64,000 nt of DNA from a virus (IMGVR_UViG_3300047368_000327:1-64000), one strand, 5' to 3'. Numbered from the stretch's first letter, positions 1 to 64,000 are shown. Translations and numbers: made by a program. Notes: generated from the sequence alone by a model not told the origin.

Positions 1-194
1 TTGGAGACAATAAAACAGTTGATTTAACATTCACAGCTACCATTGGTGGTGGCGACGATGCCGACAATGGATTGTTTATATCTGGAAAAGAAGCGGCAGA
101 TGCAGCTATCCCAGGATTTCCTCCATCTTGGACAGGCCTGAACGGAGAAGAAAATACTCCAGTATCAGGTTTGTACATGGGTTACAGGAAGTAA
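1..194 (+). CDS. 3' end of an unidentified, probably virion, protein (partial)
   Basis: An open frame (third frame) enters from the left edge and ends at TAA 192-194, leaving 63 complete codons. The visible tail is rich in Gly, Asp and Thr and ends in YMGYRK. It lies 36 bp upstream of a tail tube-like gene on the same strand, so a structural tail role is likely from context only. I do not recognise the family. The start lies outside the window. Confidence 0.6.
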   Translation, partial: GDNKTVDLTFTATIGGGDDADNGLFISGKEAADAAIPGFPPSWTGLNGEENTPVSGLYMGYRK

Positions 195-230
195 TTTTAT
201 TTTGTAGACTGCGGGGGTGTATATACATAT

Positions 231-1595
231 ATGCACCCAAATAGAAATGCAATAAAATACAATTCAGTCGGATTGTTCTTGACTGATTCTCCTGGAGCTT
301 ATCCGGATACAGAACATCTTTATTTCTTAAATAGGGTTCAGTCTGCAAGCATATCTGTTGACGTAGCTAGACAGAACGTACAGCATATAGGGGCAGAAGA
401 TTTTCTTGATAGAAAAATAGTTTCAGAGCCAAGTATAAATGTCCAGTTCGATTATCTATTAACGGACGGACATGAGGAGAAAGTTTTAGGCTTTAATACT
501 TCTCAGCAAGGACAATCTTTTCCTACGGGAACGATTTACTCAAATATTAAAGAAGACAAAAGCCTATTTATGGCTGTTGGTCAAGAGCAATTTGACTTAA
601 CGGGCTACAGTAATAGAGAAAATGGATACTCCGGAACAGATGTAATAGGTGTTGGCAATTGTTATATAACTGATTATTCTATAAGCGCTAGCGTTGGGGA
701 CTTTGCTAAGGCTTCAGTTTCAATGGTTGGTTCAAACGTAAGGCATTCTTGCGAGGGGTCTGGAAAAGGTGGTTACAGTTGGCTAGACAGTGTAAACGAC
801 ATGGCCTTTTTGATGACACAGTTAAATGGATTTATAAATTTGCAAGACGGAGGAATGATACCTCTAGGTTCAAGCGAAAGGCGCATATATAAAGCTGGAG
901 TTCCTAACCCATCCCTAGATTTAATTAATGATGGTTCAGATGTAGTTGGGCCAATCATGGAGAGAGACGGAAAACAAATACAATTGGGCACAGGCATAGA
1001 GTTTGATCCGATAATGTATAAAAGTCCAGTATCTGCGATCCCCCCCGGAGGTATAAATGTAAACCTAAAAAATTTAAACGTTGGTGGCCCGATACTTTCT
1101 GGGCTAAGAGAGGGCACGTGTACTAAAGGTTCGGCCAATATACAAAGCTTTAACATTAACCTTCCGTTTGATAGAGAAAATTTATATGGATTTGGCTCCA
1201 TGCATGCTTACGGAAGAAAAATGAAATACCCGCAAGTGGGAACCATATCATTCTCTTTGCTGGCTAGCGCTTTTGAAACTGGCGACTTAAGGACAATGTT
1301 TTGTGATGACGAAGAATACCAAATCGAAATAAATCTAAACAACCATTGTGACTTTACTTGTGCGCCATCTAGTGAACATGAGACTTTTATAAAATATATA
1401 ATTAATAATGCTAAATTTGATAGTTATAATTTTAATGAATCAATTGGTTCTATAGCTACTGTAGATTGTAACTTTAGTTTTGGGGTTAGTCGCAATAATG
1501 GATTTTTCATGAGTGGTTCTTTTGAGGAGTATTATTTAGCGCTACAGAGACAAGGCTTGGTCGAGCTTGAGCAGGGTGGGTTGATACCAGTATAA
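231..1595 (+). CDS. Tail tube-like structural protein
   Basis: 454 aa, immediately upstream of the tape-measure gene, where tail tube and tail chaperone genes usually lie. It contains a beta-rich stretch near residues 145-170 of the form YITDYSISASVGDFA followed by an alternating Ser/Val strand. Similar segments occur in the products of 11651-12679 and 12676-13875, so the three look like distant paralogues of a tube-type fold. No signal peptide or membrane segment is visible. A GGGGGTG stretch about 10 nt upstream of the ATG could serve as a ribosome site. The structural role is inferred from position and the shared motif. It could instead be a decoration or tail-completion protein. Confidence 0.65.
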   Translation: MHPNRNAIKYNSVGLFLTDSPGAYPDTEHLYFLNRVQSASISVDVARQNVQHIGAEDFLDRKIVSEPSINVQFDYLLTDGHEEKVLGFNTSQQGQSFPTGTIYSNIKEDKSLFMAVGQEQFDLTGYSNRENGYSGTDVIGVGNCYITDYSISASVGDFAKASVSMVGSNVRHSCEGSGKGGYSWLDSVNDMAFLMTQLNGFINLQDGGMIPLGSSERRIYKAGVPNPSLDLINDGSDVVGPIMERDGKQIQLGTGIEFDPIMYKSPVSAIPPGGINVNLKNLNVGGPILSGLREGTCTKGSANIQSFNINLPFDRENLYGFGSMHAYGRKMKYPQVGTISFSLLASAFETGDLRTMFCDDEEYQIEINLNNHCDFTCAPSSEHETFIKYIINNAKFDSYNFNESIGSIATVDCNFSFGVSRNNGFFMSGSFEEYYLALQRQGLVELEQGGLIPV

Positions 1596-1644
1596 ATAAA
1601 AAGAATAAAGCTTAAAGCTATTATTTTTTAGGTGTACATATATG

Positions 1645-1662
1645 TGATTATTAATATAATCA
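1645..1662. repeat. AT-rich inverted repeat upstream of the tape-measure gene
   Basis: In the 90-bp gap before the tape-measure gene, TGATTAT and ATAATCA form perfect 7-bp arms around the loop TAAT. A 10-bp palindrome ACATATATGT (1636-1645) abuts it on the left. The arms contain only two G/C pairs between them, so stability is low. It may be a leader hairpin or a protein site. The tape-measure ribosome site (AAGGA) lies downstream, just before the ATG. Confidence 0.3.
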
Positions 1663-1685
1663 TATATTAACAAGGTATAAGGAAA

Positions 1686-4600
1686 ATGGCAGGAATAAGG
1701 GCAGATGTAAATCTTAATGTAAATACTTCTCAAGCGAAGAGAAGTATGGACAGGGCTGCGGCCGAGATAAATAAAGTCGTAAATAATATAGGCGGCAAAC
1801 AAATATCTTTTAATGTTAATGGTAGAAGTTTTACTCAGCCTCTTGGTCGAATCACTGCTTCGGCGAACGAATTCACTAAATCGCTGGAAGCTTCTAATGC
1901 GCGTGTTATAGCTTTTGGAGCTTCAGTAGGAATAATAAATGGAATATCTGATGCCTTTAAGAATTTAGTTCTTGAGACGGTAAAGTTTGAAAAAACATTG
2001 ATGGATATTAATGTGGTTCTGAACGCCTCTTCTCAATCTTTGCAGGAATTTGGTAGTGGATTATTTGATGTAGCTAAAAACACGGCTCAATCCTTTACTG
2101 TGGCATCTGAGGCTGCTTTAGAGTTTTCACGTCAAGGTTTAACCATGGAAGAGGTTCTAATCAGAACAAATGATGCGTTGACTTTGACTAGGTTGACCGG
2201 GCTAAAAGCTGCTGAAGCCGTATCTGGGTTAACGGCTGCGGTAAATGCATTCGGGCAGGCAGGCTTAAGTACTACAGATATTATTGATAAGCTAGCTGCA
2301 GTAGATGTTCAGTTTGCTGTAAGTTCAGAAGATTTAATTAATGCATTAGAGCGAACTGGAGCAGTCGCAATTGACGCAGGTGTTGAAATAGACAGCTTGA
2401 TTGGTTTGGTTACAGCCTTGCAGCAAACAACTGCTCGTGGTGGCGCAGTTATAGGTAATGGACTTAAAACTATATTTACCAGAATACAAAGGCCTCAGTC
2501 TATACAGCAATTAGAAGATATGGGTATAGCTGTAAAGAATTTATCTGGAGCAATATTGCCTGCCGATAAGATCATGCTAAATATGGCGAAGTCTTTTGAC
2601 TCGTTAACTCAGTCTCAGCAATCAAACATAGTTCAGTTTTCAGCTGGAATATTTCAGGCCAATGTATTTAGAGCAGCCTTGAAAGATTTATCGAAGGAAC
2701 AGAGTATTCAAGCTCAAGCTACCAAAATAGCTGGAGATGCTTCTGGGGATGCTGCCGTAAAAAACGAGATGCTCAACAAGACCATGTCTGCAATGGCGTC
2801 TCAAACTGTTTCATCAATTGAGGAGCTTGCTGAAACAATTGGTAAGTTAGCTTTTACCCCAGAAATAGGAGGGTTTTTATCTTTTATTCAGGATGGAGTA
2901 GAGGGCATAAAAAACATGCTTGGAGGTGGAGAAGAAGAGGGAGATGCTTTTGCCAAAGGCTTGGTTAAGGGTATAGGCAATGTTCTAACTGGACCAGCAG
3001 CAATAGCTTTCGGCGCAATTTTTATAAAACTTTTTGTAAATATATCTAAGTTCGCAAATAACTCACTGAAAGATGTGCTTGGAATAGTTAGTGAAAAGGA
3101 TAAAGTTAAGCAAATGGAAGAATCCATAACCAAGGCTTTATCTGATAATTTAAAACTGCAAGAGGGTTTAAATAATTTAGAAGGTGATCGAAAAGCTCAA
3201 GAGCAATTCATATTAGGTATAATCGAGAAACAAAATAAAGCAATGGCGGAGCAAGCAAATCTGGCTGCGCGTTTAGCTAAACCTTTGGTTAGGGCTGGGA
3301 TAAATCCAGATTTCACTTCTTCAGCGCCAGTTACCGCTTCATCCGGAGTACTGCCAGAGGCGGCCAAAAAAGAAAGAAAAGGAGCTTCTCGGGGTGGTTA
3401 TTCAGCAGGAGCCGTGGACTCAATGGATATTCCTGGGATGGGGGAAGTTGTTTATAATAAAGCTGAAAAAGTAAAGCAGTTCCCAGGGATGAGACAACCT
3501 GCAATTATGCCTCCCGAGCAAAGTAGGGCAGGAAGAACTTACAGAGATGCTTTTGCTGGTCAGCACGGGTTTGATCCGTATGCTAGTGGGGGATTAATTC
3601 CTAATTTTGCAAGAATGGAGGGTAGTAAATTAGTTTTAGATAAATCAAAGATGAAATTAATGGCAGATCCTCAACAAGCTAGGGTTGGTCAAAAGATAAG
3701 GAAAAGCTATGCAGAACTATCAAATAGTGGTCGACCTGTAAATATAGAAGCTGATATCAATAATCTTACTGTTGGCCGAGGCGGCAGTCATACAGCTAAA
3801 ATAAAAGACGTCCTTTCATTTTTAAGGAGCGAGGGAGTAGGAAGTATAGAAAGACCTTTTGATTTAGAAAAACTACCATTCAGGGGGAAAAAAGATGGTC
3901 AAGGAGCAGAAAAGGCTAGCCTTAAGGCTTTAGGTACTAAATATTTTTCAACTGGAGGTAAATCAGGAGACGAGACTTTTCCAGTCGATCTTGCTGGTTT
4001 AGATATGACTCCTTATGAAGTAAAGTCAGGGCAATGGAAGCTTCCGAATGTTTTATTGAAGAGTCTTCGTTTGTATACTGATGATGGATTATTGACTTTT
4101 GCTGAAAAGTATTTTGGGGCTGACCGAGAAATGATTCAGGAGGCCAGGGATGAGAAATTTAAAAAATCATCTGGTTTATTAAAAAAGAAAGGCTTTATAA
4201 AAGAAGGCTTAAATAGAAAAGAACAAGAAGATATAATAAATAGATTTCTTCTTCATGGTGGCTTAATTCCTAATTTTGCTGACGATAAGGTTAAGCCTGT
4301 TAAATCTATAGCTAATATTATTGACGGAGATAGTATAGAGGCCGATATTTTAGTTGGCACTCAAAGAGTAGATCACAGATTGCAAGGAGTAGATGCTGTA
4401 GAAAAAAATCAAGCATATGGGACTAGAGCTACAACTATAGCTAAAAACTTTTACAATGATGATAAAAAGGGAAGACTAAGACTTAGAGATCGTATAGTCC
4501 AAGATGGAAAAGCTGCATACGGAAGAGGGCTTTTTAAAGATCAAGATTTAGCAAGGACTTTAATTGAAAAAGGATATGGAGTTCCTGATGCTGGATACCT

Positions 4601-7600
4601 AAATAAATCAGAATACTTTAAATATCAAGAAATTGCTGAGAAAGCCAAAAGTAAGGGTGTTGGTATATGGAGAGACAAAACTAAAAAGACAGGAAAATAT
4701 AGGCATCCTAAAGCACAATTTTATTTACATCAGCAAGGTATAGTTCAAAAGGCTGACAAGTGGAAAGATGTTACTGTTTCAGACACTAGATTTTATAAAG
4801 AAGGGGTTAACTTATCAAATAAAAAATTTAAAGGTTATGCTGATGGCGGTAGAAAGTTTAGGCATTCTGGATTGATTCCCAATTTTATTGACACGAGAAC
4901 TCGTCAGCAAAAAATTCAAGACGTATTACGTGATCCAGCAAATAAAGGTATTAATTTCAAGGGTGGAGCCCTTGCTCCGATGTCAATTAAATCTAAGAAC
5001 ATGTTTCACCAAATGTTCTTGGAGAGTTATGTAAACAAAGGATTGGAAAGCGATTACGATATGCTCGTAAAGATGGGTTATGATCCTCAAGAAATAACTG
5101 CAGCAAGAAAACACAAGCAAAAGGGTGGAAAAGTTAATGTTTTAGCCAAAGGCCATGTGCCCAACTTTGCGGCTAGCTGGAAAAGATTTAAAAAATTTGA
5201 TAAAAATCAATACCTTAAAAGTTTAAAAAAGGGCAAAAGCAATAACGAGCAAGCCAAGATCGATGCATACGTAAAAGCCGCAGGAGGAGCCCAAAAGTTT
5301 CAAAGATTGAATGAGAAGTTTGGGTTAGATAAAGTTGACGACATATTTCAGATACTTGGATTTGCAAAAGGTTATGTCCCTAATTTTGCAAACCCTTTAG
5401 AAGACGCTATATCAAGAGAAAAAGCAGCAGGAGTTCCTCAAGAAAGAATCAGAGTAGAAAAAAGTAGTCAATTGAAGGGTCCGCAAAACCCTATGGGGCT
5501 AGCCGTAACTAATACGAGAGATGAACCGGCGGGAGTGCAACAAGGAATACGTCGCGCTAAAAGCATGGGGGTTAACCCAAAAGAGCATGGAGCTAACGTT
5601 GGCTTTGTGCCCAATTTTGAAAGCGATGATTCCAGGGTTCAGAGACTAGAAAAAGGCACCTCAGTAAAAGTAGGTTTCAAAGATCTTGAGAACTCCGTAA
5701 AAAAACTCTCATCATCTGTAGATAAAGCCGCTAAAAAAATCAGCGAAAACCAAAAGAAAATTGATAATAAAAGTGCCTCGTTAAATAAGGAAGAGCTACT
5801 AAAAAACGAGAATGATATTATCAAAAAAATGACGACGGCCAAGAAGGGGGAATTAAGAGGTCTTAAAGCGCAGTTTGATGCGAACTTAAAACTTAGGGAG
5901 TCTGTACATGAATCCACTAGAGCTATAGATGATTCTTCTGATGCAGAGGGTTCATCTCTTCAGAAGCTTTTCTACATGCAATCTGCGATCAGTTTGGTTA
6001 ATGGTCAATTTGAACAGCTATCAGAAACATCTTCTGGCATGACAAAAGTATTCGCAGATGCTATTCTTGGAGTTAGCAACCTTACCGCCGCATACATTCA
6101 GCAAAAAGAACTTGTTAGTGAGGGCATGAACATGCTTGGAACAAAGAGGAGCGAGTCTTTCTCTTTGGGACAAATTGTAGACCCAGAGGCAAGGCAATCG
6201 AGAAGGAGGGCAGCTGCTGCCGCCGAAGCTAGAGTTTCCGGGTCTAGGGTTGGTAGGGGTGGGGCACTTTCAGGCTTAATCGGGGGCGCAGGTAAACTCA
6301 GTAGAGCGTTTGGTAGATTTTTGCCACTAGTGGGGCAGGCATATACTTTGTTTACTGGATTAAATGAGGCTTTTAAGTTTTTTAATATTGGCGAAATGTT
6401 TGGATTGGAGAAAGGCTCAGGACTGATGGATTTACTGAGCACCACCTCTGAAAGGGCGTCAAAGAAGATAGAAAAACTAGGAGAAAGTACGGATAAATTG
6501 CAATCAGCATTTGAGAGCTTGCAGACTCAATCTCAGAATAATGAAAAAATAGATGAGCTGGAGATCTTGGGCGCAAGAAGAACCCAAAAACAAGAGCTAA
6601 AGTTGCAAGAGCTGAAGCTAAAGGGTTTTGATTTAGAGGTAAAATCCCAAGAAGCAATGTCTGCGTTATTGGACGAAAATATGGTTGGATCAAAAGTTGC
6701 TCAGAAATTTACTGAGGAATTAGCTAAGGGTACAACTGGCAATGAAGACTACTCTAGGATCATAAAAGAAGTTATAGCCGCTCAAAGGAAGCAAATGTCG
6801 TTTCTGCAGGGAACGAAATCTTTTGGAGAGTTGATTGATAAAAAACTCGATGTATTTTCCGCCGATAAAGGTGAGGAAAAATTTCTTAAATCTGCAGCAA
6901 AAATGAGAGGCTCTCAGCTTGGAATGGGGCTTTCTAGTGTTCTAGCTGGAGAAGAAAGCGCTGAAACGGAAGATAGACTTAAGATTTTAAATAGAAACAT
7001 TGCCGCCTTATCAAAGGAAACAAGCGTTGATTTAACAAGCATGGGCGATTTAAGCAGTTTAACCGATAGGCTTTCTTCTGGGCTAAAAGGTACTGAGAAT
7101 TTTGATTCAGAAATGATTGCGTCACAGATCAATATGCTGGGAAACAATATTGACGAAGCTATAGATAACACCTCAGGCTTACACAAGGTTGAATCAGAGG
7201 CTTTTGGTGGGGCAATGGAGAAAATAGTTTCGCAGCTTAGAATATTCAAAAAACAACTAGAGGGAGAGTCTGAAAGAAAGCAAGAAGTTCAGCTTAAAAA
7301 AGAATACATAGAGGCATACAAACAAGTAATCTTCGAGATTGGTGAATTCAGAAAAAACACGAAGCACGAGTCAAAGCTATCTCTCGAGGCATTAAAACAT
7401 TCAAGTTCCATACTTCTCTCTAGCGAGAAGCTATCATTGCAATACAATGCTATCGAAAAAGAAGCCGCTATATCTCTCGAGTTCGCAAGAAAGAGAAACG
7501 AAATAGACAGTAAATTTACAAACGATTTGCAGGCTGCAGAAATCGGAGTCATTGACAGCTTAAATAAAACTAGGGATACGTATTTAAACACTGAAGCTTT

Positions 7601-10600
7601 AGCCTCCATGTTTAATAAAAAAGGATCCGAGGCTGATAAGGCGGTAGGAGAGCTAAAGAAGAAAATTAATGAAGGAGTAAAAGCTACAGACTTTTCAGCG
7701 GTGCAAACCGAACTGGGCATAACGCTTGACAGCTCTGCAATGGATTCAATAAATAAGATATTTCAGGACGTAGCAGATGAGTCGAAAAATTTTAATAGCA
7801 ATATTCAAATAATGACAATGCTCGCAAAAAAACATGGCGAGATTCTTGACTCAAATAATTCTGCAGCCTTAATAACATTATTACATCAAAAAGGAATTGT
7901 TAATATAAGTGCAGAAGATTTAATTAAAGCAAAACAAATTTTAAAAGAAAAAGACAGAAAGCTTGAATCATTAAAACAGTCAGCAGACAATCAAAAAGCC
8001 ATAACTGACCAAAACGAAAAAGAAAGACTTATTTCGGAAAAAACCGTAAAGGGCGCTACCGCATTATTTAGGCATTTGGGAATGGATGTTGATGCTCAAG
8101 CCGCGATAACCAAGAACCGTGAAAACATTCTAAAAAGCATAAAAGGCGAAGCCATGCATATGGCCGTAACAAACAAGCAGGGCGAGGGTTTGGCGTCAGC
8201 AGTAGCTCAAAGTTTAGAGATGCAACAAAAAGGTCTCGAGTCGCAAAAGGAGAAAAATAGAAATGACGCGATTGCGGCCGTGTTATCTCTTAGACAATTA
8301 GAGGCTCAGACAGGTGCGCTCGCTGAATCTGAAGACAATAAAATTATTTTAGAAGCTAAAAATAAGAGCGAAATTTTAAATGCCGAAAGGGCTGCTCAAG
8401 AATCGCAATCAAGGTTGGAGTTTTTAAGTGGTCAGAAAAGCCGATCCGAGTTAGTAAAGCAACAGCTTGCTAAGGAAATTGCAGATTTAAGAAGTGGTAA
8501 TTTATTGGCGGCTGAAAAGAATAAACAACTATCAGAAGGTAAGGCTCTTACCGAACTAGTTGGAGAGCAAAGAGAGCAAGCGCTTCATTCCGCCAGGCTG
8601 GAAGCTTTAATTGCAGCGGAAAACGCAATACTTCTCACTGAGAAAGGCAAGCAGGCTAAACTAATCCAGCAGGCAAATGAATTACAGGAAGCCTCCAACA
8701 AGTTGACTGAATTTCAAAATGCAATAACTAAAGCAAAGGTAGATAAGAGGGCTTTGGCCGTTACTGCTGGGGCTGATATTGGAATTGAGAAAGCTAATGC
8801 GATTGCGTCAACAAGAACCGCAGGGATGAGGGCTCAAATAGATCCTAGTGCTGAAAATATGGCTGCTTATGCTGCTTCGCTTGAGGAGACTAATAAATTG
8901 CTTGGTAATGGTAGTAGAGCAATGGATAGGCTTAGATCAAAAATGGCAGAACTTAATGTTGGTGCAGAAAATCTTGGTGCTGATTTAGTGGATATTGGAA
9001 TTGATAATGCAAGAAGTGGGCTTAAGCAGTTGTTCAAGGATATTGGTAGCGGTTCAAAAAGCGCAAGTGAGGCATGGTCTGACTTTGGTCTAGGCCTTGC
9101 GGATCAATTGCTTGATCGAATGATGGACGCAAACATAGATAAGATTTTAAAAGACTTGACATTTGCGTTTACCGGAGAAGAAGGAAAATCTGACGAAGCT
9201 AAAATGACTGATGAGATGCGTCATTTTGGTGGGGTACTTGAAAAACTTAATACTCCATTGGGAGACTTAACTTCTGAAGTTAGAGCTCTTAAGGAGGTTA
9301 TGCAGAATCAAATTTCAAAAGAAGAGGGTGTTAATACGCCACCTGATGCAAAAATACCTGATGGTTCTACTTTTAAGCCAGGTCAAAGCCCTGGTGGAGC
9401 TTTTGCGGATGTACAGATACAATCACAAATAGCCAAAGACATACAGGGTGCTAAAACATTCGTGAAAACATTTAAAGACGCTTCGATAGATATATTTACG
9501 GACTTTGCGAGTAGGGCAATTGGTATTTTTAAGGGGTTAACTCAGTCTCAAGCGACAGAGGCAGGAACTGCTAAATCAAAGGAATATAGAACCACAGATC
9601 TTTACGAGGCTCAGGATGAATTAAGTAGTTTTAAACAAAATAATCTTTTTAAGCCTAAACCAAAACAAATAAATCAAATGAATTTTTCAGAGAAAGGTGA
9701 TTACGTTTTGGAACAACTGATGCCTATAAATGAAGAAATGCAGATGTCAGAGTATAAAGAGCAAAGATCAAACATCTTTAACCAGGAAGCGAAAAACAAT
9801 ATAATAGCTAAATCCATTGAAGAAAAAAAACTTAAAGAACTTGAAGAACGACTTGCCCAGGTGAAGAAAATAGAAAACCCAAGTCGTGGTGAACATCAGG
9901 AACTAAAAACACTTAAAACTGAAATAAATGAAAGCAAAGGAAAAATTAAAGATCTTGGAAAAAAAATAAAGCCAGTTATAGAAAATCTCGAAGGATTAGA
10001 TGAAGAATTTAATCAAGCAAAAAGCGCACTTCAAGAATTAACAAGTAAAGTAGGCGAGATAAATAAGAACTTGCGCCTTCAGGAGATCAATATTCCAGAA
10101 TTGCAAACCTCAACAGATCGGCTGATGCAAAATTCAAATCCAGAAGCTTATAAGATTCTAACCGGAGGAATGTTGTCAGGCGGCAAAATACAGCACTTCG
10201 CAAAGGGCGGATTTGTAGACGGGCCAGCAGGTGTAGATAAAGTTCCTGCAATGTTAACGGCGGGAGAATATGTCGTACCAAAAGAACAAGCAAAGCAATT
10301 CAAGCATAGCGGCGGAGAGATACAGAATTTTTCAATAGGTGGAATGGCCAAAGAGCTAAACAACCCAAACACTGAAAGCAGGCCAATCAGGGGAGCTCAA
10401 GGGGTGACACAGTTACTGGTCATGAACGAAGTCGCTCGCGGGGTGGCTAAATATTTAGAAAAGCCAAAAGATGACGGGCCTCCGACATTTGATAAAAATA
10501 AATTCAACAATTTAGACCTAAGGTCAGATGTAAACATTAAGCGTGGAGACCCCAGGTTGAGTGCAAGATTTTTAGCTAAAGATCCAGTGATGCAGGAATA

Positions 10601-11654
10601 CAGAGATTACCTTCTGGAGAAAGCCGCTTACGATGTAGAAAAGAAAAACCAAAAAGTCGACAAAAAAATGCAAACAATCGGCTCTATAGTTTCATTTATG
10701 AGCACCTTTGCGATGGCCGAAATGACAAGTGCTATGAAACCTTATGTTGAGAAAGCGGTTGGATGGGCAAAAGACAAGGCTACCAATTTAACCAAGGGCC
10801 ACATGGGCTTAGGTGAGCATTCTAAAGCTTTTAAGCAAGCAAGAAAGCAGAATATAGACATGGATTACAGCGACCTTAAGGGCGCTGAGTCTACTGGGTA
10901 TTTAATATCTAATGATAATAAAGCTTACGCTATGTCTAGAAAGGGAACTTGGAATCTTGATCCGTCAAAAACTTTAAGCCACAGAAGAGCTCTACAAGAA
11001 AATATAAAGAAGCAATCAACAAAGCGTCAGTCTGGCGGATCAGTACCTGCAATGCTTACCGCAGGAGAAGGTTTTGTTCCAGCAGCAATAGCGAAAAGAA
11101 TTGGCTACGATAATTTAAACAGAATGAATACCACTGGAGATCTCCCGATCATTCAGGGCAAGGGCGGTATAGATAATGTTGGACCAGTGGGTTTAACCGA
11201 GGGAGACTTTATAATCAAGAAGAGCTCAACAGACAAACTTCTTAGAGAAAATCCAAACATGATGAGATTTGCATTGCAAAACCCAGAAGGATTTAAGAGG
11301 GGTGAGCGTGGATACTATGAAGGTGGGGTTGTCGGCGACGCACCAGCGGTACCAACTTCTTCTGTACCGAGAGCAGCGCCAACAAACCGAATTAAAAACT
11401 CTAATCCGGTTGAAATGTTCAACCAATCTTTTAATCAAAAAAGCGAGCCAGCTGTTGCGACCCAGCAAAAAAGTGAAACAACAAACAATATAAACGTTAA
11501 CGTAACCATAGATCAAACCGGCAAAGAGAGTGTGTCAACTGATGGTTCAGCTAGCTCTTACGAAGAAGAACAACAACTTTCACTAAAAATAAAAAGCGCA
11601 GTAATGGATGTTATTAGGGAAGAGAAAAGGATAGGCGGAGAGCTTAGCTCATGA
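1686..11654 (+). CDS. Giant tail tape-measure protein with embedded nuclease domains
   Basis: 3322 aa. Residues about 1-420 match the TP901-type tape-measure core (PhageMin_Tail): small-residue-rich helices with motifs such as GLTAAVNAFGQAGLS and RGGAVIGNGLKTIFTRIQ. Residues about 643-857 resemble a PD-(D/E)XK nuclease (E742, D768, E778-x-K780). Residues about 872-1005 are a staphylococcal nuclease (TNase) domain with the catalytic set D882, R898, D903, E906 and R947. These segments are bounded by GGLIPNFA-type motifs at 635, 858, 1061, 1154, 1227 and 1306. A long coiled-coil region (about 1320-2800) follows. The C-terminal part carries repeated VPAMLTAGE segments common in tape measures. An AAGGA ribosome site precedes the ATG. 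It sets tail length and is expected to travel through the tail into the host on injection. The nuclease function is predicted from motifs only. Confidence 0.93.
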   Translation: MAGIRADVNLNVNTSQAKRSMDRAAAEINKVVNNIGGKQISFNVNGRSFTQPLGRITASANEFTKSLEASNARVIAFGASVGIINGISDAFKNLVLETVKFEKTLMDINVVLNASSQSLQEFGSGLFDVAKNTAQSFTVASEAALEFSRQGLTMEEVLIRTNDALTLTRLTGLKAAEAVSGLTAAVNAFGQAGLSTTDIIDKLAAVDVQFAVSSEDLINALERTGAVAIDAGVEIDSLIGLVTALQQTTARGGAVIGNGLKTIFTRIQRPQSIQQLEDMGIAVKNLSGAILPADKIMLNMAKSFDSLTQSQQSNIVQFSAGIFQANVFRAALKDLSKEQSIQAQATKIAGDASGDAAVKNEMLNKTMSAMASQTVSSIEELAETIGKLAFTPEIGGFLSFIQDGVEGIKNMLGGGEEEGDAFAKGLVKGIGNVLTGPAAIAFGAIFIKLFVNISKFANNSLKDVLGIVSEKDKVKQMEESITKALSDNLKLQEGLNNLEGDRKAQEQFILGIIEKQNKAMAEQANLAARLAKPLVRAGINPDFTSSAPVTASSGVLPEAAKKERKGASRGGYSAGAVDSMDIPGMGEVVYNKAEKVKQFPGMRQPAIMPPEQSRAGRTYRDAFAGQHGFDPYASGGLIPNFARMEGSKLVLDKSKMKLMADPQQARVGQKIRKSYAELSNSGRPVNIEADINNLTVGRGGSHTAKIKDVLSFLRSEGVGSIERPFDLEKLPFRGKKDGQGAEKASLKALGTKYFSTGGKSGDETFPVDLAGLDMTPYEVKSGQWKLPNVLLKSLRLYTDDGLLTFAEKYFGADREMIQEARDEKFKKSSGLLKKKGFIKEGLNRKEQEDIINRFLLHGGLIPNFADDKVKPVKSIANIIDGDSIEADILVGTQRVDHRLQGVDAVEKNQAYGTRATTIAKNFYNDDKKGRLRLRDRIVQDGKAAYGRGLFKDQDLARTLIEKGYGVPDAGYLNKSEYFKYQEIAEKAKSKGVGIWRDKTKKTGKYRHPKAQFYLHQQGIVQKADKWKDVTVSDTRFYKEGVNLSNKKFKGYADGGRKFRHSGLIPNFIDTRTRQQKIQDVLRDPANKGINFKGGALAPMSIKSKNMFHQMFLESYVNKGLESDYDMLVKMGYDPQEITAARKHKQKGGKVNVLAKGHVPNFAASWKRFKKFDKNQYLKSLKKGKSNNEQAKIDAYVKAAGGAQKFQRLNEKFGLDKVDDIFQILGFAKGYVPNFANPLEDAISREKAAGVPQERIRVEKSSQLKGPQNPMGLAVTNTRDEPAGVQQGIRRAKSMGVNPKEHGANVGFVPNFESDDSRVQRLEKGTSVKVGFKDLENSVKKLSSSVDKAAKKISENQKKIDNKSASLNKEELLKNENDIIKKMTTAKKGELRGLKAQFDANLKLRESVHESTRAIDDSSDAEGSSLQKLFYMQSAISLVNGQFEQLSETSSGMTKVFADAILGVSNLTAAYIQQKELVSEGMNMLGTKRSESFSLGQIVDPEARQSRRRAAAAAEARVSGSRVGRGGALSGLIGGAGKLSRAFGRFLPLVGQAYTLFTGLNEAFKFFNIGEMFGLEKGSGLMDLLSTTSERASKKIEKLGESTDKLQSAFESLQTQSQNNEKIDELEILGARRTQKQELKLQELKLKGFDLEVKSQEAMSALLDENMVGSKVAQKFTEELAKGTTGNEDYSRIIKEVIAAQRKQMSFLQGTKSFGELIDKKLDVFSADKGEEKFLKSAAKMRGSQLGMGLSSVLAGEESAETEDRLKILNRNIAALSKETSVDLTSMGDLSSLTDRLSSGLKGTENFDSEMIASQINMLGNNIDEAIDNTSGLHKVESEAFGGAMEKIVSQLRIFKKQLEGESERKQEVQLKKEYIEAYKQVIFEIGEFRKNTKHESKLSLEALKHSSSILLSSEKLSLQYNAIEKEAAISLEFARKRNEIDSKFTNDLQAAEIGVIDSLNKTRDTYLNTEALASMFNKKGSEADKAVGELKKKINEGVKATDFSAVQTELGITLDSSAMDSINKIFQDVADESKNFNSNIQIMTMLAKKHGEILDSNNSAALITLLHQKGIVNISAEDLIKAKQILKEKDRKLESLKQSADNQKAITDQNEKERLISEKTVKGATALFRHLGMDVDAQAAITKNRENILKSIKGEAMHMAVTNKQGEGLASAVAQSLEMQQKGLESQKEKNRNDAIAAVLSLRQLEAQTGALAESEDNKIILEAKNKSEILNAERAAQESQSRLEFLSGQKSRSELVKQQLAKEIADLRSGNLLAAEKNKQLSEGKALTELVGEQREQALHSARLEALIAAENAILLTEKGKQAKLIQQANELQEASNKLTEFQNAITKAKVDKRALAVTAGADIGIEKANAIASTRTAGMRAQIDPSAENMAAYAASLEETNKLLGNGSRAMDRLRSKMAELNVGAENLGADLVDIGIDNARSGLKQLFKDIGSGSKSASEAWSDFGLGLADQLLDRMMDANIDKILKDLTFAFTGEEGKSDEAKMTDEMRHFGGVLEKLNTPLGDLTSEVRALKEVMQNQISKEEGVNTPPDAKIPDGSTFKPGQSPGGAFADVQIQSQIAKDIQGAKTFVKTFKDASIDIFTDFASRAIGIFKGLTQSQATEAGTAKSKEYRTTDLYEAQDELSSFKQNNLFKPKPKQINQMNFSEKGDYVLEQLMPINEEMQMSEYKEQRSNIFNQEAKNNIIAKSIEEKKLKELEERLAQVKKIENPSRGEHQELKTLKTEINESKGKIKDLGKKIKPVIENLEGLDEEFNQAKSALQELTSKVGEINKNLRLQEINIPELQTSTDRLMQNSNPEAYKILTGGMLSGGKIQHFAKGGFVDGPAGVDKVPAMLTAGEYVVPKEQAKQFKHSGGEIQNFSIGGMAKELNNPNTESRPIRGAQGVTQLLVMNEVARGVAKYLEKPKDDGPPTFDKNKFNNLDLRSDVNIKRGDPRLSARFLAKDPVMQEYRDYLLEKAAYDVEKKNQKVDKKMQTIGSIVSFMSTFAMAEMTSAMKPYVEKAVGWAKDKATNLTKGHMGLGEHSKAFKQARKQNIDMDYSDLKGAESTGYLISNDNKAYAMSRKGTWNLDPSKTLSHRRALQENIKKQSTKRQSGGSVPAMLTAGEGFVPAAIAKRIGYDNLNRMNTTGDLPIIQGKGGIDNVGPVGLTEGDFIIKKSSTDKLLRENPNMMRFALQNPEGFKRGERGYYEGGVVGDAPAVPTSSVPRAAPTNRIKNSNPVEMFNQSFNQKSEPAVATQQKSETTNNINVNVTIDQTGKESVSTDGSASSYEEEQQLSLKIKSAVMDVIREEKRIGGELSS

Positions 11655-12679
11655 AGCAAGCAGTATTAGGGTATGAGCAAAAATTCTTCATAAATGGAAC
11701 TCAAATATCAGGAGTCCAAAATGTTGCTGGATCTTATGCTATAGAGGAAAAACCGATTAACGTGCTTGGTTGGGGGCATGTTAATCAAAATTTCTACGAA
11801 GATAAAGATAGATTTGCTCAGCCAGACGGATCTTTTATCTTGGATGAAGATGGATTTCATATATTAGGAGAAGAAAGTTCAGAATGTGCAGTGGATGGGG
11901 ATTTAAACGGCTTCCCTCAAAGCATGGCCGTACTTAATGCGCCGCTAGAAGGTTCTTTTTCGATAAACTCGACGCTTGTTAGCGAAGACTTTTTTCTTCA
12001 ATTTACTGGAGATGTTCCTTTTACGGGCAGCATACATCACGGAAAGAGATATTTTGGTTTCGATAAAGGCTATATAACTAACCATGCTGTATCATGCGCA
12101 GTTGGAGAATTACCATCAACTTCAACTTCGATAAGAGTATTTGGGGACATCGGAGGCTCACCAGAATTTATGGAGCAAGAGGATGATGAAGCTTTTTTTC
12201 TTCAGGAGGATAATGGGTTTGCAATAACATCTGAGGACTCTAACGCGGGAATATATAATGCTTCGGGTTCAAATCCTTTTCCAGAGATAAGGCTTCCAAA
12301 TCAAGGTTCAATAATAGTAGAATGCGCAGGAGCAACAACTGATAGGGTAACATCTTTTAATTACAGTATAAATGTTCCAGTATCACCAATATATACAGTT
12401 GGCTCCTCGGTTCCTGCCCAGGTAGATGTTGCATGGCCCATAACGACAGACACTTCTTTTAGTTTGGACATAGACAAGTACGAATACCAAAGTCTTAGAA
12501 AATATTTGAAATCACCAACTGTTCATGATATAGCGATAAAAATAAACGATTGTTTTGGCGTACCAATACAGCATTACGTTGTCAAGAGCGCTAGACTAAT
12601 TGGTGAGAGTATGGCTGCCTCTACAGACGGAAGAATGACTGTAAATTTGAGTTACAAATCTTATTATAATAAAAGATGA
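11651..12679 (+). CDS. Tail tube-like structural protein
   Basis: 342 aa, overlapping the tape-measure stop by ATGA. Two short acidic repeats are visible: FILDEDGFHILGEESS near residue 62 and FFLQEDNGFAITSEDS near residue 182. The segment YITNHAVSCAVGELPSTS followed by a beta strand resembles the motif in the proteins at 231-1595 and 12676-13875. The C-terminus (VKSARLIGESMAAS, then an alternating strand) resembles the end of a tail tube domain. Lambda-type tails place the minor tail protein M after the tape measure, so this may belong to the baseplate or distal tail. The exact role is unknown. Confidence 0.6.
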   Translation: MKQAVLGYEQKFFINGTQISGVQNVAGSYAIEEKPINVLGWGHVNQNFYEDKDRFAQPDGSFILDEDGFHILGEESSECAVDGDLNGFPQSMAVLNAPLEGSFSINSTLVSEDFFLQFTGDVPFTGSIHHGKRYFGFDKGYITNHAVSCAVGELPSTSTSIRVFGDIGGSPEFMEQEDDEAFFLQEDNGFAITSEDSNAGIYNASGSNPFPEIRLPNQGSIIVECAGATTDRVTSFNYSINVPVSPIYTVGSSVPAQVDVAWPITTDTSFSLDIDKYEYQSLRKYLKSPTVHDIAIKINDCFGVPIQHYVVKSARLIGESMAASTDGRMTVNLSYKSYYNKR

Positions 12680-13875
12680 GCAAGCCTTTTTACAGATATG
12701 AAGATGTGCCTCTATTGATGGCCTCTGAAGGTGAAGAGCCCGTAATGGTATTCGCAAATAGAGCTGGACTTTCTGCAAGCCAACCAATTCAAGCTAAAAA
12801 ATTCGTAGAAGATTATAATATATCTTTCGCTCTTCAAACTGGAGATATACATTTTACTGGAGCATATGAGTCAGGCTTTCTCATGGGTCCAACAAATGGG
12901 CCAGGAGTTAGGATACCAGAATCGGTTGAAAATATATTGAGCGGAGCAAAGATAGCTTATCCTGGAGGTCAGGCGCTATATTTAGCTGAAGATTTGTCGG
13001 CGGGAGATTACCATATAAAAGTGAGATCAACAGGCGAGACGACACTAAGATATGAGGAGGATATAGAGTATGGAGAAGTTGAGGTTTTAAGAAACTATGC
13101 AGCAGGCGGCATCGTTAGGGGTTCGCTCGACGTTACTTATTATATGAATACTGGAAACCTTCATACTTTTGCCGATTTAACAGGGCTGCTAGACCCTAAT
13201 ATTTATCCACAGGTAAATGAAGCTAAAATCACTGGGTCATTCGGAGATTATATATTTGAAGATGCTTACCTAAGAGATCTTTCTTTTTCGGCAGAACCTT
13301 TTCAGATAATACAAGCAAATTTAAGCTTGGATATATATGGAAGGATGTTATATCAGTCAGGGCTAGCAGATTCAATCATTAGCGACTATGGATGCATAAA
13401 AGAAAACCAATTAAGTGTGCCTCATGCAATTAATACTAAGGTAGAAGGCGCATCAGATGTAGGAATAGAGTACCCCTTGAACTTTACATACAAAATAACT
13501 TCAAGAAGAAACCCAGAAGTTCCAGTGCCATTAAGCGGAAAAATGGACGATGATGGTGAGCTGCCGGTAAGAGTCACAAAAGAAGATATAGACATTAGTA
13601 TAAGAATAGAGGGCGAAAAGCTTGATCCATTTTTAAAAATATCAGGACAAAGAGCTGACGTTACAGTAAGTTTATCAGATATAGGTTTCAGCAAAGAATT
13701 TACTGACAATAACCAAGGGCTAATGAAGGAGTTCAGATTGGCTGGAAGTTTGGTTCACCCGGATTTACCATCTCAAGAATTAAAAGACTACGGAGTAGTT
13801 GAAGAAGATAATCTTAGCGTATCGGAGGGCGGATTTCTGCAGGGCTCCGCTACCATAAAACAGTCTTACAGATAA
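12676..13875 (+). CDS. Tail tube-like / distal tail protein
   Basis: 399 aa, overlapping its upstream neighbour by ATGA and its downstream neighbour by TAATG. This points to translational coupling. It contains the same style of beta motif (YLRDLSFSAEPFQIIQANLS) as the two other tube-like proteins here, plus a second copy-like region near residues 310-345 (ITGSFGDY and KEFRLAGSL strands). No catalytic motifs, signal peptide or membrane segment are visible. It is probably a virion protein of the tail tip or tube, from context and the paralogous motif. Confidence 0.6.
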   Translation: MSKPFYRYEDVPLLMASEGEEPVMVFANRAGLSASQPIQAKKFVEDYNISFALQTGDIHFTGAYESGFLMGPTNGPGVRIPESVENILSGAKIAYPGGQALYLAEDLSAGDYHIKVRSTGETTLRYEEDIEYGEVEVLRNYAAGGIVRGSLDVTYYMNTGNLHTFADLTGLLDPNIYPQVNEAKITGSFGDYIFEDAYLRDLSFSAEPFQIIQANLSLDIYGRMLYQSGLADSIISDYGCIKENQLSVPHAINTKVEGASDVGIEYPLNFTYKITSRRNPEVPVPLSGKMDDDGELPVRVTKEDIDISIRIEGEKLDPFLKISGQRADVTVSLSDIGFSKEFTDNNQGLMKEFRLAGSLVHPDLPSQELKDYGVVEEDNLSVSEGGFLQGSATIKQSYR

Positions 13876-16800
13876 TGGACATACCTATATCAGGAATTGG
13901 GGCTAATTCTGTACAATGGTGGCAGGAGAGTGGTGCGAGCAATTTAGTTTTATTAAATGAATTAAGCGGCACCAGGAACCCACCCGAACAGGTTTTCGAA
14001 TCGGACATAGAAAATTACAAACCAAGGGAGCAGACGACTCAAACCGAAGAAGGAATACAGTACTTCATAGAAACAGGAAACAATGTAACACTTTTAGATA
14101 AATATCCATATGTAGACTATAGCCCTGATACCTACTGGAAAGAGAATGATATTTTATCGATAGAAGATTTAACATTTTCTAAAAATAAAAATTTTATTAT
14201 AAATAATAATGCTGAATTATTAATTAGTGAATTTTTTAAACTTAATTCTAGTTTAGGTTATTCTATTAATGTATTAGTAAAGAAGGATACTGAGTCTACT
14301 AGGTTGATAGATGAATATAAAACATATCTAGCTGAAAATCAAAATGGATCTGTTAATATTGGTGATTCGATAGGCGTTGGAATAGGTATAAAGTTTTACG
14401 ATGAAAATGATGTAGAGCTTTTTGCGCCGGACTTAAGGGATACTCACAGATTAATGGCTGGAAGTGAGTTGAATCATACTGAGTATTATAATGTTAATAT
14501 AGATATAGCTGACACTTCAATCCCAGAAGATGCGGTTTCTGGAAGAATAATTTTATTGGTTTACGGATTAAGTTCTGGGGGCTTTGTTTTTAAGAAACCT
14601 TCGGTAAGAAATTTAAGCAAGTTCTTTTACTGCACTAAGGATCACCAGTCTTCTTATTGGAATAGCCCCAATAGTAAAGATGGATTAAAATACTGGACGC
14701 AAGATTTTGTGTGGAGGCCGTCTTATGGATCAAAGTCGGATTTTGTAGCAATTAATGAAGAGCTCAAAATGGGAGAAGGCAAGGACTATGTCACTAACAT
14801 GGCTATCAATGCTCTGCCGATGGAGCTTAATGTAAACTTCAATAATAGAACAGATAAAGAAGCTAAAGCTATTATACATTTTTTACAAGAAAAGTCCTTT
14901 GCATACGATTCGATTTTTAGCCTCGACTATAAGGGAGATAGGCTTTTGTCTAGCGAAATAGGATCCTTTAATTTTAAATATACTTATCCGTATAAAGATG
15001 ATTTAAAGTATACCTGCACCCAATTCAATCACTCAATTGTTTATAGAAATAATAATAATATAAATGCTAAGTTTATATGCAATACCGAGAGTACTCTTTC
15101 TAGCGTGGAAAGTAACGCTGGTTACAATAAAAGGATTGACGCACTTATACCTATATTTATAGATGAAACCACTGAGTTTAAAAAAGGTGAACAGATAACG
15201 CTGAATACCTTTACGCTTGAAGAGGGTGATGGAACCACCACTGTTGACACAAAAAAGATAAAAAGAATAAAACGTTATCCGGAAGACACCCTTCAGGAGG
15301 TCACGGGGGGAATTATAACTTTCACAGAAGATGTCGGACTGGAGGAAGAAGATTGTGTTTTTATAAAAATCGTAGATCCAAAAAATTCTAGATACAACGT
15401 GGGCAAAACGAAGATAAAGAAAAAGATATCCGAAACAGAGTATGCTTTTTGGCCTATACTAGAAGAAGGCTCGGAGGAGGAGGTCGCTAATTACAGGGCA
15501 ACTTCATCCGCTGGAGAAAAGACGTCAATTCGTTGGTTTGACCCAATAGGCGGAGAAAGAATTGAACTCAGGAATAATGAGGTTCAGTCGACTGATCCAG
15601 CTGAGCAATTATGGAGGCCTGTGAGCGAAGACCAAATAATTCCAAGAGAGGAAGTTTATGAAAGTGAAGATGGCGCTCAGTATTTCGAGGAAAGTGGAGT
15701 AGATTTTATTACAACCAGGGGAGAGGAGTTTGTATTTGGGGGCAATATAACGATGAAGCACATGCAGGTTTGCCCCGAGGATTGCTCATATAGTAAAGTT
15801 TTACTTCCCGAAAATGTATCAACTATACCTTCTGTTAGCGTTGACCCAAGCACTGGACTAGAGAGAAAAAGACAGGTTTATTTAAAGAATTACAGAAGAA
15901 TGCAAGTGGACTCAGATATAAATGAAGACACCCTGTCTGTTACTTTTACGCCGCTAGAAAATTTCACTCTAGAGGCGAAGGATGATTTCTGGTTACTAAT
16001 ATCCGCAGTACAAGGAAGAAGTAGCATATATTTAAAAGACGCTAATGAAACTCCAAAGTTTCCATGGTTAGAAGTTAGGAATTTTGACCACAAGCCGAGT
16101 CTCGTTTTTGGCCTAGAGCAAACGCCTGATCACATACAAACAAGCTTCACTAAAACTTATAATAAGCGATATAAAAGAGGTATAAATTCAAATTTATCAA
16201 CATTTAATTTAACGTTCGAAAAAAGAAGCGACGAAGAAGCAGCTGAGATACTGCAGTTTCTGGAAAGCCATTTGGGATACAAGAAGTTTAGGTTTCAAAT
16301 GCCTAGGCCTTACCTAAAGGATGGAAGCTACCTAACTTCCCAAACTAAACCGTACATGTCTACATTTTATTGTCCTAGCTGGGGCCACGATGTTATTTAT
16401 AAAAATAACCATACGATATCGGTTACGTTTATAGAATCTGCAACTTCGATAGAAGAAGATTTAAGGTCAGTATTTGGGATAGGACAAGAAGAGGATAAGC
16501 CTTGTTATGGCGCTGAAATATATGACCCAATAACAACTCATGAACTTTGCACTTTTTCTTCTCAATTAATGGCCGCTAAGGGCGTAGGTTTTGATCTATC
16601 TAAGGAGGCAATAACTACCAAGTCTAAGGCTGTCGATTTAGTTTTCATAGTTGATACTACTGGAAGTATGACTAATTTATACATGGATGTAGAGGGAGAG
16701 ATAATATCAAAATATAGACTAACCATAGATGTAGTTCTAAAAATGATAACAGCTTACGATAAGTATGTGATGCCTGGAACTAAGTCATTTAATGGTATTT

Positions 16801-18932
16801 ATGATGCCCCTGAGCTTTCTTACGGTTCTATTAGTGGGGATGACACGGTCCCTCCTTGGCCTGCGGATAACAAAGTAATGGATAGCTTAATATCAAAGCT
16901 TTATGATCCACTAAAAGAACTAAGAGATTCTCTTGAGAATAATGGATATAATTTAGAAAACTTAGATAGGTTTAAAATAAAAATAGATGAGAAAAGAGTG
17001 AATTTAGGCTTCATCTTAATGGGCGACACTAGACAAATAATACAAGACGTTTCAGATTTGCCAAATTCATTCGATAAAATACAGTCTTATAAAAGTGTTG
17101 ATGTAAAAAATACCAACTGGGACCTAGGGGAAGATTCACCTAGGGCAGTGAGTCAGGCGTTGGCGCAGTTTTACAATAGTCCAAGAGCTGAGCATGTAAC
17201 AGATAGGATTGTTGTTATGCTTAGTGATGGGGTTTTTACTAGTGCAGACGCAACCCAGCCAGGGTCCGACTATAATTCGTACTATAGTCAATACACTCTA
17301 GATATGTGCGCTCAACTAAGAAAGGGTGGAGAGTTAGCTAAGAGAAGGCCTAGCGATGAAGTGTTAAAAAAATACGGATTTCAGTCCCAGAACCCATACA
17401 AGAAGCTTGAAAGCTATAAAGGTAAACCTAGAGATGGAGGAGTCTCTGAATACAATAACCCGGACAATGGAGCGGATAATCCCGATTGGTACGAGGAAGA
17501 AATGCCTACAGTTTTTATGTTTGCTCAAGTTGGTAACCCTCAGTATCTTTCAGTATATGCGCCTAACTATGTATATGATTATGATCAGCCAGCCCCATAT
17601 CTAGATCCGCCAGCAACAAAACCTCAATTCTTCTTTCCGATAACTCAAAAGGATGACCCGAGTAAAGAGGTGACGAGAATGATGGATTTAATAAAAGTAG
17701 TGGAAATGATAACTAGCGATAGCGGTTATCAAAATTTATTTTCTATAGTACTATATAATTGCGGGCCACATAACGTTAGACTCTTGAATACCTTAGTGAA
17801 TATTAAAGGTCAAAAATCTCCAATGAAGTGGACTACAGAAATTTTAAAACAAGGAATAGTCGACGGAGGAAGCAATCAAGACTTAAAGTATACAGCTCAA
17901 GGAGAAGGTATAGATTCTATAGTTAAAGGTTATGGTGGGCAATATTTTGGGGACCCAGATAATCAAGATTTGTTTTCAGATGAAAAGAAGGCTTCCAATA
18001 TATTATGGCAAACATTTAATACCAAATACGAAGTGTCCAGAGAGTCAGTTATTTATGATATAAATGGAGGTTGGAATTTGAATTCGGCCGAAACAGCAGG
18101 AGTTAATAATATAGGGGTTGCATCCAAAGGCATGCCTGTTAGGGTTTTTAGGTCAGACTCAGGACTCGAAATAACAGACTATAATATTGGTTCAGCTAAT
18201 CTATCCAATAATTATCAAGGAAATTATTCTCACTTGCCGTTAATAAAACCGGGAGAAAAGCTTGATTTATTTTTTGGAATAAAGGTTGGTAAGTTAAGCG
18301 ATTTTTCTGAAAGCGTTCAACTCTTGATAAACTCTGATGATGGCACAGCTAAGGAAATGGATTGCTATGCGAATTACGAGTTCGATATAAACGTGCCGTC
18401 TAGCAAGAACACTATAGGAGACGAGCCAGTTAAGGACCCGACAAGTCCGGTTGGATGTAAGAGTGTTTGGATGGATAACGATTACGTAATTAGACATCCA
18501 GTTTATGGCGATATAAAAATAGAATCAAATCCAAGGTTACCAGAAAAAACATGGCGATATAACCAAATTGTATTAGAAAATTTTGAAGATTACCCCGGAG
18601 ATGGGTTTTGCTTTCAGATGAGCAACATTGTATCGCCGCAAACATATACGTTTTCAGAGCCAATCATGAATCCAATTTTAGTTGTATATAGCTTAGGGCG
18701 GCCAAACTTAAACGTCACAATAGAAACCGATAAAGAATTTGCAGATTATAGCGGTGGAGCTGTCCCTACGAGGGGTGCGGCGCCATTAAAAATATTATCA
18801 GACAATAAATTTAGTGGTAGGGAGGGTTTTGGGATGTTAATTTTTCCTGGAGAGCATACAAGTATAACATTAACCCCATACGTTGCAGAGCACTATTATG
18901 ATATCGTATGGGGAATACAAAACTGCCCCTAA
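13875..18932 (+). CDS. Large minor tail protein with two gpM-like domains and a von Willebrand A domain
   Basis: 1685 aa. Residues about 273-406 and 740-860 each resemble the lambda minor tail protein M fold: a strand of the type LNVNFNNRTDKEAKAIIHFL, then an aromatic-rich segment ending in an N-x-x-x-x-x-F-I-E/N strand. Residues about 919-1360 are a von Willebrand factor A domain. It has a hydrophobic strand followed by the metal-binding DTTGSM motif (D927, T929, S931) and a later VVMLSDGVF strand. A WW-x-E ... QYF module occurs at residues about 11-75 and 549-620 and again in the next gene. The domain fusion suggests a distal-tail structural protein with an adhesion-type, metal-dependent module facing the host. 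Residues about 90-250 look like a carbohydrate-binding jelly roll, which is my inference. Confidence 0.8.
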   Translation: MDIPISGIGANSVQWWQESGASNLVLLNELSGTRNPPEQVFESDIENYKPREQTTQTEEGIQYFIETGNNVTLLDKYPYVDYSPDTYWKENDILSIEDLTFSKNKNFIINNNAELLISEFFKLNSSLGYSINVLVKKDTESTRLIDEYKTYLAENQNGSVNIGDSIGVGIGIKFYDENDVELFAPDLRDTHRLMAGSELNHTEYYNVNIDIADTSIPEDAVSGRIILLVYGLSSGGFVFKKPSVRNLSKFFYCTKDHQSSYWNSPNSKDGLKYWTQDFVWRPSYGSKSDFVAINEELKMGEGKDYVTNMAINALPMELNVNFNNRTDKEAKAIIHFLQEKSFAYDSIFSLDYKGDRLLSSEIGSFNFKYTYPYKDDLKYTCTQFNHSIVYRNNNNINAKFICNTESTLSSVESNAGYNKRIDALIPIFIDETTEFKKGEQITLNTFTLEEGDGTTTVDTKKIKRIKRYPEDTLQEVTGGIITFTEDVGLEEEDCVFIKIVDPKNSRYNVGKTKIKKKISETEYAFWPILEEGSEEEVANYRATSSAGEKTSIRWFDPIGGERIELRNNEVQSTDPAEQLWRPVSEDQIIPREEVYESEDGAQYFEESGVDFITTRGEEFVFGGNITMKHMQVCPEDCSYSKVLLPENVSTIPSVSVDPSTGLERKRQVYLKNYRRMQVDSDINEDTLSVTFTPLENFTLEAKDDFWLLISAVQGRSSIYLKDANETPKFPWLEVRNFDHKPSLVFGLEQTPDHIQTSFTKTYNKRYKRGINSNLSTFNLTFEKRSDEEAAEILQFLESHLGYKKFRFQMPRPYLKDGSYLTSQTKPYMSTFYCPSWGHDVIYKNNHTISVTFIESATSIEEDLRSVFGIGQEEDKPCYGAEIYDPITTHELCTFSSQLMAAKGVGFDLSKEAITTKSKAVDLVFIVDTTGSMTNLYMDVEGEIISKYRLTIDVVLKMITAYDKYVMPGTKSFNGIYDAPELSYGSISGDDTVPPWPADNKVMDSLISKLYDPLKELRDSLENNGYNLENLDRFKIKIDEKRVNLGFILMGDTRQIIQDVSDLPNSFDKIQSYKSVDVKNTNWDLGEDSPRAVSQALAQFYNSPRAEHVTDRIVVMLSDGVFTSADATQPGSDYNSYYSQYTLDMCAQLRKGGELAKRRPSDEVLKKYGFQSQNPYKKLESYKGKPRDGGVSEYNNPDNGADNPDWYEEEMPTVFMFAQVGNPQYLSVYAPNYVYDYDQPAPYLDPPATKPQFFFPITQKDDPSKEVTRMMDLIKVVEMITSDSGYQNLFSIVLYNCGPHNVRLLNTLVNIKGQKSPMKWTTEILKQGIVDGGSNQDLKYTAQGEGIDSIVKGYGGQYFGDPDNQDLFSDEKKASNILWQTFNTKYEVSRESVIYDINGGWNLNSAETAGVNNIGVASKGMPVRVFRSDSGLEITDYNIGSANLSNNYQGNYSHLPLIKPGEKLDLFFGIKVGKLSDFSESVQLLINSDDGTAKEMDCYANYEFDINVPSSKNTIGDEPVKDPTSPVGCKSVWMDNDYVIRHPVYGDIKIESNPRLPEKTWRYNQIVLENFEDYPGDGFCFQMSNIVSPQTYTFSEPIMNPILVVYSLGRPNLNVTIETDKEFADYSGGAVPTRGAAPLKILSDNKFSGREGFGMLIFPGEHTSITLTPYVAEHYYDIVWGIQNCP

Positions 18933-18935
18933 TAA

Positions 18936-20321
18936 ATGAGCTTTATAAACGAAGAATCTGGAATATGCCTTTCTCCTACTGGGGAGACGGTTTTAGCTGG
19001 ATGTGATTATATAATCAACGAAAATGGCTTAAGTTACATAAATACTGAGTACCCAAAAAGAATCTTGCCCGAGGGGGGTTGTAAGCCTATTACGGAATTT
19101 AATTGTGGAGATATAGATAGAGTAACTGTTGACAGCGGGAAGTTTGTGACAATAATAAATACTTGTACTTTACCCTTAACGATAACCGGATTTAAAAATA
19201 GTAACCCCGAAAGGTTTTCTGTATTTAAGTACCCAGATTATTCGGGCTTCTCTGAATACACAACTGGAAATACAGAAGAGTTACCTATAACTATAGAGCC
19301 TTATCAAAGGATTAATATTGATACGTTTTTTCACCCTTTATATTCTGAGCTTTTAAGTGGTAACGCTGGGACTTTAGATGGTAGAAGTGGAGATAAATTC
19401 GAATCAACCTTTGATATTTTGCCTGGGTTTGAAATTATAAACTGCAAAGAAGACCCAATAACATCTATATTATGGTGGGAAGAAAATCAAGATTGTGATT
19501 TAGTATTATCTAGCAAAGCTATAAAGTCATCAAATCCTGCAATGCAATTATTTGAAGAATCTGGAAATGATTCTTATGTTGTTAGAGATGAGGCTTATTT
19601 CTCTACAACAGAGGACGCCCAATATTTTGAGCAGAAAAACCCTGAAGATGTGGTCGTTAAGTTTTCTTCTAACGCAACTTCTTCTTATTGTTCTGCTAGT
19701 TTTAAGCTAGAAGGAGAGCTTATATGCTATCCAATAGATAAGCAGTGGATGCTAAATACTGGAAATTTTATTGAGCCAGATTTATCGACATTAGCAACTA
19801 TTCAGAATCAGTTTTTCTTAAACAAGAAAAAGACTTTGGAAATAAATACATCCGACGAAGTATCGGTGCCGAATATTTTTGTAGGACTAAGAGATGTTTC
19901 TTTGGCTTATGCGTCCATGCTTGAGAATATGAGTCCTGACTGGTATGAATCTTATGGAAACCTTGCGATATCTGGATCCCTTGGTGTGTTCAATTCTTTA
20001 ATTAATCAATTGATTCAGGCTGGACAAGATAATAATATAGATAATTTACTTCAATCTTCATTAGCTCCAACAAATGTGAGCTACGACAATAAGACAATAC
20101 AGGTATCCTATGAGAGTAATAACTCGGAGGTGATTGAAATTGATGGAAGCTCATGGACGGGAATGCAAATAAAAACTGACCCTATTGAAGACGCAGGAGA
20201 TTTATACAATCAGACAGTATTCTTTAATGCAGAAATAGTTCCTGGGCCCCAAAAAGATGCAAGAATGTTTATAGTTGATAGTGGTGATTATAACGCTTAC
20301 CCAATGAAAGAAGTATTATGA
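18936..20321 (+). CDS. Tail-associated protein, unknown function
   Basis: 461 aa, starting 3 bp after the vWA tail gene. Residues about 45-115 resemble an Ig-like ASH/MSP-type beta sandwich: an INTCTLPLTITGF strand followed by SNPERFSVF. Residues about 176-245 hold the third copy of the WW-x-E ... QYFE module found twice in the preceding protein. The rest has no recognisable motif. No signal peptide or membrane segment is seen. Its place between the gpM-like and gpL-like genes indicates a distal-tail or baseplate component. Confidence 0.6.
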   Translation: MSFINEESGICLSPTGETVLAGCDYIINENGLSYINTEYPKRILPEGGCKPITEFNCGDIDRVTVDSGKFVTIINTCTLPLTITGFKNSNPERFSVFKYPDYSGFSEYTTGNTEELPITIEPYQRINIDTFFHPLYSELLSGNAGTLDGRSGDKFESTFDILPGFEIINCKEDPITSILWWEENQDCDLVLSSKAIKSSNPAMQLFEESGNDSYVVRDEAYFSTTEDAQYFEQKNPEDVVVKFSSNATSSYCSASFKLEGELICYPIDKQWMLNTGNFIEPDLSTLATIQNQFFLNKKKTLEINTSDEVSVPNIFVGLRDVSLAYASMLENMSPDWYESYGNLAISGSLGVFNSLINQLIQAGQDNNIDNLLQSSLAPTNVSYDNKTIQVSYESNNSEVIEIDGSSWTGMQIKTDPIEDAGDLYNQTVFFNAEIVPGPQKDARMFIVDSGDYNAYPMKEVL

Positions 20322-21517
20322 ATATTTACAATATGTCATCCGGTGACAACGACCCCAATAATGATTTTATTAGAATGCAAGTAGCTATGGAGGCAAATTC
20401 TTACTCGAGCATCAGGATTTATAATAGCGGAGGATCTGGGGTACTCGAGTACGACACTAACTCTGATTACGCTTGGAAAGTTGAAAGGGTTAAATATATA
20501 TCAGAAGAGATAGTGCCATTAGAAGCTTCTCAATTTCAGAAGGTTGGGTACCCTAATTCGATAGCTTGGGCGCCTGGAAGCTCTTTGTGCTCGCTTTCTA
20601 ATTTCAGCGGAATAGAAGTTGGGCAATTAAAACCTTTAACAAAAAAAGAAGAGTTAGATGAATTGAATTACGTTAAATCTGGATACATTTTTATCGAGGA
20701 TTATTATGAAAGCGGATGGAGCCCTCAGGGGTTAATTCAAGTTTCTAATGTATATTCAAACCAGGGAAACATGCCGTTTGTTGACATAAGAAACAACGAT
20801 GTGGCTTCCACTGGAATAATAAACATATATTCTTCTTCTCTTGATGGGTGCGTTTTTAGCATTGACTTGAAGAGAAATTTCATAAGCGGTCAAGCTGATG
20901 ATATTGGGAGCGTCTTGCTTCCTGAGGAATTTAAGCCTGTATATAGTCAATCTGTCAAATTTAGCGATACGTACAAAGAGTGGGATAGTATATTTGATCT
21001 GAACGAAGATTGTAACGCTGACTCAATATTTAGGAATGGGAGAAATAGGGACGAAGCGTTTTCTCAAGAGATGGAAGAATATTTAAACAAAAATTGGTAC
21101 GACAAGTTAAAAAGAAATCTATGGGGAAAGTTTATCGATGACGAAAATGTTAATTTAAGTTCAAGAGATCCAGAGATTCTAAAAAATCATATATTTTATT
21201 GCTTCTACTACTTTGGTGCATCAGATGATATTTACAATTTATCAGCCGCAAACAATATGAATGCTAGGTGGCACATAGATGTAGGCGGAAAGAGCCTTTT
21301 TTCTGAAAACAGAAGGGTAATAAATCTACAGAACTCCTACTTGCCCGTAATAAAACAAACCAAGCCAGTTAGTAGGGTGTATGGCTTACCTCCCAGAACG
21401 GCATACACATATAACCTGCAAAACAATATAAACATATCTGATTTCGTAGGCTCCATCAATGCAGATGGAACAACAAATCCAAATGGCTCAAGCAATAGTA
21501 ATTTTAATAATTATTAA
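20318..21517 (+). CDS. Hypothetical tail-module protein
   Basis: 399 aa, overlapping the upstream gene by ATGA and separated from the gpL-like gene by 2 bp. It is rich in Asn, Ser and Tyr with many aromatic residues, which is common in virion surface proteins. The C-terminus is a low-complexity Asn/Ser/Gly tail. I recognise no catalytic motif, domain or membrane segment. Its setting inside the uninterrupted tail operon is the only evidence for a structural role. Confidence 0.55.
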   Translation: MNIYNMSSGDNDPNNDFIRMQVAMEANSYSSIRIYNSGGSGVLEYDTNSDYAWKVERVKYISEEIVPLEASQFQKVGYPNSIAWAPGSSLCSLSNFSGIEVGQLKPLTKKEELDELNYVKSGYIFIEDYYESGWSPQGLIQVSNVYSNQGNMPFVDIRNNDVASTGIINIYSSSLDGCVFSIDLKRNFISGQADDIGSVLLPEEFKPVYSQSVKFSDTYKEWDSIFDLNEDCNADSIFRNGRNRDEAFSQEMEEYLNKNWYDKLKRNLWGKFIDDENVNLSSRDPEILKNHIFYCFYYFGASDDIYNLSAANNMNARWHIDVGGKSLFSENRRVINLQNSYLPVIKQTKPVSRVYGLPPRTAYTYNLQNNINISDFVGSINADGTTNPNGSSNSNFNNY

Positions 21518-21519
21518 TC

Positions 21520-22554
21520 ATGAAAAATACAGAAAAAAACATTAAATCTTTATTTGAATTAGATCCTTCTGCAATAATATGTTTGTATAAAATTAATCTT
21601 CGAGAGAAAGGTCAATATTTATTTCATGCTGGAGAAAATGGATATAAAAATAAGCTAGTATTTGATGGGCAGGAGTATGATTTTTTCCCAATCAGGGCTG
21701 AAGGTTTTGAGATGCATGGAGATGGTAGGTTGCCTAGACCTAAATTAACTTTTACTAATCATCAGGGGGTAATTTCATTGCGCCTTAACTACTTTGACGA
21801 CTTTATAAATTACAAAGTAACAAGAATAAAAACATTCGTTAAATATTTAGACTCAGTTAATTTTCCTAATAATGTAAACCCACATGCTGAGCCTGATCCG
21901 GAAGCAGCCTTCGGGGAAGACGTTTTCTTTGTTAATCAAAAAATAAAAGAAGACGATAATATTGTGCAGTTCGAGTTGGTTTCGCTTATGGAACTCCAGA
22001 ATGCAAAAGTGCCAGCTAGAACTGTTTACTCTAATAATTGCCCATGGCAGTATAGGGGGGATATAGGGTGCGGGTATAAAGGCAAGCCAATATCTGATAC
22101 AAAAAATAAGAGATTCGTGCAAAGCGGTTACAATGAAAACATGGTTGGGAGTGATACTTATTTTAGTGGAGAATTTAATAATCAAGAGTTTGCTAAGCTC
22201 GAAGAAGGAGGAGTCTATCCAGACTGGGAAATAACTAGCACATACTCTAGAGGTGATGCTGTTAAGCTAGTCCCATTTGACCACGACTCTTCACTGAATC
22301 CCATAGATATATATGTATGCCTTAATGACGGAGTTAGGTCGAACCCGGTTTACGATACAGAGAACTGGGTGCTAGATGATTGCGATAGAACTTTATGTGG
22401 TTGTAGGCTTAGATTTTCTGACGCAGCTACAGGAGCAGGAGGAGGAAAAAGAATTAGTACAAATCCAACAAGCGAGGATTCATTCTGGACAGAGTCTGAG
22501 GAAGGAATACCTTTTGGAGGTTTTCCTGGTGTCGACCCTTATGAATTTAAGTAG
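21520..22554 (+). CDS. Lambda gpL-like minor tail protein (probable iron-sulfur tail-tip protein)
   Basis: 344 aa. The N-terminal half has the gpL pattern LFHAGENGYKNKLVFDGQEY. This is followed by the cysteine signature NNCPWQYRGDIGCGY (C174, C184) and a distal CDRTLCGC cluster (C288, C293, C295). In lambda, gpL carries an Fe-S cluster and forms part of the tail tip below the tube. The order gpM-like, gpL-like, gpK-like, gpI/J-like here matches lambda and supports the call. An insertion of about 90 residues lies between the two Cys groups, so the protein is longer than lambda gpL (about 230 aa). Confidence 0.85.
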   Translation: MKNTEKNIKSLFELDPSAIICLYKINLREKGQYLFHAGENGYKNKLVFDGQEYDFFPIRAEGFEMHGDGRLPRPKLTFTNHQGVISLRLNYFDDFINYKVTRIKTFVKYLDSVNFPNNVNPHAEPDPEAAFGEDVFFVNQKIKEDDNIVQFELVSLMELQNAKVPARTVYSNNCPWQYRGDIGCGYKGKPISDTKNKRFVQSGYNENMVGSDTYFSGEFNNQEFAKLEEGGVYPDWEITSTYSRGDAVKLVPFDHDSSLNPIDIYVCLNDGVRSNPVYDTENWVLDDCDRTLCGCRLRFSDAATGAGGGKRISTNPTSEDSFWTESEEGIPFGGFPGVDPYEFK

Positions 22555-23268
22555 ATGTTTGAGGCGCAAATAGTTAACCATGCAGAGAGTAACCCTGATG
22601 AAGAAGTATGTGGTTTTATTTTATTAAATAAAGATTTAACTATTTCTGTAGAAAGAGCTGTTAATGAACACTTGGAGCCAAGAGACTGCTTTACTATATC
22701 TCCTTCTAAGTTTTTGAAGTATAGTATTCAGAAAAACATTATAGGAATATACCACTCTCACCCAAGGAGTAATGAGAATCCATCGAAGCCTGACATTGCC
22801 ATGTCTGAAGAAATGGGTATACCTTATTTAATTTATAGTTTAATTACTAAAAAATTTTATTTATATTATCCTGAAAGTTATAATACTAATATGCTTACTG
22901 GTAGACCTTATATAAAAGGATTTTTTGAATGTACTTGTATGTTTAAAGATTATTTTAAAAAAGAATTAAATATAAACATATCTAAATGGAATAAAAACTA
23001 CTGGCTTCCAAAAGAAGATAAAGAAGCAAATAAACTATTATTAAAAATATTAAATAAAAACTTAATAGAGATAAAAGATAAAAAATTAAATAAACATGAT
23101 GTATTAGTGTTTGAGGTTAAGAAGGGTAGAAGATTTCATGTTGGTATATATACTGGTGATGATTATTTTATCCATCAAGCTGAGGGGGTTTTATCGCGCC
23201 GAGAATTACTTGATGAACGCTGGCAATCCAAAATAAAAGAAGTGTACAGGCATGCTTCGTTAGTGTAA
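22555..23268 (+). CDS. Lambda gpK-like tail peptidoglycan hydrolase/assembly protein (JAMM + NlpC/P60)
   Basis: 237 aa, starting directly after the gpL stop. The N-terminal JAMM (Mov34/MPN) metalloprotease domain shows a perfect HxHx7SxxD motif (H67, H69, S77, D80) with an upstream glutamate (E16/E17). The C-terminal NlpC/P60 domain has the likely catalytic cysteine C127 in ECTCMFKDYF, and H195 in FHVGIY followed by an FIHQAEG strand. Lambda gpK has the same two-domain order and acts in tail-tip assembly. The NlpC part probably cuts peptidoglycan during entry. The stretch from about 22820 to 23110 is very AT-rich compared with its neighbours. Confidence 0.88.
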   Translation: MFEAQIVNHAESNPDEEVCGFILLNKDLTISVERAVNEHLEPRDCFTISPSKFLKYSIQKNIIGIYHSHPRSNENPSKPDIAMSEEMGIPYLIYSLITKKFYLYYPESYNTNMLTGRPYIKGFFECTCMFKDYFKKELNINISKWNKNYWLPKEDKEANKLLLKILNKNLIEIKDKKLNKHDVLVFEVKKGRRFHVGIYTGDDYFIHQAEGVLSRRELLDERWQSKIKEVYRHASLV

Positions 23269-23285
23269 ATATATTAGGTAAAAGG

Positions 23286-26200
23286 ATGAAAAAGGTATTT
23301 CTACATGGAGAGCTTGGAGAGAAGTTTGGCAAGGAGTGGGATCTAGATGTAGATTCTCCTTTCGAGGCTGTCTCAGCCCTGTTCGCAAATCACCAAGAAA
23401 TAGAGATATACTTAAACAGTAAAGAAAAGCAAGGGGTTAACTACGGTATAAAAAAAATGCCCAAAGGTGATTTTATCGAGCAAATAGATTACTCTTTACC
23501 GACCAAAAAAGATATACATATATTCCCTATGCCGCAAGGAGCTGGATTTGCGGGTGGATTACTTATGATGGCGCTACAAACTGCTGCCAGTATGTATGTG
23601 TCCAGTAAGTTGGCAGAAGCAATGGAGAGGGACGACTCCACTTTAGCGATGCAAACTGAATCTTTTATATTTAATGGCGGCGAAAATAGATACCAACAAG
23701 GTTCATCTGTACCGGTTGGTTACGGTAGAATGAAAATTGGAAGTAATGTTGTGTCCGCATGTACTGTAAATTACAATTATGATGCAGAAAAGGGTAAAGT
23801 TTTAAGTTTTGATGATGGCCTTTGTAGCCTTGTCCCTGAATATAGTAAATATTATAATCCAGAAGCTGGTTATCTATTATCTTCTCTTGCAAATAATTTA
23901 TTTGATGGTAATAGCGAATTTAAGGCTTCAGACCCGGCCTATCAATTTTTAAAAGAGTCTTTACCTAATACATATTTCGGTGCAAACGATGGGATATTCG
24001 GAAATTATATAGACGCTGACGAACAAAGAAAATCCATAACCACAGTAAAAAGAATTGAAAAGCAAGGTAATTTTGTGGCTGGTTATTTTTATTATGAATA
24101 CAATTGGTTAAAGGGCGTTAATATAGGAAAAATGGGCGTAGTTGGAGAAGAGGGCAACTGGACTACTTTAACTAAATCGGACCCTGGGTCCAGCTATAAA
24201 GTTAAGGAATCTGACGCTCTTAGTAGTTCATATATATGTATACAAAGTGTGCCTCAACCTAGCGACAGCTATGGTGAAAAAGAATTTTACCCAATATCTT
24301 TTGCGAAAGAGGGAGAGTTGGAATATATAGCTGGAAAAGACCAGTCAATTTTTAAAGGATACTTCCCTATATCGGTTGGGCAAAGATGGCGGAATGCTAA
24401 CAAGAATGATGGGGTTGGTTGGTTTAAGCTTGAATCTGCTTCTATATATAAAGCAATAGATTTGGTTTGCGAAGGCTCGATAGAAGGGTTTTGCGATAAA
24501 AACGGAGAAACTTTAAAGTTTAATAAGAATGCAGAAAAAATAGATGACCCTAATGACCCTAAGTTTTTAAGGAATACTGGAGACGATTATTTGCAGGGTG
24601 TAATCCTGGACGATTCACAGGTTAAAGAGGTCAATTTGAATACAAATAAAGACGCATACAACATCAATGAATTTGATATAGATGTGGCCCAAAATAGGAA
24701 TGAGGTTATAGGTGCGGATGATCAATCTCTTTTAGAGCCCCAATACTTGTTTACTGCGAGCACTAAAGATATTAACGCGCCCCTTTATGGGCCGCGAGAG
24801 ATAAACGTAGCGAATATAACAAGCAATCCTAATGATCTAGAGGCATTCCAAAAGAACAAGCCTTACGCACAGGGAGATTATGTATCCTACCAGGAGGGCG
24901 GTGGAGAGAAATATACATACAAAATAAATTCAAGTTTAAATAATTTGTTCAATAGATACGGAAATCATAATTACCAAAATGACGATACCGAAATTACTTA
25001 TATACTTAACGGTGAGCTTGCGGAGTTTTATTTAACTACCGAAGCTATAAACCAATACCAAGTATTTTCAGGCGAGTACGTTAACCTTCAGGAGAATAAG
25101 CTGTATCAGCAGGGAGATAAAATTAGATCCAAGAAGTATGATGGAGGTATGGGTTATTACGAAATGGGGGCAGATGCTGATGATTTCATTGGCATTTTTG
25201 ATGAAGATTCAATTTATCAAAATCAGCAGAATAAAGTCATAATGAGGAGCTTGTCTAATGCGGCAAATACCGACTCTCCTATATATAAAATAACGGGAGA
25301 CTATGAACCGGGCAAAGAAATAGATATGGGGGGAGGCGTTTCTAGGACCATGGGTTTTATTGATTTTACGCAGCAATTATCAGCTAAAGACTTGGAGGGC
25401 AATAAGGAGGTAACCACGGACCCAATATATATATTAAAAAACACCGAAGATCAAGACATTAAAAACAAGGATTGGTATTCTGAGATAGATGTAACCCCAG
25501 GTATTGTGGTAGGATTATGGCAATCTATAAAAATAAACGGAGTAAAAGATATAAAGAATGGGCCGGGGGGACCAGGTGTAGAAGGAGAAGATAGGCGGGA
25601 TTTAATAAATAAGATATTTTTATTAGGGGGCACCGCAGATCAAGAGTCGATTCGCTCTTCTGAAGAAGAATATTATGTTAGTCATACTATAATCAATTCC
25701 TTGGTGGAGGAGGTTTATGTAACTATACAGATTGACGAGTTAGCTTACATTTATGAAGGGGATACTGTAGACGTAACCTATAAAATAGGAAAGCTTTGGA
25801 CGTGGATAATGAGAGCCTACCAAGCTTACCATCTTTATTTAGCCGGTGTGGCAGCAAAGGGCGCAATTGAATCAATAGGGCTTGCGGCTGACGCAATGAA
25901 GGTTATGCCTCCAATGGTGGTGGCAGCAGGCATACATAAAAACGTGGCAAAAACAGAAGCTATGACGGCCTTACAACAAGCCGCAATAATTGCAGCAATA
26001 GAAGTGGTACTTGGCTTCATAGATCCAGATGACGGATGGAAGATTGGTACTAAAATAGAAAATGCAGGAGAAATATGGCCAGACAAAGCTAGGTTTAGGA
26101 TAAAGTATGGAAACGAAGGAGAGGTTCCTTATTCTACAGACGTATACATTTACGGAGTCGCAACTTCTCCCTATAGGAAAGATATAAAGATATATCTTCC

Positions 26201-28706
26201 ACCGAACCCTTCGAGGAAAGATAGAAATATTAAGGTTTATAAGCTTAATAGAGAAAGAAACCCAGTAAAAGAGGGCGAGCAAGCGGCTAGATATAAAGAG
26301 AGATTTTCACTTGCGGGGATTACAGAAATAACTCCAGTTCAGTTGAGTTATCCAAATTCGGTTGTCATTGGTACTAGGGTTAATGCAAGAGATGTAGCTT
26401 CAATACCAAAAAGAAACTACCATTTGAAACTAAAGAAAGTTGCAGTTCCAAGTAATTATAACCCAAAAACAAGGCAGTACGATGGAAACTGGGACGGAAG
26501 ATTCATTGGTCAAGCCTCTAAGGGTGACTCAGTCCCTGAAGAAGCGAAGCTCTGGACCGATAATCCCGCTTGGTGTTTGTATGATTTAATATCTAACAAG
26601 AGGTATGGGGTTGGGAAGTTTGGAATAAAGCCTGAAAATATAGATAGATGGACCCTTTATAAGATAGCAAAATATTGCGATCAATTTGTTCCTAGTGGGT
26701 ATTCATCTAAATACCCAAAAAGAAATTTCATAACATCAGGAAACAATACTATAAAAATAACTGCAGATAATTATGACGCAGCAGATTTCAATAGAGAGTT
26801 TGGCTATGCTAATAAACAATTAGCCTTTTACTACAACCATGGATTGTATGAATCTATTAAAATAGAAGGTACATCTCAATCTGGAAACACAATAACCTTA
26901 GAGAGGGAGCCCTCTCAGGAGTTTGGAACTTGCGCTGTGGAAATTGACTATCCTCTTGTTGAGCCGAGGTATACTTTAAACGCATTTTTAATGAACCCGC
27001 AGAATGCCTTCAAGTTGATTAACGAATTTGCGTCTATATTTAGAGCTTACGCCTATTGGTCTGGAGGGGCAATAAACTTTTTTCAAGATGAGAAGAAAGA
27101 TTCTGTTATGCTTTTTGGCAATAATAATATATCTAAAGAGGGTTTCTCTTATTCTAGTACGCCGAAAACTAGCAGAACTAACGCCTGTAAGATAAAATAT
27201 GTAGACAAGTATAATATGTTTAGGGCTAAAATGGAGTATTCGGAGGACAGAAAGGCGATACAAGAGAATAGCATGATAGAGCAAACCATAGATGGCTTTG
27301 GAATAACTTCGCAATCTCAGGCAAAAAGAGCTGCGGACTTTATTGTAAAAACAGCTAATATGGAATCTGAAATTTTATCTTTTACGACTAGTTCTCTTGG
27401 TTCATATTTGAAGCCTGGCGACGTAATAGATGTACTTGACAATAAAAGAACAATAGGAAGGTTTGCTGGAAAAGTGGTTGATGTTCATGTGAATGGTGAC
27501 GGCAAAACAGCTGAAATAATAATAGATTATCCAATCAGGACTATAATAGACTCAGACGATAATGATACTTGGAAGAGTATAAGCCTGTATAATTTATCAG
27601 GGAACCAGACCATCGAATCATTAGATGAAATAGGGACGCCAACAGATGATGATATAGAAAACATGAGATCTTCTCAGATAAAAGATTTTGTAGTATACGG
27701 TATATCCGAGAATGATACAAAATTAAAACTACTAAACAATCCATACAGTTTAGTTACGGGAGAATACACTTGGGTAGAAGCCCTTAAAGACGCAGAAGAG
27801 AGAGGTGGAATACTTGCTACTGTAAACGATGAAATGGATCAAATTATGGTGCAGGCTGTAGCGCCAAAAGATAAAATGTCATGGATAGGTGGATACTTGG
27901 TTGAGGATCCTCCTCCTGAGAAATTTGTATGGCATCAGCCTCAAGCATGTGACAGTAATGAAATAACATTTTTTAGTTGGGCTGATGGTTATCCTAGGCT
28001 GGCTAAAGAGCTGCAAACAGATTTATTAGATTCAGAGAACATATTAATAACAGATCATATGTGTGGAATGGGTGGTGAGCTTAAGATAACTGCAGACTCG
28101 GAATTCCCTGGAGAAAATTTTATAGCTGTAAGCGGGTCTCAGGATAGCTCTATTCATGCAGACTGGGTCACGTTAAGCGGTGATACAAAACTTGGTTATA
28201 TTCTAGAAAAACAAGCAGATGAGACTTTATTTAAAATAAGAGGAATAGAAGGAACCACCTTCATTCTTGAAGACACCGTTAATTTAGCGGAGCCAAATAA
28301 ATACAAAATAATAAACATTACCGAATCCTCAAATGGAGTTTTCCAGATTCAGGGGGTTGAATATAACGAAGATAAGTTTGATAATATAGAGAAGGACCTG
28401 TCTATAAAAGAACCTAAATCTCCAGTAATCTTTACTGAAAATAGCATAGATCCTCCAAAGGAAATAACAGTGGAAGTTTTGCCAGAAAATTTAAATGAAA
28501 AAATACCATACGGAATAAAGGCTTCATGGGAAATGATTGAGGCTGCAGCAAGTTATAGGGTTCAATTTTTTAACGAAAATATACTTTTGGCTACATTCGA
28601 AATACCTAACGATAAAACAGCAGGTACTATATCTCACGAATACAGAAGCGATAGAGTGGTGGAAAATGGTACTTATTACGCAAGAGTTTACTCAATAGCA
28701 AGATAA
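23286..28706 (+). CDS. Tail-tip host-specificity protein: gpI-gpJ fusion with a C-type lectin domain
   Basis: 1806 aa. Residues 1 to about 85 match lambda gpI (ubiquitin-like fold, KVFLHGELGEKFGKEWDLDV, ending near HIFPMPQGAG). The gpJ-type core follows, with PVGYGRMKIGSNVVSA and a later WCLYDLISNKRYGVG segment. Lambda encodes gpI and gpJ separately, so this is a fusion. Residues about 1486-1642 look like a C-type lectin domain: WVEALKDAEERGGILATV, then WIGGY, FFSWADGYP and a closing LGYILEK strand, with two cysteines. The last 80 residues resemble a fibronectin III domain. It forms the tail tip that contacts the receptor, and the lectin domain suggests glycan binding. Confidence 0.88.
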   Translation: MKKVFLHGELGEKFGKEWDLDVDSPFEAVSALFANHQEIEIYLNSKEKQGVNYGIKKMPKGDFIEQIDYSLPTKKDIHIFPMPQGAGFAGGLLMMALQTAASMYVSSKLAEAMERDDSTLAMQTESFIFNGGENRYQQGSSVPVGYGRMKIGSNVVSACTVNYNYDAEKGKVLSFDDGLCSLVPEYSKYYNPEAGYLLSSLANNLFDGNSEFKASDPAYQFLKESLPNTYFGANDGIFGNYIDADEQRKSITTVKRIEKQGNFVAGYFYYEYNWLKGVNIGKMGVVGEEGNWTTLTKSDPGSSYKVKESDALSSSYICIQSVPQPSDSYGEKEFYPISFAKEGELEYIAGKDQSIFKGYFPISVGQRWRNANKNDGVGWFKLESASIYKAIDLVCEGSIEGFCDKNGETLKFNKNAEKIDDPNDPKFLRNTGDDYLQGVILDDSQVKEVNLNTNKDAYNINEFDIDVAQNRNEVIGADDQSLLEPQYLFTASTKDINAPLYGPREINVANITSNPNDLEAFQKNKPYAQGDYVSYQEGGGEKYTYKINSSLNNLFNRYGNHNYQNDDTEITYILNGELAEFYLTTEAINQYQVFSGEYVNLQENKLYQQGDKIRSKKYDGGMGYYEMGADADDFIGIFDEDSIYQNQQNKVIMRSLSNAANTDSPIYKITGDYEPGKEIDMGGGVSRTMGFIDFTQQLSAKDLEGNKEVTTDPIYILKNTEDQDIKNKDWYSEIDVTPGIVVGLWQSIKINGVKDIKNGPGGPGVEGEDRRDLINKIFLLGGTADQESIRSSEEEYYVSHTIINSLVEEVYVTIQIDELAYIYEGDTVDVTYKIGKLWTWIMRAYQAYHLYLAGVAAKGAIESIGLAADAMKVMPPMVVAAGIHKNVAKTEAMTALQQAAIIAAIEVVLGFIDPDDGWKIGTKIENAGEIWPDKARFRIKYGNEGEVPYSTDVYIYGVATSPYRKDIKIYLPPNPSRKDRNIKVYKLNRERNPVKEGEQAARYKERFSLAGITEITPVQLSYPNSVVIGTRVNARDVASIPKRNYHLKLKKVAVPSNYNPKTRQYDGNWDGRFIGQASKGDSVPEEAKLWTDNPAWCLYDLISNKRYGVGKFGIKPENIDRWTLYKIAKYCDQFVPSGYSSKYPKRNFITSGNNTIKITADNYDAADFNREFGYANKQLAFYYNHGLYESIKIEGTSQSGNTITLEREPSQEFGTCAVEIDYPLVEPRYTLNAFLMNPQNAFKLINEFASIFRAYAYWSGGAINFFQDEKKDSVMLFGNNNISKEGFSYSSTPKTSRTNACKIKYVDKYNMFRAKMEYSEDRKAIQENSMIEQTIDGFGITSQSQAKRAADFIVKTANMESEILSFTTSSLGSYLKPGDVIDVLDNKRTIGRFAGKVVDVHVNGDGKTAEIIIDYPIRTIIDSDDNDTWKSISLYNLSGNQTIESLDEIGTPTDDDIENMRSSQIKDFVVYGISENDTKLKLLNNPYSLVTGEYTWVEALKDAEERGGILATVNDEMDQIMVQAVAPKDKMSWIGGYLVEDPPPEKFVWHQPQACDSNEITFFSWADGYPRLAKELQTDLLDSENILITDHMCGMGGELKITADSEFPGENFIAVSGSQDSSIHADWVTLSGDTKLGYILEKQADETLFKIRGIEGTTFILEDTVNLAEPNKYKIINITESSNGVFQIQGVEYNEDKFDNIEKDLSIKEPKSPVIFTENSIDPPKEITVEVLPENLNEKIPYGIKASWEMIEAAASYRVQFFNENILLATFEIPNDKTAGTISHEYRSDRVVENGTYYARVYSIAR

Positions 28707-31700
28707 TGTCTTTTAGTAATTCCAGTCAAGTAAAGATTCCTTTAACCAACCCATATGTAAAGTACGGGAAAACGTTTAGGATATCAAATATTTATTTAAC
28801 TAGTTCAAATTTAGAACAAACAGTCAAGGATCTTCAGCCGAAATCCACGTCCCAGTCAAACTATCATCAAGATTTCCAAACATCTGACCTGGATATTAGA
28901 TGGGAAGTAATAGACCCAAGAAACGACTATGTATATAAAAATCCATCAGACATAGAGAAGAACGTATACATAAGTGGTTTCGATATAAACATATACGAAA
29001 ACTACGGAAACCTTACGGGGCAAAATGCAATAAACAATGGAACGTTGGTTTATTCAGAGTCAGGAGTAAAAGGCAACCAATTAAACTACAAAATAACAGG
29101 CGAAGACTATTCTAGGAATTATTCGGTGCAGATAGATTTAATAGACTTTACCGGGAATGTTAGTAGCGCTTTATTAACTACACAGAATCAGGAGCCAAAT
29201 TTTTCTATACTAAGCACGGGTCTGATTAGTGGTATTTTTTATTGCAACTATAGTGGGCTCACCGGGTTGAACGGACAAAACATATCTAACGATTTGCAGT
29301 CTCTAGAGCTTTATAATTTTACTGGTAGTGGGCTTGGGGTATTTCCGGGCGTAAGCGAAAAGGAAAGATGTGCTACTGGAGCAAATGGGTATGCGTCAAT
29401 TGAGTTAACTCCTGGCGTCGAAAACTATGTTATGGCAATACCAAGAGATTTATATTCTAGCGGCCATGTATCTGGTTTTTTTAAACCTCAAGAATATTAT
29501 ACAGGGGTAGATTTTTCAGGATTTATTGGGAGCTTAACGCAGCCAGATCCAATCAATTATAATCCAGAAATAAGTGAATTGGGTGGATATAGAATATCTG
29601 GAGGAGACGCTTATTATTATGAGTTTAATGCGAACTATAATACTGGAAGCGACTTGATTACAACTTGCTATGGAGTGACTGGGACAGGTCAGACTACTGG
29701 ATCGGTAATGGGTTATAGTGATCCAATATTTTTTGACAGTGGGGAGCTTTTTAATACAGACTATAATTATTCTAACACGGGCAACCAGTATATTTACGAC
29801 AACTCCTTAAAGCTTAAGGCTGGATTCAATACAGGAAGAATGGTGGACGTGCCGTTTTCAACAGGTTTAGGATTTACTGGTTCTGGAACTTTTGGAAGTG
29901 GTGCGGGAGAATATTGGGCTGATTTATTTCCAAGGTATACGGGGTATGTATCAACTGGATCTAATGGCGAATTTGCTTCTGGGGGATTCTATAATTACGG
30001 ATACTACGATTCATCTATTGGAAAATTTAAATGCGCAAGTTATTTGGATATAAAATCTGGAGAAAATTTAAACGTTGAGGGTATATACTCAATGCCTAAA
30101 AATAATCCAAATAGCTATGACATACAATACCATAGCGGCCCTAATTTTCAAAAAACATATGAACAAAGCGCCTCTTATCTTAATTCTATAGATAGAATGC
30201 CTGCGGTAGTGTTAAACCCATCTCAATTAAATAAAATAAATAGCCTAGAAAAGGGTAATGGTTGGGTTGGACTAAGAAGAAACGAAGTGGGAGTAGTGAC
30301 TGGTTTATTTTCTGAGGATTTTTCTAATCAATCATTTTTTGATGGAATAAATATTCAAGAAGAATTTAGCAGGGATATAGAAATAATAAATTTAACAGGA
30401 GGCGTTGAGGAATCTAGGCTAGAAATTAATGACGTTGGCTTTAATTGGTGTTGGGTTAATTCTAGCGGAACTCAAATATATAAATACGCAGGAAGTGGTT
30501 ACGAAAAAGTCAGAGAGGCTGACATCACTATAGATATAAAAAGAAAAAACCAAAATTCTGATGACTTGATATATAATACCGGTTTCACTTCCGAATCTCC
30601 CTTAATGGATGTGATGGATTTAACAGGTATATCTGGTGGCACAGCTATAAGCTTTGAGTACAACTTTAAGAATCAATATTATGGGTCAGGTATTGATAGT
30701 CAATACACGAATTACAATGTGGTACAGGTTGATTTGTACACAGGTGATAGTTACGGTTTTACTCCTGCTAGCGAAAATCTTTATGAAGCTTTTAGTGGGG
30801 AAAATATTGAAGCTTTGCAGAGTGCTGTTAGTTTTCAATATACAGAACCTGTTGGTACACCTCCTAGCTTTTTTAAAATGCTTCCTTATGATACAATTGG
30901 GCCAGGAGTTATGGCTGATGCGAACAAAATAATAGCAGAAAGTAAAGGGCAGGATCCAGACACACCTATTAAATTGGTTAACGACGACCAAATTACAGTG
31001 GTTAATTTAGATGGTATGCGGGCGGTTAATCAAAATTTTATAGAAGTGAAATTTCCTTTTGGCCATTCTGTAGAGCCTATTGTTACATTTGGAATTGAAT
31101 ATAATGGCGCTAGTCCACCTGCGTCTTATTTAGGAGCAATGGTTGTAGGTAAACCAACTAAGGAAAGAGTTTCATTTTTATTAACAGACGTGCCGCCTAG
31201 TGATGGGTACTCTTTGTATGTTCGATCTGCTAGCGGGACAACTCAAGCAAGACAGTTTAATTTTACTGCTTGGACGCCAGTGATGACCAACTTGAAAGCT
31301 TGGTACGACGCGAGCGATTCCTCAACGATTATAAAGAACGCGTCAAATGAGGTGACCGCATGGGCTGATAAGTCTAGCAATTCTAATAATCTTACGGCAA
31401 AAGATAATCCTGTCACAGGTTCAAGTACACTTAATTCACTCAATGTTTTTGATCTTGATGGGGGCGACTATTTTGAACTGAATAACTTATCAACTCCTGC
31501 AAGCGGAAACCTTCAAGCTTTCATCGTCTGTAATGTTACCGCTGTCGATAAAAGTACAGACGCAATTTTGTCAATGGATTCCCAGCAGAGAGATTGGCAG
31601 ATACAGGCAAACACAGCCAACTTCTTTAGAGGAAATTTGGTTTTTGCAGGTCAAAGTTCACCTAGCACGGGTGGAGGTAGCGCAAATTTAACAGGTTATC

Positions 31701-32008
31701 ATATTTATTGCGCTGATTTAGATTTTACTGACGATGGACAGTATCAATTGCTCATGGATGGTGCGCTACTCCCAGGGACAAATCAAAGAACTTATACTGG
31801 GAAACTCGCGTCCAATGTTAACTTTCGGATTTTTGCAAATCGAGGAGAAAATGAATTTCCACAAGGGTCAGTTGCTGAAGTTATTCTTTTGGACAATACG
31901 GATAATTTAATCCGTCAAAAAGTCGAAGGATACCTCGCCCACAAATGGGGCTTAACTTCGAGTTTACCCTCCAATCATCCTTATAAAGTTGTTATTCCTC
32001 AAGCTTAA
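28706..32008 (+). CDS. Tail fibre / receptor-binding protein with C-terminal LamG-like domain
   Basis: 1100 aa, coupled to the tail-tip gene by TAATG. The first about 850 residues are Gly/Ser/Thr/Tyr-rich with recurring TG turns (for example NYSGLTGLNG and GFTGSGTFGSGAG), typical of fibrous tail proteins. Residues about 860-1100 form a concanavalin/LamG-like jelly roll starting LKAWYDASDSSTI and ending GYLAHKWGL ... HPYK. That ending is common in surface proteins of marine and aquatic bacteria. The domain probably binds host polysaccharide. It is the last gene of the plus-strand tail operon and meets a minus-strand gene tail to tail. Confidence 0.82.
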   Translation: MSFSNSSQVKIPLTNPYVKYGKTFRISNIYLTSSNLEQTVKDLQPKSTSQSNYHQDFQTSDLDIRWEVIDPRNDYVYKNPSDIEKNVYISGFDINIYENYGNLTGQNAINNGTLVYSESGVKGNQLNYKITGEDYSRNYSVQIDLIDFTGNVSSALLTTQNQEPNFSILSTGLISGIFYCNYSGLTGLNGQNISNDLQSLELYNFTGSGLGVFPGVSEKERCATGANGYASIELTPGVENYVMAIPRDLYSSGHVSGFFKPQEYYTGVDFSGFIGSLTQPDPINYNPEISELGGYRISGGDAYYYEFNANYNTGSDLITTCYGVTGTGQTTGSVMGYSDPIFFDSGELFNTDYNYSNTGNQYIYDNSLKLKAGFNTGRMVDVPFSTGLGFTGSGTFGSGAGEYWADLFPRYTGYVSTGSNGEFASGGFYNYGYYDSSIGKFKCASYLDIKSGENLNVEGIYSMPKNNPNSYDIQYHSGPNFQKTYEQSASYLNSIDRMPAVVLNPSQLNKINSLEKGNGWVGLRRNEVGVVTGLFSEDFSNQSFFDGINIQEEFSRDIEIINLTGGVEESRLEINDVGFNWCWVNSSGTQIYKYAGSGYEKVREADITIDIKRKNQNSDDLIYNTGFTSESPLMDVMDLTGISGGTAISFEYNFKNQYYGSGIDSQYTNYNVVQVDLYTGDSYGFTPASENLYEAFSGENIEALQSAVSFQYTEPVGTPPSFFKMLPYDTIGPGVMADANKIIAESKGQDPDTPIKLVNDDQITVVNLDGMRAVNQNFIEVKFPFGHSVEPIVTFGIEYNGASPPASYLGAMVVGKPTKERVSFLLTDVPPSDGYSLYVRSASGTTQARQFNFTAWTPVMTNLKAWYDASDSSTIIKNASNEVTAWADKSSNSNNLTAKDNPVTGSSTLNSLNVFDLDGGDYFELNNLSTPASGNLQAFIVCNVTAVDKSTDAILSMDSQQRDWQIQANTANFFRGNLVFAGQSSPSTGGGSANLTGYHIYCADLDFTDDGQYQLLMDGALLPGTNQRTYTGKLASNVNFRIFANRGENEFPQGSVAEVILLDNTDNLIRQKVEGYLAHKWGLTSSLPSNHPYKVVIPQA

Positions 32009-32020
32009 GATATTAAGCTT
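32001..32020. terminator. Perfect inverted repeat at a convergent gene junction, possible bidirectional terminator
   Basis: AAGCTTAA and TTAAGCTT form 8-bp perfect arms around the 4-nt loop GATA. The repeat spans both stop codons of the convergent genes ending at 32008 (plus) and 32005 (minus). The symmetric site suits a two-way transcription stop. There is no clear T-run on either side, so intrinsic termination would be weak. Confidence 0.4.
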
Positions 32021-32808
32021 ATTAGAATCTTTGCGTCTTTGACTGATATATTGTCCCAGTCTTTCCACGTCTCGACATTTGGGTTTTGGTAAACCCCTTC
32101 TTTCTTTTCTTGCCACATTTTTTTAATGAACGGCTTAAAATCTTCAAAAGAATCGGCTGATAGAATACTTTTGGCCCTATTTTTTAGTGTTGTTGTAGGG
32201 CTGAATGGATCGTTTTTCTGAGCAGTATTCGGTGAAGAGCTGGAGCCTAAGTTTGATTTGTCCATTTCATCATCTCCAACTATATGTACGTTTAGAAAAT
32301 TTCTAACACAACGAACAAATGATCTATTGCAAGCTATGGTTTCGAGGAACTTAGTAGCAAAACTACTGGTATTTTTTGTGCTTGCGTTAGCCATGTCTTC
32401 AAACGAGACAGCCTCGCCTCCTGTTTCATAATTTGGAATAAAGACAGTATTACAAGTAACCGCTACGTGGTCATCTTCACATTTATCCATAACATAAGAA
32501 ACGCTAGAAAAACCCCTTAATCTGGCGAGCTCTTTAATTCCACTAAGCTTAATTAGGAGCTGATTATCTTTTAACCCATCTATAGACCTAGGCATGTCTT
32601 TATTTCTGGCTTGAAACCATAATTTATTAGGGAATAAATGCTCCTCTTTTATCATGGCCCTCCAATTTACAGAGCCATCTTCATTGAATTCGTACTGTAT
32701 ATTTTTTAGAAGGCCATTTTCATCTCTACTGAATTTTTCTGGCCCTTCTGAGTTGTTGATTTTACTCTCTTTTGAATCTTCGTCTGTTGTTTTTTTTGTT
32801 CTTGGCAT
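32005..32808 (-). CDS. Hypothetical protein, possible single-strand annealing protein
   Basis: 267 aa, last gene of the minus-strand operon. It overlaps the upstream glycosyltransferase gene by 47 bp. The central segment FLETIACNRSFVRCVRNFL resembles the A-x-x-R-A-x-x-R-x-x-R helix of Rad52/RecT-type phage annealing proteins. It is preceded by a beta-rich part with CNTVFIPNYETGG. The N-terminus is charged and low in complexity. SSB in the same operon fits a recombination role. The resemblance is short and read by eye, so the function is tentative. It ends 4 bp inside the convergent tail-fibre gene. Confidence 0.5.
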   Translation of the reverse strand: MPRTKKTTDEDSKESKINNSEGPEKFSRDENGLLKNIQYEFNEDGSVNWRAMIKEEHLFPNKLWFQARNKDMPRSIDGLKDNQLLIKLSGIKELARLRGFSSVSYVMDKCEDDHVAVTCNTVFIPNYETGGEAVSFEDMANASTKNTSSFATKFLETIACNRSFVRCVRNFLNVHIVGDDEMDKSNLGSSSSPNTAQKNDPFSPTTTLKNRAKSILSADSFEDFKPFIKKMWQEKKEGVYQNPNVETWKDWDNISVKDAKILISLIS

Positions 32809-33970
32809 AATTGTATATATTTATATGTTCTACTTCTTCCCAAAATGTATCGTTGTCGATAATTTTTTGGTCCTCTTTAGTTCTTTCAATTCCAGCGTCG
32901 AGGGATGCTTTACTGGAATATTCTTTACTATTTGATATGAGTATTTTATTGCTATGATAGAACGTATTATCACATACTTCTGCTGAAAAGTCAAGGTCTT
33001 TTTTAGTATGCTTCTTATATTCCTCGACAGTCCAGTCAAAGAATTTAAATCGAAGGGAAGGAAGCTTGCTTTTGTCCCTGCATATTAACGTATATTTTAT
33101 ACCTATAGATTCTAGTGACTTAAGATAGTCTTCGTCGAACTCTTCGCTTTCAACAAACAAGGTCATAGCTACAATATTAGACATATAACTACGAAGGAAG
33201 TTAATGTTAATTTTATCAGAAGTCATTAGATTAACTCTAAAGTTCAACCAAGATTGAAGTCCTTCATCTGACATTCCGTAGTCACACCTTAAATTGACTA
33301 TAGATTTAGGGGTAAAGTTTTCTGGCGCCGCACAATTAGGTATAGCCTCTGTTATGTCGTTTCCAAAATGAGAGCCAATATTTAGCGTTTTATACTCTGC
33401 AAAATCGTGCTTTATGTTTAATGAGTCTAAAACCGCAGAACATATTTCTTCTGGATTTATTTCATTTACCCTCTTGACCGATTCATGATTAGAGAAAGAA
33501 GGTTTTATTTTACTAAAATCAGGGGAAAGTAATTTTACTTTAGATCTATTGTTCCATATTGGTCCTGAGCATTCTGGGAACAAGTTAGCGTAAATGCTTA
33601 CTATTTTTTTATCAAAAGCGCTAGCTATGTGAACTGGCAAGCTATCCATGCCTAGATGCATTTCAGACATTTCTATAATGTACATCATTTGCTTAAAGGA
33701 ACAATCTAGGTAACAAAAATCGCATCCTTTTATTACTTCGTCTCCTTTTCCTCCTATTTGGATTATATCGAAACCTTCTTTTTGTAAAAAAGGCTTAATC
33801 AAATCTATAACCAATCTCCATTGGTCATAATGGCGAGCTGGAGATTTTTCTTTATTAGTGTGAAATGTTATAAATTTATTAGAAACTAAAGGGTAGAAGT
33901 GGGAAGTTATTTTGGGTTGACCTATTCTTACCCCTAATGATTTTGCGTATTCTTCTGCTATATGACTCAT
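32762..33970 (-). CDS. GT9-type (heptosyltransferase-like) C-terminal domain protein
   Basis: 402 aa. Residues about 1-150 match the C-terminal nucleotide-sugar-binding half of GT9 heptosyltransferases: FITFHTNKEKSPARHYDQW, IIQIGGKGDE, then MHLGMDSLPVHIASAF, with the family's D-S-x-x-x-H-x-A-x-A pattern. The N-terminal acceptor half of the fold is missing here and seems to sit at the end of the gene at 34371-36284, with one small gene between. Residues about 210-402 are an unrecognised extension. The start overlaps the upstream stop by ATGA. It would act on activated sugars in glycan assembly, presumably together with the split partner. Confidence 0.75.
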   Translation of the reverse strand: MSHIAEEYAKSLGVRIGQPKITSHFYPLVSNKFITFHTNKEKSPARHYDQWRLVIDLIKPFLQKEGFDIIQIGGKGDEVIKGCDFCYLDCSFKQMMYIIEMSEMHLGMDSLPVHIASAFDKKIVSIYANLFPECSGPIWNNRSKVKLLSPDFSKIKPSFSNHESVKRVNEINPEEICSAVLDSLNIKHDFAEYKTLNIGSHFGNDITEAIPNCAAPENFTPKSIVNLRCDYGMSDEGLQSWLNFRVNLMTSDKININFLRSYMSNIVAMTLFVESEEFDEDYLKSLESIGIKYTLICRDKSKLPSLRFKFFDWTVEEYKKHTKKDLDFSAEVCDNTFYHSNKILISNSKEYSSKASLDAGIERTKEDQKIIDNDTFWEEVEHINIYNYAKNKKNNRRRFKRE

Positions 33971-34374
33971 TGCCCTGTTGTGTAATATTTTTGCTCTTGT
34001 ATTTCTGAGCTAGTTAATTCATTTATTTTATTTTTAATATTAAATCTTTTATCATTTTCTTTGTATACTGATATAGATATATTTATAAACTCATCGTCTA
34101 GTTCTTTGTTGTTTTCTTTATTGCGCTGTGTCTCTAGTATATCCCAGAGCGCATCATTGACGTCAGTTATATCTGAGAGCAATAATTTTAGTTCTGGGTA
34201 ATCGTTAATTAGATCATCGCAAAGTGGTTTAAGTAATTTATACTCTGATTTAACGTGCTGTAATTTTGAGGCATCTTTTATTTTACTTTTCTTGACGTTA
34301 AGGACTGAAATTCTGTCAAATAACTCGCCAATAGAAATAGGAACTAATACGCCGCCTTTGTATCTGTTAATCAT
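33967..34374 (-). CDS. DUF6165-like protein
   Basis: 135 aa. It has the pattern I associate with DUF6165: VPISIGELFDRISVLNVK near the N-terminus, a VNDALWDILE segment, then an ISVYKENDKRFNIKNKIN segment before a final EQKYY. That family usually sits beside polysaccharide and LPS glycosyltransferase genes, and its function is unknown. The gene is wedged exactly between two genes carrying the N- and C-terminal halves of a GT9 fold, with ATGA overlaps on both sides. The protein is mostly helical and has no membrane segment. Confidence 0.75.
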   Translation of the reverse strand: MINRYKGGVLVPISIGELFDRISVLNVKKSKIKDASKLQHVKSEYKLLKPLCDDLINDYPELKLLLSDITDVNDALWDILETQRNKENNKELDDEFINISISVYKENDKRFNIKNKINELTSSEIQEQKYYTTGQ

Positions 34375-36284
34375 GGAAGAAGGTTGAATTGATTTTTATC
34401 TTTACCGTTATGTGGGTAATTTAATATTTTTTGTGTTCCTATATAAGGAAGATAAGCTATTTGAAAATATCCTTTATGTTCTCCCATTCCTTCTAGGAAT
34501 GTTAAAGAATCAATTTCAGTATTATACGGTATGAGTTTGTATACATCTGGATGATCCTCTATGAATGGATAGAATTTAGGGTCTGTTATAAAATATATGT
34601 TATGATTCGGGTGCAAGGATTTTAGATTGGAAATTAGTGAATTAACCCAAAGTACGTCTCCAGCGTCCCCGCGAATAACAACGGCTATTCTGTTTTCTGG
34701 ACCTTCGTCTCCAAGCAGTTGTTCAAATTTAACATTATTCCCTAATGAAGAGTTTTCTTTATTTGCGACACCCTTAAAGAAACTAAGTATATCCGCCCTG
34801 CTTTTTCCTTCTGAGATCTCTTTCATCCAATACTTGTGACCATTATCAGTTTCAGGCTCAACATCAAGTAGAAGTATGTTTTTATATATGTCTTTCAACC
34901 AATCAGAATCAGATTCAATTTCTGGAGGATCGTAATTTGGGTTTCTTTCTTTTTCTGAAAAGTCAAAATCCCAATCGCATTCGGGCATCTCATCAATTAT
35001 CTTTTCAAGTTTTCCGCCTACAACTTCCAGTGAGAAATTATCGATAACAAACTTCCTGCCAGTCTTACCCATTTCACTTCTCTTGTTGGGTTTCATCTTG
35101 AAAACTTTTGATAGCTGTTTTGATATGCTAGATGGATATGTGCTGGCTTTTATAAATTGAGTGCCGGGCTCCCTGTATTCCGCCCAATCAAGAGGGAATG
35201 ATCCACTCTCTCTTGTTGAGGTATCTTCTCCGCAACTATAATTAGTTACCAAAGTAATTAACTCTGTAAGCTTAGCTTCCTGTATTGGTATCTCTTGACC
35301 CCCTGAAGTAAAAGGGTGACAGTAAACGTCCATAAGGTTGTATATTTCGTTTAACTGTTTCTCTGAAACGCCAGCTTGGACGTTGGTCGTATTTAGAGAT
35401 TTAGGGCTTTGACAGTATGGGCATTGATTCTCTTGTCCATTGAACGGCTTGATATCGTACTGCTTGCATTCTTTACAGTAGTAAGTTGTTAATACTCTAG
35501 TTGTATCAATACCCTTCTCCTTCATTAATCTAACTATGTCCCACCCTTCACCCCAATGTGTGTGAAGCAAAAGTTTACTGTTTGACTGCGGGTTATTCTT
35601 TAGAAAATCAGAGAAGCCATCAAGGAGATTAGGCACACTTTTCCTGAGTTGATTCCTAAAAACAAAACCTATTAAGAAGCAATTGGTGTCAATATGAAAT
35701 TTCTTCCTGATTCGAAGTTTCTCTTCATGAGGTATCTTGAAAAAATTATCTGTCTTTACTGTGCCCCTTAGTGTCTTAACGTGATCGTGACCAAGTTTCT
35801 TGAGCTCCCTTTCTGCAAAACTTGCCCAGACATAAAAATTCTTAACTAATGGCGCAGCTTCTAATGCTAGAGGCAAGATCGGCTCAGAGTCAATTGTAGT
35901 CCATATCATGCAGTTAGTTTTATTCCACCATTTTCTTTTCCAGTAACCATTGAATCCCCATATATCTTCTGCACCTATATAGACATCTGGTTTAAATTCT
36001 TTAATTAATTCATCTATAGTCTCAGATCCGTACCCAGCAGCTCTAGCCATATTTGGATCTTTTTTCATTTGCATGATTTTTCTTTGATCGTCAGGTAAAG
36101 TACCAACGCACTTCCATGGCATTTTGCTTAAGCTTGGGTGAGATTTAGCCATACCATTACAAGCTTCAATTATTTCATACTTCCCTGTTGAAAACATATA
36201 GGACAGTATGTTTTTACAATTTTTACCAAAGCCAGTAAAGGCTTTACTATGATTACTATGAAATAATATTTTTTTCTTACGCAT
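34371..36284 (-). CDS. Two-domain glycosyltransferase: GT4-like with zinc-ribbon insert, plus GT9 N-terminal half
   Basis: 637 aa from the ATG at 36284, which overlaps the upstream stop as TAATG. A longer reading needs a TTG at 36296. The first about 440 residues are a GT-B glycosyltransferase (VYIGAEDIWGFNG, LIGFVFRNQLRKS, HPFTSGGQEIPIQEAKL). Inside it is a zinc-ribbon-like insert with CKEC and CPYC knuckles (about 270-300). After an acidic linker, residues about 535-637 match the N-terminal half of GT9 heptosyltransferases (AVVIRGDAGDVLWVNSLI and repeating strands). The matching C-terminal half is in the gene at 32762-33970. It is probably part of glycan synthesis. The zinc insert may serve binding or stability. 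Confidence 0.8.
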   Translation of the reverse strand: MRKKKILFHSNHSKAFTGFGKNCKNILSYMFSTGKYEIIEACNGMAKSHPSLSKMPWKCVGTLPDDQRKIMQMKKDPNMARAAGYGSETIDELIKEFKPDVYIGAEDIWGFNGYWKRKWWNKTNCMIWTTIDSEPILPLALEAAPLVKNFYVWASFAERELKKLGHDHVKTLRGTVKTDNFFKIPHEEKLRIRKKFHIDTNCFLIGFVFRNQLRKSVPNLLDGFSDFLKNNPQSNSKLLLHTHWGEGWDIVRLMKEKGIDTTRVLTTYYCKECKQYDIKPFNGQENQCPYCQSPKSLNTTNVQAGVSEKQLNEIYNLMDVYCHPFTSGGQEIPIQEAKLTELITLVTNYSCGEDTSTRESGSFPLDWAEYREPGTQFIKASTYPSSISKQLSKVFKMKPNKRSEMGKTGRKFVIDNFSLEVVGGKLEKIIDEMPECDWDFDFSEKERNPNYDPPEIESDSDWLKDIYKNILLLDVEPETDNGHKYWMKEISEGKSRADILSFFKGVANKENSSLGNNVKFEQLLGDEGPENRIAVVIRGDAGDVLWVNSLISNLKSLHPNHNIYFITDPKFYPFIEDHPDVYKLIPYNTEIDSLTFLEGMGEHKGYFQIAYLPYIGTQKILNYPHNGKDKNQFNLLP

Positions 36285-36853
36285 TAGATCGGGCAATCTT
36301 CTGATTCGTTAGAATTCTTAGATCTAGCAAAAGCTTCTACAGATTTCTTTATCCTGTGATCGTAAGTTTTACTCAATATAACCTGAAGGAAATTAGATAA
36401 GCATTCGGCTTCCCCGGGTTCGAGAGAACACTTGAAAGTACTTCCGCCATTTTTAATAATGGTGAGACCAAAGGCGGGAAGCGTTTGCATTTCCTCTTTG
36501 TAGGTTTTTGTTGAGGCGTCAAACTTTGAAACTTTAACCTGCTTATCCCATGGGGTGAATTTTATGGTAGTCTTGTTGTCATCGAACTTATGAAAGGTAT
36601 CGTAAGCGAATCTATTTTTTACAGCATTGATTATTGAGCCACATTCAAATTCATTAAATTTTAAAGTTATGTTTTTTTCTGGATCTTCTTTGTTTGCTAA
36701 AAAAGTTCCACGCCTAGCTTTGTCATCCCAAGAATGCTGCATGATTGCGGAAACAAATAGGATGGGTTCACCGCTATTTTTATCTACACCCATTGAGAAG
36801 CTGAATCCAAATCCAGTATTGTATTTATTTGGTTTATATAGTTGTAAGCTCAT
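36284..36853 (-). CDS. Hypothetical protein in the replication/glycan operon
   Basis: 189 aa. The N-terminal half is beta-rich (NTGFGFSFSMGVDKNSG, then FVSAIMQHSWDDKARRGTF), followed by charged strands and a C-terminal helix. The alternation of basic and aromatic residues would fit a nucleic-acid-binding fold, and the operon also encodes SSB and sigma. I cannot assign it to a family. The stop overlaps the ATG of the next gene (TAATG), which suggests coupled translation. The start follows its upstream neighbour by 2 bp. Confidence 0.6.
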   Translation of the reverse strand: MSLQLYKPNKYNTGFGFSFSMGVDKNSGEPILFVSAIMQHSWDDKARRGTFLANKEDPEKNITLKFNEFECGSIINAVKNRFAYDTFHKFDDNKTTIKFTPWDKQVKVSKFDASTKTYKEEMQTLPAFGLTIIKNGGSTFKCSLEPGEAECLSNFLQVILSKTYDHRIKKSVEAFARSKNSNESEDCPI

Positions 36854-36855
36854 AA

Positions 36856-37242
36856 TTAATCGAAGTCTATTTTTACGTTTTTGCTTTCATATGTTTTACC
36901 TTTATCCATATGATGTTTTGTTCCATTTCTCTCTTTGGAGTAATTTTCAAAGTATTTTTTCTTTAGTGGATCTACGCCGCCATTCTTTTCGGCGCGCATA
37001 GAGGATAACTCGGCGCTCTTGTCTAGCATATCACCGACAGTGCCTTTCATGTTTGCGGTAGAGTTCACGAAGCTATTGTTATCCCATGGGTCTATCGAAG
37101 CTTCAGTATTAAGTTGGGATGATATAAAAACTCTTTTCCATTCTAGTCCATCATCGTCTATATACTTCTTTTCATCGTTCATATGAAAGAAGACCTCTTT
37201 TTCTTCTTTGGTCTTTGGGTTCTCGAAGATATACATCGGCAT
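36856..37242 (-). CDS. FmdB-like small protein lacking zinc cysteines
   Basis: 128 aa. The opening MPMYIFENPKTKEEKEVFF resembles the N-terminus of FmdB-type zinc-ribbon proteins, small forms of which are common in T4-like marine phages. The usual CxxC pairs are absent, so zinc binding is unlikely. The rest is polar and charged and ends in an Asp-rich tail. A perfect-consensus promoter (37251-37279) points at it, with the predicted transcript start only about 2 nt before the ATG. I see no ribosome site. Function unknown. Confidence 0.6.
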   Translation of the reverse strand: MPMYIFENPKTKEEKEVFFHMNDEKKYIDDDGLEWKRVFISSQLNTEASIDPWDNNSFVNSTANMKGTVGDMLDKSAELSSMRAEKNGGVDPLKKKYFENYSKERNGTKHHMDKGKTYESKNVKIDFD

Positions 37243-37250
37243 AGTGTTAG

Positions 37251-37279
37251 ATTATACCAGATATATAAACTAATGTCAA
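37251..37279 (-). promoter_or_regulatory. Perfect sigma70 promoter (TTGACA-17-TATAAT)
   Basis: Read on the minus strand, TTGACA (37279-37274), a 17-bp spacer and TATAAT (37256-37251) match the bacterial sigma70 consensus at all 12 positions. It faces the gene starting at 37242. The expected start point is near 37244, so the message would be nearly leaderless unless translation starts at the internal ATG at 37236. Confidence 0.8.
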
Positions 37280-37576
37280 CTATTTTTTATCTAATTTATT
37301 ACAGCTTAATTGTATTAAATCCAATAAAGAATCAAAAAACCAACAACAAGCACTAGAACATAAAGGAAATAATAAATATAAAATATTACTTTCTTTAAAA
37401 TAAAACATTAATAAACCAATAAGCAAACCACACCAAAAGCCTAAACATAAACTACAATTAAATAATTCTTTTAATAAATTAGAATATTTAAAAATAAAAA
37501 CTCTTGGTTGATTCAATATGGACCCGTATCTCAGGATCCACATTAAACCAACACAGGAGATCAACTCAATTATCAT
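37280..37576 (-). CDS. Small inner-membrane protein
   Basis: 98 aa with three hydrophobic segments: about residues 2-16, 40-60 and 65-85. A CSLCLGFWCG motif sits at the start of the second. Short phage and bacterial membrane proteins of the DUF1360 type carry a similar C-x-x-C-x-G-F-W element. The gene is unusually AT-rich even for this region. It overlaps the upstream small Cys-rich gene by 11 bp. It is likely membrane inserted, with unknown function. Confidence 0.6.
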   Translation of the reverse strand: MIIELISCVGLMWILRYGSILNQPRVFIFKYSNLLKELFNCSLCLGFWCGLLIGLLMFYFKESNILYLLFPLCSSACCWFFDSLLDLIQLSCNKLDKK

Positions 37577-37754
37577 GAAGTGCTTCTAGCGCTTCTTGTA
37601 TAACCAAAAGTTGTTCTTTAGTAAGAGACACTTCGCCACCAAAATCATCTTTTATGCTGTAGTGGTCAGACTTCTCTTTTGACTTTTTTAAAACAGGACA
37701 TCTTCCTTTACCGCAGCAAAGAAGTACGCCATTGCCTTGTTTTTTAATGTTCAT
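37566..37754 (-). CDS. Small Cys-containing hypothetical protein
   Basis: 62 aa. The N-terminal half is basic with CCGKGRC, a cluster that could bind a metal or form a disulfide. The C-terminal half is a predicted amphipathic helix (SLTKEQLLVIQEALEALHD). The ATG overlaps the upstream glycosyltransferase stop as TAATG and the 3' end overlaps the membrane-protein gene, so it belongs to the same operon. I do not recognise the family. Confidence 0.55.
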   Translation of the reverse strand: MNIKKQGNGVLLCCGKGRCPVLKKSKEKSDHYSIKDDFGGEVSLTKEQLLVIQEALEALHDN

Positions 37755-38836
37755 TATAATATAATATTTAGAATTTTTTCAACTGTATTATCATAACTAA
37801 AAGTTTCTTTTAATTCAACACCTTCTTGATTCTTTTCGTTATACTTATCTAGAGAGGTGTCGAGAGCTTTGTAAAAAGATTGATCAGAAAATGTATTTAG
37901 ATTTCCCTGATTAAAATCTTGCCCTTCCTGAAAAAACGCACCATCATATATAGGCTCCTTGCCATCGGGCTCAACTAGTACAGAGTTTTTCTCTGTAGCC
38001 CAGTCCTTGTGAGAGGTACAGTTTAATACGATACTCCATTTTCCTAAACACGTAGAATTAAATGCTGGTAAATTCCAGCCCTCGGCTCCGCTTAATCCGC
38101 TTAAATTTATATCTATAGAATTATAAAGTTCATTCATTTCAGAATTAGTCTTTAAGTACGGGAGGAAATTTATATTAGTGTATCGCTTTCCACCTAATGA
38201 CTGAGCTAATACTTGATTCATTTGCTCTGGCTTAAAGAATGGATTAGTTATACAGCAGGTTAGTTGATAGTCATTATTATTTCCGTATCTATCGGCCCAT
38301 AGTTTGATTATTTTAGCGGTATGTTTCCTTTTCTCGAATTTACCAACCAAGCCAAAGTTGACTTTATTGTTTAGATAAGTCTTGCCTGTTTCAAAGAAAT
38401 CTGTATCAAAACCTATCGGTATGTAATCAGTATTATTGCAGCCAAGATTATCGAAGCATTCTTTAGCGTGAGAGCTGCTGAATATGCATCTTTTTTGAAT
38501 ATTACATAGATTTTCTTCTGTCTTTGTCGGAGAATCGCATTCGTAAAAAGTATATAGGTATTGGTTTGCTCCAATTCCTGACTCCGAACCATTTAAGTGC
38601 CACATCTTAATAGATGGAGAATCTGGACTAAGCGAGGTTAACCTACTTTCTGCGCAACTCTTGATCCATGATTTGAAATCTTCATCTATCTTATCGTAGG
38701 CTGAAAAGTCTAAGGATTTACCCATAGGAAAGAATGAAACTTCGGTACCCCTCTTATAAAAAGCTCTAAGCATATTGATGGAAACATTGCCAAAGCTTAA
38801 GGAGTTTATTGGTCCACTAAAATTTATTTTACTCAT
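37754..38836 (-). CDS. GT4-type glycosyltransferase
   Basis: 360 aa with GT-B architecture. Residues about 1-140 are the acceptor-side Rossmann domain. From about 160, VNFGLVGKFEKRKHTAKII marks the nucleotide-sugar-binding domain. SGLSGAEGWNLPAFNSTCLG (about 244-263) matches the E-x-x-x-x-P-x-x-E-A-x-x-x-G region of GT4 enzymes in weakened form. It is cytoplasmic, with no membrane segment. It would transfer a sugar from a nucleotide donor to a growing glycan. Donor and acceptor cannot be read from sequence. It lies between SSB and the small Cys-rich gene in the minus-strand operon. Confidence 0.75.
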   Translation of the reverse strand: MSKINFSGPINSLSFGNVSINMLRAFYKRGTEVSFFPMGKSLDFSAYDKIDEDFKSWIKSCAESRLTSLSPDSPSIKMWHLNGSESGIGANQYLYTFYECDSPTKTEENLCNIQKRCIFSSSHAKECFDNLGCNNTDYIPIGFDTDFFETGKTYLNNKVNFGLVGKFEKRKHTAKIIKLWADRYGNNNDYQLTCCITNPFFKPEQMNQVLAQSLGGKRYTNINFLPYLKTNSEMNELYNSIDINLSGLSGAEGWNLPAFNSTCLGKWSIVLNCTSHKDWATEKNSVLVEPDGKEPIYDGAFFQEGQDFNQGNLNTFSDQSFYKALDTSLDKYNEKNQEGVELKETFSYDNTVEKILNIIL

Positions 38837-38855
38837 ATATTTTTATATTTTTTGA

Positions 38856-39248
38856 TTAAAACGGCATGTCCTCTTCTTCAACTATGGACTGTGCCGAAGG
38901 GCTAGGTTTTGGCGCTTCAGTTGCAACACTATGAGCGGCATCCTTCTTGCCGTTGGGCAGAAAGCGGACTAAATCGGCGTTGAGGTAAAATTTCTGCCTT
39001 GAGTTGCCACCCTTGTCTTCCCACTTGCTAACTCTTATTTTTCCCTCGACATAAACGCAAGAGCCTTTAGATATAAACTTCTGACAATTCTCTGCTGTCT
39101 TGTTCCAGCATTCAGTATCCATGAACAACACTTCGTCTTTTGAGCTATTAATAGCTAATGAAAACGAGCATTTAGTGTTACTGCTTTCAAATGATTTTGT
39201 TTCTGGATCTTTTGTTAAGTGTCCTATTCCTATAAATTTATTAATCAT
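38856..39248 (-). CDS. ssb: Single-stranded DNA-binding protein
   Basis: 130 aa, bacterial-type SSB. The OB-fold runs over residues 1 to about 105 (NKFIGIGHLTKDPETK, FSLAINSS, CWNKTAENCQKFISKGSCVY, VEGKIRVSKWEDKGG). A short flexible linker leads to the acidic tip EEEDMPF, the family's docking tail for partner proteins. It coats single-stranded DNA during phage replication and recombination. The ATG overlaps the stop of the sigma-factor gene (ATGA), and an AGGAG ribosome site lies inside that gene's end. Bacterial SSBs are usually longer (about 170 aa), but phage versions of this size are common. Confidence 0.95.
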   Translation of the reverse strand: MINKFIGIGHLTKDPETKSFESSNTKCSFSLAINSSKDEVLFMDTECWNKTAENCQKFISKGSCVYVEGKIRVSKWEDKGGNSRQKFYLNADLVRFLPNGKKDAAHSVATEAPKPSPSAQSIVEEEDMPF

Positions 39249-39841
39249 AATTCTCCTTTTAGTTCTTTTTTTATTTTAGATATTGTTTTGTCGTGAATGT
39301 TTATACAGCCCTGTATGCTTAATTTTAATGGTTTACATATTTTATTCCACGGCATAACCGTATTCTTATGCCCTTCTATGTACCTCATCTTGAAAATCTT
39401 AGAAACTCTATTGTCAGGATCTTTGTTTACCATATTCATTATTTTACTTAAAACCTCTAGGTCTATTTTCTTATCCTCTTGACTTGATAACTCTTTCTTG
39501 TTTAGATTTGCGCTCTCCATACAAACCTCCTTTGAATTCTTGTTTTTATTGTACAGGTTTAGGCATAACCATCTGGTCTCATTGCCTAGGTGTGTAGAAA
39601 ATTTAGTATTTCTGGTGTCATCATATTTTAGCGCAGCCTTGTATATATAATAGTCTCTATCCTTTAAGAGTTCAGACCTATTGGATACTATGCCTGATGT
39701 ATGGGTCGGGGAATAATTATTCACCATGGTGATGTAAATACCACTATGTCTGTGAACTAACTCCTCGAGACTTTGCTCTGGGTCAACCCCAACTTGAAGG
39801 TTGCTTACTAATTGAACATCTGATAATAGGTTTGCTTGCAT
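39245..39841 (-). CDS. Phage sigma-70-family RNA polymerase sigma factor
   Basis: 198 aa from the ATG at 39841. An upstream TTG at 39889 would add 16 residues but overlaps the promoter -35 box, so the ATG is preferred. Residues about 22-105 match sigma region 2: SLEELVHRHSGIYITMV, then AALKYDDTRNTKFSTHLGN and TRWLCLNLYNK. Residues about 130-195 match region 4: RVSKIFKMRYIEGHKNTVMP, then LKLSIQGCINIHDKTISKIK. Region 3 is short or absent. It would redirect host RNA polymerase to phage promoters, probably late ones, in the role of T4 gp55. It is the first gene of the minus-strand operon and lies behind two tandem sigma70 promoters. Confidence 0.85.
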   Translation of the reverse strand: MQANLLSDVQLVSNLQVGVDPEQSLEELVHRHSGIYITMVNNYSPTHTSGIVSNRSELLKDRDYYIYKAALKYDDTRNTKFSTHLGNETRWLCLNLYNKNKNSKEVCMESANLNKKELSSQEDKKIDLEVLSKIMNMVNKDPDNRVSKIFKMRYIEGHKNTVMPWNKICKPLKLSIQGCINIHDKTISKIKKELKGEL

Positions 39842-39859
39842 AGTTTTTGAAAAAAAATC

Positions 39860-39889
39860 ACTATAACATATAATCATAGTGAATGTCAA
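39860..39889 (-). promoter_or_regulatory. Sigma70 promoter with overlapping inverted repeat
   Basis: Minus strand: TTGACA (39889-39884), an 18-bp spacer and TATAGT (39865-39860); a 17-bp spacing to TTATAG is also possible. It drives the sigma-factor gene about 20 bp downstream. CACTAT (39859-39864) and ATAGTG (39876-39881) form an inverted repeat across the -10 box and spacer, a likely operator. Confidence 0.75.
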
Positions 39890-39913
39890 GTAAAATCGAA
39901 CAAAAAAAACATA

Positions 39914-39999
39914 AGGTCTTCGTAAGATATGAGGTCTCCGTAAGACAAGGTCTACGTAAGGAATTAGGTCTACGTAAGAATAATAAGGTTAACATGAGA
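39914..39999. repeat. Iteron-like direct repeats in the divergent control region
   Basis: Four copies of AGGTCT-n-CGTAAG-r start at 39914, 39932, 39948 and 39966 (spacing 18, 16 and 18 bp). A weaker fifth copy starts at 39986 (10 of 14 positions). They lie between two tandem minus-strand promoters and upstream of the divergent plus-strand operon. Regular spacing and high identity in non-coding DNA suggest binding sites for a phage regulator or a replication initiator. Confidence 0.8.
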
Positions 40000-40007
40000 G
40001 AAGCTTC

Positions 40008-40022
40008 AAAACCAAAGGTTTT
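40008..40022. repeat. Short hairpin at the predicted 5' end of the distal sigma70 transcript
   Basis: AAAACC and GGTTTT form 6-bp arms around AAA. The predicted start of transcription from the promoter at 40028-40055 is close to 40021, so this hairpin would cap the 5' end of that RNA. It may protect the RNA or serve as a protein site. It also lies about 27 bp upstream of the plus-strand gene at 40049. Confidence 0.35.
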
Positions 40023-40027
40023 TAAGC

Positions 40028-40055
40028 ATTATAACATATAATGAAAAAATGTCAA
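40028..40055 (-). promoter_or_regulatory. Perfect-box sigma70 promoter (TTGACA-16-TATAAT), distal of two
   Basis: Minus strand: TTGACA (40055-40050), a 16-bp spacer and TATAAT (40033-40028). The sequence shares the blocks ATAACATATAAT and TGTCAAGT with the promoter at 39860-39889, as if one was duplicated from the other. Its -35 box overlaps the first codons of the divergent gene at 40049, so the two transcription units may interfere. Confidence 0.75.
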
Positions 40056-40843
40056 GTGAAAAAATTAAGTTAAGTATTTTTTGCTCGATATTCAAAGGGG
40101 CAAAATTTATCCATCATTACCTAGAGGATATAACTAGGCAGACAATATTCAATCAATGCGAATTAATTTTGATTGATGCGAATTCACCTGACGGTGAGGG
40201 TTTAGTAATAAGCAAATATTTAGAAAAGTACGAAAACATAAAGTACATTAGATTGGACAAGGATCCTGGCTTATATGCATGCTGGAATATAGCGATAAAG
40301 GAATCCTCAGGACAGCTATTGAATAACGCTAACCTTGATGATTCAAAAAGAATTGACGCCCTTGAGATTCAATCTAATTATCTTAATGATAACCCCGACG
40401 TGGATTTAGTTTATGCAGACAGCCTAATATCTAATTTGATAAATTGCGATTATGATAAAGCATTAGTTAGCAGTAGGTATAGATATAATTTCCCCGACTT
40501 CTCCATAGCTAACTTAATAGATTGTAACCCACCACACCAATCCCCCGTCTACAGAAAGAAGCTTCATGACAAGTTTGGTTACTTTGATGACAACTATAGA
40601 TCTGCTGCGGATAGCGAATTTTGGCTAAGGTGCGCTTCGGGCGGATCCAATATGAGGAAGATAGAAGACGTACTAGGAGTTTATTATAATAACCCAATGG
40701 GTGTATCAACTAACCCCGGTAACGATGATTGGAAAATCAGGGAAGAAGTAGAAATCAGGGATAAGTATAAAGAATACGGAACTTTACACAGGGGTAACAC
40801 TAGAAGGATAATTCACAATATGTCAAACCTCTTATCTTCGTGA
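40049..40843 (+). CDS. Family 2 glycosyltransferase
   Basis: 264 aa with GT-A fold. The N-terminus LSIFCSIFKGAKFIHHYLED and ELILIDANSPDGE are GT2 hallmarks. NANLDDSKR holds the acidic metal/nucleotide-binding residues, and ADSEFWLRC is the usual D/E-x-E-x-W-x-R catalytic region. It transfers a sugar from a nucleotide donor to a glycan. It is cytoplasmic, with no membrane anchor. It is the first gene of the plus-strand glycan operon and overlaps the next by 4 bp (GTGA). No clear ribosome site precedes the ATG. Confidence 0.88.
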   Translation: MSSEKIKLSIFCSIFKGAKFIHHYLEDITRQTIFNQCELILIDANSPDGEGLVISKYLEKYENIKYIRLDKDPGLYACWNIAIKESSGQLLNNANLDDSKRIDALEIQSNYLNDNPDVDLVYADSLISNLINCDYDKALVSSRYRYNFPDFSIANLIDCNPPHQSPVYRKKLHDKFGYFDDNYRSAADSEFWLRCASGGSNMRKIEDVLGVYYNNPMGVSTNPGNDDWKIREEVEIRDKYKEYGTLHRGNTRRIIHNMSNLLSS

Positions 40844-41550
40844 GCCGATTAGGCATTGTGCAACCAGGAAGGCTCGGTGATATAATTATATGTTTACCGA
40901 TTGCCAAATATTACAATAATTTAGGTTTTGAGGTTTTCTGGCCAGTTCTAGATGAATACCTACCATTATTCAATAATATAGATTACGTTACAGCTTTACC
41001 AATGAAAACAGATATAACAAGCTGCGTCCACCACGCCTATTCAATAACTAAAGGTTTTGAAAAAATAATCGACTTAAGTTTTGGCTTTCATTATAGCAAG
41101 ATTCATCACAAATACCACGGAAACGATTCGTTTGCAACCAACTTTGTTGAAGCAAAATATAAATTAGCTAACGTACCAATTACTGAAAGATGGAATCTCC
41201 AATATCATAGAAACAAGGAAAGGGAAAACAAACTTTTTAATAAACTGCATCAAGGCTTCAAGTATACCTTGGTTCACGGAGAATCCTCACAAGGCAAGCA
41301 CGTAAATTTTTCAGGCGATAGTATAATAAAAGTTAGACCTATTACTGGATTTAACATATTCGACTGGAGGAAGCTTGCCTTAAATGCAACCAAGATCTAC
41401 TGCGTAGACAGCTCCTTCTGTAATTTCATTGAGTCTGATAAATCTTTTAAAGATAAAGAAAAAATTTACATACCAGCCAAACTAATGGAAAGTAAATGGG
41501 GGTGGACAACTCTTGAAAACAATTGGATTATAGATGAGCCAAACAAATAA
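40840..41550 (+). CDS. GT9-like glycosyltransferase, short
   Basis: 236 aa from a GTG start that overlaps the upstream stop. The N-terminus LGIVQPGRLGDIIICLPIAKYY matches the G-x-x-G-D-x-x-x-x-x-P motif of GT9 heptosyltransferase-type enzymes. A YTLVHGESS strand and a later KIYCVDSSFCNFIES segment take the place of the usual C-terminal D-S-G-x-x-H motif. The C-terminal half is shorter than normal for GT9 (about 330 aa), so activity is uncertain. It sits inside the glycan operon and overlaps the next gene by 17 bp. Confidence 0.65.
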   Translation: MSRLGIVQPGRLGDIIICLPIAKYYNNLGFEVFWPVLDEYLPLFNNIDYVTALPMKTDITSCVHHAYSITKGFEKIIDLSFGFHYSKIHHKYHGNDSFATNFVEAKYKLANVPITERWNLQYHRNKERENKLFNKLHQGFKYTLVHGESSQGKHVNFSGDSIIKVRPITGFNIFDWRKLALNATKIYCVDSSFCNFIESDKSFKDKEKIYIPAKLMESKWGWTTLENNWIIDEPNK

Positions 41551-42370
41551 AGGTTTAAAAATTTTACCAATTGAAAACGCTACCCAAGGCTGGTTAACTA
41601 AAGAAAGCTGCACTATAGTTGAATGCCCGCATGATGCAGATTTCATAATTTTCGAAAAAACCGGAGACCCCGAGCTCGAAATCAGGAGGTTAAAACAAAA
41701 ATTCAACAAACACTTACATAAACTAGTTTTCATATTAAGTGGTGATATAGATTTCTCTGACAATACATCCATTTGGTTCTGCTCTAGCTTAAAACCGAAT
41801 CATAAAAACAAATTTCAAATATATACATTAAATCCTAGGGTTTATAGACTAGACCCCGAATTAAAACCTAAAAAAATAAAAGGATTCTTTTCGGGCACGA
41901 TCTGGAATACCCCAGAGAGACAATGCTTAAAGAATCTACCAAATAACTGGGTTATCGAAGATCGAGACTGGTGGGGCGCAGACGAAAATTCTCAATTAAA
42001 ACTATCCAAGCATACATATGACATGATGAGAAGTTCTTACTACACGTTATGTCCTAAAGGTAAAGGCTCATCGTCCATGAGAGTATCCGAAGCATTAGCT
42101 TGCGGCTCGATACCTATATTAATTAACGACAACTCTAATCCATTTTGTGAAAATTATGGAGGCATACCTATCAGGATAACTAAAGATGAAATATCTAATG
42201 TGAATAATATCATTGACGGCCTAGGAAACCCAAGCGAAAAAGAGCTGTTAAACTCGTTAATGTTTTATAAATCCAATATCTGTAAGAATAATATTACTAC
42301 ATGGACAATATGCAGTGGTTTTTCTCATAAAATAATATCAACCCTTAAATTAATTAAAAGAACAATATGA
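41534..42370 (+). CDS. Exostosin-like (GT47-type) glycosyltransferase
   Basis: 278 aa. The C-terminal part SYYTLCPKGKGSSSMRVSEA and LACGSIPILINDNSNPF match the signature of exostosin/GT47 enzymes: a Y-x-L-C-P-x-G loop, S-x-R-x-x-E-A-L-x-x-G-x-I-P and a following D. The N-terminal half is shorter and divergent. Animal GT47 members make heparan sulfate, and bacterial relatives act in surface polysaccharide synthesis. Sulfotransferase genes elsewhere in the window make this association interesting. It overlaps both neighbours. Confidence 0.78.
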   Translation: MSQTNKGLKILPIENATQGWLTKESCTIVECPHDADFIIFEKTGDPELEIRRLKQKFNKHLHKLVFILSGDIDFSDNTSIWFCSSLKPNHKNKFQIYTLNPRVYRLDPELKPKKIKGFFSGTIWNTPERQCLKNLPNNWVIEDRDWWGADENSQLKLSKHTYDMMRSSYYTLCPKGKGSSSMRVSEALACGSIPILINDNSNPFCENYGGIPIRITKDEISNVNNIIDGLGNPSEKELLNSLMFYKSNICKNNITTWTICSGFSHKIISTLKLIKRTI

Positions 42371-42942
42371 ACATAGTTCAAATCGGCGTAAACAAATCAT
42401 TGGATGCTTGCCATAAATTCATACAATCAAACAAGGATTACATAGAAAATATATACCTAGTAGAGCCACTGCCTAGCTGCATACCAGATATTAAGTCTGC
42501 ATTCAAAAATTTTGATAATGTAAAAATATTCAACTTAGCCATATGCGACAATAACAGCGAAACTTCTTTAAAATTTTATTTCCCTGCAAATGACCCCAAA
42601 AGTGGCCACGCATCCTTTAAATACGACCACCTCTTAGCTCACGGGCACAGACAAATAGATTCAATAGATATCGAATGCATAACTCTTGACGATTTTTTTA
42701 AAAACAATTCAATTGTTGATTGCGAAAGATTATATATTGATACCGAAGGCCTTGATTGTTCAATATTATTGAATTTTAATTACCCTAAATATAATATCAA
42801 ATATATTGAATTCGAAAAGATACACTCAGATGGTGCTTTCACTCAGGGCCTTAATTACAAAAAATGCATCGATAAATTTAAAATGAACAATTATGAAATT
42901 AAACCGGTTGGCAAATGGAACTGCGCAGCAATTAATAAATGA
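42367..42942 (+). CDS. FkbM-family methyltransferase
   Basis: 191 aa. NIVQIGVNKSLDACHKF is a reduced SAM-binding motif I. YLVEPLPSCIPDIK is motif II, with the conserved E-P. NLAICDNNSETSLKFY, then ITLDDFFKN and LYIDTEGLDCSILLNF, match the FkbM signature (I-D-x-E-G-x-D). Members add methyl groups to oxygen atoms of sugars or antibiotics, so this enzyme probably O-methylates a sugar of the phage-directed glycan. It overlaps both adjacent genes by 4 bp. Confidence 0.88.
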   Translation: MNIVQIGVNKSLDACHKFIQSNKDYIENIYLVEPLPSCIPDIKSAFKNFDNVKIFNLAICDNNSETSLKFYFPANDPKSGHASFKYDHLLAHGHRQIDSIDIECITLDDFFKNNSIVDCERLYIDTEGLDCSILLNFNYPKYNIKYIEFEKIHSDGAFTQGLNYKKCIDKFKMNNYEIKPVGKWNCAAINK

Positions 42943-43916
42943 AATGGCTATTAATATCAACTATAGGTAAAAACCCAGGAGATGAATTCATAAGGGTTGG
43001 CGTCAAGAACTTAATAAAAGAAGTAGACGAAAACTGCAGCATAAAAGTACTAGATAAAGAAGCGCAAAGCATGCCTCACCCAGTTGAATTCGACAAATGC
43101 ATCTGGGCGGGAATGCCTGTATTTTGGAGTTTATTTCAAAACAACAATTGGAACATTAATTGGTGGAGGTATATGGTTGGCGGCTGGCCCTCTAAAGTTA
43201 AAAACAATTTTTGCGTACTGGGAGCCGGAAGCTTTCAGGACTGGTCAGATATAGACAGGGGCCTAGATCGAGCAAGCATGTCTCGCAGCGCCCAAGATCT
43301 TTCCAATAACTCATTCTTGGTTACAGCTAGAGATCCAATCGTAAATAACATATGTAACTCTAATTTCCCAACCCTCACCTGCCCAGCTATATTCTCTACG
43401 GCTAACAAAGAAAAGACTAAGTCAATCAAAGCCTGCAACCTAATGCCAAATGGGGCCCATTACGATGTATTCAATCCCAGCGAAGGTAATGTTTGGCGCT
43501 CCATCCAAGAAGATTTGTCCTTAATATTAATAGATAATGGTTTTAAATTTTTCGCCCACTCAGATGCGGAACTTAACCACGCGATTGCATTAGGTTGGCA
43601 AACCAAGGATATCATATCTTACAATGGAGACCCAGATCAAATGCTTGAACATTACAGGAATGTAGATATGTTCTTCGGCAATAGAGTTCATGGTTGCATA
43701 GTCTCTAGAGCCAATGGAGCCGATGTTATTTCCTGTGGCTACGACTCTAGACAGGAGGCTGTTAAGATTTCCGGAGCAAAAGCCTTCCTACCTTCAAACA
43801 TTGATCTGAATTTAATTTCAAAATGGGCCAGCTCGGAACCTAAAATAAATAAATTCGACATAAAGACACTGTCAAATAAATACATTGAAATATTAGAAAA
43901 TTTTAAAAACAAATAA
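42939..43916 (+). CDS. Polysaccharide pyruvyltransferase family protein
   Basis: 325 aa. The C-terminal motif MFFGNRVHGCIVSRANGADV followed by SCGYDSRQEA is the family signature (N-R-x-H-x-x-x-x-A-x-x-x-x-G and G-Y-D-x-R). The N-terminus shows the IGKNPGDEFI loop. Members such as CsaB and WcaK transfer pyruvate ketals from phosphoenolpyruvate to sugars of exopolysaccharide or cell-wall polymers. Here it would add a negative charge to the glycan. It is in-operon, 4 bp overlap upstream and 40 bp before gmd. Confidence 0.85.
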   Translation: MKWLLISTIGKNPGDEFIRVGVKNLIKEVDENCSIKVLDKEAQSMPHPVEFDKCIWAGMPVFWSLFQNNNWNINWWRYMVGGWPSKVKNNFCVLGAGSFQDWSDIDRGLDRASMSRSAQDLSNNSFLVTARDPIVNNICNSNFPTLTCPAIFSTANKEKTKSIKACNLMPNGAHYDVFNPSEGNVWRSIQEDLSLILIDNGFKFFAHSDAELNHAIALGWQTKDIISYNGDPDQMLEHYRNVDMFFGNRVHGCIVSRANGADVISCGYDSRQEAVKISGAKAFLPSNIDLNLISKWASSEPKINKFDIKTLSNKYIEILENFKNK

Positions 43917-43956
43917 AAACGTTTAAAAAATAACCTTAACTCATTATCATCTAATA

Positions 43957-45009
43957 ATGAAAAAAATAATCATAACAGGAGTAACAGGTCAAGACGGAAG
44001 CCATATGGCCGACTATTTAATAGATTTATTGACCGAAGAATTATGTGAATCTGGATTCAAGATATACGGCGCGGTAAGACGTCTTAGTGTAAAGAATCAC
44101 GAGAACATTATTCACCTTGAAGACCATCCTAATTTTAAATTAATCAACATGGATCTCAATGATGCCCACAGTATGCGGGATGTGATCATTGACATACAGC
44201 CTGACTATTTCATAAACTTCGCAGCTCAATCCTTTGTCGCTGGAAGTTGGGATTACCCCATTCAGACTTGGGATACTGACGCTGATGCCGTACTTCATAT
44301 ACTTGAGTCGATCCGTAGATTTTCCCCCAAATGCAGGTTTTATAACGCTGGATCTTCTGAAGAATTTGGTGATGTTGTTTGTGTGCCTCAAGATGAAAAT
44401 CACCCACTTAGACCACAGTCTCCATATGGTGCCGCAAAATGTGCAGCCCGACATATCGTCAGAGTATACAGGGAGTCTTACAATTTGTATGCAGTTCAAG
44501 GTTGGTTATTCAATCACGAGGGAACTCGCAGGGGCTTAGATTTTGTTACTAGAAAAATAACTAATAGTGTTGCTAAAATTAAACTTGCATTAGAAAACGG
44601 AAAAGAGATACCAATATTAAAACTTGGCAACCTCGAAGCAAAGCGGGACTGGAGCGACGCAGAAGACTTCATGTCTGGTGTATGGATTATGTTGAATCAA
44701 GATAAGCCAAAGAACTACGTTTTAGGTAGTGGAGAAATGCATAGCGTGAGAGAGTTCCTAGAGACAACCCTGAAATTTGCCGGTATTGAATTCTACTCAG
44801 AAGGAAAAAATGATAACGAAAAGTTTTATACGAAAAAAGGTAAATTATTCTTCGAGGTTAGTCCTAAATTTTATAGACCGGCCGAAGTCCATAAGCTTTG
44901 TGGCGACTGCAGTTTAGCGGAAAAAGAAATGGGCTGGGTTCGTAAAACAGATTTTCCTGGTTTAGTTAAAAAGATGTACGAAAACGATTACCGACTATTG
45001 TCTAAGTGA
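43957..45009 (+). CDS. gmd: GDP-mannose 4,6-dehydratase
   Basis: 350 aa, short-chain dehydrogenase/reductase fold. TGVTGQDGSHMADYL is the NAD(P)-binding loop. YGAVRRLSVKNHENI is the Gmd RR segment. AAQSFVAGSWDYP, YNAGSSEEFGD and SPYGAAKCAARH (Y-x-x-x-K catalytic pair) follow. NHEGTRRG is the conserved segment that binds the GDP-sugar. It converts GDP-D-mannose to GDP-4-keto-6-deoxymannose, the first step to GDP-L-fucose. The next gene encodes the second step. Gmd is typically about 345-370 aa, so this is full length. Confidence 0.95.
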   Translation: MKKIIITGVTGQDGSHMADYLIDLLTEELCESGFKIYGAVRRLSVKNHENIIHLEDHPNFKLINMDLNDAHSMRDVIIDIQPDYFINFAAQSFVAGSWDYPIQTWDTDADAVLHILESIRRFSPKCRFYNAGSSEEFGDVVCVPQDENHPLRPQSPYGAAKCAARHIVRVYRESYNLYAVQGWLFNHEGTRRGLDFVTRKITNSVAKIKLALENGKEIPILKLGNLEAKRDWSDAEDFMSGVWIMLNQDKPKNYVLGSGEMHSVREFLETTLKFAGIEFYSEGKNDNEKFYTKKGKLFFEVSPKFYRPAEVHKLCGDCSLAEKEMGWVRKTDFPGLVKKMYENDYRLLSK

Positions 45010-45962
45010 AACATAGTAAAGTTTTTATTGCTGGGCACCGAGGGATGGTTGGCTCAGCAATCCTGAACAAATTAAAGTCAAAAGGCTACACAGACATAGT
45101 CACAAAAACCAGAAGTGAGCTGAATTTACTTAGCCAAGAATCTGTAAACGAGTTCTTCAAAAGCAATGGTATAGATTACGTAGTACTTTGCGCCGCAAAA
45201 GTAGGAGGTATACTAGCAAACAATACATACAGGGGAGACTTTATATACGAAAACCTACAGATAGCTTCAAATATCATAAAGTCCTCCCATGATTTCAATG
45301 TAAAAAAACTAATCAATCTTGGCTCATCATGCATCTACCCAAGAGACGCCAAGATACCAATTAAGGAGGAATATCTGCTTACTGGCCCGCTTGAATACAC
45401 AAACGAGCCTTATGCTATATCTAAAATTGCAGCCCTCAAAATGTGCGAAAGTTTTTACAAACAGTATGGTGATAATTTTTATTCAATCATGCCCTGCAAC
45501 TTATATGGCCCAAGAGACAACTTCGATCTAGAAAGCTCACATGTATTGCCAGCGTTAATAAACAAAATTCATTGCGCCAAATTAAAAGGCAACCTCAGTA
45601 TAGATGTCTGGGGCAGCGGCAAACCCCTTAGGGAGTTCTTATATGTTGACGATCTAGCTAAGGCCGCACTACTATGCCTAGAGGGTGTCGAGGCATCCAG
45701 CATATATGAATCCGGTATATCTCACTTAAATTGCGGATCAAATGACGAAGTTTCAATTATAGAATTAACCAACATTATTAAAAGTATTATAGAGTACCAC
45801 GGGGACATAATCTTCGACTCCTCCAAGCCAGACGGAACATTCAGAAAGAAAATGGATAATAGTAGGATCCAAAAACTAGGGTTCAAACAAGAAAACAATC
45901 TAAAACAAGGTATAGAAAAAACATACAATTGGTACATGAAAAACTTAAGAATTGATTGCTAA
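45006..45962 (+). CDS. fcl: GDP-L-fucose synthase
   Basis: 318 aa from a GTG overlapping the gmd stop. VFIAGHRGMVGSAI is the cofactor loop. AAKVGGILANNTYRGDFIYE, LGSSCIYPRDAKIPIKEEYL and EPYAISKIAALKMCE (catalytic Y-x-x-x-K) are Fcl/WcaG signatures, as is the NLYGPRDNFDLESSHVLPAL segment. It epimerises and reduces the Gmd product to GDP-L-fucose. With gmd it gives the phage a complete route from GDP-mannose. A NodZ-like fucosyltransferase at 60714 is a plausible user. Confidence 0.95.
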   Translation: MKHSKVFIAGHRGMVGSAILNKLKSKGYTDIVTKTRSELNLLSQESVNEFFKSNGIDYVVLCAAKVGGILANNTYRGDFIYENLQIASNIIKSSHDFNVKKLINLGSSCIYPRDAKIPIKEEYLLTGPLEYTNEPYAISKIAALKMCESFYKQYGDNFYSIMPCNLYGPRDNFDLESSHVLPALINKIHCAKLKGNLSIDVWGSGKPLREFLYVDDLAKAALLCLEGVEASSIYESGISHLNCGSNDEVSIIELTNIIKSIIEYHGDIIFDSSKPDGTFRKKMDNSRIQKLGFKQENNLKQGIEKTYNWYMKNLRIDC

Positions 45963-45980
45963 ACAGGTGTATACATAAGT

Positions 45981-46892
45981 ATGTCAAATAAAAAATGTTT
46001 AGTTACTGGAGGGGCTGGTTTTATAGGAAGCCACCTAGTTGAAAGATTACTTAAAGCCGGACATAAAGTCGTTGTGGTAGACGACGAGTCCTCAACAGCG
46101 AATTCAAATTTTACATGGAGGAGCGATTGCGAAAACCATAAAGTTGATATTTGTGATTTTGACAAACTAGAACCACTATTCAAGGGGGTTGACTTAGTTT
46201 TTCATCTGGCTGCTAGATCAAGAATACAAATTTGTGTACAGGACCCATCTGACGCAGTAAAAAATAACTCTCTTGGAACTGTTAATGTACTTCAAGCTGC
46301 CAGACTCAACAATTGCAAACGAGTCATGTTTGCTGGAACCTCTTCTTGCTACGGCTTATCAAATCCAATACCACTAAAAGAGGACATGCCAAATGACTGC
46401 CTAAATCCCTATTCTGTAAGCAAAGCTAATTGCGAAGAGCTCTGCAAGATGTACACTAAGTTATTTGGATTAGAAACTGTATTGTTTAGATTTTTTAATG
46501 TTTATGGTGACCGCCAACCCTTGGCTGGTGACTACGCCCCCGTGGTTGGATTATTTTTTAGGCAAAAATCATCAGGAGAGCCAATGACTGTAGTCGGTGA
46601 CGGCTTACAAACAAGGGATTACACACATGTAAAAGATATAGTTGAAGCGATGTTTCTGGCCGGAGAATCAAATAACAAACAGATAGTTGGCGAGCTTTTT
46701 AATTTAGGCACAGGAAGAAATCACTCAGTACTAGATTTAGTTAAACTTACTGATGGTGAACATATACACATAGACGCCAGGCCAGGCGAATCTCGCGAAA
46801 CATTAGCCGACAACACTAAAGCTAAAAACATGCTAAACTGGAACCCCTCTAGAAAGCTAGAGGAATGGATTGATAAAAATCGCCCAAAATGA
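45981..46892 (+). CDS. NAD-dependent nucleotide-sugar epimerase/dehydratase
   Basis: 303 aa extended SDR. TGGAGFIGSHLVERLL binds the cofactor. FHLAARSRIQICVQDPSDAV, GTSSCYG and NPYSVSKANCEELC (Y-x-x-x-K) give the active site. FRFFNVYGDRQP and GDGLQTRDYTHVKDIV are typical of UDP-glucose/UDP-GlcNAc 4-epimerases of the WbpP/GalE group, so the substrate is probably a UDP-sugar. It overlaps the downstream dehydrogenase by 4 bp. An AGGTG sits about 11 nt before the ATG in an 18-bp gap. Substrate assignment is uncertain. Confidence 0.88.
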   Translation: MSNKKCLVTGGAGFIGSHLVERLLKAGHKVVVVDDESSTANSNFTWRSDCENHKVDICDFDKLEPLFKGVDLVFHLAARSRIQICVQDPSDAVKNNSLGTVNVLQAARLNNCKRVMFAGTSSCYGLSNPIPLKEDMPNDCLNPYSVSKANCEELCKMYTKLFGLETVLFRFFNVYGDRQPLAGDYAPVVGLFFRQKSSGEPMTVVGDGLQTRDYTHVKDIVEAMFLAGESNNKQIVGELFNLGTGRNHSVLDLVKLTDGEHIHIDARPGESRETLADNTKAKNMLNWNPSRKLEEWIDKNRPK

Positions 46893-47728
46893 AGATAGGA
46901 GTAATAGGCAACGGGTTTGTGGGTTCGGCCGTCGCAAACGGCTTCAGTAAATACAATGTAAAAGTTTTTGATAAAAACCCAGATTTATCAACTCACACAT
47001 TAAAAGATGTAGTCTCACAGGATTTCGTTTTTATCTGTGTGCCAACTCCGATGAAAAATACAATGGGCGATGATTGTAATTTATCAATAATAGAGTCATG
47101 CTTCAGGGATATAGAGGAAATTGGCTCAAACGCTATCTTAATAGTTAAATCTACTGTCCCCATTGGCACAACATCAAGACTGCAATCGGAATACGGTAGT
47201 TTAAATATTGTTCATTCCCCCGAGTTCTTGACTGCCAAATTCGCAAAAGAAGACTTCTTGAACGCAGATAGACATATCATAGGTTATACAGATAAAGAAT
47301 CCAGCGGTATAGAAGCTTTAAATTTATTTCAAAAAGCTTTCCCTAATATTCCGTGCTTGATAATGAAAAGTATAGAGTCAGAGTCCGTAAAATATATAGC
47401 TAATTGTTTTTTTGCAACTAAGGTTAGTTTTTTTAATGAAATACATCTGCTCACAGAAAAGCTTGGCCTCAACTGGAACTCAATTATTAAAGGTGTAACA
47501 GGGGACAGGAGAATAGGTTGTTCACACTATCAAGTACCAGGCCACGATGGAGACAAAGGTTTTGGGGGTACATGCTTCCCTAAGGATATAAATGCATTAA
47601 TCGCCACTTTTGAAAAAAACGGGATCGACCCAAAAGTATTAAAGTCGGCTTGGTCTAGAAATCTAGACGTAAGAAGCGACTTAGACTGGGCGAGGTCCAG
47701 TTCAGCAGTAGACAACAACGATTGTTAA
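46889..47728 (+). CDS. Short UDP-glucose/GDP-mannose dehydrogenase-family protein
   Basis: 279 aa. GVIGNGFVGSAVANGF is the NAD-binding loop. FICVPTPM, KSTVPIGTTSRL, HSPEFLTAKFA and SVKYIANCFFATKVSFFNE are family signatures. The catalytic cysteine is C229 in FGGTCFPKD. The protein stops about 50 residues after it, so the C-terminal UDP-binding domain of full enzymes (about 400-450 aa) is missing. It may oxidise a sugar nucleotide to a uronic acid with help from a partner, or work on a different substrate. Short phage versions of this size exist, but I cannot state activity. Confidence 0.82.
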   Translation: MKIGVIGNGFVGSAVANGFSKYNVKVFDKNPDLSTHTLKDVVSQDFVFICVPTPMKNTMGDDCNLSIIESCFRDIEEIGSNAILIVKSTVPIGTTSRLQSEYGSLNIVHSPEFLTAKFAKEDFLNADRHIIGYTDKESSGIEALNLFQKAFPNIPCLIMKSIESESVKYIANCFFATKVSFFNEIHLLTEKLGLNWNSIIKGVTGDRRIGCSHYQVPGHDGDKGFGGTCFPKDINALIATFEKNGIDPKVLKSAWSRNLDVRSDLDWARSSSAVDNNDC

Positions 47729-47747
47729 TAAGTCTATATCTTTTTGC

Positions 47748-47776
47748 TTGATATACACAAAATTTTGTGTTAAACT
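47748..47776 (+). promoter_or_regulatory. Sigma70-like promoter of nrdA with a palindrome in its spacer
   Basis: TTGATA (47748-47753), a 17-bp spacer and TAAACT (47771-47776). The spacer contains the perfect 16-bp palindrome ACACAAAATTTTGTGT (47755-47770). A protein bound there would block polymerase. The start would be near 47783, giving a leader of about 57 nt with an AGATTT/AAATCT hairpin (47798-47812). Confidence 0.6.
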
Positions 47777-47839
47777 AAGCATTTAGTAAAAAATACAAGA
47801 TTTAATAAATCTAACCCCTATACAGTGTAAAATATTTTC

Positions 47840-50317
47840 ATGGATATAAAAGTTAAGAAAAGAAATGGTCGCTTAGAAAGCTTCGAAGTTGATAAAATAA
47901 ATGCCAGCGCTCAAAGAGCTTGCGAAAACATTAAAGATGTTTCCCCTAGCGAAATAGTGCTAGACGCTCAATTACAATTATTCGACAAGATAACTACTGC
48001 CGAAATAGATCAAGCCTTAGTCCTTTCGGCTAGAGAAAAAATAGAGAAAGAGCCAAACTATTCTTATGCAGCATCAAAGCTTTTACTTAACTGCCTATAC
48101 AAAGAAGTATTCAAGGAAGGTGTAGACTCAGAAACCTTCTCTCTTCAATACAGAAAATCTTTTGTTCAAAATATTAAGAAACTAGTTTCATCAGGGGTAC
48201 TTAATTCCAAACTACTTGATTTTGATTTAAAAATGTTATCAGAATCTTTAATTCTAGAAAGGGATGACAGCTTTAAGTATCTAGGGATACAAGTTTTAAC
48301 GGACAGATACTTTATTAGGCAAGATGGTAAAGCTATGGAATCTCCTCAGGCTTTCTGGATGAGGGTTGCCATGGGGTTATCTCTTAACGAAAGCAACCCA
48401 AATGAAAAAGCTATAGAGTTTTACAATATATTTAGCCAATTTCTATACACCCCATCGACACCAACTCTTTTTAATAGCGGCACATCTCACTCTCAGCTCA
48501 GCTCTTGCTACTTAAATACGTTTGACGATTCGATTGATGGCATATTTGATGGCGCCTGGCAAGAAGCTAGAAAATCTAAGTTTGCAGGAGGCCTTGGCTT
48601 TGATGTAACTCCATTTAGGTCTACAGGATCTCATATCAAAGGCACTAATGGTATATCTGGGGGGCTAATTCCTTGGTTAAAAATTTACAATGATTTATTG
48701 GTTGCTGTAAATCAAGGCGGTAAGCGACCAGGTGCAGGTTGCGCATATCTTGAGCCTTGGCATCTGGATTATGAAGATTTTTTAAATCTCAGGAGAAATA
48801 CTGGAGACGACAGGCTTAGATGTCACGATATGAATACAGCTTCTTGGATTCCTGATGAATTCATGCGTAGAGTTCAAAATGAAGACGTTTGGTACTTTTT
48901 TGATCCTAAAGATACTACATGTGAAGACGGCAGAAATCTACACGATCTCTTTGGTAAAGAATTTGATAATAAATATAACGAACTTTGCAATCAAGCAGAA
49001 GAAGGGTTGGTAAAAAATTATAGAGTTACCCCCGCAAAAGACTTATGGAAAAAAATGCTTAAAGTATTATTTGAAACATCTCACCCTTGGAGTACATTTA
49101 AGGATCCATGTAATATTAGGTATACAAATCAGCATGAAGGAGTAGTTCACAGTAGTAATCTCTGCACGGAGATTACTCTTCACACAAAAGCCTCCAAATA
49201 TAAATCAGGAGAAAAGAAAGAAATAGGCGAAACAGCTGTTTGCAATTTAGGCTCGATTAACCTACTTAACCACCTAAAAGAAGACGATACTATTGATTAC
49301 AAAAAATTTGAATCTACAATTCATACTGCCATTAGGATTCTAGACAATGTCATAGACTTAAATTTTTACCCAACAAAAGAAGCGAGTAATTCCAATCTGA
49401 AGCATCGCCCCGTAGGGCTAGGCATGATGGCGATACACGATGTCCTCCACAGGATGAATATAAAAATGGATAGCGATGAAGCCGTACAGTTTAACGACAA
49501 ATTATTCGAGTTTTATTCTATGCATGCAATTTATGCCAGCTCACTTTTAGCTCAAGAACGAGGGGCTTATGATACATACGAGGGCTCATTATGGAGTAGA
49601 GGAGTTCTACCAATTGATTCTTACAATGATTTAATGGTTTATAAAGGCAAGCAAAAAGTCGCAAAAGAATCTGTTACCGGCAAACCCTTAACTGGTTACG
49701 GTCAAACACTCAAAGATTGGGGTAAAGTTAGATCGCATGTATCTGAATTCGGAATGCGTAATTCTAATGTTATGGCTATTGCGCCAACCGCCACTATAGG
49801 TTATATTAACGGGGTGGAGCAAAGCATTGAGCCAAACTTTTCAGTACTTTTTGTTTATGAGAATAAAAGCGGCAACTTTTATATAACGAACCAGCACTTT
49901 GTTAACGATATGAAAAAAGAAGGCTTATGGAATTCCGATCTATCCAAACTTGTTAAAAGCGTGGACGGAGATCTATCCCTACTTAACGGGGACATACCTT
50001 CATGGATTAAAGATAAATACAAAACCGCATTCGATAGAGATATGCTAAAATTGATTGACTGCAATTCTGTTCGTCAAAAATGGATAGATCAAGCTATCAG
50101 CTTCAATTTGTATAACAAAGGCACCTCTTTAAAATATCTTAATGATATATATATGGCTTGCTGGGAAGCTGGATTAAAGACTACTTACTACTTAAGAAAT
50201 AGAGCCGCAAGTAAAATAGAAAAGTCTACTGGAAGCGACAAATCCCCAAGTGAAGATCAATCCGCTTGCAGTATTGAGGCAATGAAAAACGGCGGAACAT
50301 GTGAAAGCTGCCAATAA
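47840..50317 (+). CDS. nrdA: Class I ribonucleotide reductase, alpha subunit
   Basis: 825 aa. An N-terminal ATP-cone (residues 1 to about 90) precedes the alpha/beta barrel. The active-site set is visible: C223 (SSCYLN), N440/C442/E444 (SSNLCTEI) and C468 (AVCNLGSINL). IAPTATIGYINGVEQSIEP is the typical loop. YYLRNRAA supplies the radical-transfer tyrosine pair. The C-terminus ends GTCESCQ, the redox CxxC that regenerates the active-site disulfide. It reduces ribonucleotides to deoxyribonucleotides for phage DNA synthesis together with NrdB at 52670. A promoter with palindrome lies upstream. No clear ribosome site precedes the ATG. Confidence 0.97.
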   Translation: MDIKVKKRNGRLESFEVDKINASAQRACENIKDVSPSEIVLDAQLQLFDKITTAEIDQALVLSAREKIEKEPNYSYAASKLLLNCLYKEVFKEGVDSETFSLQYRKSFVQNIKKLVSSGVLNSKLLDFDLKMLSESLILERDDSFKYLGIQVLTDRYFIRQDGKAMESPQAFWMRVAMGLSLNESNPNEKAIEFYNIFSQFLYTPSTPTLFNSGTSHSQLSSCYLNTFDDSIDGIFDGAWQEARKSKFAGGLGFDVTPFRSTGSHIKGTNGISGGLIPWLKIYNDLLVAVNQGGKRPGAGCAYLEPWHLDYEDFLNLRRNTGDDRLRCHDMNTASWIPDEFMRRVQNEDVWYFFDPKDTTCEDGRNLHDLFGKEFDNKYNELCNQAEEGLVKNYRVTPAKDLWKKMLKVLFETSHPWSTFKDPCNIRYTNQHEGVVHSSNLCTEITLHTKASKYKSGEKKEIGETAVCNLGSINLLNHLKEDDTIDYKKFESTIHTAIRILDNVIDLNFYPTKEASNSNLKHRPVGLGMMAIHDVLHRMNIKMDSDEAVQFNDKLFEFYSMHAIYASSLLAQERGAYDTYEGSLWSRGVLPIDSYNDLMVYKGKQKVAKESVTGKPLTGYGQTLKDWGKVRSHVSEFGMRNSNVMAIAPTATIGYINGVEQSIEPNFSVLFVYENKSGNFYITNQHFVNDMKKEGLWNSDLSKLVKSVDGDLSLLNGDIPSWIKDKYKTAFDRDMLKLIDCNSVRQKWIDQAISFNLYNKGTSLKYLNDIYMACWEAGLKTTYYLRNRAASKIEKSTGSDKSPSEDQSACSIEAMKNGGTCESCQ

Positions 50318-50711
50318 CAGAGCTTCAGGGGTAGCCATACTACACGGGAAGTCCGTATTGCTAGCTAAAAGGTGCGATACTTGCCATTTAACTAATAAAC
50401 GAATTCCTTTTGGAGGGTATTGGTCTATATTCGGCGGCACTATAGACAAAGGTGAAACCCCAAAAGAATGCGCAGGCAGGGAGCTGTACGAAGAGTCTAA
50501 GATATTTGTGGACTTTAAAGATATAAAATTTGTAAAGTCTTTTAAGGATAGGTATTCCACTTTTTATTTTCATGTGTATTATTGTGAAAAAATTGTTGCC
50601 CCTAAACTTTGCGAAGAGCATACGGAATTCGGTTGGTTTAAAATCGAAGAACTTAAAAATTTCAACGAGCCAATAGACTCAAAGATAGTTGACTGCATAA
50701 CTTCACTATAG
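50301..50711 (+). CDS. Nudix hydrolase
   Basis: 136 aa from a GTG that overlaps the nrdA stop by 17 bp. The Nudix box reads G-x5-E-x7-R-E-L-x-E-E (GTIDKGETPKECAGRELYEE). The following two residues are S-K instead of the canonical x-G. A PFGGYWSIFGGTID segment precedes it. Nudix enzymes cleave nucleoside diphosphates linked to another moiety, such as oxidised dNTPs, nucleotide sugars or Ap4A. Coupling to nrdA suggests dNTP-pool cleaning. The glycan genes around it leave a sugar-nucleotide substrate possible. Confidence 0.88.
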   Translation: MKAANNRASGVAILHGKSVLLAKRCDTCHLTNKRIPFGGYWSIFGGTIDKGETPKECAGRELYEESKIFVDFKDIKFVKSFKDRYSTFYFHVYYCEKIVAPKLCEEHTEFGWFKIEELKNFNEPIDSKIVDCITSL

Positions 50712-50744
50712 ATCATTATCTATTTTATTGTGTAATTAAATTAC

Positions 50745-51944
50745 ATGAAAGCAAAAATAGTTAACAGCATAATGTCTGCCCTACTGGATAATCCAATATC
50801 CAATAACATAAAAAAAAACCACTTTGAGTCAAAAATACTTAATGTCTCAGAACATCCTGCTGACCCAAGAGATTGGGTACACTCTTCAAGCTTAGACGCT
50901 AGTACATCAATAGACATCAAGGAGTTCTCAAGAAGAGATCTTTGCCCTGAGGTGGCTAATCAAGGCTCGATAGGTTCTTGCGTCGGTCATAGCGGTAGAG
51001 TTGTCTTAGGTTCATCCAACACCTTCAAGGAGCAAGAGCCTAGCTCAATGTGGATATATAAAACTGCCAAAAAATATGACGCATGGGCCGGTGAAGACTA
51101 TTCTGGAACTTCAATACGGGGAGCAGCAAGCGCACTAATAAACGAAGGGTGTTGCTTTGAGAGTTTTTGGCCATACGTTTCCAGCGAATTTAGCTCTCCA
51201 AAAGAAGGAGCTAAAGAAGATGCTGCGCTTAAAAAAATTGGCTCTTATCATGTTATACCTACTGATAAAACAGTAGAGATAAAGAAAATGCTTCTAGACA
51301 GGCCAATGTGGTATGCTTTCAAGGTCAGGAGTTATTTTTTCTCAATTGGCTATAATGGAATCATTGACACGGAGAGATATTTAGCCTCTGATTCGGCGGG
51401 TGGCCACGCAGTATGTCTGGTTGGATGGAAGTACATAGAGGGAAAACTTTATTGGGAGTTCCAAAATAGCTGGGGATCTTTTTTTGGCAATGATGGTTAT
51501 TTTTTTATGGAAGACTCTTTGTTCAGATCTCAAATAATAAACTCAATAGGGCCCTATTATGTAGAGATAAATAAAGGATTCTACAATCATCCTGTGGATC
51601 CCGAACCAGAACCCGTGAATCCCGAACCAGAACCTGTGGATCCCGAACCAGAACCTGTGGATCCCGAACCAGAACCTGTGGATCCCGAACCAGGACCTGT
51701 GGATCCCGAACCAGAACCCGTGGATCCCGAACCAGAACCTGTGGATCCTGAGCCGAAAAGCAAGAGTAAAACAGGAATTATAATCGGAGCTATAGTTCTA
51801 TTTATTTTAATTATCTTAGTCTCACAATCTTACAGTGATGGTGACCAACCTATGAACTGGGATGAAAAACTAGACAAAGAGTTTGAGGAAAAAGGAATAG
51901 ATAGAGATCTACTATTAAAGGAGTACAAGAACAATAACAAATAG
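50745..51944 (+). CDS. Papain-like (C1) cysteine protease with Pro/Glu repeat stalk and C-terminal membrane anchor
   Basis: 399 aa. Residues about 35-275 are a C1-type peptidase. Q73 and C79 lie in ANQGSIGSCVGHS, H221 in SAGGHAVCLVGW and N241 in FQNSWGSFFGNDGYF. Residues 284-339 are eight 7-residue repeats, VDPEPEP with slight changes, a rigid acidic stalk. Residues about 344-363 are a single transmembrane helix (IIIGAIVLFILIILV) before a charged tail. There is no N-terminal signal, so the protease domain would face the cytoplasm unless it is inserted otherwise. Possible roles are host-protein cleavage or lysis control. The target is unknown. Confidence 0.85.
   Translation: MKAKIVNSIMSALLDNPISNNIKKNHFESKILNVSEHPADPRDWVHSSSLDASTSIDIKEFSRRDLCPEVANQGSIGSCVGHSGRVVLGSSNTFKEQEPSSMWIYKTAKKYDAWAGEDYSGTSIRGAASALINEGCCFESFWPYVSSEFSSPKEGAKEDAALKKIGSYHVIPTDKTVEIKKMLLDRPMWYAFKVRSYFFSIGYNGIIDTERYLASDSAGGHAVCLVGWKYIEGKLYWEFQNSWGSFFGNDGYFFMEDSLFRSQIINSIGPYYVEINKGFYNHPVDPEPEPVNPEPEPVDPEPEPVDPEPEPVDPEPGPVDPEPEPVDPEPEPVDPEPKSKSKTGIIIGAIVLFILIILVSQSYSDGDQPMNWDEKLDKEFEEKGIDRDLLLKEYKNNNK
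51594..51761. repeat. Tandem 21-bp coding repeat
   Basis: Eight near-identical 21-bp units (GTGGATCCCGAACCAGAACC plus one base) encode the heptad VDPEPEP. Units 2 and 5 carry single substitutions (Asn for Asp, Gly for Glu) and the last is cut short. High nucleotide identity suggests recent expansion and likely copy-number variation. Confidence 0.9.
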
Positions 51945-51949
51945 TTCAA

Positions 51950-52267
51950 GTGAATTTAATAATAGACTGCACTCTCTCAGAGCCTCCCAGCGAAATATCA
52001 TCGTTCAGAGATGTAACAATGTACAGTAAAATTTTCCACTTTGAAGACGTCTTACTTTCGTGTAAAACTGGAACTAGGTCCATGTACTGGCAATGGTTAA
52101 AAAATAATGGCGCACATGATTACATTGCGCATGTATTAAACGAAGAAGAAAATGAAGCAGGTATACTAATGCATCCAAACAGTGGAGACATCATAATAGA
52201 TAGAATAACTGCTTTTAATTTAAATTATATAATCAACCAACTTAAACTAATATCAAACAACTTTTAA
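51950..52267 (+). CDS. Small hypothetical protein
   Basis: 105 aa from a GTG start, 5 bp after the protease stop and 1 bp before the lipoprotein gene. It is mixed alpha/beta with no Cys motif, signal or membrane segment. Its position between an anchored protease and a lipoprotein suggests a shared unit, but I recognise no family. An in-frame ATG occurs only further in (residue 24). Confidence 0.5.
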   Translation: MNLIIDCTLSEPPSEISSFRDVTMYSKIFHFEDVLLSCKTGTRSMYWQWLKNNGAHDYIAHVLNEEENEAGILMHPNSGDIIIDRITAFNLNYIINQLKLISNNF

Positions 52268-52268
52268 T

Positions 52269-52592
52269 ATGAAATTTTATTTTTTTATTTTAATTTTTCC
52301 TTTTGTAATCAACTGTTCCACCCTCAAGAGTGGAAAACCTCTTCATGCTGAACAAAAGATAGAACAAGTAATACCAAACATACAACACTTCAATAAAGCA
52401 GATATAAATAAAGACAATGTAATAGATAAAAATGAATCAATTCAATTCTATAAAAAAAATAATTCAATAAATTATGATTTACCTTTTACGGTTTTCTCTA
52501 TCATGGCTGGAGTTGTTTTGTTTATCTGCTTTTGGCCCTTGGTTATTTCTTACGTGTCCTCATTAATAAAACGGTTCAAGAAGTCTTCTTAA
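52269..52592 (+). CDS. Lipoprotein with EF-hand and C-terminal transmembrane helix, spanin-like topology
   Basis: 107 aa. A hydrophobic signal ends in a lipobox-like FVINC (C16). Asn at -1 is unusual. Residues 45-56 (DINKDNVIDKNE) are a canonical 12-residue EF-hand calcium loop with D45, N47, D49, D53 and E56. Residues about 72-97 are a transmembrane helix followed by a basic tail. An outer-membrane lipid at one end and an inner-membrane helix at the other is the layout of unimolecular spanins such as T1 gp11, which fuse the two membranes at lysis. The spanin role is inferred from topology. The EF-hand is not part of known spanins. Confidence 0.55.
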   Translation: MKFYFFILIFPFVINCSTLKSGKPLHAEQKIEQVIPNIQHFNKADINKDNVIDKNESIQFYKKNNSINYDLPFTVFSIMAGVVLFICFWPLVISYVSSLIKRFKKSS

Positions 52593-52600
52593 TTTTTTAG
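52578..52600 (+). terminator. Weak possible terminator before nrdB
   Basis: AAGAA-GTC-TTCTT forms a short 5-bp stem at the end of the lipoprotein gene and is followed by AATTTTTTAG. The stem is weak. It would separate the lipoprotein gene from the strong nrdB promoter that starts at 52601. Confidence 0.3.
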
Positions 52601-52629
52601 TTGACTATTTAGCGTCCTTATTGTATACT
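52601..52629 (+). promoter_or_regulatory. Strong sigma70 promoter of nrdB
   Basis: TTGACT (52601-52606), a 17-bp spacer and TATACT (52624-52629) match the consensus at 10 of 12 positions. The start would fall near 52636, about 34 nt before the nrdB ATG. No SD-like sequence is visible in the leader. nrdB can thus be expressed independently of nrdA. Confidence 0.7.
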
Positions 52630-52669
52630 TATGTGATCTAATAATTAATTACATTCGTTATACATATAC

Positions 52670-53683
52670 ATGAAAGATAAAACAGGAGAACTTTTAACAG
52701 ATAATATTGCTGGAGTAAATAGGATTTTACCGCATAAACACAAGTACGCATGGGATTTATTTTTAAAAAGTTGTGCTAACAACTGGATGCCAACAGAAAT
52801 ATCCATGCAAAATGATATCGCCCAATGGAAGAACAATGAAATTACAGAAGATGAAAAATTGCTTGTTAAACGCTGTCTTGGATTTTTCGCTGGAAGCGAG
52901 TCTTTGGTTGGTAATAATTTGCTTTTGTCTGCCTTTCGTTATGTTACAGACGCTGAGTGCCGCCAGTATATATTACGTCAGGCTTTTGAAGAGAGCTTGC
53001 ATAACCTTACGGTAGTTTATATTTGTGACAGTTTAGACTTAGACATAGATGAAGTTTACGCCGCCTACCAAAATGTACCAAGTATAAAGGCTAAGGATGA
53101 TTTCCTAATGCAGATCACTGACGATATTAGTGCTCAAGATTTTAAATCCACAACCAAAGAAGGAAAACAAGCCATATTAAGAAACTTCTTGAGCTATTGG
53201 ATTATTTGTGAGGGCACATTTTTCTTCAGCGGCTTCGCCATGTTGCTAGCTTTAGGGCGTCAAAATAAACTTCAAGGAATTTCTGATCAAATTAAATATA
53301 CCCTTAGGGATGAAAGCTCTCATATAGCGTTTGGAACCTACTTGATAAACACCCTAATAGAGCAAAACCCATCTATCTGGACTAAAGAAATTCAAAATGA
53401 GTTCGTTGACCATATCAAAAAAGCAGTAGACCTAGAAATAGCGTATGCAAAAGATGTATTACCCACGGGGATACTTGGCTTAAATGCAGATATGTTTGTA
53501 GACTACATGCACTATATAGGTAATAGGCGCCTAGAAGCAATAGGTCTTGATTACAGGTTTCCTAGTGACAAGAATCCTTTTCCATGGCTAGGTGAAGTAG
53601 TAGACGTTCAAGCTATGGGTAATTTCTTCGAGAGAAGGGTAAGGGAGTATCAGCAAAGCGGATCTTTAGAGGACGATTTCTAA
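52670..53683 (+). CDS. nrdB: Class I ribonucleotide reductase beta subunit lacking the radical tyrosine
   Basis: 337 aa R2 protein. All six metal ligands are present: E77 (GSESLVGNN), E108 and H111 (EESLH), E181 (ICEGTFFF), E215 and H218 (RDESSH). Every ligand differs from Chlamydia trachomatis R2 numbering (E89, E120, H123, E193, E227, H230) by exactly 12. The first ligand is Glu as in that enzyme. At the tyrosyl-radical position (F127 in Chlamydia) there is V115, in the segment HNLTVVYIC. A Tyr two residues on (Y117) has a counterpart in the Chlamydia protein. The C-terminal LEDDF docks to NrdA. It supplies the radical for NrdA, probably through a metal-centred cofactor of the class Ic or Id kind. 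Confidence 0.95.
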   Translation: MKDKTGELLTDNIAGVNRILPHKHKYAWDLFLKSCANNWMPTEISMQNDIAQWKNNEITEDEKLLVKRCLGFFAGSESLVGNNLLLSAFRYVTDAECRQYILRQAFEESLHNLTVVYICDSLDLDIDEVYAAYQNVPSIKAKDDFLMQITDDISAQDFKSTTKEGKQAILRNFLSYWIICEGTFFFSGFAMLLALGRQNKLQGISDQIKYTLRDESSHIAFGTYLINTLIEQNPSIWTKEIQNEFVDHIKKAVDLEIAYAKDVLPTGILGLNADMFVDYMHYIGNRRLEAIGLDYRFPSDKNPFPWLGEVVDVQAMGNFFERRVREYQQSGSLEDDF

Positions 53684-53704
53684 AACTTGAGTGTAATAAT
53701 ATAG

Positions 53705-53956
53705 GTGGCAGAGATACCTATATATATGTTAAGCAGCGTTAGCGGCGAAACTGGGATTTTTAATCATACCAACAGTTCAAATATAAGTTCTAACTCTGTT
53801 TCCTCTTCTTCGTTGTCCTCTAACTATATTTCCTCCAACTCTATAAGTGGAGGCTACTTGACCCTTGATTACGATAATATTCCTTCTGTCGATCCACTCG
53901 TTAAGGGGGCCGTATGGAGAGATACTAATAATTTTCTTAAAATAAGTGCTGGGTAA
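53705..53956 (+). CDS. Small Ser/Asn-rich protein with tail-fibre-like C-terminus
   Basis: 83 aa from a GTG start; an ATG inside (residue 8) is also possible. A low-complexity Ser/Asn/Ile block (residues about 20-50) precedes a C-terminal IPSVDPLVKGAVWRDTNNFL segment. That segment is like the D-P-x-x-x-G-x-x-W-x-D motif ending many phage virion proteins. It probably is a small virion or fibre-associated protein. It is isolated from the tail module, between nrdB and a J-domain gene. No signal or membrane segment. Confidence 0.55.
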   Translation: MAEIPIYMLSSVSGETGIFNHTNSSNISSNSVSSSSLSSNYISSNSISGGYLTLDYDNIPSVDPLVKGAVWRDTNNFLKISAG

Positions 53957-53985
53957 ATTCATATAATATTTTATAATCTACTAGA

Positions 53986-54519
53986 ATGGATGATTATAAA
54001 GGTAAATTATTAAGAAAACTAAAAGTAAGATGCTCAGAGGTAAATCAAGAGCTGATTGAAGTTAATGCTATTTACGATCAATCCGTATCGCCCTTCTGTC
54101 TAGAGGTATCCTCTTATTGCAAAAAAAATAACCTCAAAAATCCACTAGACAAACCAAAAGAAGATAAAAAAGAAGAAGGTTGTAAAATTATACCTCCTGA
54201 ATTTAAATCTCTATACAGGCAAATCGCCATCCAAACCCACCCAGACAAAGGAGAAGATGATGTAAAAATTGAAAAATATCAACAAGCGACAGAAGCAAAA
54301 AAAGAAAGCAAAATAGACAAACTAGTATCAATAGCTAAAGATTTAAAGATAAATTTAAATCAAATGAAATTTTCTGATATCAAAACTATAGAAAACAGCA
54401 TAATTGATACAGAAAAAATGATACACCAGGTTAGAAACAGTTATGTTTGGGCCTGGGCTATGGCTGCCAACAATAAGAGGGATGACATTATATTCAAATT
54501 CGTTATGAATAATGTGTAA
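53986..54519 (+). CDS. J-domain-like protein
   Basis: 177 aa. Residues about 68-135 read as a J-domain: FKSLYRQIAIQTHPDKGEDD with HPD at 85-87, then a helix KYQQATEAKKESKIDKLVSIA. The HPD tripeptide is what stimulates DnaK-type chaperones. The N-terminal 65 residues are helical with three cysteines and a lysine-rich linker. The C-terminal 50 residues are another helix pair. It may recruit host DnaK for virion assembly or to redirect host proteins. It lacks the Gly/Phe and zinc domains of DnaJ. The gap before the ATG contains TATAAT-like boxes but no matching -35. Confidence 0.7.
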   Translation: MDDYKGKLLRKLKVRCSEVNQELIEVNAIYDQSVSPFCLEVSSYCKKNNLKNPLDKPKEDKKEEGCKIIPPEFKSLYRQIAIQTHPDKGEDDVKIEKYQQATEAKKESKIDKLVSIAKDLKINLNQMKFSDIKTIENSIIDTEKMIHQVRNSYVWAWAMAANNKRDDIIFKFVMNNV

Positions 54520-54637
54520 TCTAACTCTTGATGGACTGTAGACTTTTAAGTTTTTTTTTATTTATACTTTTTTGCAATTATAGCAATAAATATAATGGCC
54601 TACAATTCTTTCTCAATGATTAAGAATATTGATATAA

Positions 54638-54736
54638 ATGGCCATTTTAATAATAAAAAAAACCGCTAAATTAGTAGTCAAAAAGCTATCCAAGCTTGTT
54701 GTCATACAACATGACACGCCAGCTCCACCAACATAA
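54638..54736 (+). CDS. Possible 32-aa basic peptide gene
   Basis: In the 217-bp gap after the J-domain gene, an ATG at 54638 opens a 32-codon frame ending TAA 54734-54736, immediately before the next ATG. The peptide is Lys/Val/Leu-rich (TAKLVVKKLSKLVV) and ends TPAPPT, so it could form an amphipathic helix. A second overlapping 24-codon frame starts at 54595. The rest of the gap is AT-rich, with a run of nine T near 54550 that may terminate the J-domain transcript. Evidence for translation is weak. Confidence 0.3.
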   Translation: MAILIIKKTAKLVVKKLSKLVVIQHDTPAPPT

Positions 54737-55378
54737 ATGATATCTTACGTTAAAAATGCATACCAAAAAGCAAAAAATGTGTACGAATATAAAGCGCTAC
54801 GAATACTAGAATATCTAGATAGAGAGCTAAAATATGAGGAATCTTTAACACACTATACTGATCAAAATAAATTAATAAAACTATCAATGGAATACGAAGC
54901 ATATAAATTCGAAAATGAAATACATAGCCTTAGTTCTATGCCAGAAACAGCCATCGAAGAAATTATAAGAATCAATAAAAAGATTACTGACCACACTTGG
55001 GGAGTAATACTTGAATCTGAAAAGGTTTCTGATATAAATGTATACATAGCTCAGATGAACAAGGTGCAAATCAACGCCAGAAAAGCTAACTTTTTTGTTA
55101 TTACTGATTCAGAAGAAATACTTTTAAAATTAAATGACGTTTTTAATTGGATGAATAAAATTTTTTATATTGTCCCAAATACATATAATAGTAGTATCAG
55201 CGAGGAATACAGAAGTAGCATAAATTTCCATTGCCTCAAGCATCTGGAAAAGCATATCTCAACCCCTGGCTCCGTATACATGAATCATTTAAAGGACATG
55301 GGTGGTAGGCAAATTACAGTCCCAAGCCCCACTCGTGTCTTTTGCTTTAACTCAAAAAGACTAGTTCCCGGATCATGA
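54737..55378 (+). CDS. Hypothetical protein at the head of the second glycan block
   Basis: 213 aa, mostly helical in the first 120 residues, then mixed. No catalytic motif, signal peptide or membrane segment is visible. It overlaps the following glycosyltransferase gene by 4 bp (ATGA), so it probably belongs to the same operon. I do not recognise the family. It may be a divergent partner or regulator of the glycan enzymes. Confidence 0.55.
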   Translation: MISYVKNAYQKAKNVYEYKALRILEYLDRELKYEESLTHYTDQNKLIKLSMEYEAYKFENEIHSLSSMPETAIEEIIRINKKITDHTWGVILESEKVSDINVYIAQMNKVQINARKANFFVITDSEEILLKLNDVFNWMNKIFYIVPNTYNSSISEEYRSSINFHCLKHLEKHISTPGSVYMNHLKDMGGRQITVPSPTRVFCFNSKRLVPGS

Positions 55379-56304
55379 AAAGAATATCTTACATATTAGT
55401 TTCCAGAAATGACAATTACAACGGCGATTCCGTTGGGCGCTGCATCAATACGGTCAATCATGCTTGCGAGATAATTACCAGAAATAATGTCGTAGATCAG
55501 TCTGAAGTTGTATTGGTTGATTGGTGCTCCCGTAGCGGCTCTCTAAAGGAATCGATAGCCTCTCGATTAGTTCCTGAAACAAAAGGGCTTCTCAAGATTG
55601 TTACGGTTCCACCTGATATAGCAGACAAACACCAAGGAGATTCTCCTTTTTCTGAAGTTCATGCCATGAACGTTGGTTTTAGGCAAATGGAGGGAAAGCA
55701 TTTTGCCAGAATAGATCAGGATACATTAATTGGCCAGCGTTTTATGGATTGGTTTTATCACGAATACGAAGTTAAGGATTATGGGTGGACGTGGCCACGA
55801 GCCGCCTTCTGTAGCCGCAGAAATTTAAGCGAAGACCAATCTCATCATTCCGTATTCAGGGATTATATATACGACCAAAAGTTAGCTATGAAAGTCGACA
55901 TTTGTCACGAGCATAACCATTACAGCCGCCTCATGCCTAACGAACAGATATTTCCTTTTTATGGCGGCGCAGTAGGAGTTATGATGGTTGACAGAGATTG
56001 CTATCTTGAGCACAAAGGTTTCAACGAACAGCTGGTCTATATGAATAGCATGGACACAGAGTTTCTTAACCGCATAGCAGCTAAAGAAGAAATATATAAT
56101 TTATGTTTGGCTATTGACGGAGACTTTTATCATCAATACCATGGTAGATCCGATGGCGCATCCAACGATACCACTCAGCCACACGCCCAGCACGAAGGAG
56201 AAAGAAAAACAAACGATTTAGATATCAGGAACAAAATGATAGATAACCCAAACCCAGATAACTGGGGTTTATTAGATGAAGATTTAGAAATAACAAAAAT
56301 ATGA
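55375..56304 (+). CDS. GT-A glycosyltransferase (GT2-like)
   Basis: 309 aa. ISYILVSRNDNYNGDSVGRC and EVVLVDWCSRSGSL resemble GT2 openings. HFARIDQDTLIGQRFMDWF contains the D-x-D metal site. FPFYGGAVGVMMVDRDCYLE and MNSMDTEFLNRIA resemble the acceptor and catalytic segments of polypeptide GalNAc-transferase-type GT-A enzymes. Substrates cannot be read. It is cytoplasmic and overlaps both neighbours by 4 bp. Confidence 0.78.
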   Translation: MKRISYILVSRNDNYNGDSVGRCINTVNHACEIITRNNVVDQSEVVLVDWCSRSGSLKESIASRLVPETKGLLKIVTVPPDIADKHQGDSPFSEVHAMNVGFRQMEGKHFARIDQDTLIGQRFMDWFYHEYEVKDYGWTWPRAAFCSRRNLSEDQSHHSVFRDYIYDQKLAMKVDICHEHNHYSRLMPNEQIFPFYGGAVGVMMVDRDCYLEHKGFNEQLVYMNSMDTEFLNRIAAKEEIYNLCLAIDGDFYHQYHGRSDGASNDTTQPHAQHEGERKTNDLDIRNKMIDNPNPDNWGLLDEDLEITKI

Positions 56305-57152
56305 GTAACGTAATATATATAATTAACAACTTGCCTTCCGACACTGATTTTGCTAATCCAGGATATCAAGACGTCGCATGGGTTCCACATTGTTTAAAGT
56401 CACTAGAGAGATACTGTTCAAAAATAGGATCCGATCTCAAGATTATATCTATGGAGGATTTTCCAGCATTCAAAGAAATTGATCAGTATAATTTTAGCTT
56501 TTATCAGAAGAGTACTTTTATAAAGATATTATTTTTGCATGAGTTTATGAAGACGGGGTACGATAAATTTGCGCTACTAGATCTAGATATGGTGGTCAGC
56601 AAAGATGCCACAGATATATTTGAAGCTCACGAAAACGACGATTTTGTTATGGGTTATGGATTTCATCCTGCCGTAGTCAAGAAGAACGAAATCTTCCTAA
56701 AACAATACCTCAAAAGTATTCCTGAAGACGAAAACGTTTACTGGCATAATGAAAAAACCAATAGAGATATCCCTAAATACAATTTAAATTTAGGGTGTTA
56801 TATCATGAGTCGCAAGGTTGTTAGCAAAATGACAAAAGTTCTACCTGATCAATATAGTTTGGTGGATTTTTTAAAGCATCATAACTTAATCGACAATCCC
56901 GTCCTCGAAGTTCTAGGTGAAAGAAAAGATTTCATAGATCAAGATCTATATTCTTATGCATACACAAAGACAGATGTACTAGACTCCCACAAGCCTCTCG
57001 ATTGGATCTGGAATGCTAACTACCAAGCCTGCTTCCAAAAAGGTGAAGATAATAAATCTTTCAACCTCTGTCATTTATGCGGAGAGGATGGAAAGCAGTT
57101 TCTTTTGGATAATCTAAGTAACCCAGAAGTAATGGATCGAATCGATGTATAG
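56301..57152 (+). CDS. GT-A glycosyltransferase (GT8-like)
   Basis: 283 aa. FALLDLDMVVSKDATDIFE holds the D-x-D motif. YNLNLGCYIMSRKVVSKM resembles the F-N-x-G segment of GT8-type retaining glycosyltransferases. SFNLCHLCGEDGKQF near the end resembles the H-x-x-G-x-x-K-P region. It uses a nucleotide sugar and a divalent metal. Substrate is unknown. It overlaps the sulfotransferase gene downstream by 8 bp. Confidence 0.72.
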   Translation: MSNVIYIINNLPSDTDFANPGYQDVAWVPHCLKSLERYCSKIGSDLKIISMEDFPAFKEIDQYNFSFYQKSTFIKILFLHEFMKTGYDKFALLDLDMVVSKDATDIFEAHENDDFVMGYGFHPAVVKKNEIFLKQYLKSIPEDENVYWHNEKTNRDIPKYNLNLGCYIMSRKVVSKMTKVLPDQYSLVDFLKHHNLIDNPVLEVLGERKDFIDQDLYSYAYTKTDVLDSHKPLDWIWNANYQACFQKGEDNKSFNLCHLCGEDGKQFLLDNLSNPEVMDRIDV

Positions 57153-57831
57153 CCACAAAGATAAATTCATATACGTTCATATTCCCAAGTCTGCAGGAAC
57201 TTTTATCAAACATTATCTTCTTTCAAATATAGAAGAAGGTTATGCAGAAAATCAAAACCAGCAGGATTATGACGATAAATATCATGTCACTTGCGAAAGA
57301 TCTTTAAGCGCTATTGTTCGAGACGTTCCCGACTATAAAGATTATTATAAATTTACAATAGTCAGAAACCCGTTTGATAGAGTCGTTTCCATGTTTTCCT
57401 ATTTAGGTGGCTGGAAATTTGACTATTTCGTTGAAAACAATATTGAATCACCAATGATGCCATATGTCCAAGAGTTTCATAAATACTATATGTTAAATGA
57501 TTTCGACGGCTTTGTAACCTATGCCTACGAAGGAGGGTATATTAAAAAGTTTCATGCTGGATATTATGAAAATTACATAGACAGGATATCGCTTAACGGC
57601 ACAGTGGCTATAGATAAATTTTATAAAATGGAAAATATAAAATCTTGCGTTTCAGATTTGAGTAAAAAGTTTAATTTTAAAAACAAGTCAGGATTTAACG
57701 ATTGGCGTCAGAATAGTAGTTCAGAGTACAAGAAGAAACCTAATTATAGGGATTATTATTCGGATTATAGCCGCGAATACATAGGAGACCATTTTCAAAG
57801 TGACCTGGAATACTTTAGATATGAGTTCTAA
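57145..57831 (+). CDS. Sulfotransferase (Sulfotransfer_2 type), copy 1
   Basis: 228 aa. FIYVHIPKSAGTFIKHYLL is the 5'-phosphosulfate-binding loop, near the N-terminus. FTIVRNPFDRVVSMFSYLG is the 3'-phosphate-binding segment. Both belong to the carbohydrate sulfotransferase family that uses PAPS. It would move sulfate to a sugar hydroxyl or amine of the glycan. The family acts in the Golgi in animals; in bacteria it is cytoplasmic. It overlaps the adjacent genes. The C-terminus ends with a Y-F-x-Y-E-F motif, as do copies at 60136 and 61578. Confidence 0.88.
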   Translation: MYSHKDKFIYVHIPKSAGTFIKHYLLSNIEEGYAENQNQQDYDDKYHVTCERSLSAIVRDVPDYKDYYKFTIVRNPFDRVVSMFSYLGGWKFDYFVENNIESPMMPYVQEFHKYYMLNDFDGFVTYAYEGGYIKKFHAGYYENYIDRISLNGTVAIDKFYKMENIKSCVSDLSKKFNFKNKSGFNDWRQNSSSEYKKKPNYRDYYSDYSREYIGDHFQSDLEYFRYEF

Positions 57832-58621
57832 ATTTGTTATATTCGGCCAAGAGAGAGCTGGAACAACCAGCTTAATTTCTGCGCTAAATAAAAACGATAG
57901 AATAGTTCACGAGCCACTATCTTCACTTACTGGGGATTTAGAGCACAATCCTAGATACGCTCAGATAATTAAAGACCACCAGATGGATCCAGATGGCTTA
58001 CCTAAATCCAAAAACATTCCATACTTTAATAAATTCAACAACATAGCCGAAGATTATGAAAAACTGTGGAGCTTCCTGGACTCACTGTTTAGCGTCTTTG
58101 ATGGCGTAAAACATGTATGGTGTACATCCTCCGAAGAAGGTAACGAGAATTTTCTCTCTTATTGTCAAGCTCATGGAATAAAAGTAATCTTTCAATACCG
58201 AGAAAGCGCTTTTTACCCTGCTGTTTCATGGCAGCTCGCCAACCAAGTTCAGGTTTGGCAGCTAGGAGAAAACAAAGAATATAAGTCCACAGTGGATTCT
58301 TTTGATTATCAAGAACTAGAAGAGCCTCCTATAAAAAGAAGAACAGCTTGGTACAAAAAATACATACCTCACTACCACTCATTGCTTCCACCAAACAGTC
58401 TCATTTCCAAATACGAAGATTTATACGGATTAGAAACATACGAGGAAAGGTTAGAGAAATTCAACTGCATAGTAGACTACTTAAATATCGAGGTTGATAA
58501 AAATAATGTTGAGAATTTTTTAGGCACAGACAGAAGAGTATTCGGCAAAAAAGCATACGACAAGATACCCAACTATCAAGAAATGTTTGATAAATATGGA
58601 GATGAGAAGATTATATTGTGA
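57821..58621 (+). CDS. Sulfotransferase-like protein, copy 2 (divergent)
   Basis: 266 aa from the ATG at 57821, overlapping the previous stop by 11 bp. A GTG at 57800 would lengthen it by 7 residues. FVIFGQERAGTTSLISAL is a P-loop-like 5'-phosphosulfate-binding motif of the Sulfotransfer_1/3 type. KVIFQYRESAFYPAVSWQLA resembles the 3'-phosphate segment (R-x-x-x-x-x-x-x-S). LISKYEDLYGLETYEERLE follows. The family is different from copies 1, 3 and 4. It probably uses PAPS on another acceptor. Confidence 0.75.
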   Translation: MSSKFVIFGQERAGTTSLISALNKNDRIVHEPLSSLTGDLEHNPRYAQIIKDHQMDPDGLPKSKNIPYFNKFNNIAEDYEKLWSFLDSLFSVFDGVKHVWCTSSEEGNENFLSYCQAHGIKVIFQYRESAFYPAVSWQLANQVQVWQLGENKEYKSTVDSFDYQELEEPPIKRRTAWYKKYIPHYHSLLPPNSLISKYEDLYGLETYEERLEKFNCIVDYLNIEVDKNNVENFLGTDRRVFGKKAYDKIPNYQEMFDKYGDEKIIL

Positions 58622-59505
58622 ACCATGCCGTATTCACTCATTTATTCTTTCGCCCAAACCTCTTTCATTTTGAGGAATGGTTGAAGTATCATATTGATTT
58701 TGGCGTAGACCACTTTTACTTTTACGAAAGTTCTCATTCAGGAATACCTTGTCTACTAAAAGATACAAAAAGACAAATAGATATACCCTTAGTTGGTGAT
58801 ATTCCGTACAGTCGTATTTATAAATACTACGACGAAATCAGGGAAAGGTATAAAGACTATTGTACTTTCATCAAATGGTTGCCAAAGGATAAAAACGGCA
58901 ATTACCTAGAGCACCATCAAATTAACGCCTACGAACAAGCTACTGCGCTCAATCATTTTTATAAAAATTATGCTAAAAAACACGACAGGGTATCGACCAT
59001 AGATTGCGATGAATTTTATTATAGTAGCAAATACGATAACATTAAAAGCTTTCTAGATAAAAATAAACAAGATATTTTGTTATTAGGTTGTAAATTTTTT
59101 GAATCTGTATTTATTAATGTCGGCAGCTTAGTAACACAAAAAACAAAGTGTCTGGATAAACCCTCAAGGGTTGGTCCTAAGTATATCTTTAATCCTCAAA
59201 ACGCAAACTTAAGATACAAGAACTCGCCTCATTTCCCTCCCACTAAAAACAAAACTAGTGTAAATATAGAACAAGAAGATCTTTGCTTCTATCATTATAA
59301 AGTCAACGAAAATGCAAAAATATCAATAGAGCATCACGGCAAACAAAAAATGGAATACGCAGAAGACAAATCGATGGCAGAAAAGACCCAGCATTTACAA
59401 GATTATAATTTTGTAAGTAAACCACAAATACAACAAAGCTTTATTGACTCAAATGAAGATATATTAGGATTAGATTCTTTTAAATGGGATGAAATACAAC
59501 ATTAA
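58618..59505 (+). CDS. GT92-like glycosyltransferase
   Basis: 295 aa from a GTG overlapping the upstream TGA. FEEWLKYHIDFGVDHFYFYE is the E-W-L-x-x-H-x-x-x-G signature of GT92/GT2_4-type enzymes. HDRVSTIDCDEFYY contains the D-x-D-E-F metal site. DLCFYHYKVNENAKISIEHH resembles the conserved H-Y segment near the end. Some eukaryotic GT92 enzymes add galactose to fucose. Substrate here is unknown. It overlaps the next gene by 17 bp. Confidence 0.8.
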   Translation: MNHAVFTHLFFRPNLFHFEEWLKYHIDFGVDHFYFYESSHSGIPCLLKDTKRQIDIPLVGDIPYSRIYKYYDEIRERYKDYCTFIKWLPKDKNGNYLEHHQINAYEQATALNHFYKNYAKKHDRVSTIDCDEFYYSSKYDNIKSFLDKNKQDILLLGCKFFESVFINVGSLVTQKTKCLDKPSRVGPKYIFNPQNANLRYKNSPHFPPTKNKTSVNIEQEDLCFYHYKVNENAKISIEHHGKQKMEYAEDKSMAEKTQHLQDYNFVSKPQIQQSFIDSNEDILGLDSFKWDEIQH

Positions 59506-60139
59506 AATACCGAAAGTCATTCATCAAATTTATATTGGCGAAAAACAAATCCCAGAGCAACAATCAATATGGCAAAAAACCTGGAAAGATTGTAATCCAG
59601 ATTGGGAATTTATTTTTTGGGATGACGCAAAATTAAAAAATATAGGCTTTATTAATAAAGACGCATTTAAATATTGCAAAAGCATAGCTTCAAAAGTTGA
59701 TTTAATAAGGTATGAAATTATTTATAAATTTGGAGGCCTTTATATTGATACAGACTTTGAATGTCTAAAAAGTATCGATTCATTTTTTCATGATAAAGAT
59801 TTTATTGCATGCCGCCAAAACCCAAGTGGACCGACGGTTGCTAATGGTTTTATTGCCGCTACCCCTCAACACCGAATTATCGAAAAATTAATCAATGATA
59901 CTCCAAAAAGATGCGTTACTCATAAATCAAAAGGTTGCGTAGAAAAGTTCGGGCCACGTTTTCTTACCGATGTTATAGATGAAATCTACGGCTCAGAATT
60001 TAAATATTCCAAAAATTTTGATCCAAAAAATATTTACCCTTATATGTGGACAAAAAGACATAGCCTTAATGATGACTTTAAAAAGATTTACCCTGAATCA
60101 TATGCGGTCCATCATTGGTCTAAAAGCTGGCAAAAATGA
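59489..60139 (+). CDS. GT32-type glycosyltransferase (OCH1/capsular type)
   Basis: 216 aa. IPKVIHQIYIGEKQIPEQ and NPDWEFIFWDD match the start of GT32 enzymes. KVDLIRYEIIYKFGGLYIDT followed by DFECL is the signature with the D-x-D motif. AVHHWSKSW is the typical H-x-x-x-x-S-W ending. This family includes yeast mannosyltransferase OCH1 and bacterial capsule enzymes. It is cytoplasmic, no anchor, full length for phage and bacterial members. It overlaps its neighbours at both ends. Confidence 0.88.
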   Translation: MKYNIKIPKVIHQIYIGEKQIPEQQSIWQKTWKDCNPDWEFIFWDDAKLKNIGFINKDAFKYCKSIASKVDLIRYEIIYKFGGLYIDTDFECLKSIDSFFHDKDFIACRQNPSGPTVANGFIAATPQHRIIEKLINDTPKRCVTHKSKGCVEKFGPRFLTDVIDEIYGSEFKYSKNFDPKNIYPYMWTKRHSLNDDFKKIYPESYAVHHWSKSWQK

Positions 60140-60717
60140 TCGATCATAAAAATAAGTTTATTTTTATTCATATTCCCAAAACTGGGGGATCGAGTATTGA
60201 ATCTCTTTTTTACCCTAATATTATAACGAAAGCGGGCATATGCAAAGATATCGAAGACAAGCATTCCACATTAGAATCTCTTTTGAAAAATGGAGGGATC
60301 GAGTTGAGTGATTTTTTCTCTTTTTCTTTTGTTAGAAATCCATGGGATAAAGTTTTGTCTCATTATTTATTTTTTATTAAAGGCGGCTTTGATCACAGTG
60401 GATCTTTCTTTAATTTTGTTGAATATTATTGCGCTACAGACCATAAGGGATGGAAAAATAATGATTTTTTACCTCAGTTTGATTATTTATCCCTAGATGA
60501 TAGTTTGGCTATTAATTTTATTGGAAAATTCGAAAATCTTCAAGAAGACTTCGATATCGTTTGTGACAAAATTGGAATTCCAAGAAAACAACTTCCGCAC
60601 ACAAACAAAACTAACCACAAACACTACACCGAATACTACGATGATGAAACTCGAGAAATTGTTGCGCAAAAGTACGCTAAGGACATTGAGTATTTCGGTT
60701 ATGAATTTGAACAATGA
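60136..60717 (+). CDS. Sulfotransferase (Sulfotransfer_2 type), copy 3
   Basis: 193 aa. FIFIHIPKTGGSSIESLF is the 5'-phosphosulfate-binding loop and FSFSFVRNPWDKVLSHYLFF the 3'-phosphate-binding segment. FIGKFENLQEDFDIVCDKIG and the end DIEYFGYEF match typical C-terminal motifs. It is a paralogue of copies 1 and 4 with the same layout but different acceptor-side residues, so it may sulfate a different position. It is coupled to the NodZ-like gene downstream by ATGA. Confidence 0.9.
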   Translation: MIDHKNKFIFIHIPKTGGSSIESLFYPNIITKAGICKDIEDKHSTLESLLKNGGIELSDFFSFSFVRNPWDKVLSHYLFFIKGGFDHSGSFFNFVEYYCATDHKGWKNNDFLPQFDYLSLDDSLAINFIGKFENLQEDFDIVCDKIGIPRKQLPHTNKTNHKHYTEYYDDETREIVAQKYAKDIEYFGYEFEQ

Positions 60718-61577
60718 ATAATTATTATTACTTTTCTTGGGATGCTGGTTGGGGCGACACCTTATGGCACTTAACCAATGCATTAATCCACTGCGAAAAC
60801 TCGAATCAAGACATGCTTATAGATCTTCGCGGACACTGGTCTAGCAAGGGTGACAAAAATTTATTCAATGAATACTTTTCTTCCATAGATACTAATATAA
60901 ACATTATAACTAATGAAGAATCTATAGATCAATTAAAAAAAGATTCAGAAAAACACACAAATAAAACTGTAAAAATTAAAAACCCTTTAAAATCAAAAGA
61001 AGATACCGAGTTATTTTACAACACGTTTTCTCGCATTAAGCCCAGTGAATCAGTAGCTAACACTGCCAAAGATATAGTGCGCGAAAAATTCAAAGGCAAC
61101 TACATGGTCGGAGTTCACGCCAGAATGTCCAATGGAGAAGTTAAGAGTCGATTTGAAGGGGCTCGCCCAATGAAAGACGCTGTATTGTTTTATAAAGAAA
61201 GGATTGACGACATACTCTTTAACGCTCCTCGCGCCTTCCTTAAATCCTGCAAAGATTATAAATTTTTTATAGCTTCTGACTCGAGAAAATTCGTAGACAT
61301 ATTCAAGGATCAGTTCCCAAACACCGTTTCAATAGACAGGTATTTTGCCCCTCCGGGTTGCGGCACCGGCCACGAAATAGGCGAAGGCTCAACGGAGGAG
61401 CAGATAAAATTAGAAGAAGTTTACGGCAAGACAAAAATAGCCAAAGAAGCTCTTGTTGATTTTTACTTATTACAGGAGACTAATTTTCTATTCAAAAATT
61501 TTAGCAGATTTAATGAGTTTTGCCTATACAAGGGCATACCAAATTTCCATATTAATTTTCAGGAGAAGTGTTATTAA
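60714..61577 (+). CDS. NodZ-like fucosyltransferase (GT23-like)
   Basis: 287 aa. FSWDAGWGDTLWHLTNALIH and DMLIDLRGHWSSKGDKN resemble NodZ (G-x-G-D-x-L-W ... I-D-x-R-G-x-W). YMVGVHARMSNGEVKSRFEG matches the H-x-R-x-x-N-G-E site. FFIASDSRKFVDIFK is a GT-B donor-site strand. NodZ transfers fucose from GDP-fucose to nodulation factors by an alpha-1,6 link. The phage's own gmd and fcl genes would make the donor. Assignment is from motifs; specificity is inference. Confidence 0.72.
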   Translation: MNNYYYFSWDAGWGDTLWHLTNALIHCENSNQDMLIDLRGHWSSKGDKNLFNEYFSSIDTNINIITNEESIDQLKKDSEKHTNKTVKIKNPLKSKEDTELFYNTFSRIKPSESVANTAKDIVREKFKGNYMVGVHARMSNGEVKSRFEGARPMKDAVLFYKERIDDILFNAPRAFLKSCKDYKFFIASDSRKFVDIFKDQFPNTVSIDRYFAPPGCGTGHEIGEGSTEEQIKLEEVYGKTKIAKEALVDFYLLQETNFLFKNFSRFNEFCLYKGIPNFHINFQEKCY

Positions 61578-62216
61578 ATGATTAGTCACAGGTATAAATG
61601 CATATTCCTTCATATCCCTAAAGCTGCTGGCACTTCAATTGAGAGGCTTTTATCTGGAGCCGACATAGATATATCTAAAAAAGTTCCAAGGAAACGTGGC
61701 TTTTCTCATTTTTTAAACGAGCACCTGGACTATTATGTCTTCTCTGTTGTTCGTAATCCATATAACCGTTTCGTATCTGCATGGAAGTGGGGCGAGTTAA
61801 AATTCGAAAAAGAAGGCGGCCTACCGTTCTATAATAAAGAAAGATCAGTATCATTCGAGGAATATATTTTACTAACTACTGATATCGATTATCGCAAAAA
61901 CAATAAAAACCTATGGAGCGAATACGACGAATACCATACGTTGCCACAATTTGAATTTTTCCCTCATTTAAATGGTGGTCATTATTTCACAGACACAATA
62001 AAGCCTGAATTTACTTGTGATTTTATTGGTCGCTTTGAAAACCTGCACGAAGACCTCAATAAAGTTTGGTCTAGTATTGGTATAAATCAGTTTGACTTAC
62101 CTCATGCATATAATTCAAAAACGTTTAAAAAAGAAGCCATGTGGGCGAGCGAGCTAAAAGACAAAATATATAATTATTACAAAAAAGATTTTGAATTATT
62201 CAACTATGAACCTTAA
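61578..62216 (+). CDS. Sulfotransferase (Sulfotransfer_2 type), copy 4
   Basis: 212 aa, directly after the NodZ-like stop with no gap. CIFLHIPKAAGTSIERLL is the 5'-phosphosulfate loop and YVFSVVRNPYNRFVSAWKWG the 3'-phosphate segment. FIGRFENLHEDLNKVWSSIG and the end DFELFNYEP match copies 1 and 3. A PAPS-dependent transfer of sulfate to the glycan is predicted. Its position right after the fucosyltransferase makes fucose one candidate acceptor, as in sulfated fucans of marine algae. Confidence 0.9.
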   Translation: MISHRYKCIFLHIPKAAGTSIERLLSGADIDISKKVPRKRGFSHFLNEHLDYYVFSVVRNPYNRFVSAWKWGELKFEKEGGLPFYNKERSVSFEEYILLTTDIDYRKNNKNLWSEYDEYHTLPQFEFFPHLNGGHYFTDTIKPEFTCDFIGRFENLHEDLNKVWSSIGINQFDLPHAYNSKTFKKEAMWASELKDKIYNYYKKDFELFNYEP

Positions 62217-62952
62217 AATTATATCATTCTGCAATTATCCTTATAGAGAAATAGCTTTAAATTGGGTCAAACACTTAGAAGCTTTATCTATAGATAATTA
62301 TGAAGTTTTATGTCTTGATGCTGAATCTGATGAATACTTGAAATCTCATGGTTGTCACTCAAGAGTTCTAGATGAATTTAATGATGATTGGATTTCTGGC
62401 TGCAAGCATACTATGCGCCGTACCTTGATATTTAAAAAGTACCTAGAAGAAGGTTATGACATTATTCATTCAGATACTGATGCGCTTTGGCTCAAAAACC
62501 CTATACCTAATTTAATAGAGGCCAACAATCAAGACATCATAATGTCAACCGTAAGACATAGTGGAGCATTCCCCCCTGAAGTTGCAGAAGCTTTTGGATT
62601 TACATGCTGCATGGGCTGGATATTCTTCAGAAGCAATCAGAGCACAATCAACTATCTAGATAAATTCCTTAACACTAGAGAGATCAAGGGCTCAGATCAG
62701 AAAAACTTTAATAAATTTCTACTATTTAATGGCCCGCACCTTAATCCGCACGAGTTTGGCGACGAGCTTACTATGGATAATACCGCAGATCAAGATTACA
62801 ACTACCAAGAAATTTCCCTACTAGCGCTAAGTAAGCCGCTAGTTAAACGGGGCCCAATAGAAGACGAAACATACGTCTGGCATCCAAACACAAAAAAAGA
62901 GGCCGAGCATAAAAAACAATCATTCATAGACAGAAAAAAATGGCTACTTTAG
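62206..62952 (+). CDS. Nucleotide-diphospho-sugar transferase (GT77-like)
   Basis: 248 aa from the ATG at 62206, overlapping the sulfotransferase stop by 11 bp; a TTG at 62191 is a less likely start. KYLEEGYDIIHSDTDALWLK followed by NP is the D-x-D signature of the Nucleotid_trans family, which includes plant RG-II xylosyltransferases. MGWIFFRSNQSTINYLDKF follows, as expected. It adds an unspecified sugar. It overlaps the next gene by 13 bp. Confidence 0.8.
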   Translation: MNLKIISFCNYPYREIALNWVKHLEALSIDNYEVLCLDAESDEYLKSHGCHSRVLDEFNDDWISGCKHTMRRTLIFKKYLEEGYDIIHSDTDALWLKNPIPNLIEANNQDIIMSTVRHSGAFPPEVAEAFGFTCCMGWIFFRSNQSTINYLDKFLNTREIKGSDQKNFNKFLLFNGPHLNPHEFGDELTMDNTADQDYNYQEISLLALSKPLVKRGPIEDETYVWHPNTKKEAEHKKQSFIDRKKWLL

Positions 62953-63626
62953 ACAAAAAATTAATAGCAGCATTAGTTTCTGTAAATTATTCTGATTTCC
63001 TAGAATTAGTTCTGCCGTTTAATACTAAAATATTTGACACTATTTATGTTATTACAACCAAAGAAGATAAAAAATGCATAGATATATGCTCAAAATATAA
63101 TAATGTTAATTGCTTCATTGTAGGCGAGACTGTTCTAAAAAAGAACGGTGCTTCATTCAATAGAGGGGCGGCTTATAATTTACTTTTTGATAAACTACAA
63201 AAAGACAACTATCGCGATTGGATTTGCCTCACGGACTCTGATATTATATTTCCACCCAATCTTAGAGGGCTTGTAAGTAAAGTTGGCTACGGCCCCATGT
63301 ATTCCCTGCCTAGATCATTTTGCCAAAACGAAAATCAATTTAAAAGATACACCTCTGCTGTAGAGTCAGGAAAGCCCCACAGCCTGAGCGTTGATCGCCG
63401 CAGCCCTAAGGATGTTTTTGGTATTGGTTACATGCAACTTTTTCAGTTTGGCAAACAAATCAGGATGCCTGAAAATTTCAATGACGTTAGTAAAATTGAC
63501 CACGTTTTTAGAAACAAACACTTTTGGAAAAATTGCAAACTTCTTTACGATGTTGAATATTGTGTTCACCTTGGCGCCACACACGTAAACTGGAGTGAAA
63601 GAAAAAGTAAAAAATGGAAAATTTAA
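62940..63626 (+). CDS. GT-A glycosyltransferase-like protein
   Basis: 228 aa. WICLTDSDIIFPPNLRGL is the D-x-D-type metal site after a short Rossmann-like domain (DTIYVITTKEDKKC). ASFNRGAAYNLLFD resembles the N-x-G/N-R-G segment of GT2/GT7-type enzymes. VHLGATHVNWSERK may be the metal-binding His near the end. It is short, and substrate and linkage are unknown. It overlaps the adjacent genes by 13 bp on each side. Confidence 0.68.
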   Translation: MATLDKKLIAALVSVNYSDFLELVLPFNTKIFDTIYVITTKEDKKCIDICSKYNNVNCFIVGETVLKKNGASFNRGAAYNLLFDKLQKDNYRDWICLTDSDIIFPPNLRGLVSKVGYGPMYSLPRSFCQNENQFKRYTSAVESGKPHSLSVDRRSPKDVFGIGYMQLFQFGKQIRMPENFNDVSKIDHVFRNKHFWKNCKLLYDVEYCVHLGATHVNWSERKSKKWKI

Positions 63627-64000
63627 TATCACACCTTGAAGGGCCAAATAAACATATTATTAACTTAATAAAACTTGATGGCGGTGAAGTTGTTAATTCA
63701 ACAAGCAAATGGTTAAGTGACCGCTGGTTTTTGCGCGAAACAAACTTTGCAAAACATTTGACATGTGTCGAAATTAGCCCATTCAAAAACACAAAAGACT
63801 CAAACGTATTCGTTGGCCAGAAGCATTTGGGGCATAAAGCTTACAAATCCCTATCCGATTCACCAACATCTATTGACTTCTTATCAATACTCGACCCCGA
63901 TATCGCACTTGAAGTTTTAGAGTCTATCGATCTCTCCAAGTATACAATTAAACATTTCTGCATAGCCATAAACCCAGTTAAAACAAAAGACTTCAAACAA
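63614..64000 (+). CDS. FkbM-like methyltransferase homologue, possibly degenerate (partial)
   Basis: Only the first 129 codons are in the window; no stop is reached. IDFLSILDPDIALEVLESID resembles the FkbM motif I-D-F-L-S-I-D-x-E-G-x-E-x-x-V-L, but the key D-x-E-G is replaced by L-D-P-D. The segment CVEISPFKNTKDSNVFV resembles the reduced cofactor-binding end. It overlaps the previous gene by 13 bp. It may be an inactive or divergent relative of the methyltransferase at 42367. The rest of the gene is needed to decide. Confidence 0.55.
   Translation, partial: MENLISHLEGPNKHIINLIKLDGGEVVNSTSKWLSDRWFLRETNFAKHLTCVEISPFKNTKDSNVFVGQKHLGHKAYKSLSDSPTSIDFLSILDPDIALEVLESIDLSKYTIKHFCIAINPVKTKDFKQ

What the first reader, a model, noticed from the sequence alone, without database searches (positions are those of the whole stretch)
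3612..4700. Tape measure carries a staphylococcal-nuclease domain and a PD-(D/E)XK-like nuclease segment
Inside the 3322-aa tape-measure frame, residues about 872-1005 contain the full TNase catalytic set (D882, R898, D903, E906, R947). Residues about 643-857 carry E742, D768 and E778-x-K780 of the PD-(D/E)XK type. Both are bounded by the same G-x-[IV]-P-N-F motif. Since tape measures travel through the tail into the host, these could be injected nucleases that degrade host DNA or a competitor, or open a path for phage DNA. I do not know a described system of this form.
Basis: partly seen in the sequence, partly recalled or inferred. Interest (0 to 1): 0.88.

Follow-up and report, generated by a model that had tools for sequence, protein, structure and literature searches.

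The report
Nuclease cassettes inside phage tape measure
The protein that sets the length of this phage's tail also carries, between copies of a short repeated motif, an exchangeable row of protein modules that includes a real staphylococcal-type DNA-cutting domain and a second probable one, so the tail may deliver ready-made enzymes into the bacterium it infects.

Summary
The tape measure protein (TMP, window 1686-11654, 3322 aa) contains a staphylococcal-nuclease (SNase) module above the Pfam cut-off with all five catalytic residues. Those residues are also kept in four other, partly very divergent, TMPs. The segment before it carries a PD-(D/E)XK-type fingerprint. D768, E778 and K780 are invariant in 21 homologous modules, and the predicted secondary-structure order fits. 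However, Foldseek found no matching fold, so that assignment rests on motif and topology only.

The larger finding is the context. Six G-x-[IV]-P-N-F motifs bound five modules here. Across 80 related TMPs they bound 287 modules in about 50 sequence clusters. Modules are swapped as cassettes. Two TMP genes that differ by 10 mismatches in about 8.9 kb carry unrelated cassettes at one slot, and the window's own SNase slot switches to 99% identity with a relative exactly at the motif's first base. Cargo length varies 2.6-fold while the rest of the TMP stays constant.

Best reading: exchangeable effector cargo carried inside a siphovirus tape measure and delivered with the genome. The nucleases probably cut host or competitor DNA early in infection. 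Delivery and activity are inferred, not shown. The closest known things are polyvalent phage proteins and the tapemeasure-related nuclease effector Tme.

The parts
1686..11654 (+). Tape measure protein, 3322 aa, single frame
   Evidence: Pfam and PHROG tape-measure matches
2073..2633 (+). PhageMin_Tail domain (aa 130-316)
   Evidence: PF10145 E=6.8e-22
2970..3026 (+). Hydrophobic segment aa 429-447, at a similar place in all six TMPs examined; possible membrane segment upstream of the cargo
   Evidence: hydropathy scan
3591..3608 (+). G-x-[IV]-P-N-F motif 1 (GLIPNF)
3609..4256 (+). Module 1 (aa 642-857): PD-(D/E)XK-like, with E742, D768, E778-x-K780
   Evidence: 21-member alignment with invariant D768/E778/K780; AF2 model pLDDT 92, pTM 0.87; no Foldseek match
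4260..4277 (+). Motif 2 (GLIPNF); left edge of DNA similarity to the L001 SNase cassette
4278..4868 (+). Module 2 (aa 865-1061): staphylococcal-nuclease cassette (Pfam match 4377-4676)
4869..4886 (+). Motif 3 (GLIPNF); DNA identity to L003 resumes at 99% at its first base
4887..5150 (+). Module 3 (aa 1068-1155), unknown, found in 12 TMPs
   Evidence: cluster 2
5151..5168 (+). Motif 4 (GHVPNF)
5169..5369 (+). Module 4 (aa 1162-1228), unknown, found in 3 TMPs
   Evidence: cluster 20
5370..5387 (+). Motif 5 (GYVPNF)
5388..5600 (+). Module 5 (aa 1235-1305), the commonest module ('VTNTRDEP'), usually last in the array
   Evidence: cluster 0 in 67 TMPs; used as bait
5601..5618 (+). Motif 6 (GFVPNF), end of the array

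Best explanation
A siphovirus-type tape measure doubles as a carrier of exchangeable effector modules. After a conserved N-terminal part of about 635 aa that ends beyond a hydrophobic segment, the protein carries an array of modules separated by G-x-[IV]-P-N-F motifs. In this phage the array holds a PD-(D/E)XK-like nuclease, a catalytically intact staphylococcal nuclease and three small modules of unknown function. Shown by sequence: the modules, their conservation and purifying selection, and cassette exchange at the motifs. Inferred: the modules travel in the tail as part of the TMP, are ejected with it at the start of infection, refold on the far side of the tail, and the nucleases cut DNA there. 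The most likely target is the host chromosome (early shut-off and supply of nucleotides) or DNA of a resident or competing element. The motif probably acts at the protein level, as a hinge, processing site or anchor between modules.
For: SNase: above the Pfam cut-off; all five catalytic residues invariant in four TMP modules that are 38-81% identical; a fifth module in L100; dN/dS 0.25. Module 1: D-E-x-K invariant in 21 modules down to about 20% identity; dN/dS 0.21; helix(E742)-strand-strand(D768)-strand(E778,K780)-helix order in a pLDDT 92 model. A second first-slot family (33 modules) shows G-x-x-[FY]-E, D, [ED]-x-K conservation. A strict form of that signature occurs in 52 of 76 TMPs against 3% in controls. 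Cassettes: 287 modules in 50 clusters. L024 and L026 differ by 6 mismatches in 3936 bp before and 4 in 5010 bp after an unrelated cassette. 83 of 144 homology breakpoints lie within 9 nt of a motif against 13.3 expected. Ruler independence: six close TMPs have 2646-2748 aa outside the cargo but 676-1761 aa inside. Lambda-type TMPs reach the inner membrane and contact the cytoplasmic part of a host nuclease during injection (PMC13190303). The phage encodes ribonucleotide reductase, which fits reuse of host nucleotides.
Against: No virion proteomics and no activity data. Folded domains of this size may not fit in a tail-tube lumen, so they would have to be unfolded or extended in the tail. Module 1 has no Foldseek match although its model is confident. 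The two first-slot families do not match each other by hhalign. Most modules have no Pfam match, so 'effector' is not shown for them. A DNA-cutting domain made in the producing cell could harm the phage; no inhibitor was identified.
Confidence: 0.57

Rival explanations
1. The nuclease modules act in the envelope or against competing DNA rather than on the host chromosome. They stay near the entry site after ejection and destroy DNA of superinfecting phages or residual DNA, a superinfection-exclusion or competition role.
For: TMPs are found at the inner membrane during injection (PMC13190303). A hydrophobic segment lies just before the array. Staphylococcal nuclease itself is calcium-dependent, which favours extracytoplasmic activity (my own knowledge, not tested).
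Against: The cutting site and metal need of these modules are unknown; a nuclease at the entry site would also threaten the phage's own DNA.
Confidence: 0.17
2. The modules work in the producing cell or in the virion, for example on the end of the packaged DNA or during tail assembly, and are not effectors.
For: A PD-(D/E)XK-like signature is present in most TMPs of the family (52 of 76), which would suit a core function.
Against: Modules are swapped wholesale between near-identical phages, the SNase is found in only five TMPs, and the other cargo types differ widely. A core function would not be so exchangeable.
Confidence: 0.1
3. The nucleases are selfish, homing-type enzymes that cut the DNA of array-less TMP genes and so spread the cassettes.
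For: Homing nuclease genes do interrupt TMP genes in other phages (PMC10448857). Cassette edges coincide with a repeated motif.
Against: The array is one open frame without an intron. Synonymous codons in the motif follow the background, so there is no conserved DNA target. Most exchanged cassettes carry no recognisable nuclease, and the SNase family is not a homing class.
Confidence: 0.06
4. Module 1 is not a nuclease: the D...E-x-K pattern belongs to another fold with a different function, and only the SNase is a DNA-cutting domain.
For: High-confidence model without a Foldseek match in the PDB or BFVD; no Pfam, PHROG or PDB profile match.
Against: Invariant D and E-x-K on neighbouring strands with a preceding helix glutamate is the PD-(D/E)XK order; one homologue weakly hits a CDI toxin with a restriction-endonuclease-like fold, E=0.03.
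Confidence: 0.2

Closest known systems
Polyvalent proteins of phages and conjugative elements (Iyer et al. 2017, PMC5512222)
   Same: Large virion-associated or transferred polypeptides that string together unrelated enzymatic domains predicted to act early after entry.
   Different: Those typically carry a metallopeptidase hub domain for release and are not described there as tape measures. Here the carrier is the TMP, modules are separated by a fixed G-x-[IV]-P-N-F motif, and no peptidase was recognised in the arrays scanned.
Tme, the tapemeasure-related endonuclease effector of Streptomyces davawensis contractile injection systems (PMC11126660)
   Same: Tape-measure homology plus a nuclease domain with tested activity.
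   Different: It belongs to a bacterial contractile injection system, has one C-terminal EndA-type nuclease, and has no motif-bounded array. Here it is a phage TMP with an internal multi-cassette array and SNase / PD-(D/E)XK-like domains.
Sle1-type reconfigurable effectors (PMC13277306)
   Same: Tape-measure-related carriers with exchangeable functional domains; a swapped domain changed the phenotype.
   Different: C-terminal single domains in actinobacterial injection systems, not phage virions; no motif array.
Staphylococcal nuclease (thermonuclease, PF00565)
   Same: Fold family and all five catalytic residues.
   Different: Embedded in a tape measure, with about 65 further residues up to the next motif.
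TMPs with peptidoglycan-cutting domains (for example SPbeta YomI)
   Same: Enzymatic domain built into a TMP; YomI matches the N-terminal part of this TMP at about 29% identity.
   Different: Those enzymes open the cell wall; the domains here act on DNA.

Membership tests
Staphylococcal nuclease (PF00565) | Profile match above the curated cut-off | tested here: met
   28.0 bits against 21; 29.1 bits
Staphylococcal nuclease (PF00565) | Catalytic Asp, Arg, Asp, Glu, Arg | tested here: met
   D882, R898, D903, E906, R947; invariant in four modules
Staphylococcal nuclease (PF00565) | Metal-dependent DNA/RNA cleavage | not testable with these tools
   needs purified protein
PD-(D/E)XK nuclease superfamily | Conserved D ... 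[D/E]-x-K with a preceding acidic residue in a helix | tested here: met
   D768, E778, K780 invariant in 21 modules; E742 lies in a predicted helix, conserved in the nearer homologues but not placed in one column across all 21
PD-(D/E)XK nuclease superfamily | Core fold similar to solved members | tested here: inconclusive
   helix-strand-strand-strand-helix order fits but Foldseek found no match; the strand that usually follows the second core helix is not predicted
Tape measure protein | Sequence match to known TMPs and place among tail genes | tested here: met
   minor tail proteins at 21520-23268
Polyvalent proteins | Several unrelated domains in one virion or transferred protein | tested here: met
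   presence in the virion inferred from TMP identity
Polyvalent proteins | Characteristic hub domains such as the zincin-like metallopeptidase | tested here: not met
   no Pfam family above cut-off other than PhageMin_Tail and SNase in P0001, and none in 14 other arrays
Tme/Sle1-type tapemeasure-related effectors | Part of a contractile injection system, functional domain at the C-terminus | tested here: not met
   phage genome record, array at aa 636-1311 of 3322
Homing endonucleases | Intron or intein context or a conserved DNA target | tested here: not met
   single open frame; motif codons follow background use

The most novel reading that the evidence does not exclude
A large family of phages uses the tape measure as a cassette-loaded delivery chassis. 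A standard linker motif lets enzymatic modules, with a PD-(D/E)XK-like nuclease in most arrays and other cassettes such as SNase added, be swapped between phages by recombination and injected with the genome: a phage counterpart of polymorphic toxin or secretion-effector systems.
Probability: 0.5. Interest if true: 0.92.

Novelty: new variant of a known kind. Interest (0 to 1): 0.8.

Why it matters
Tape measures are usually treated as rulers and membrane channels. An array of exchangeable enzymes inside them would mean that tails deliver proteins as well as DNA, and would give a large set of predicted early-infection effectors that can be cut out at defined borders and tested one by one. It also supplies a clean case of recent cassette exchange within a TMP gene; a 2023 survey of phage protein mosaicism (PMC10684548) reported mosaic signals in TMPs but could not confirm any genuine recent case.

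Tried and rejected
(1) Structural confirmation of module 1: Foldseek against the PDB and BFVD gave nothing below E=0.001; a model of the other first-slot family (pLDDT 80) also gave nothing. (2) Profile searches of module 1 against the PDB and Pfam, and of the other first-slot family: nothing significant. (3) hhalign of the two first-slot families: no match. (4) Close relatives in named phages: none for the nuclease region or for module 5; only the N-terminal TMP part matches. (5) Homing-nuclease idea: rejected as the main reading because the motif is conserved as protein, not as DNA. (6) A joint alignment of the whole array for folding misplaced two SNase rows and was not used. (7) HAD-like and ART-like labels for other modules are my reading of motifs; one alignment (A7) was poor and a PDB profile search of the ART-like set was empty, so they are not claimed. 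(8) Literature searches for a tape measure with staphylococcal nuclease or with the PNF motif found no such description in the open library.

Full report
What was checked. The ORF at 1686-11654 is one frame of 3322 aa. It is a tape measure protein: PhageMin_Tail at aa 130-316 with E=6.8e-22, eight PHROG tape-measure families, best E=2.7e-41, and about 24-30% identity to named TMPs such as SPbeta YomI within aa 25-468. Lambda-type minor tail proteins follow at 21520-23268, so a siphovirus is likely (inference).

The staphylococcal nuclease is real. PF00565 matches aa 898-996 above its curated cut-off (28.0 against 21 bits). A four-member profile matches thermonuclease structures at 7.6e-6. A fifth module, in L100, keeps the same set, with YNRGL in place of YGRGL. 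dN/dS between the window and L001 is 0.25. The record holds no other SNase. In the four TMPs where the preceding slot can be seen (window, L001, L022, L100) the SNase follows directly after a module of the PD-(D/E)XK-like family.

The PD-(D/E)XK-like segment is probable, not proven. In 21 homologous modules, down to about 20% identity, the invariant residues include D768, E778, K780 and a following K-S. A model at pLDDT 92 and pTM 0.87 puts E742 in a helix, D768 at the start of one strand and E778-x-K780 at the end of the next, followed by a helix. That is the order of the PD-(D/E)XK active site. But Foldseek found no similar structure, and no profile search hit a known nuclease beyond one weak match to a restriction-endonuclease-like CDI toxin (E=0.03). 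Most of the smaller TMPs of the family carry, in the first large slot, a different segment with G-x-x-[FY]-E, D and [ED]-x-K conserved in 33 sequences. A strict form of that signature occurs in 52 of 76 TMPs, against 3% in shuffled and downstream control segments. The two families do not align by hhalign, so common origin is not shown.

The motif and the array. Six G-x-[IVL]-P-[NH]-F motifs lie between aa 636 and 1311, against 0.003 expected in shuffled sequence. They bound five modules. Using the last module as bait, 192 IMG/VR stretches encode a relative (80 kept) and four genome contigs do. From 80 distinct TMPs, 287 motif-bounded modules fall into 50 clusters, with 2 to 11 motifs per TMP. 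The array starts at aa 609 +/- 43 in complete TMPs, beyond a hydrophobic segment (aa 429-447 in the window) found at a similar place in all six TMPs examined.

Cassette exchange. Against L003 the window is about 99% identical in DNA from base 4869, the first base of motif 3, while the cassette before it is unrelated. Against L001 similarity starts inside motif 2 (base 4267) at the SNase module (83% DNA identity), although the module before it is very divergent. L024 and L026 have 6 mismatches in 3936 bp before and 4 in 5010 bp after one slot, in which unrelated cassettes of about 340 and 270 aa lie. Of 144 homology edges inside arrays, 83 lie within 9 nt of a motif against 13.3 expected; these pairs are not independent. 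Synonymous codons in 373 motifs follow background use, so the motif is kept as protein, not as a DNA site.

Not part of the ruler. In six close TMPs (window, L003, L005, L011, L012, L013) the length outside the array is 2646-2748 aa while the array varies from 676 to 1761 aa. If the array counted towards tail length, tails of closely related phages would differ greatly. This is an inference that electron microscopy can test.

How it probably works. Shown: the modules, their conservation and their exchange. Inferred: the TMP, with its array, is packed in the tail, is ejected ahead of or with the DNA, and places the modules at or across the inner membrane. Published work shows lambda-type TMPs at the inner membrane and in contact with a cytoplasmic nuclease of the host (PMC13190303), and a tapemeasure-related protein that carries an active nuclease in a contractile injection system (PMC11126660). 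The nucleases would then cut host or competitor DNA early. The phage's own ribonucleotide reductase genes fit a life style that reuses nucleotides, but this is weak evidence.

Comparison with the known. The idea of multidomain early effectors in virions is known (polyvalent proteins, PMC5512222). TMP-derived effectors with exchangeable domains are known in bacterial injection systems (PMC13277306). What I did not find described (open-access library only) is a phage tape measure with an internal array of motif-bounded, exchangeable modules including SNase. I therefore file it as a new variant of a known kind.

Limits. No organism or host is known; the records are metagenomic, including the four MAG contigs. 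Most modules have no recognised family. Nothing here tests activity, delivery or the role of the motif.

Noticed in passing
L024 and L026, TMP genes: Two TMP genes 99.9% identical on both sides of one slot carry unrelated cassettes, a very recent exchange; useful natural pair for experiments.
   Followed up: yes
L005:14066-14503 and L012:7338-7775: Module with FYDFDETLA and IDDAPEN, which reads like a HAD-type phosphatase; no profile search was made for it.
   Followed up: partly
L008:14408-15697, L012:7794-8414, L031:8369-9025: Modules with LYRG ... S[FY]ST and one with VFHGTTMEGARGIIESGG, reminiscent of ADP-ribosyltransferase-like toxins; profile search of the first set against the PDB was empty.
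   Followed up: partly
L011:7008-7760 and L021:6170-6940: Module with motifs reminiscent of protein-kinase-like or phosphotransferase folds (VVYKLPRP, DVHSGNF); unverified.
   Followed up: no
window 10179-10331: Two GG-x-I-Q-[HN]-F stretches (aa 2832 and 2876) near the TMP C-terminus resemble the array motif, next to an AMLTAGEYVV-type repeat.
   Followed up: no
window 13875-18932: 1685-aa protein downstream of the TMP contains a von Willebrand A-like stretch (VDLVFIVDTTGSM), unusual among tail genes.
   Followed up: no
window 34371-53683: Glycosyltransferase-like and nucleotide-sugar genes near the tail genes, followed by ribonucleotide reductase subunits at 47840-50317 and 52670-53683.
   Followed up: partly
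L095, L096 (MAG contigs titled Halobacteriovorax): The array-bearing TMP family also occurs in contigs binned to a Halobacteriovorax MAG; binning not checked, host unproven.
   Followed up: no
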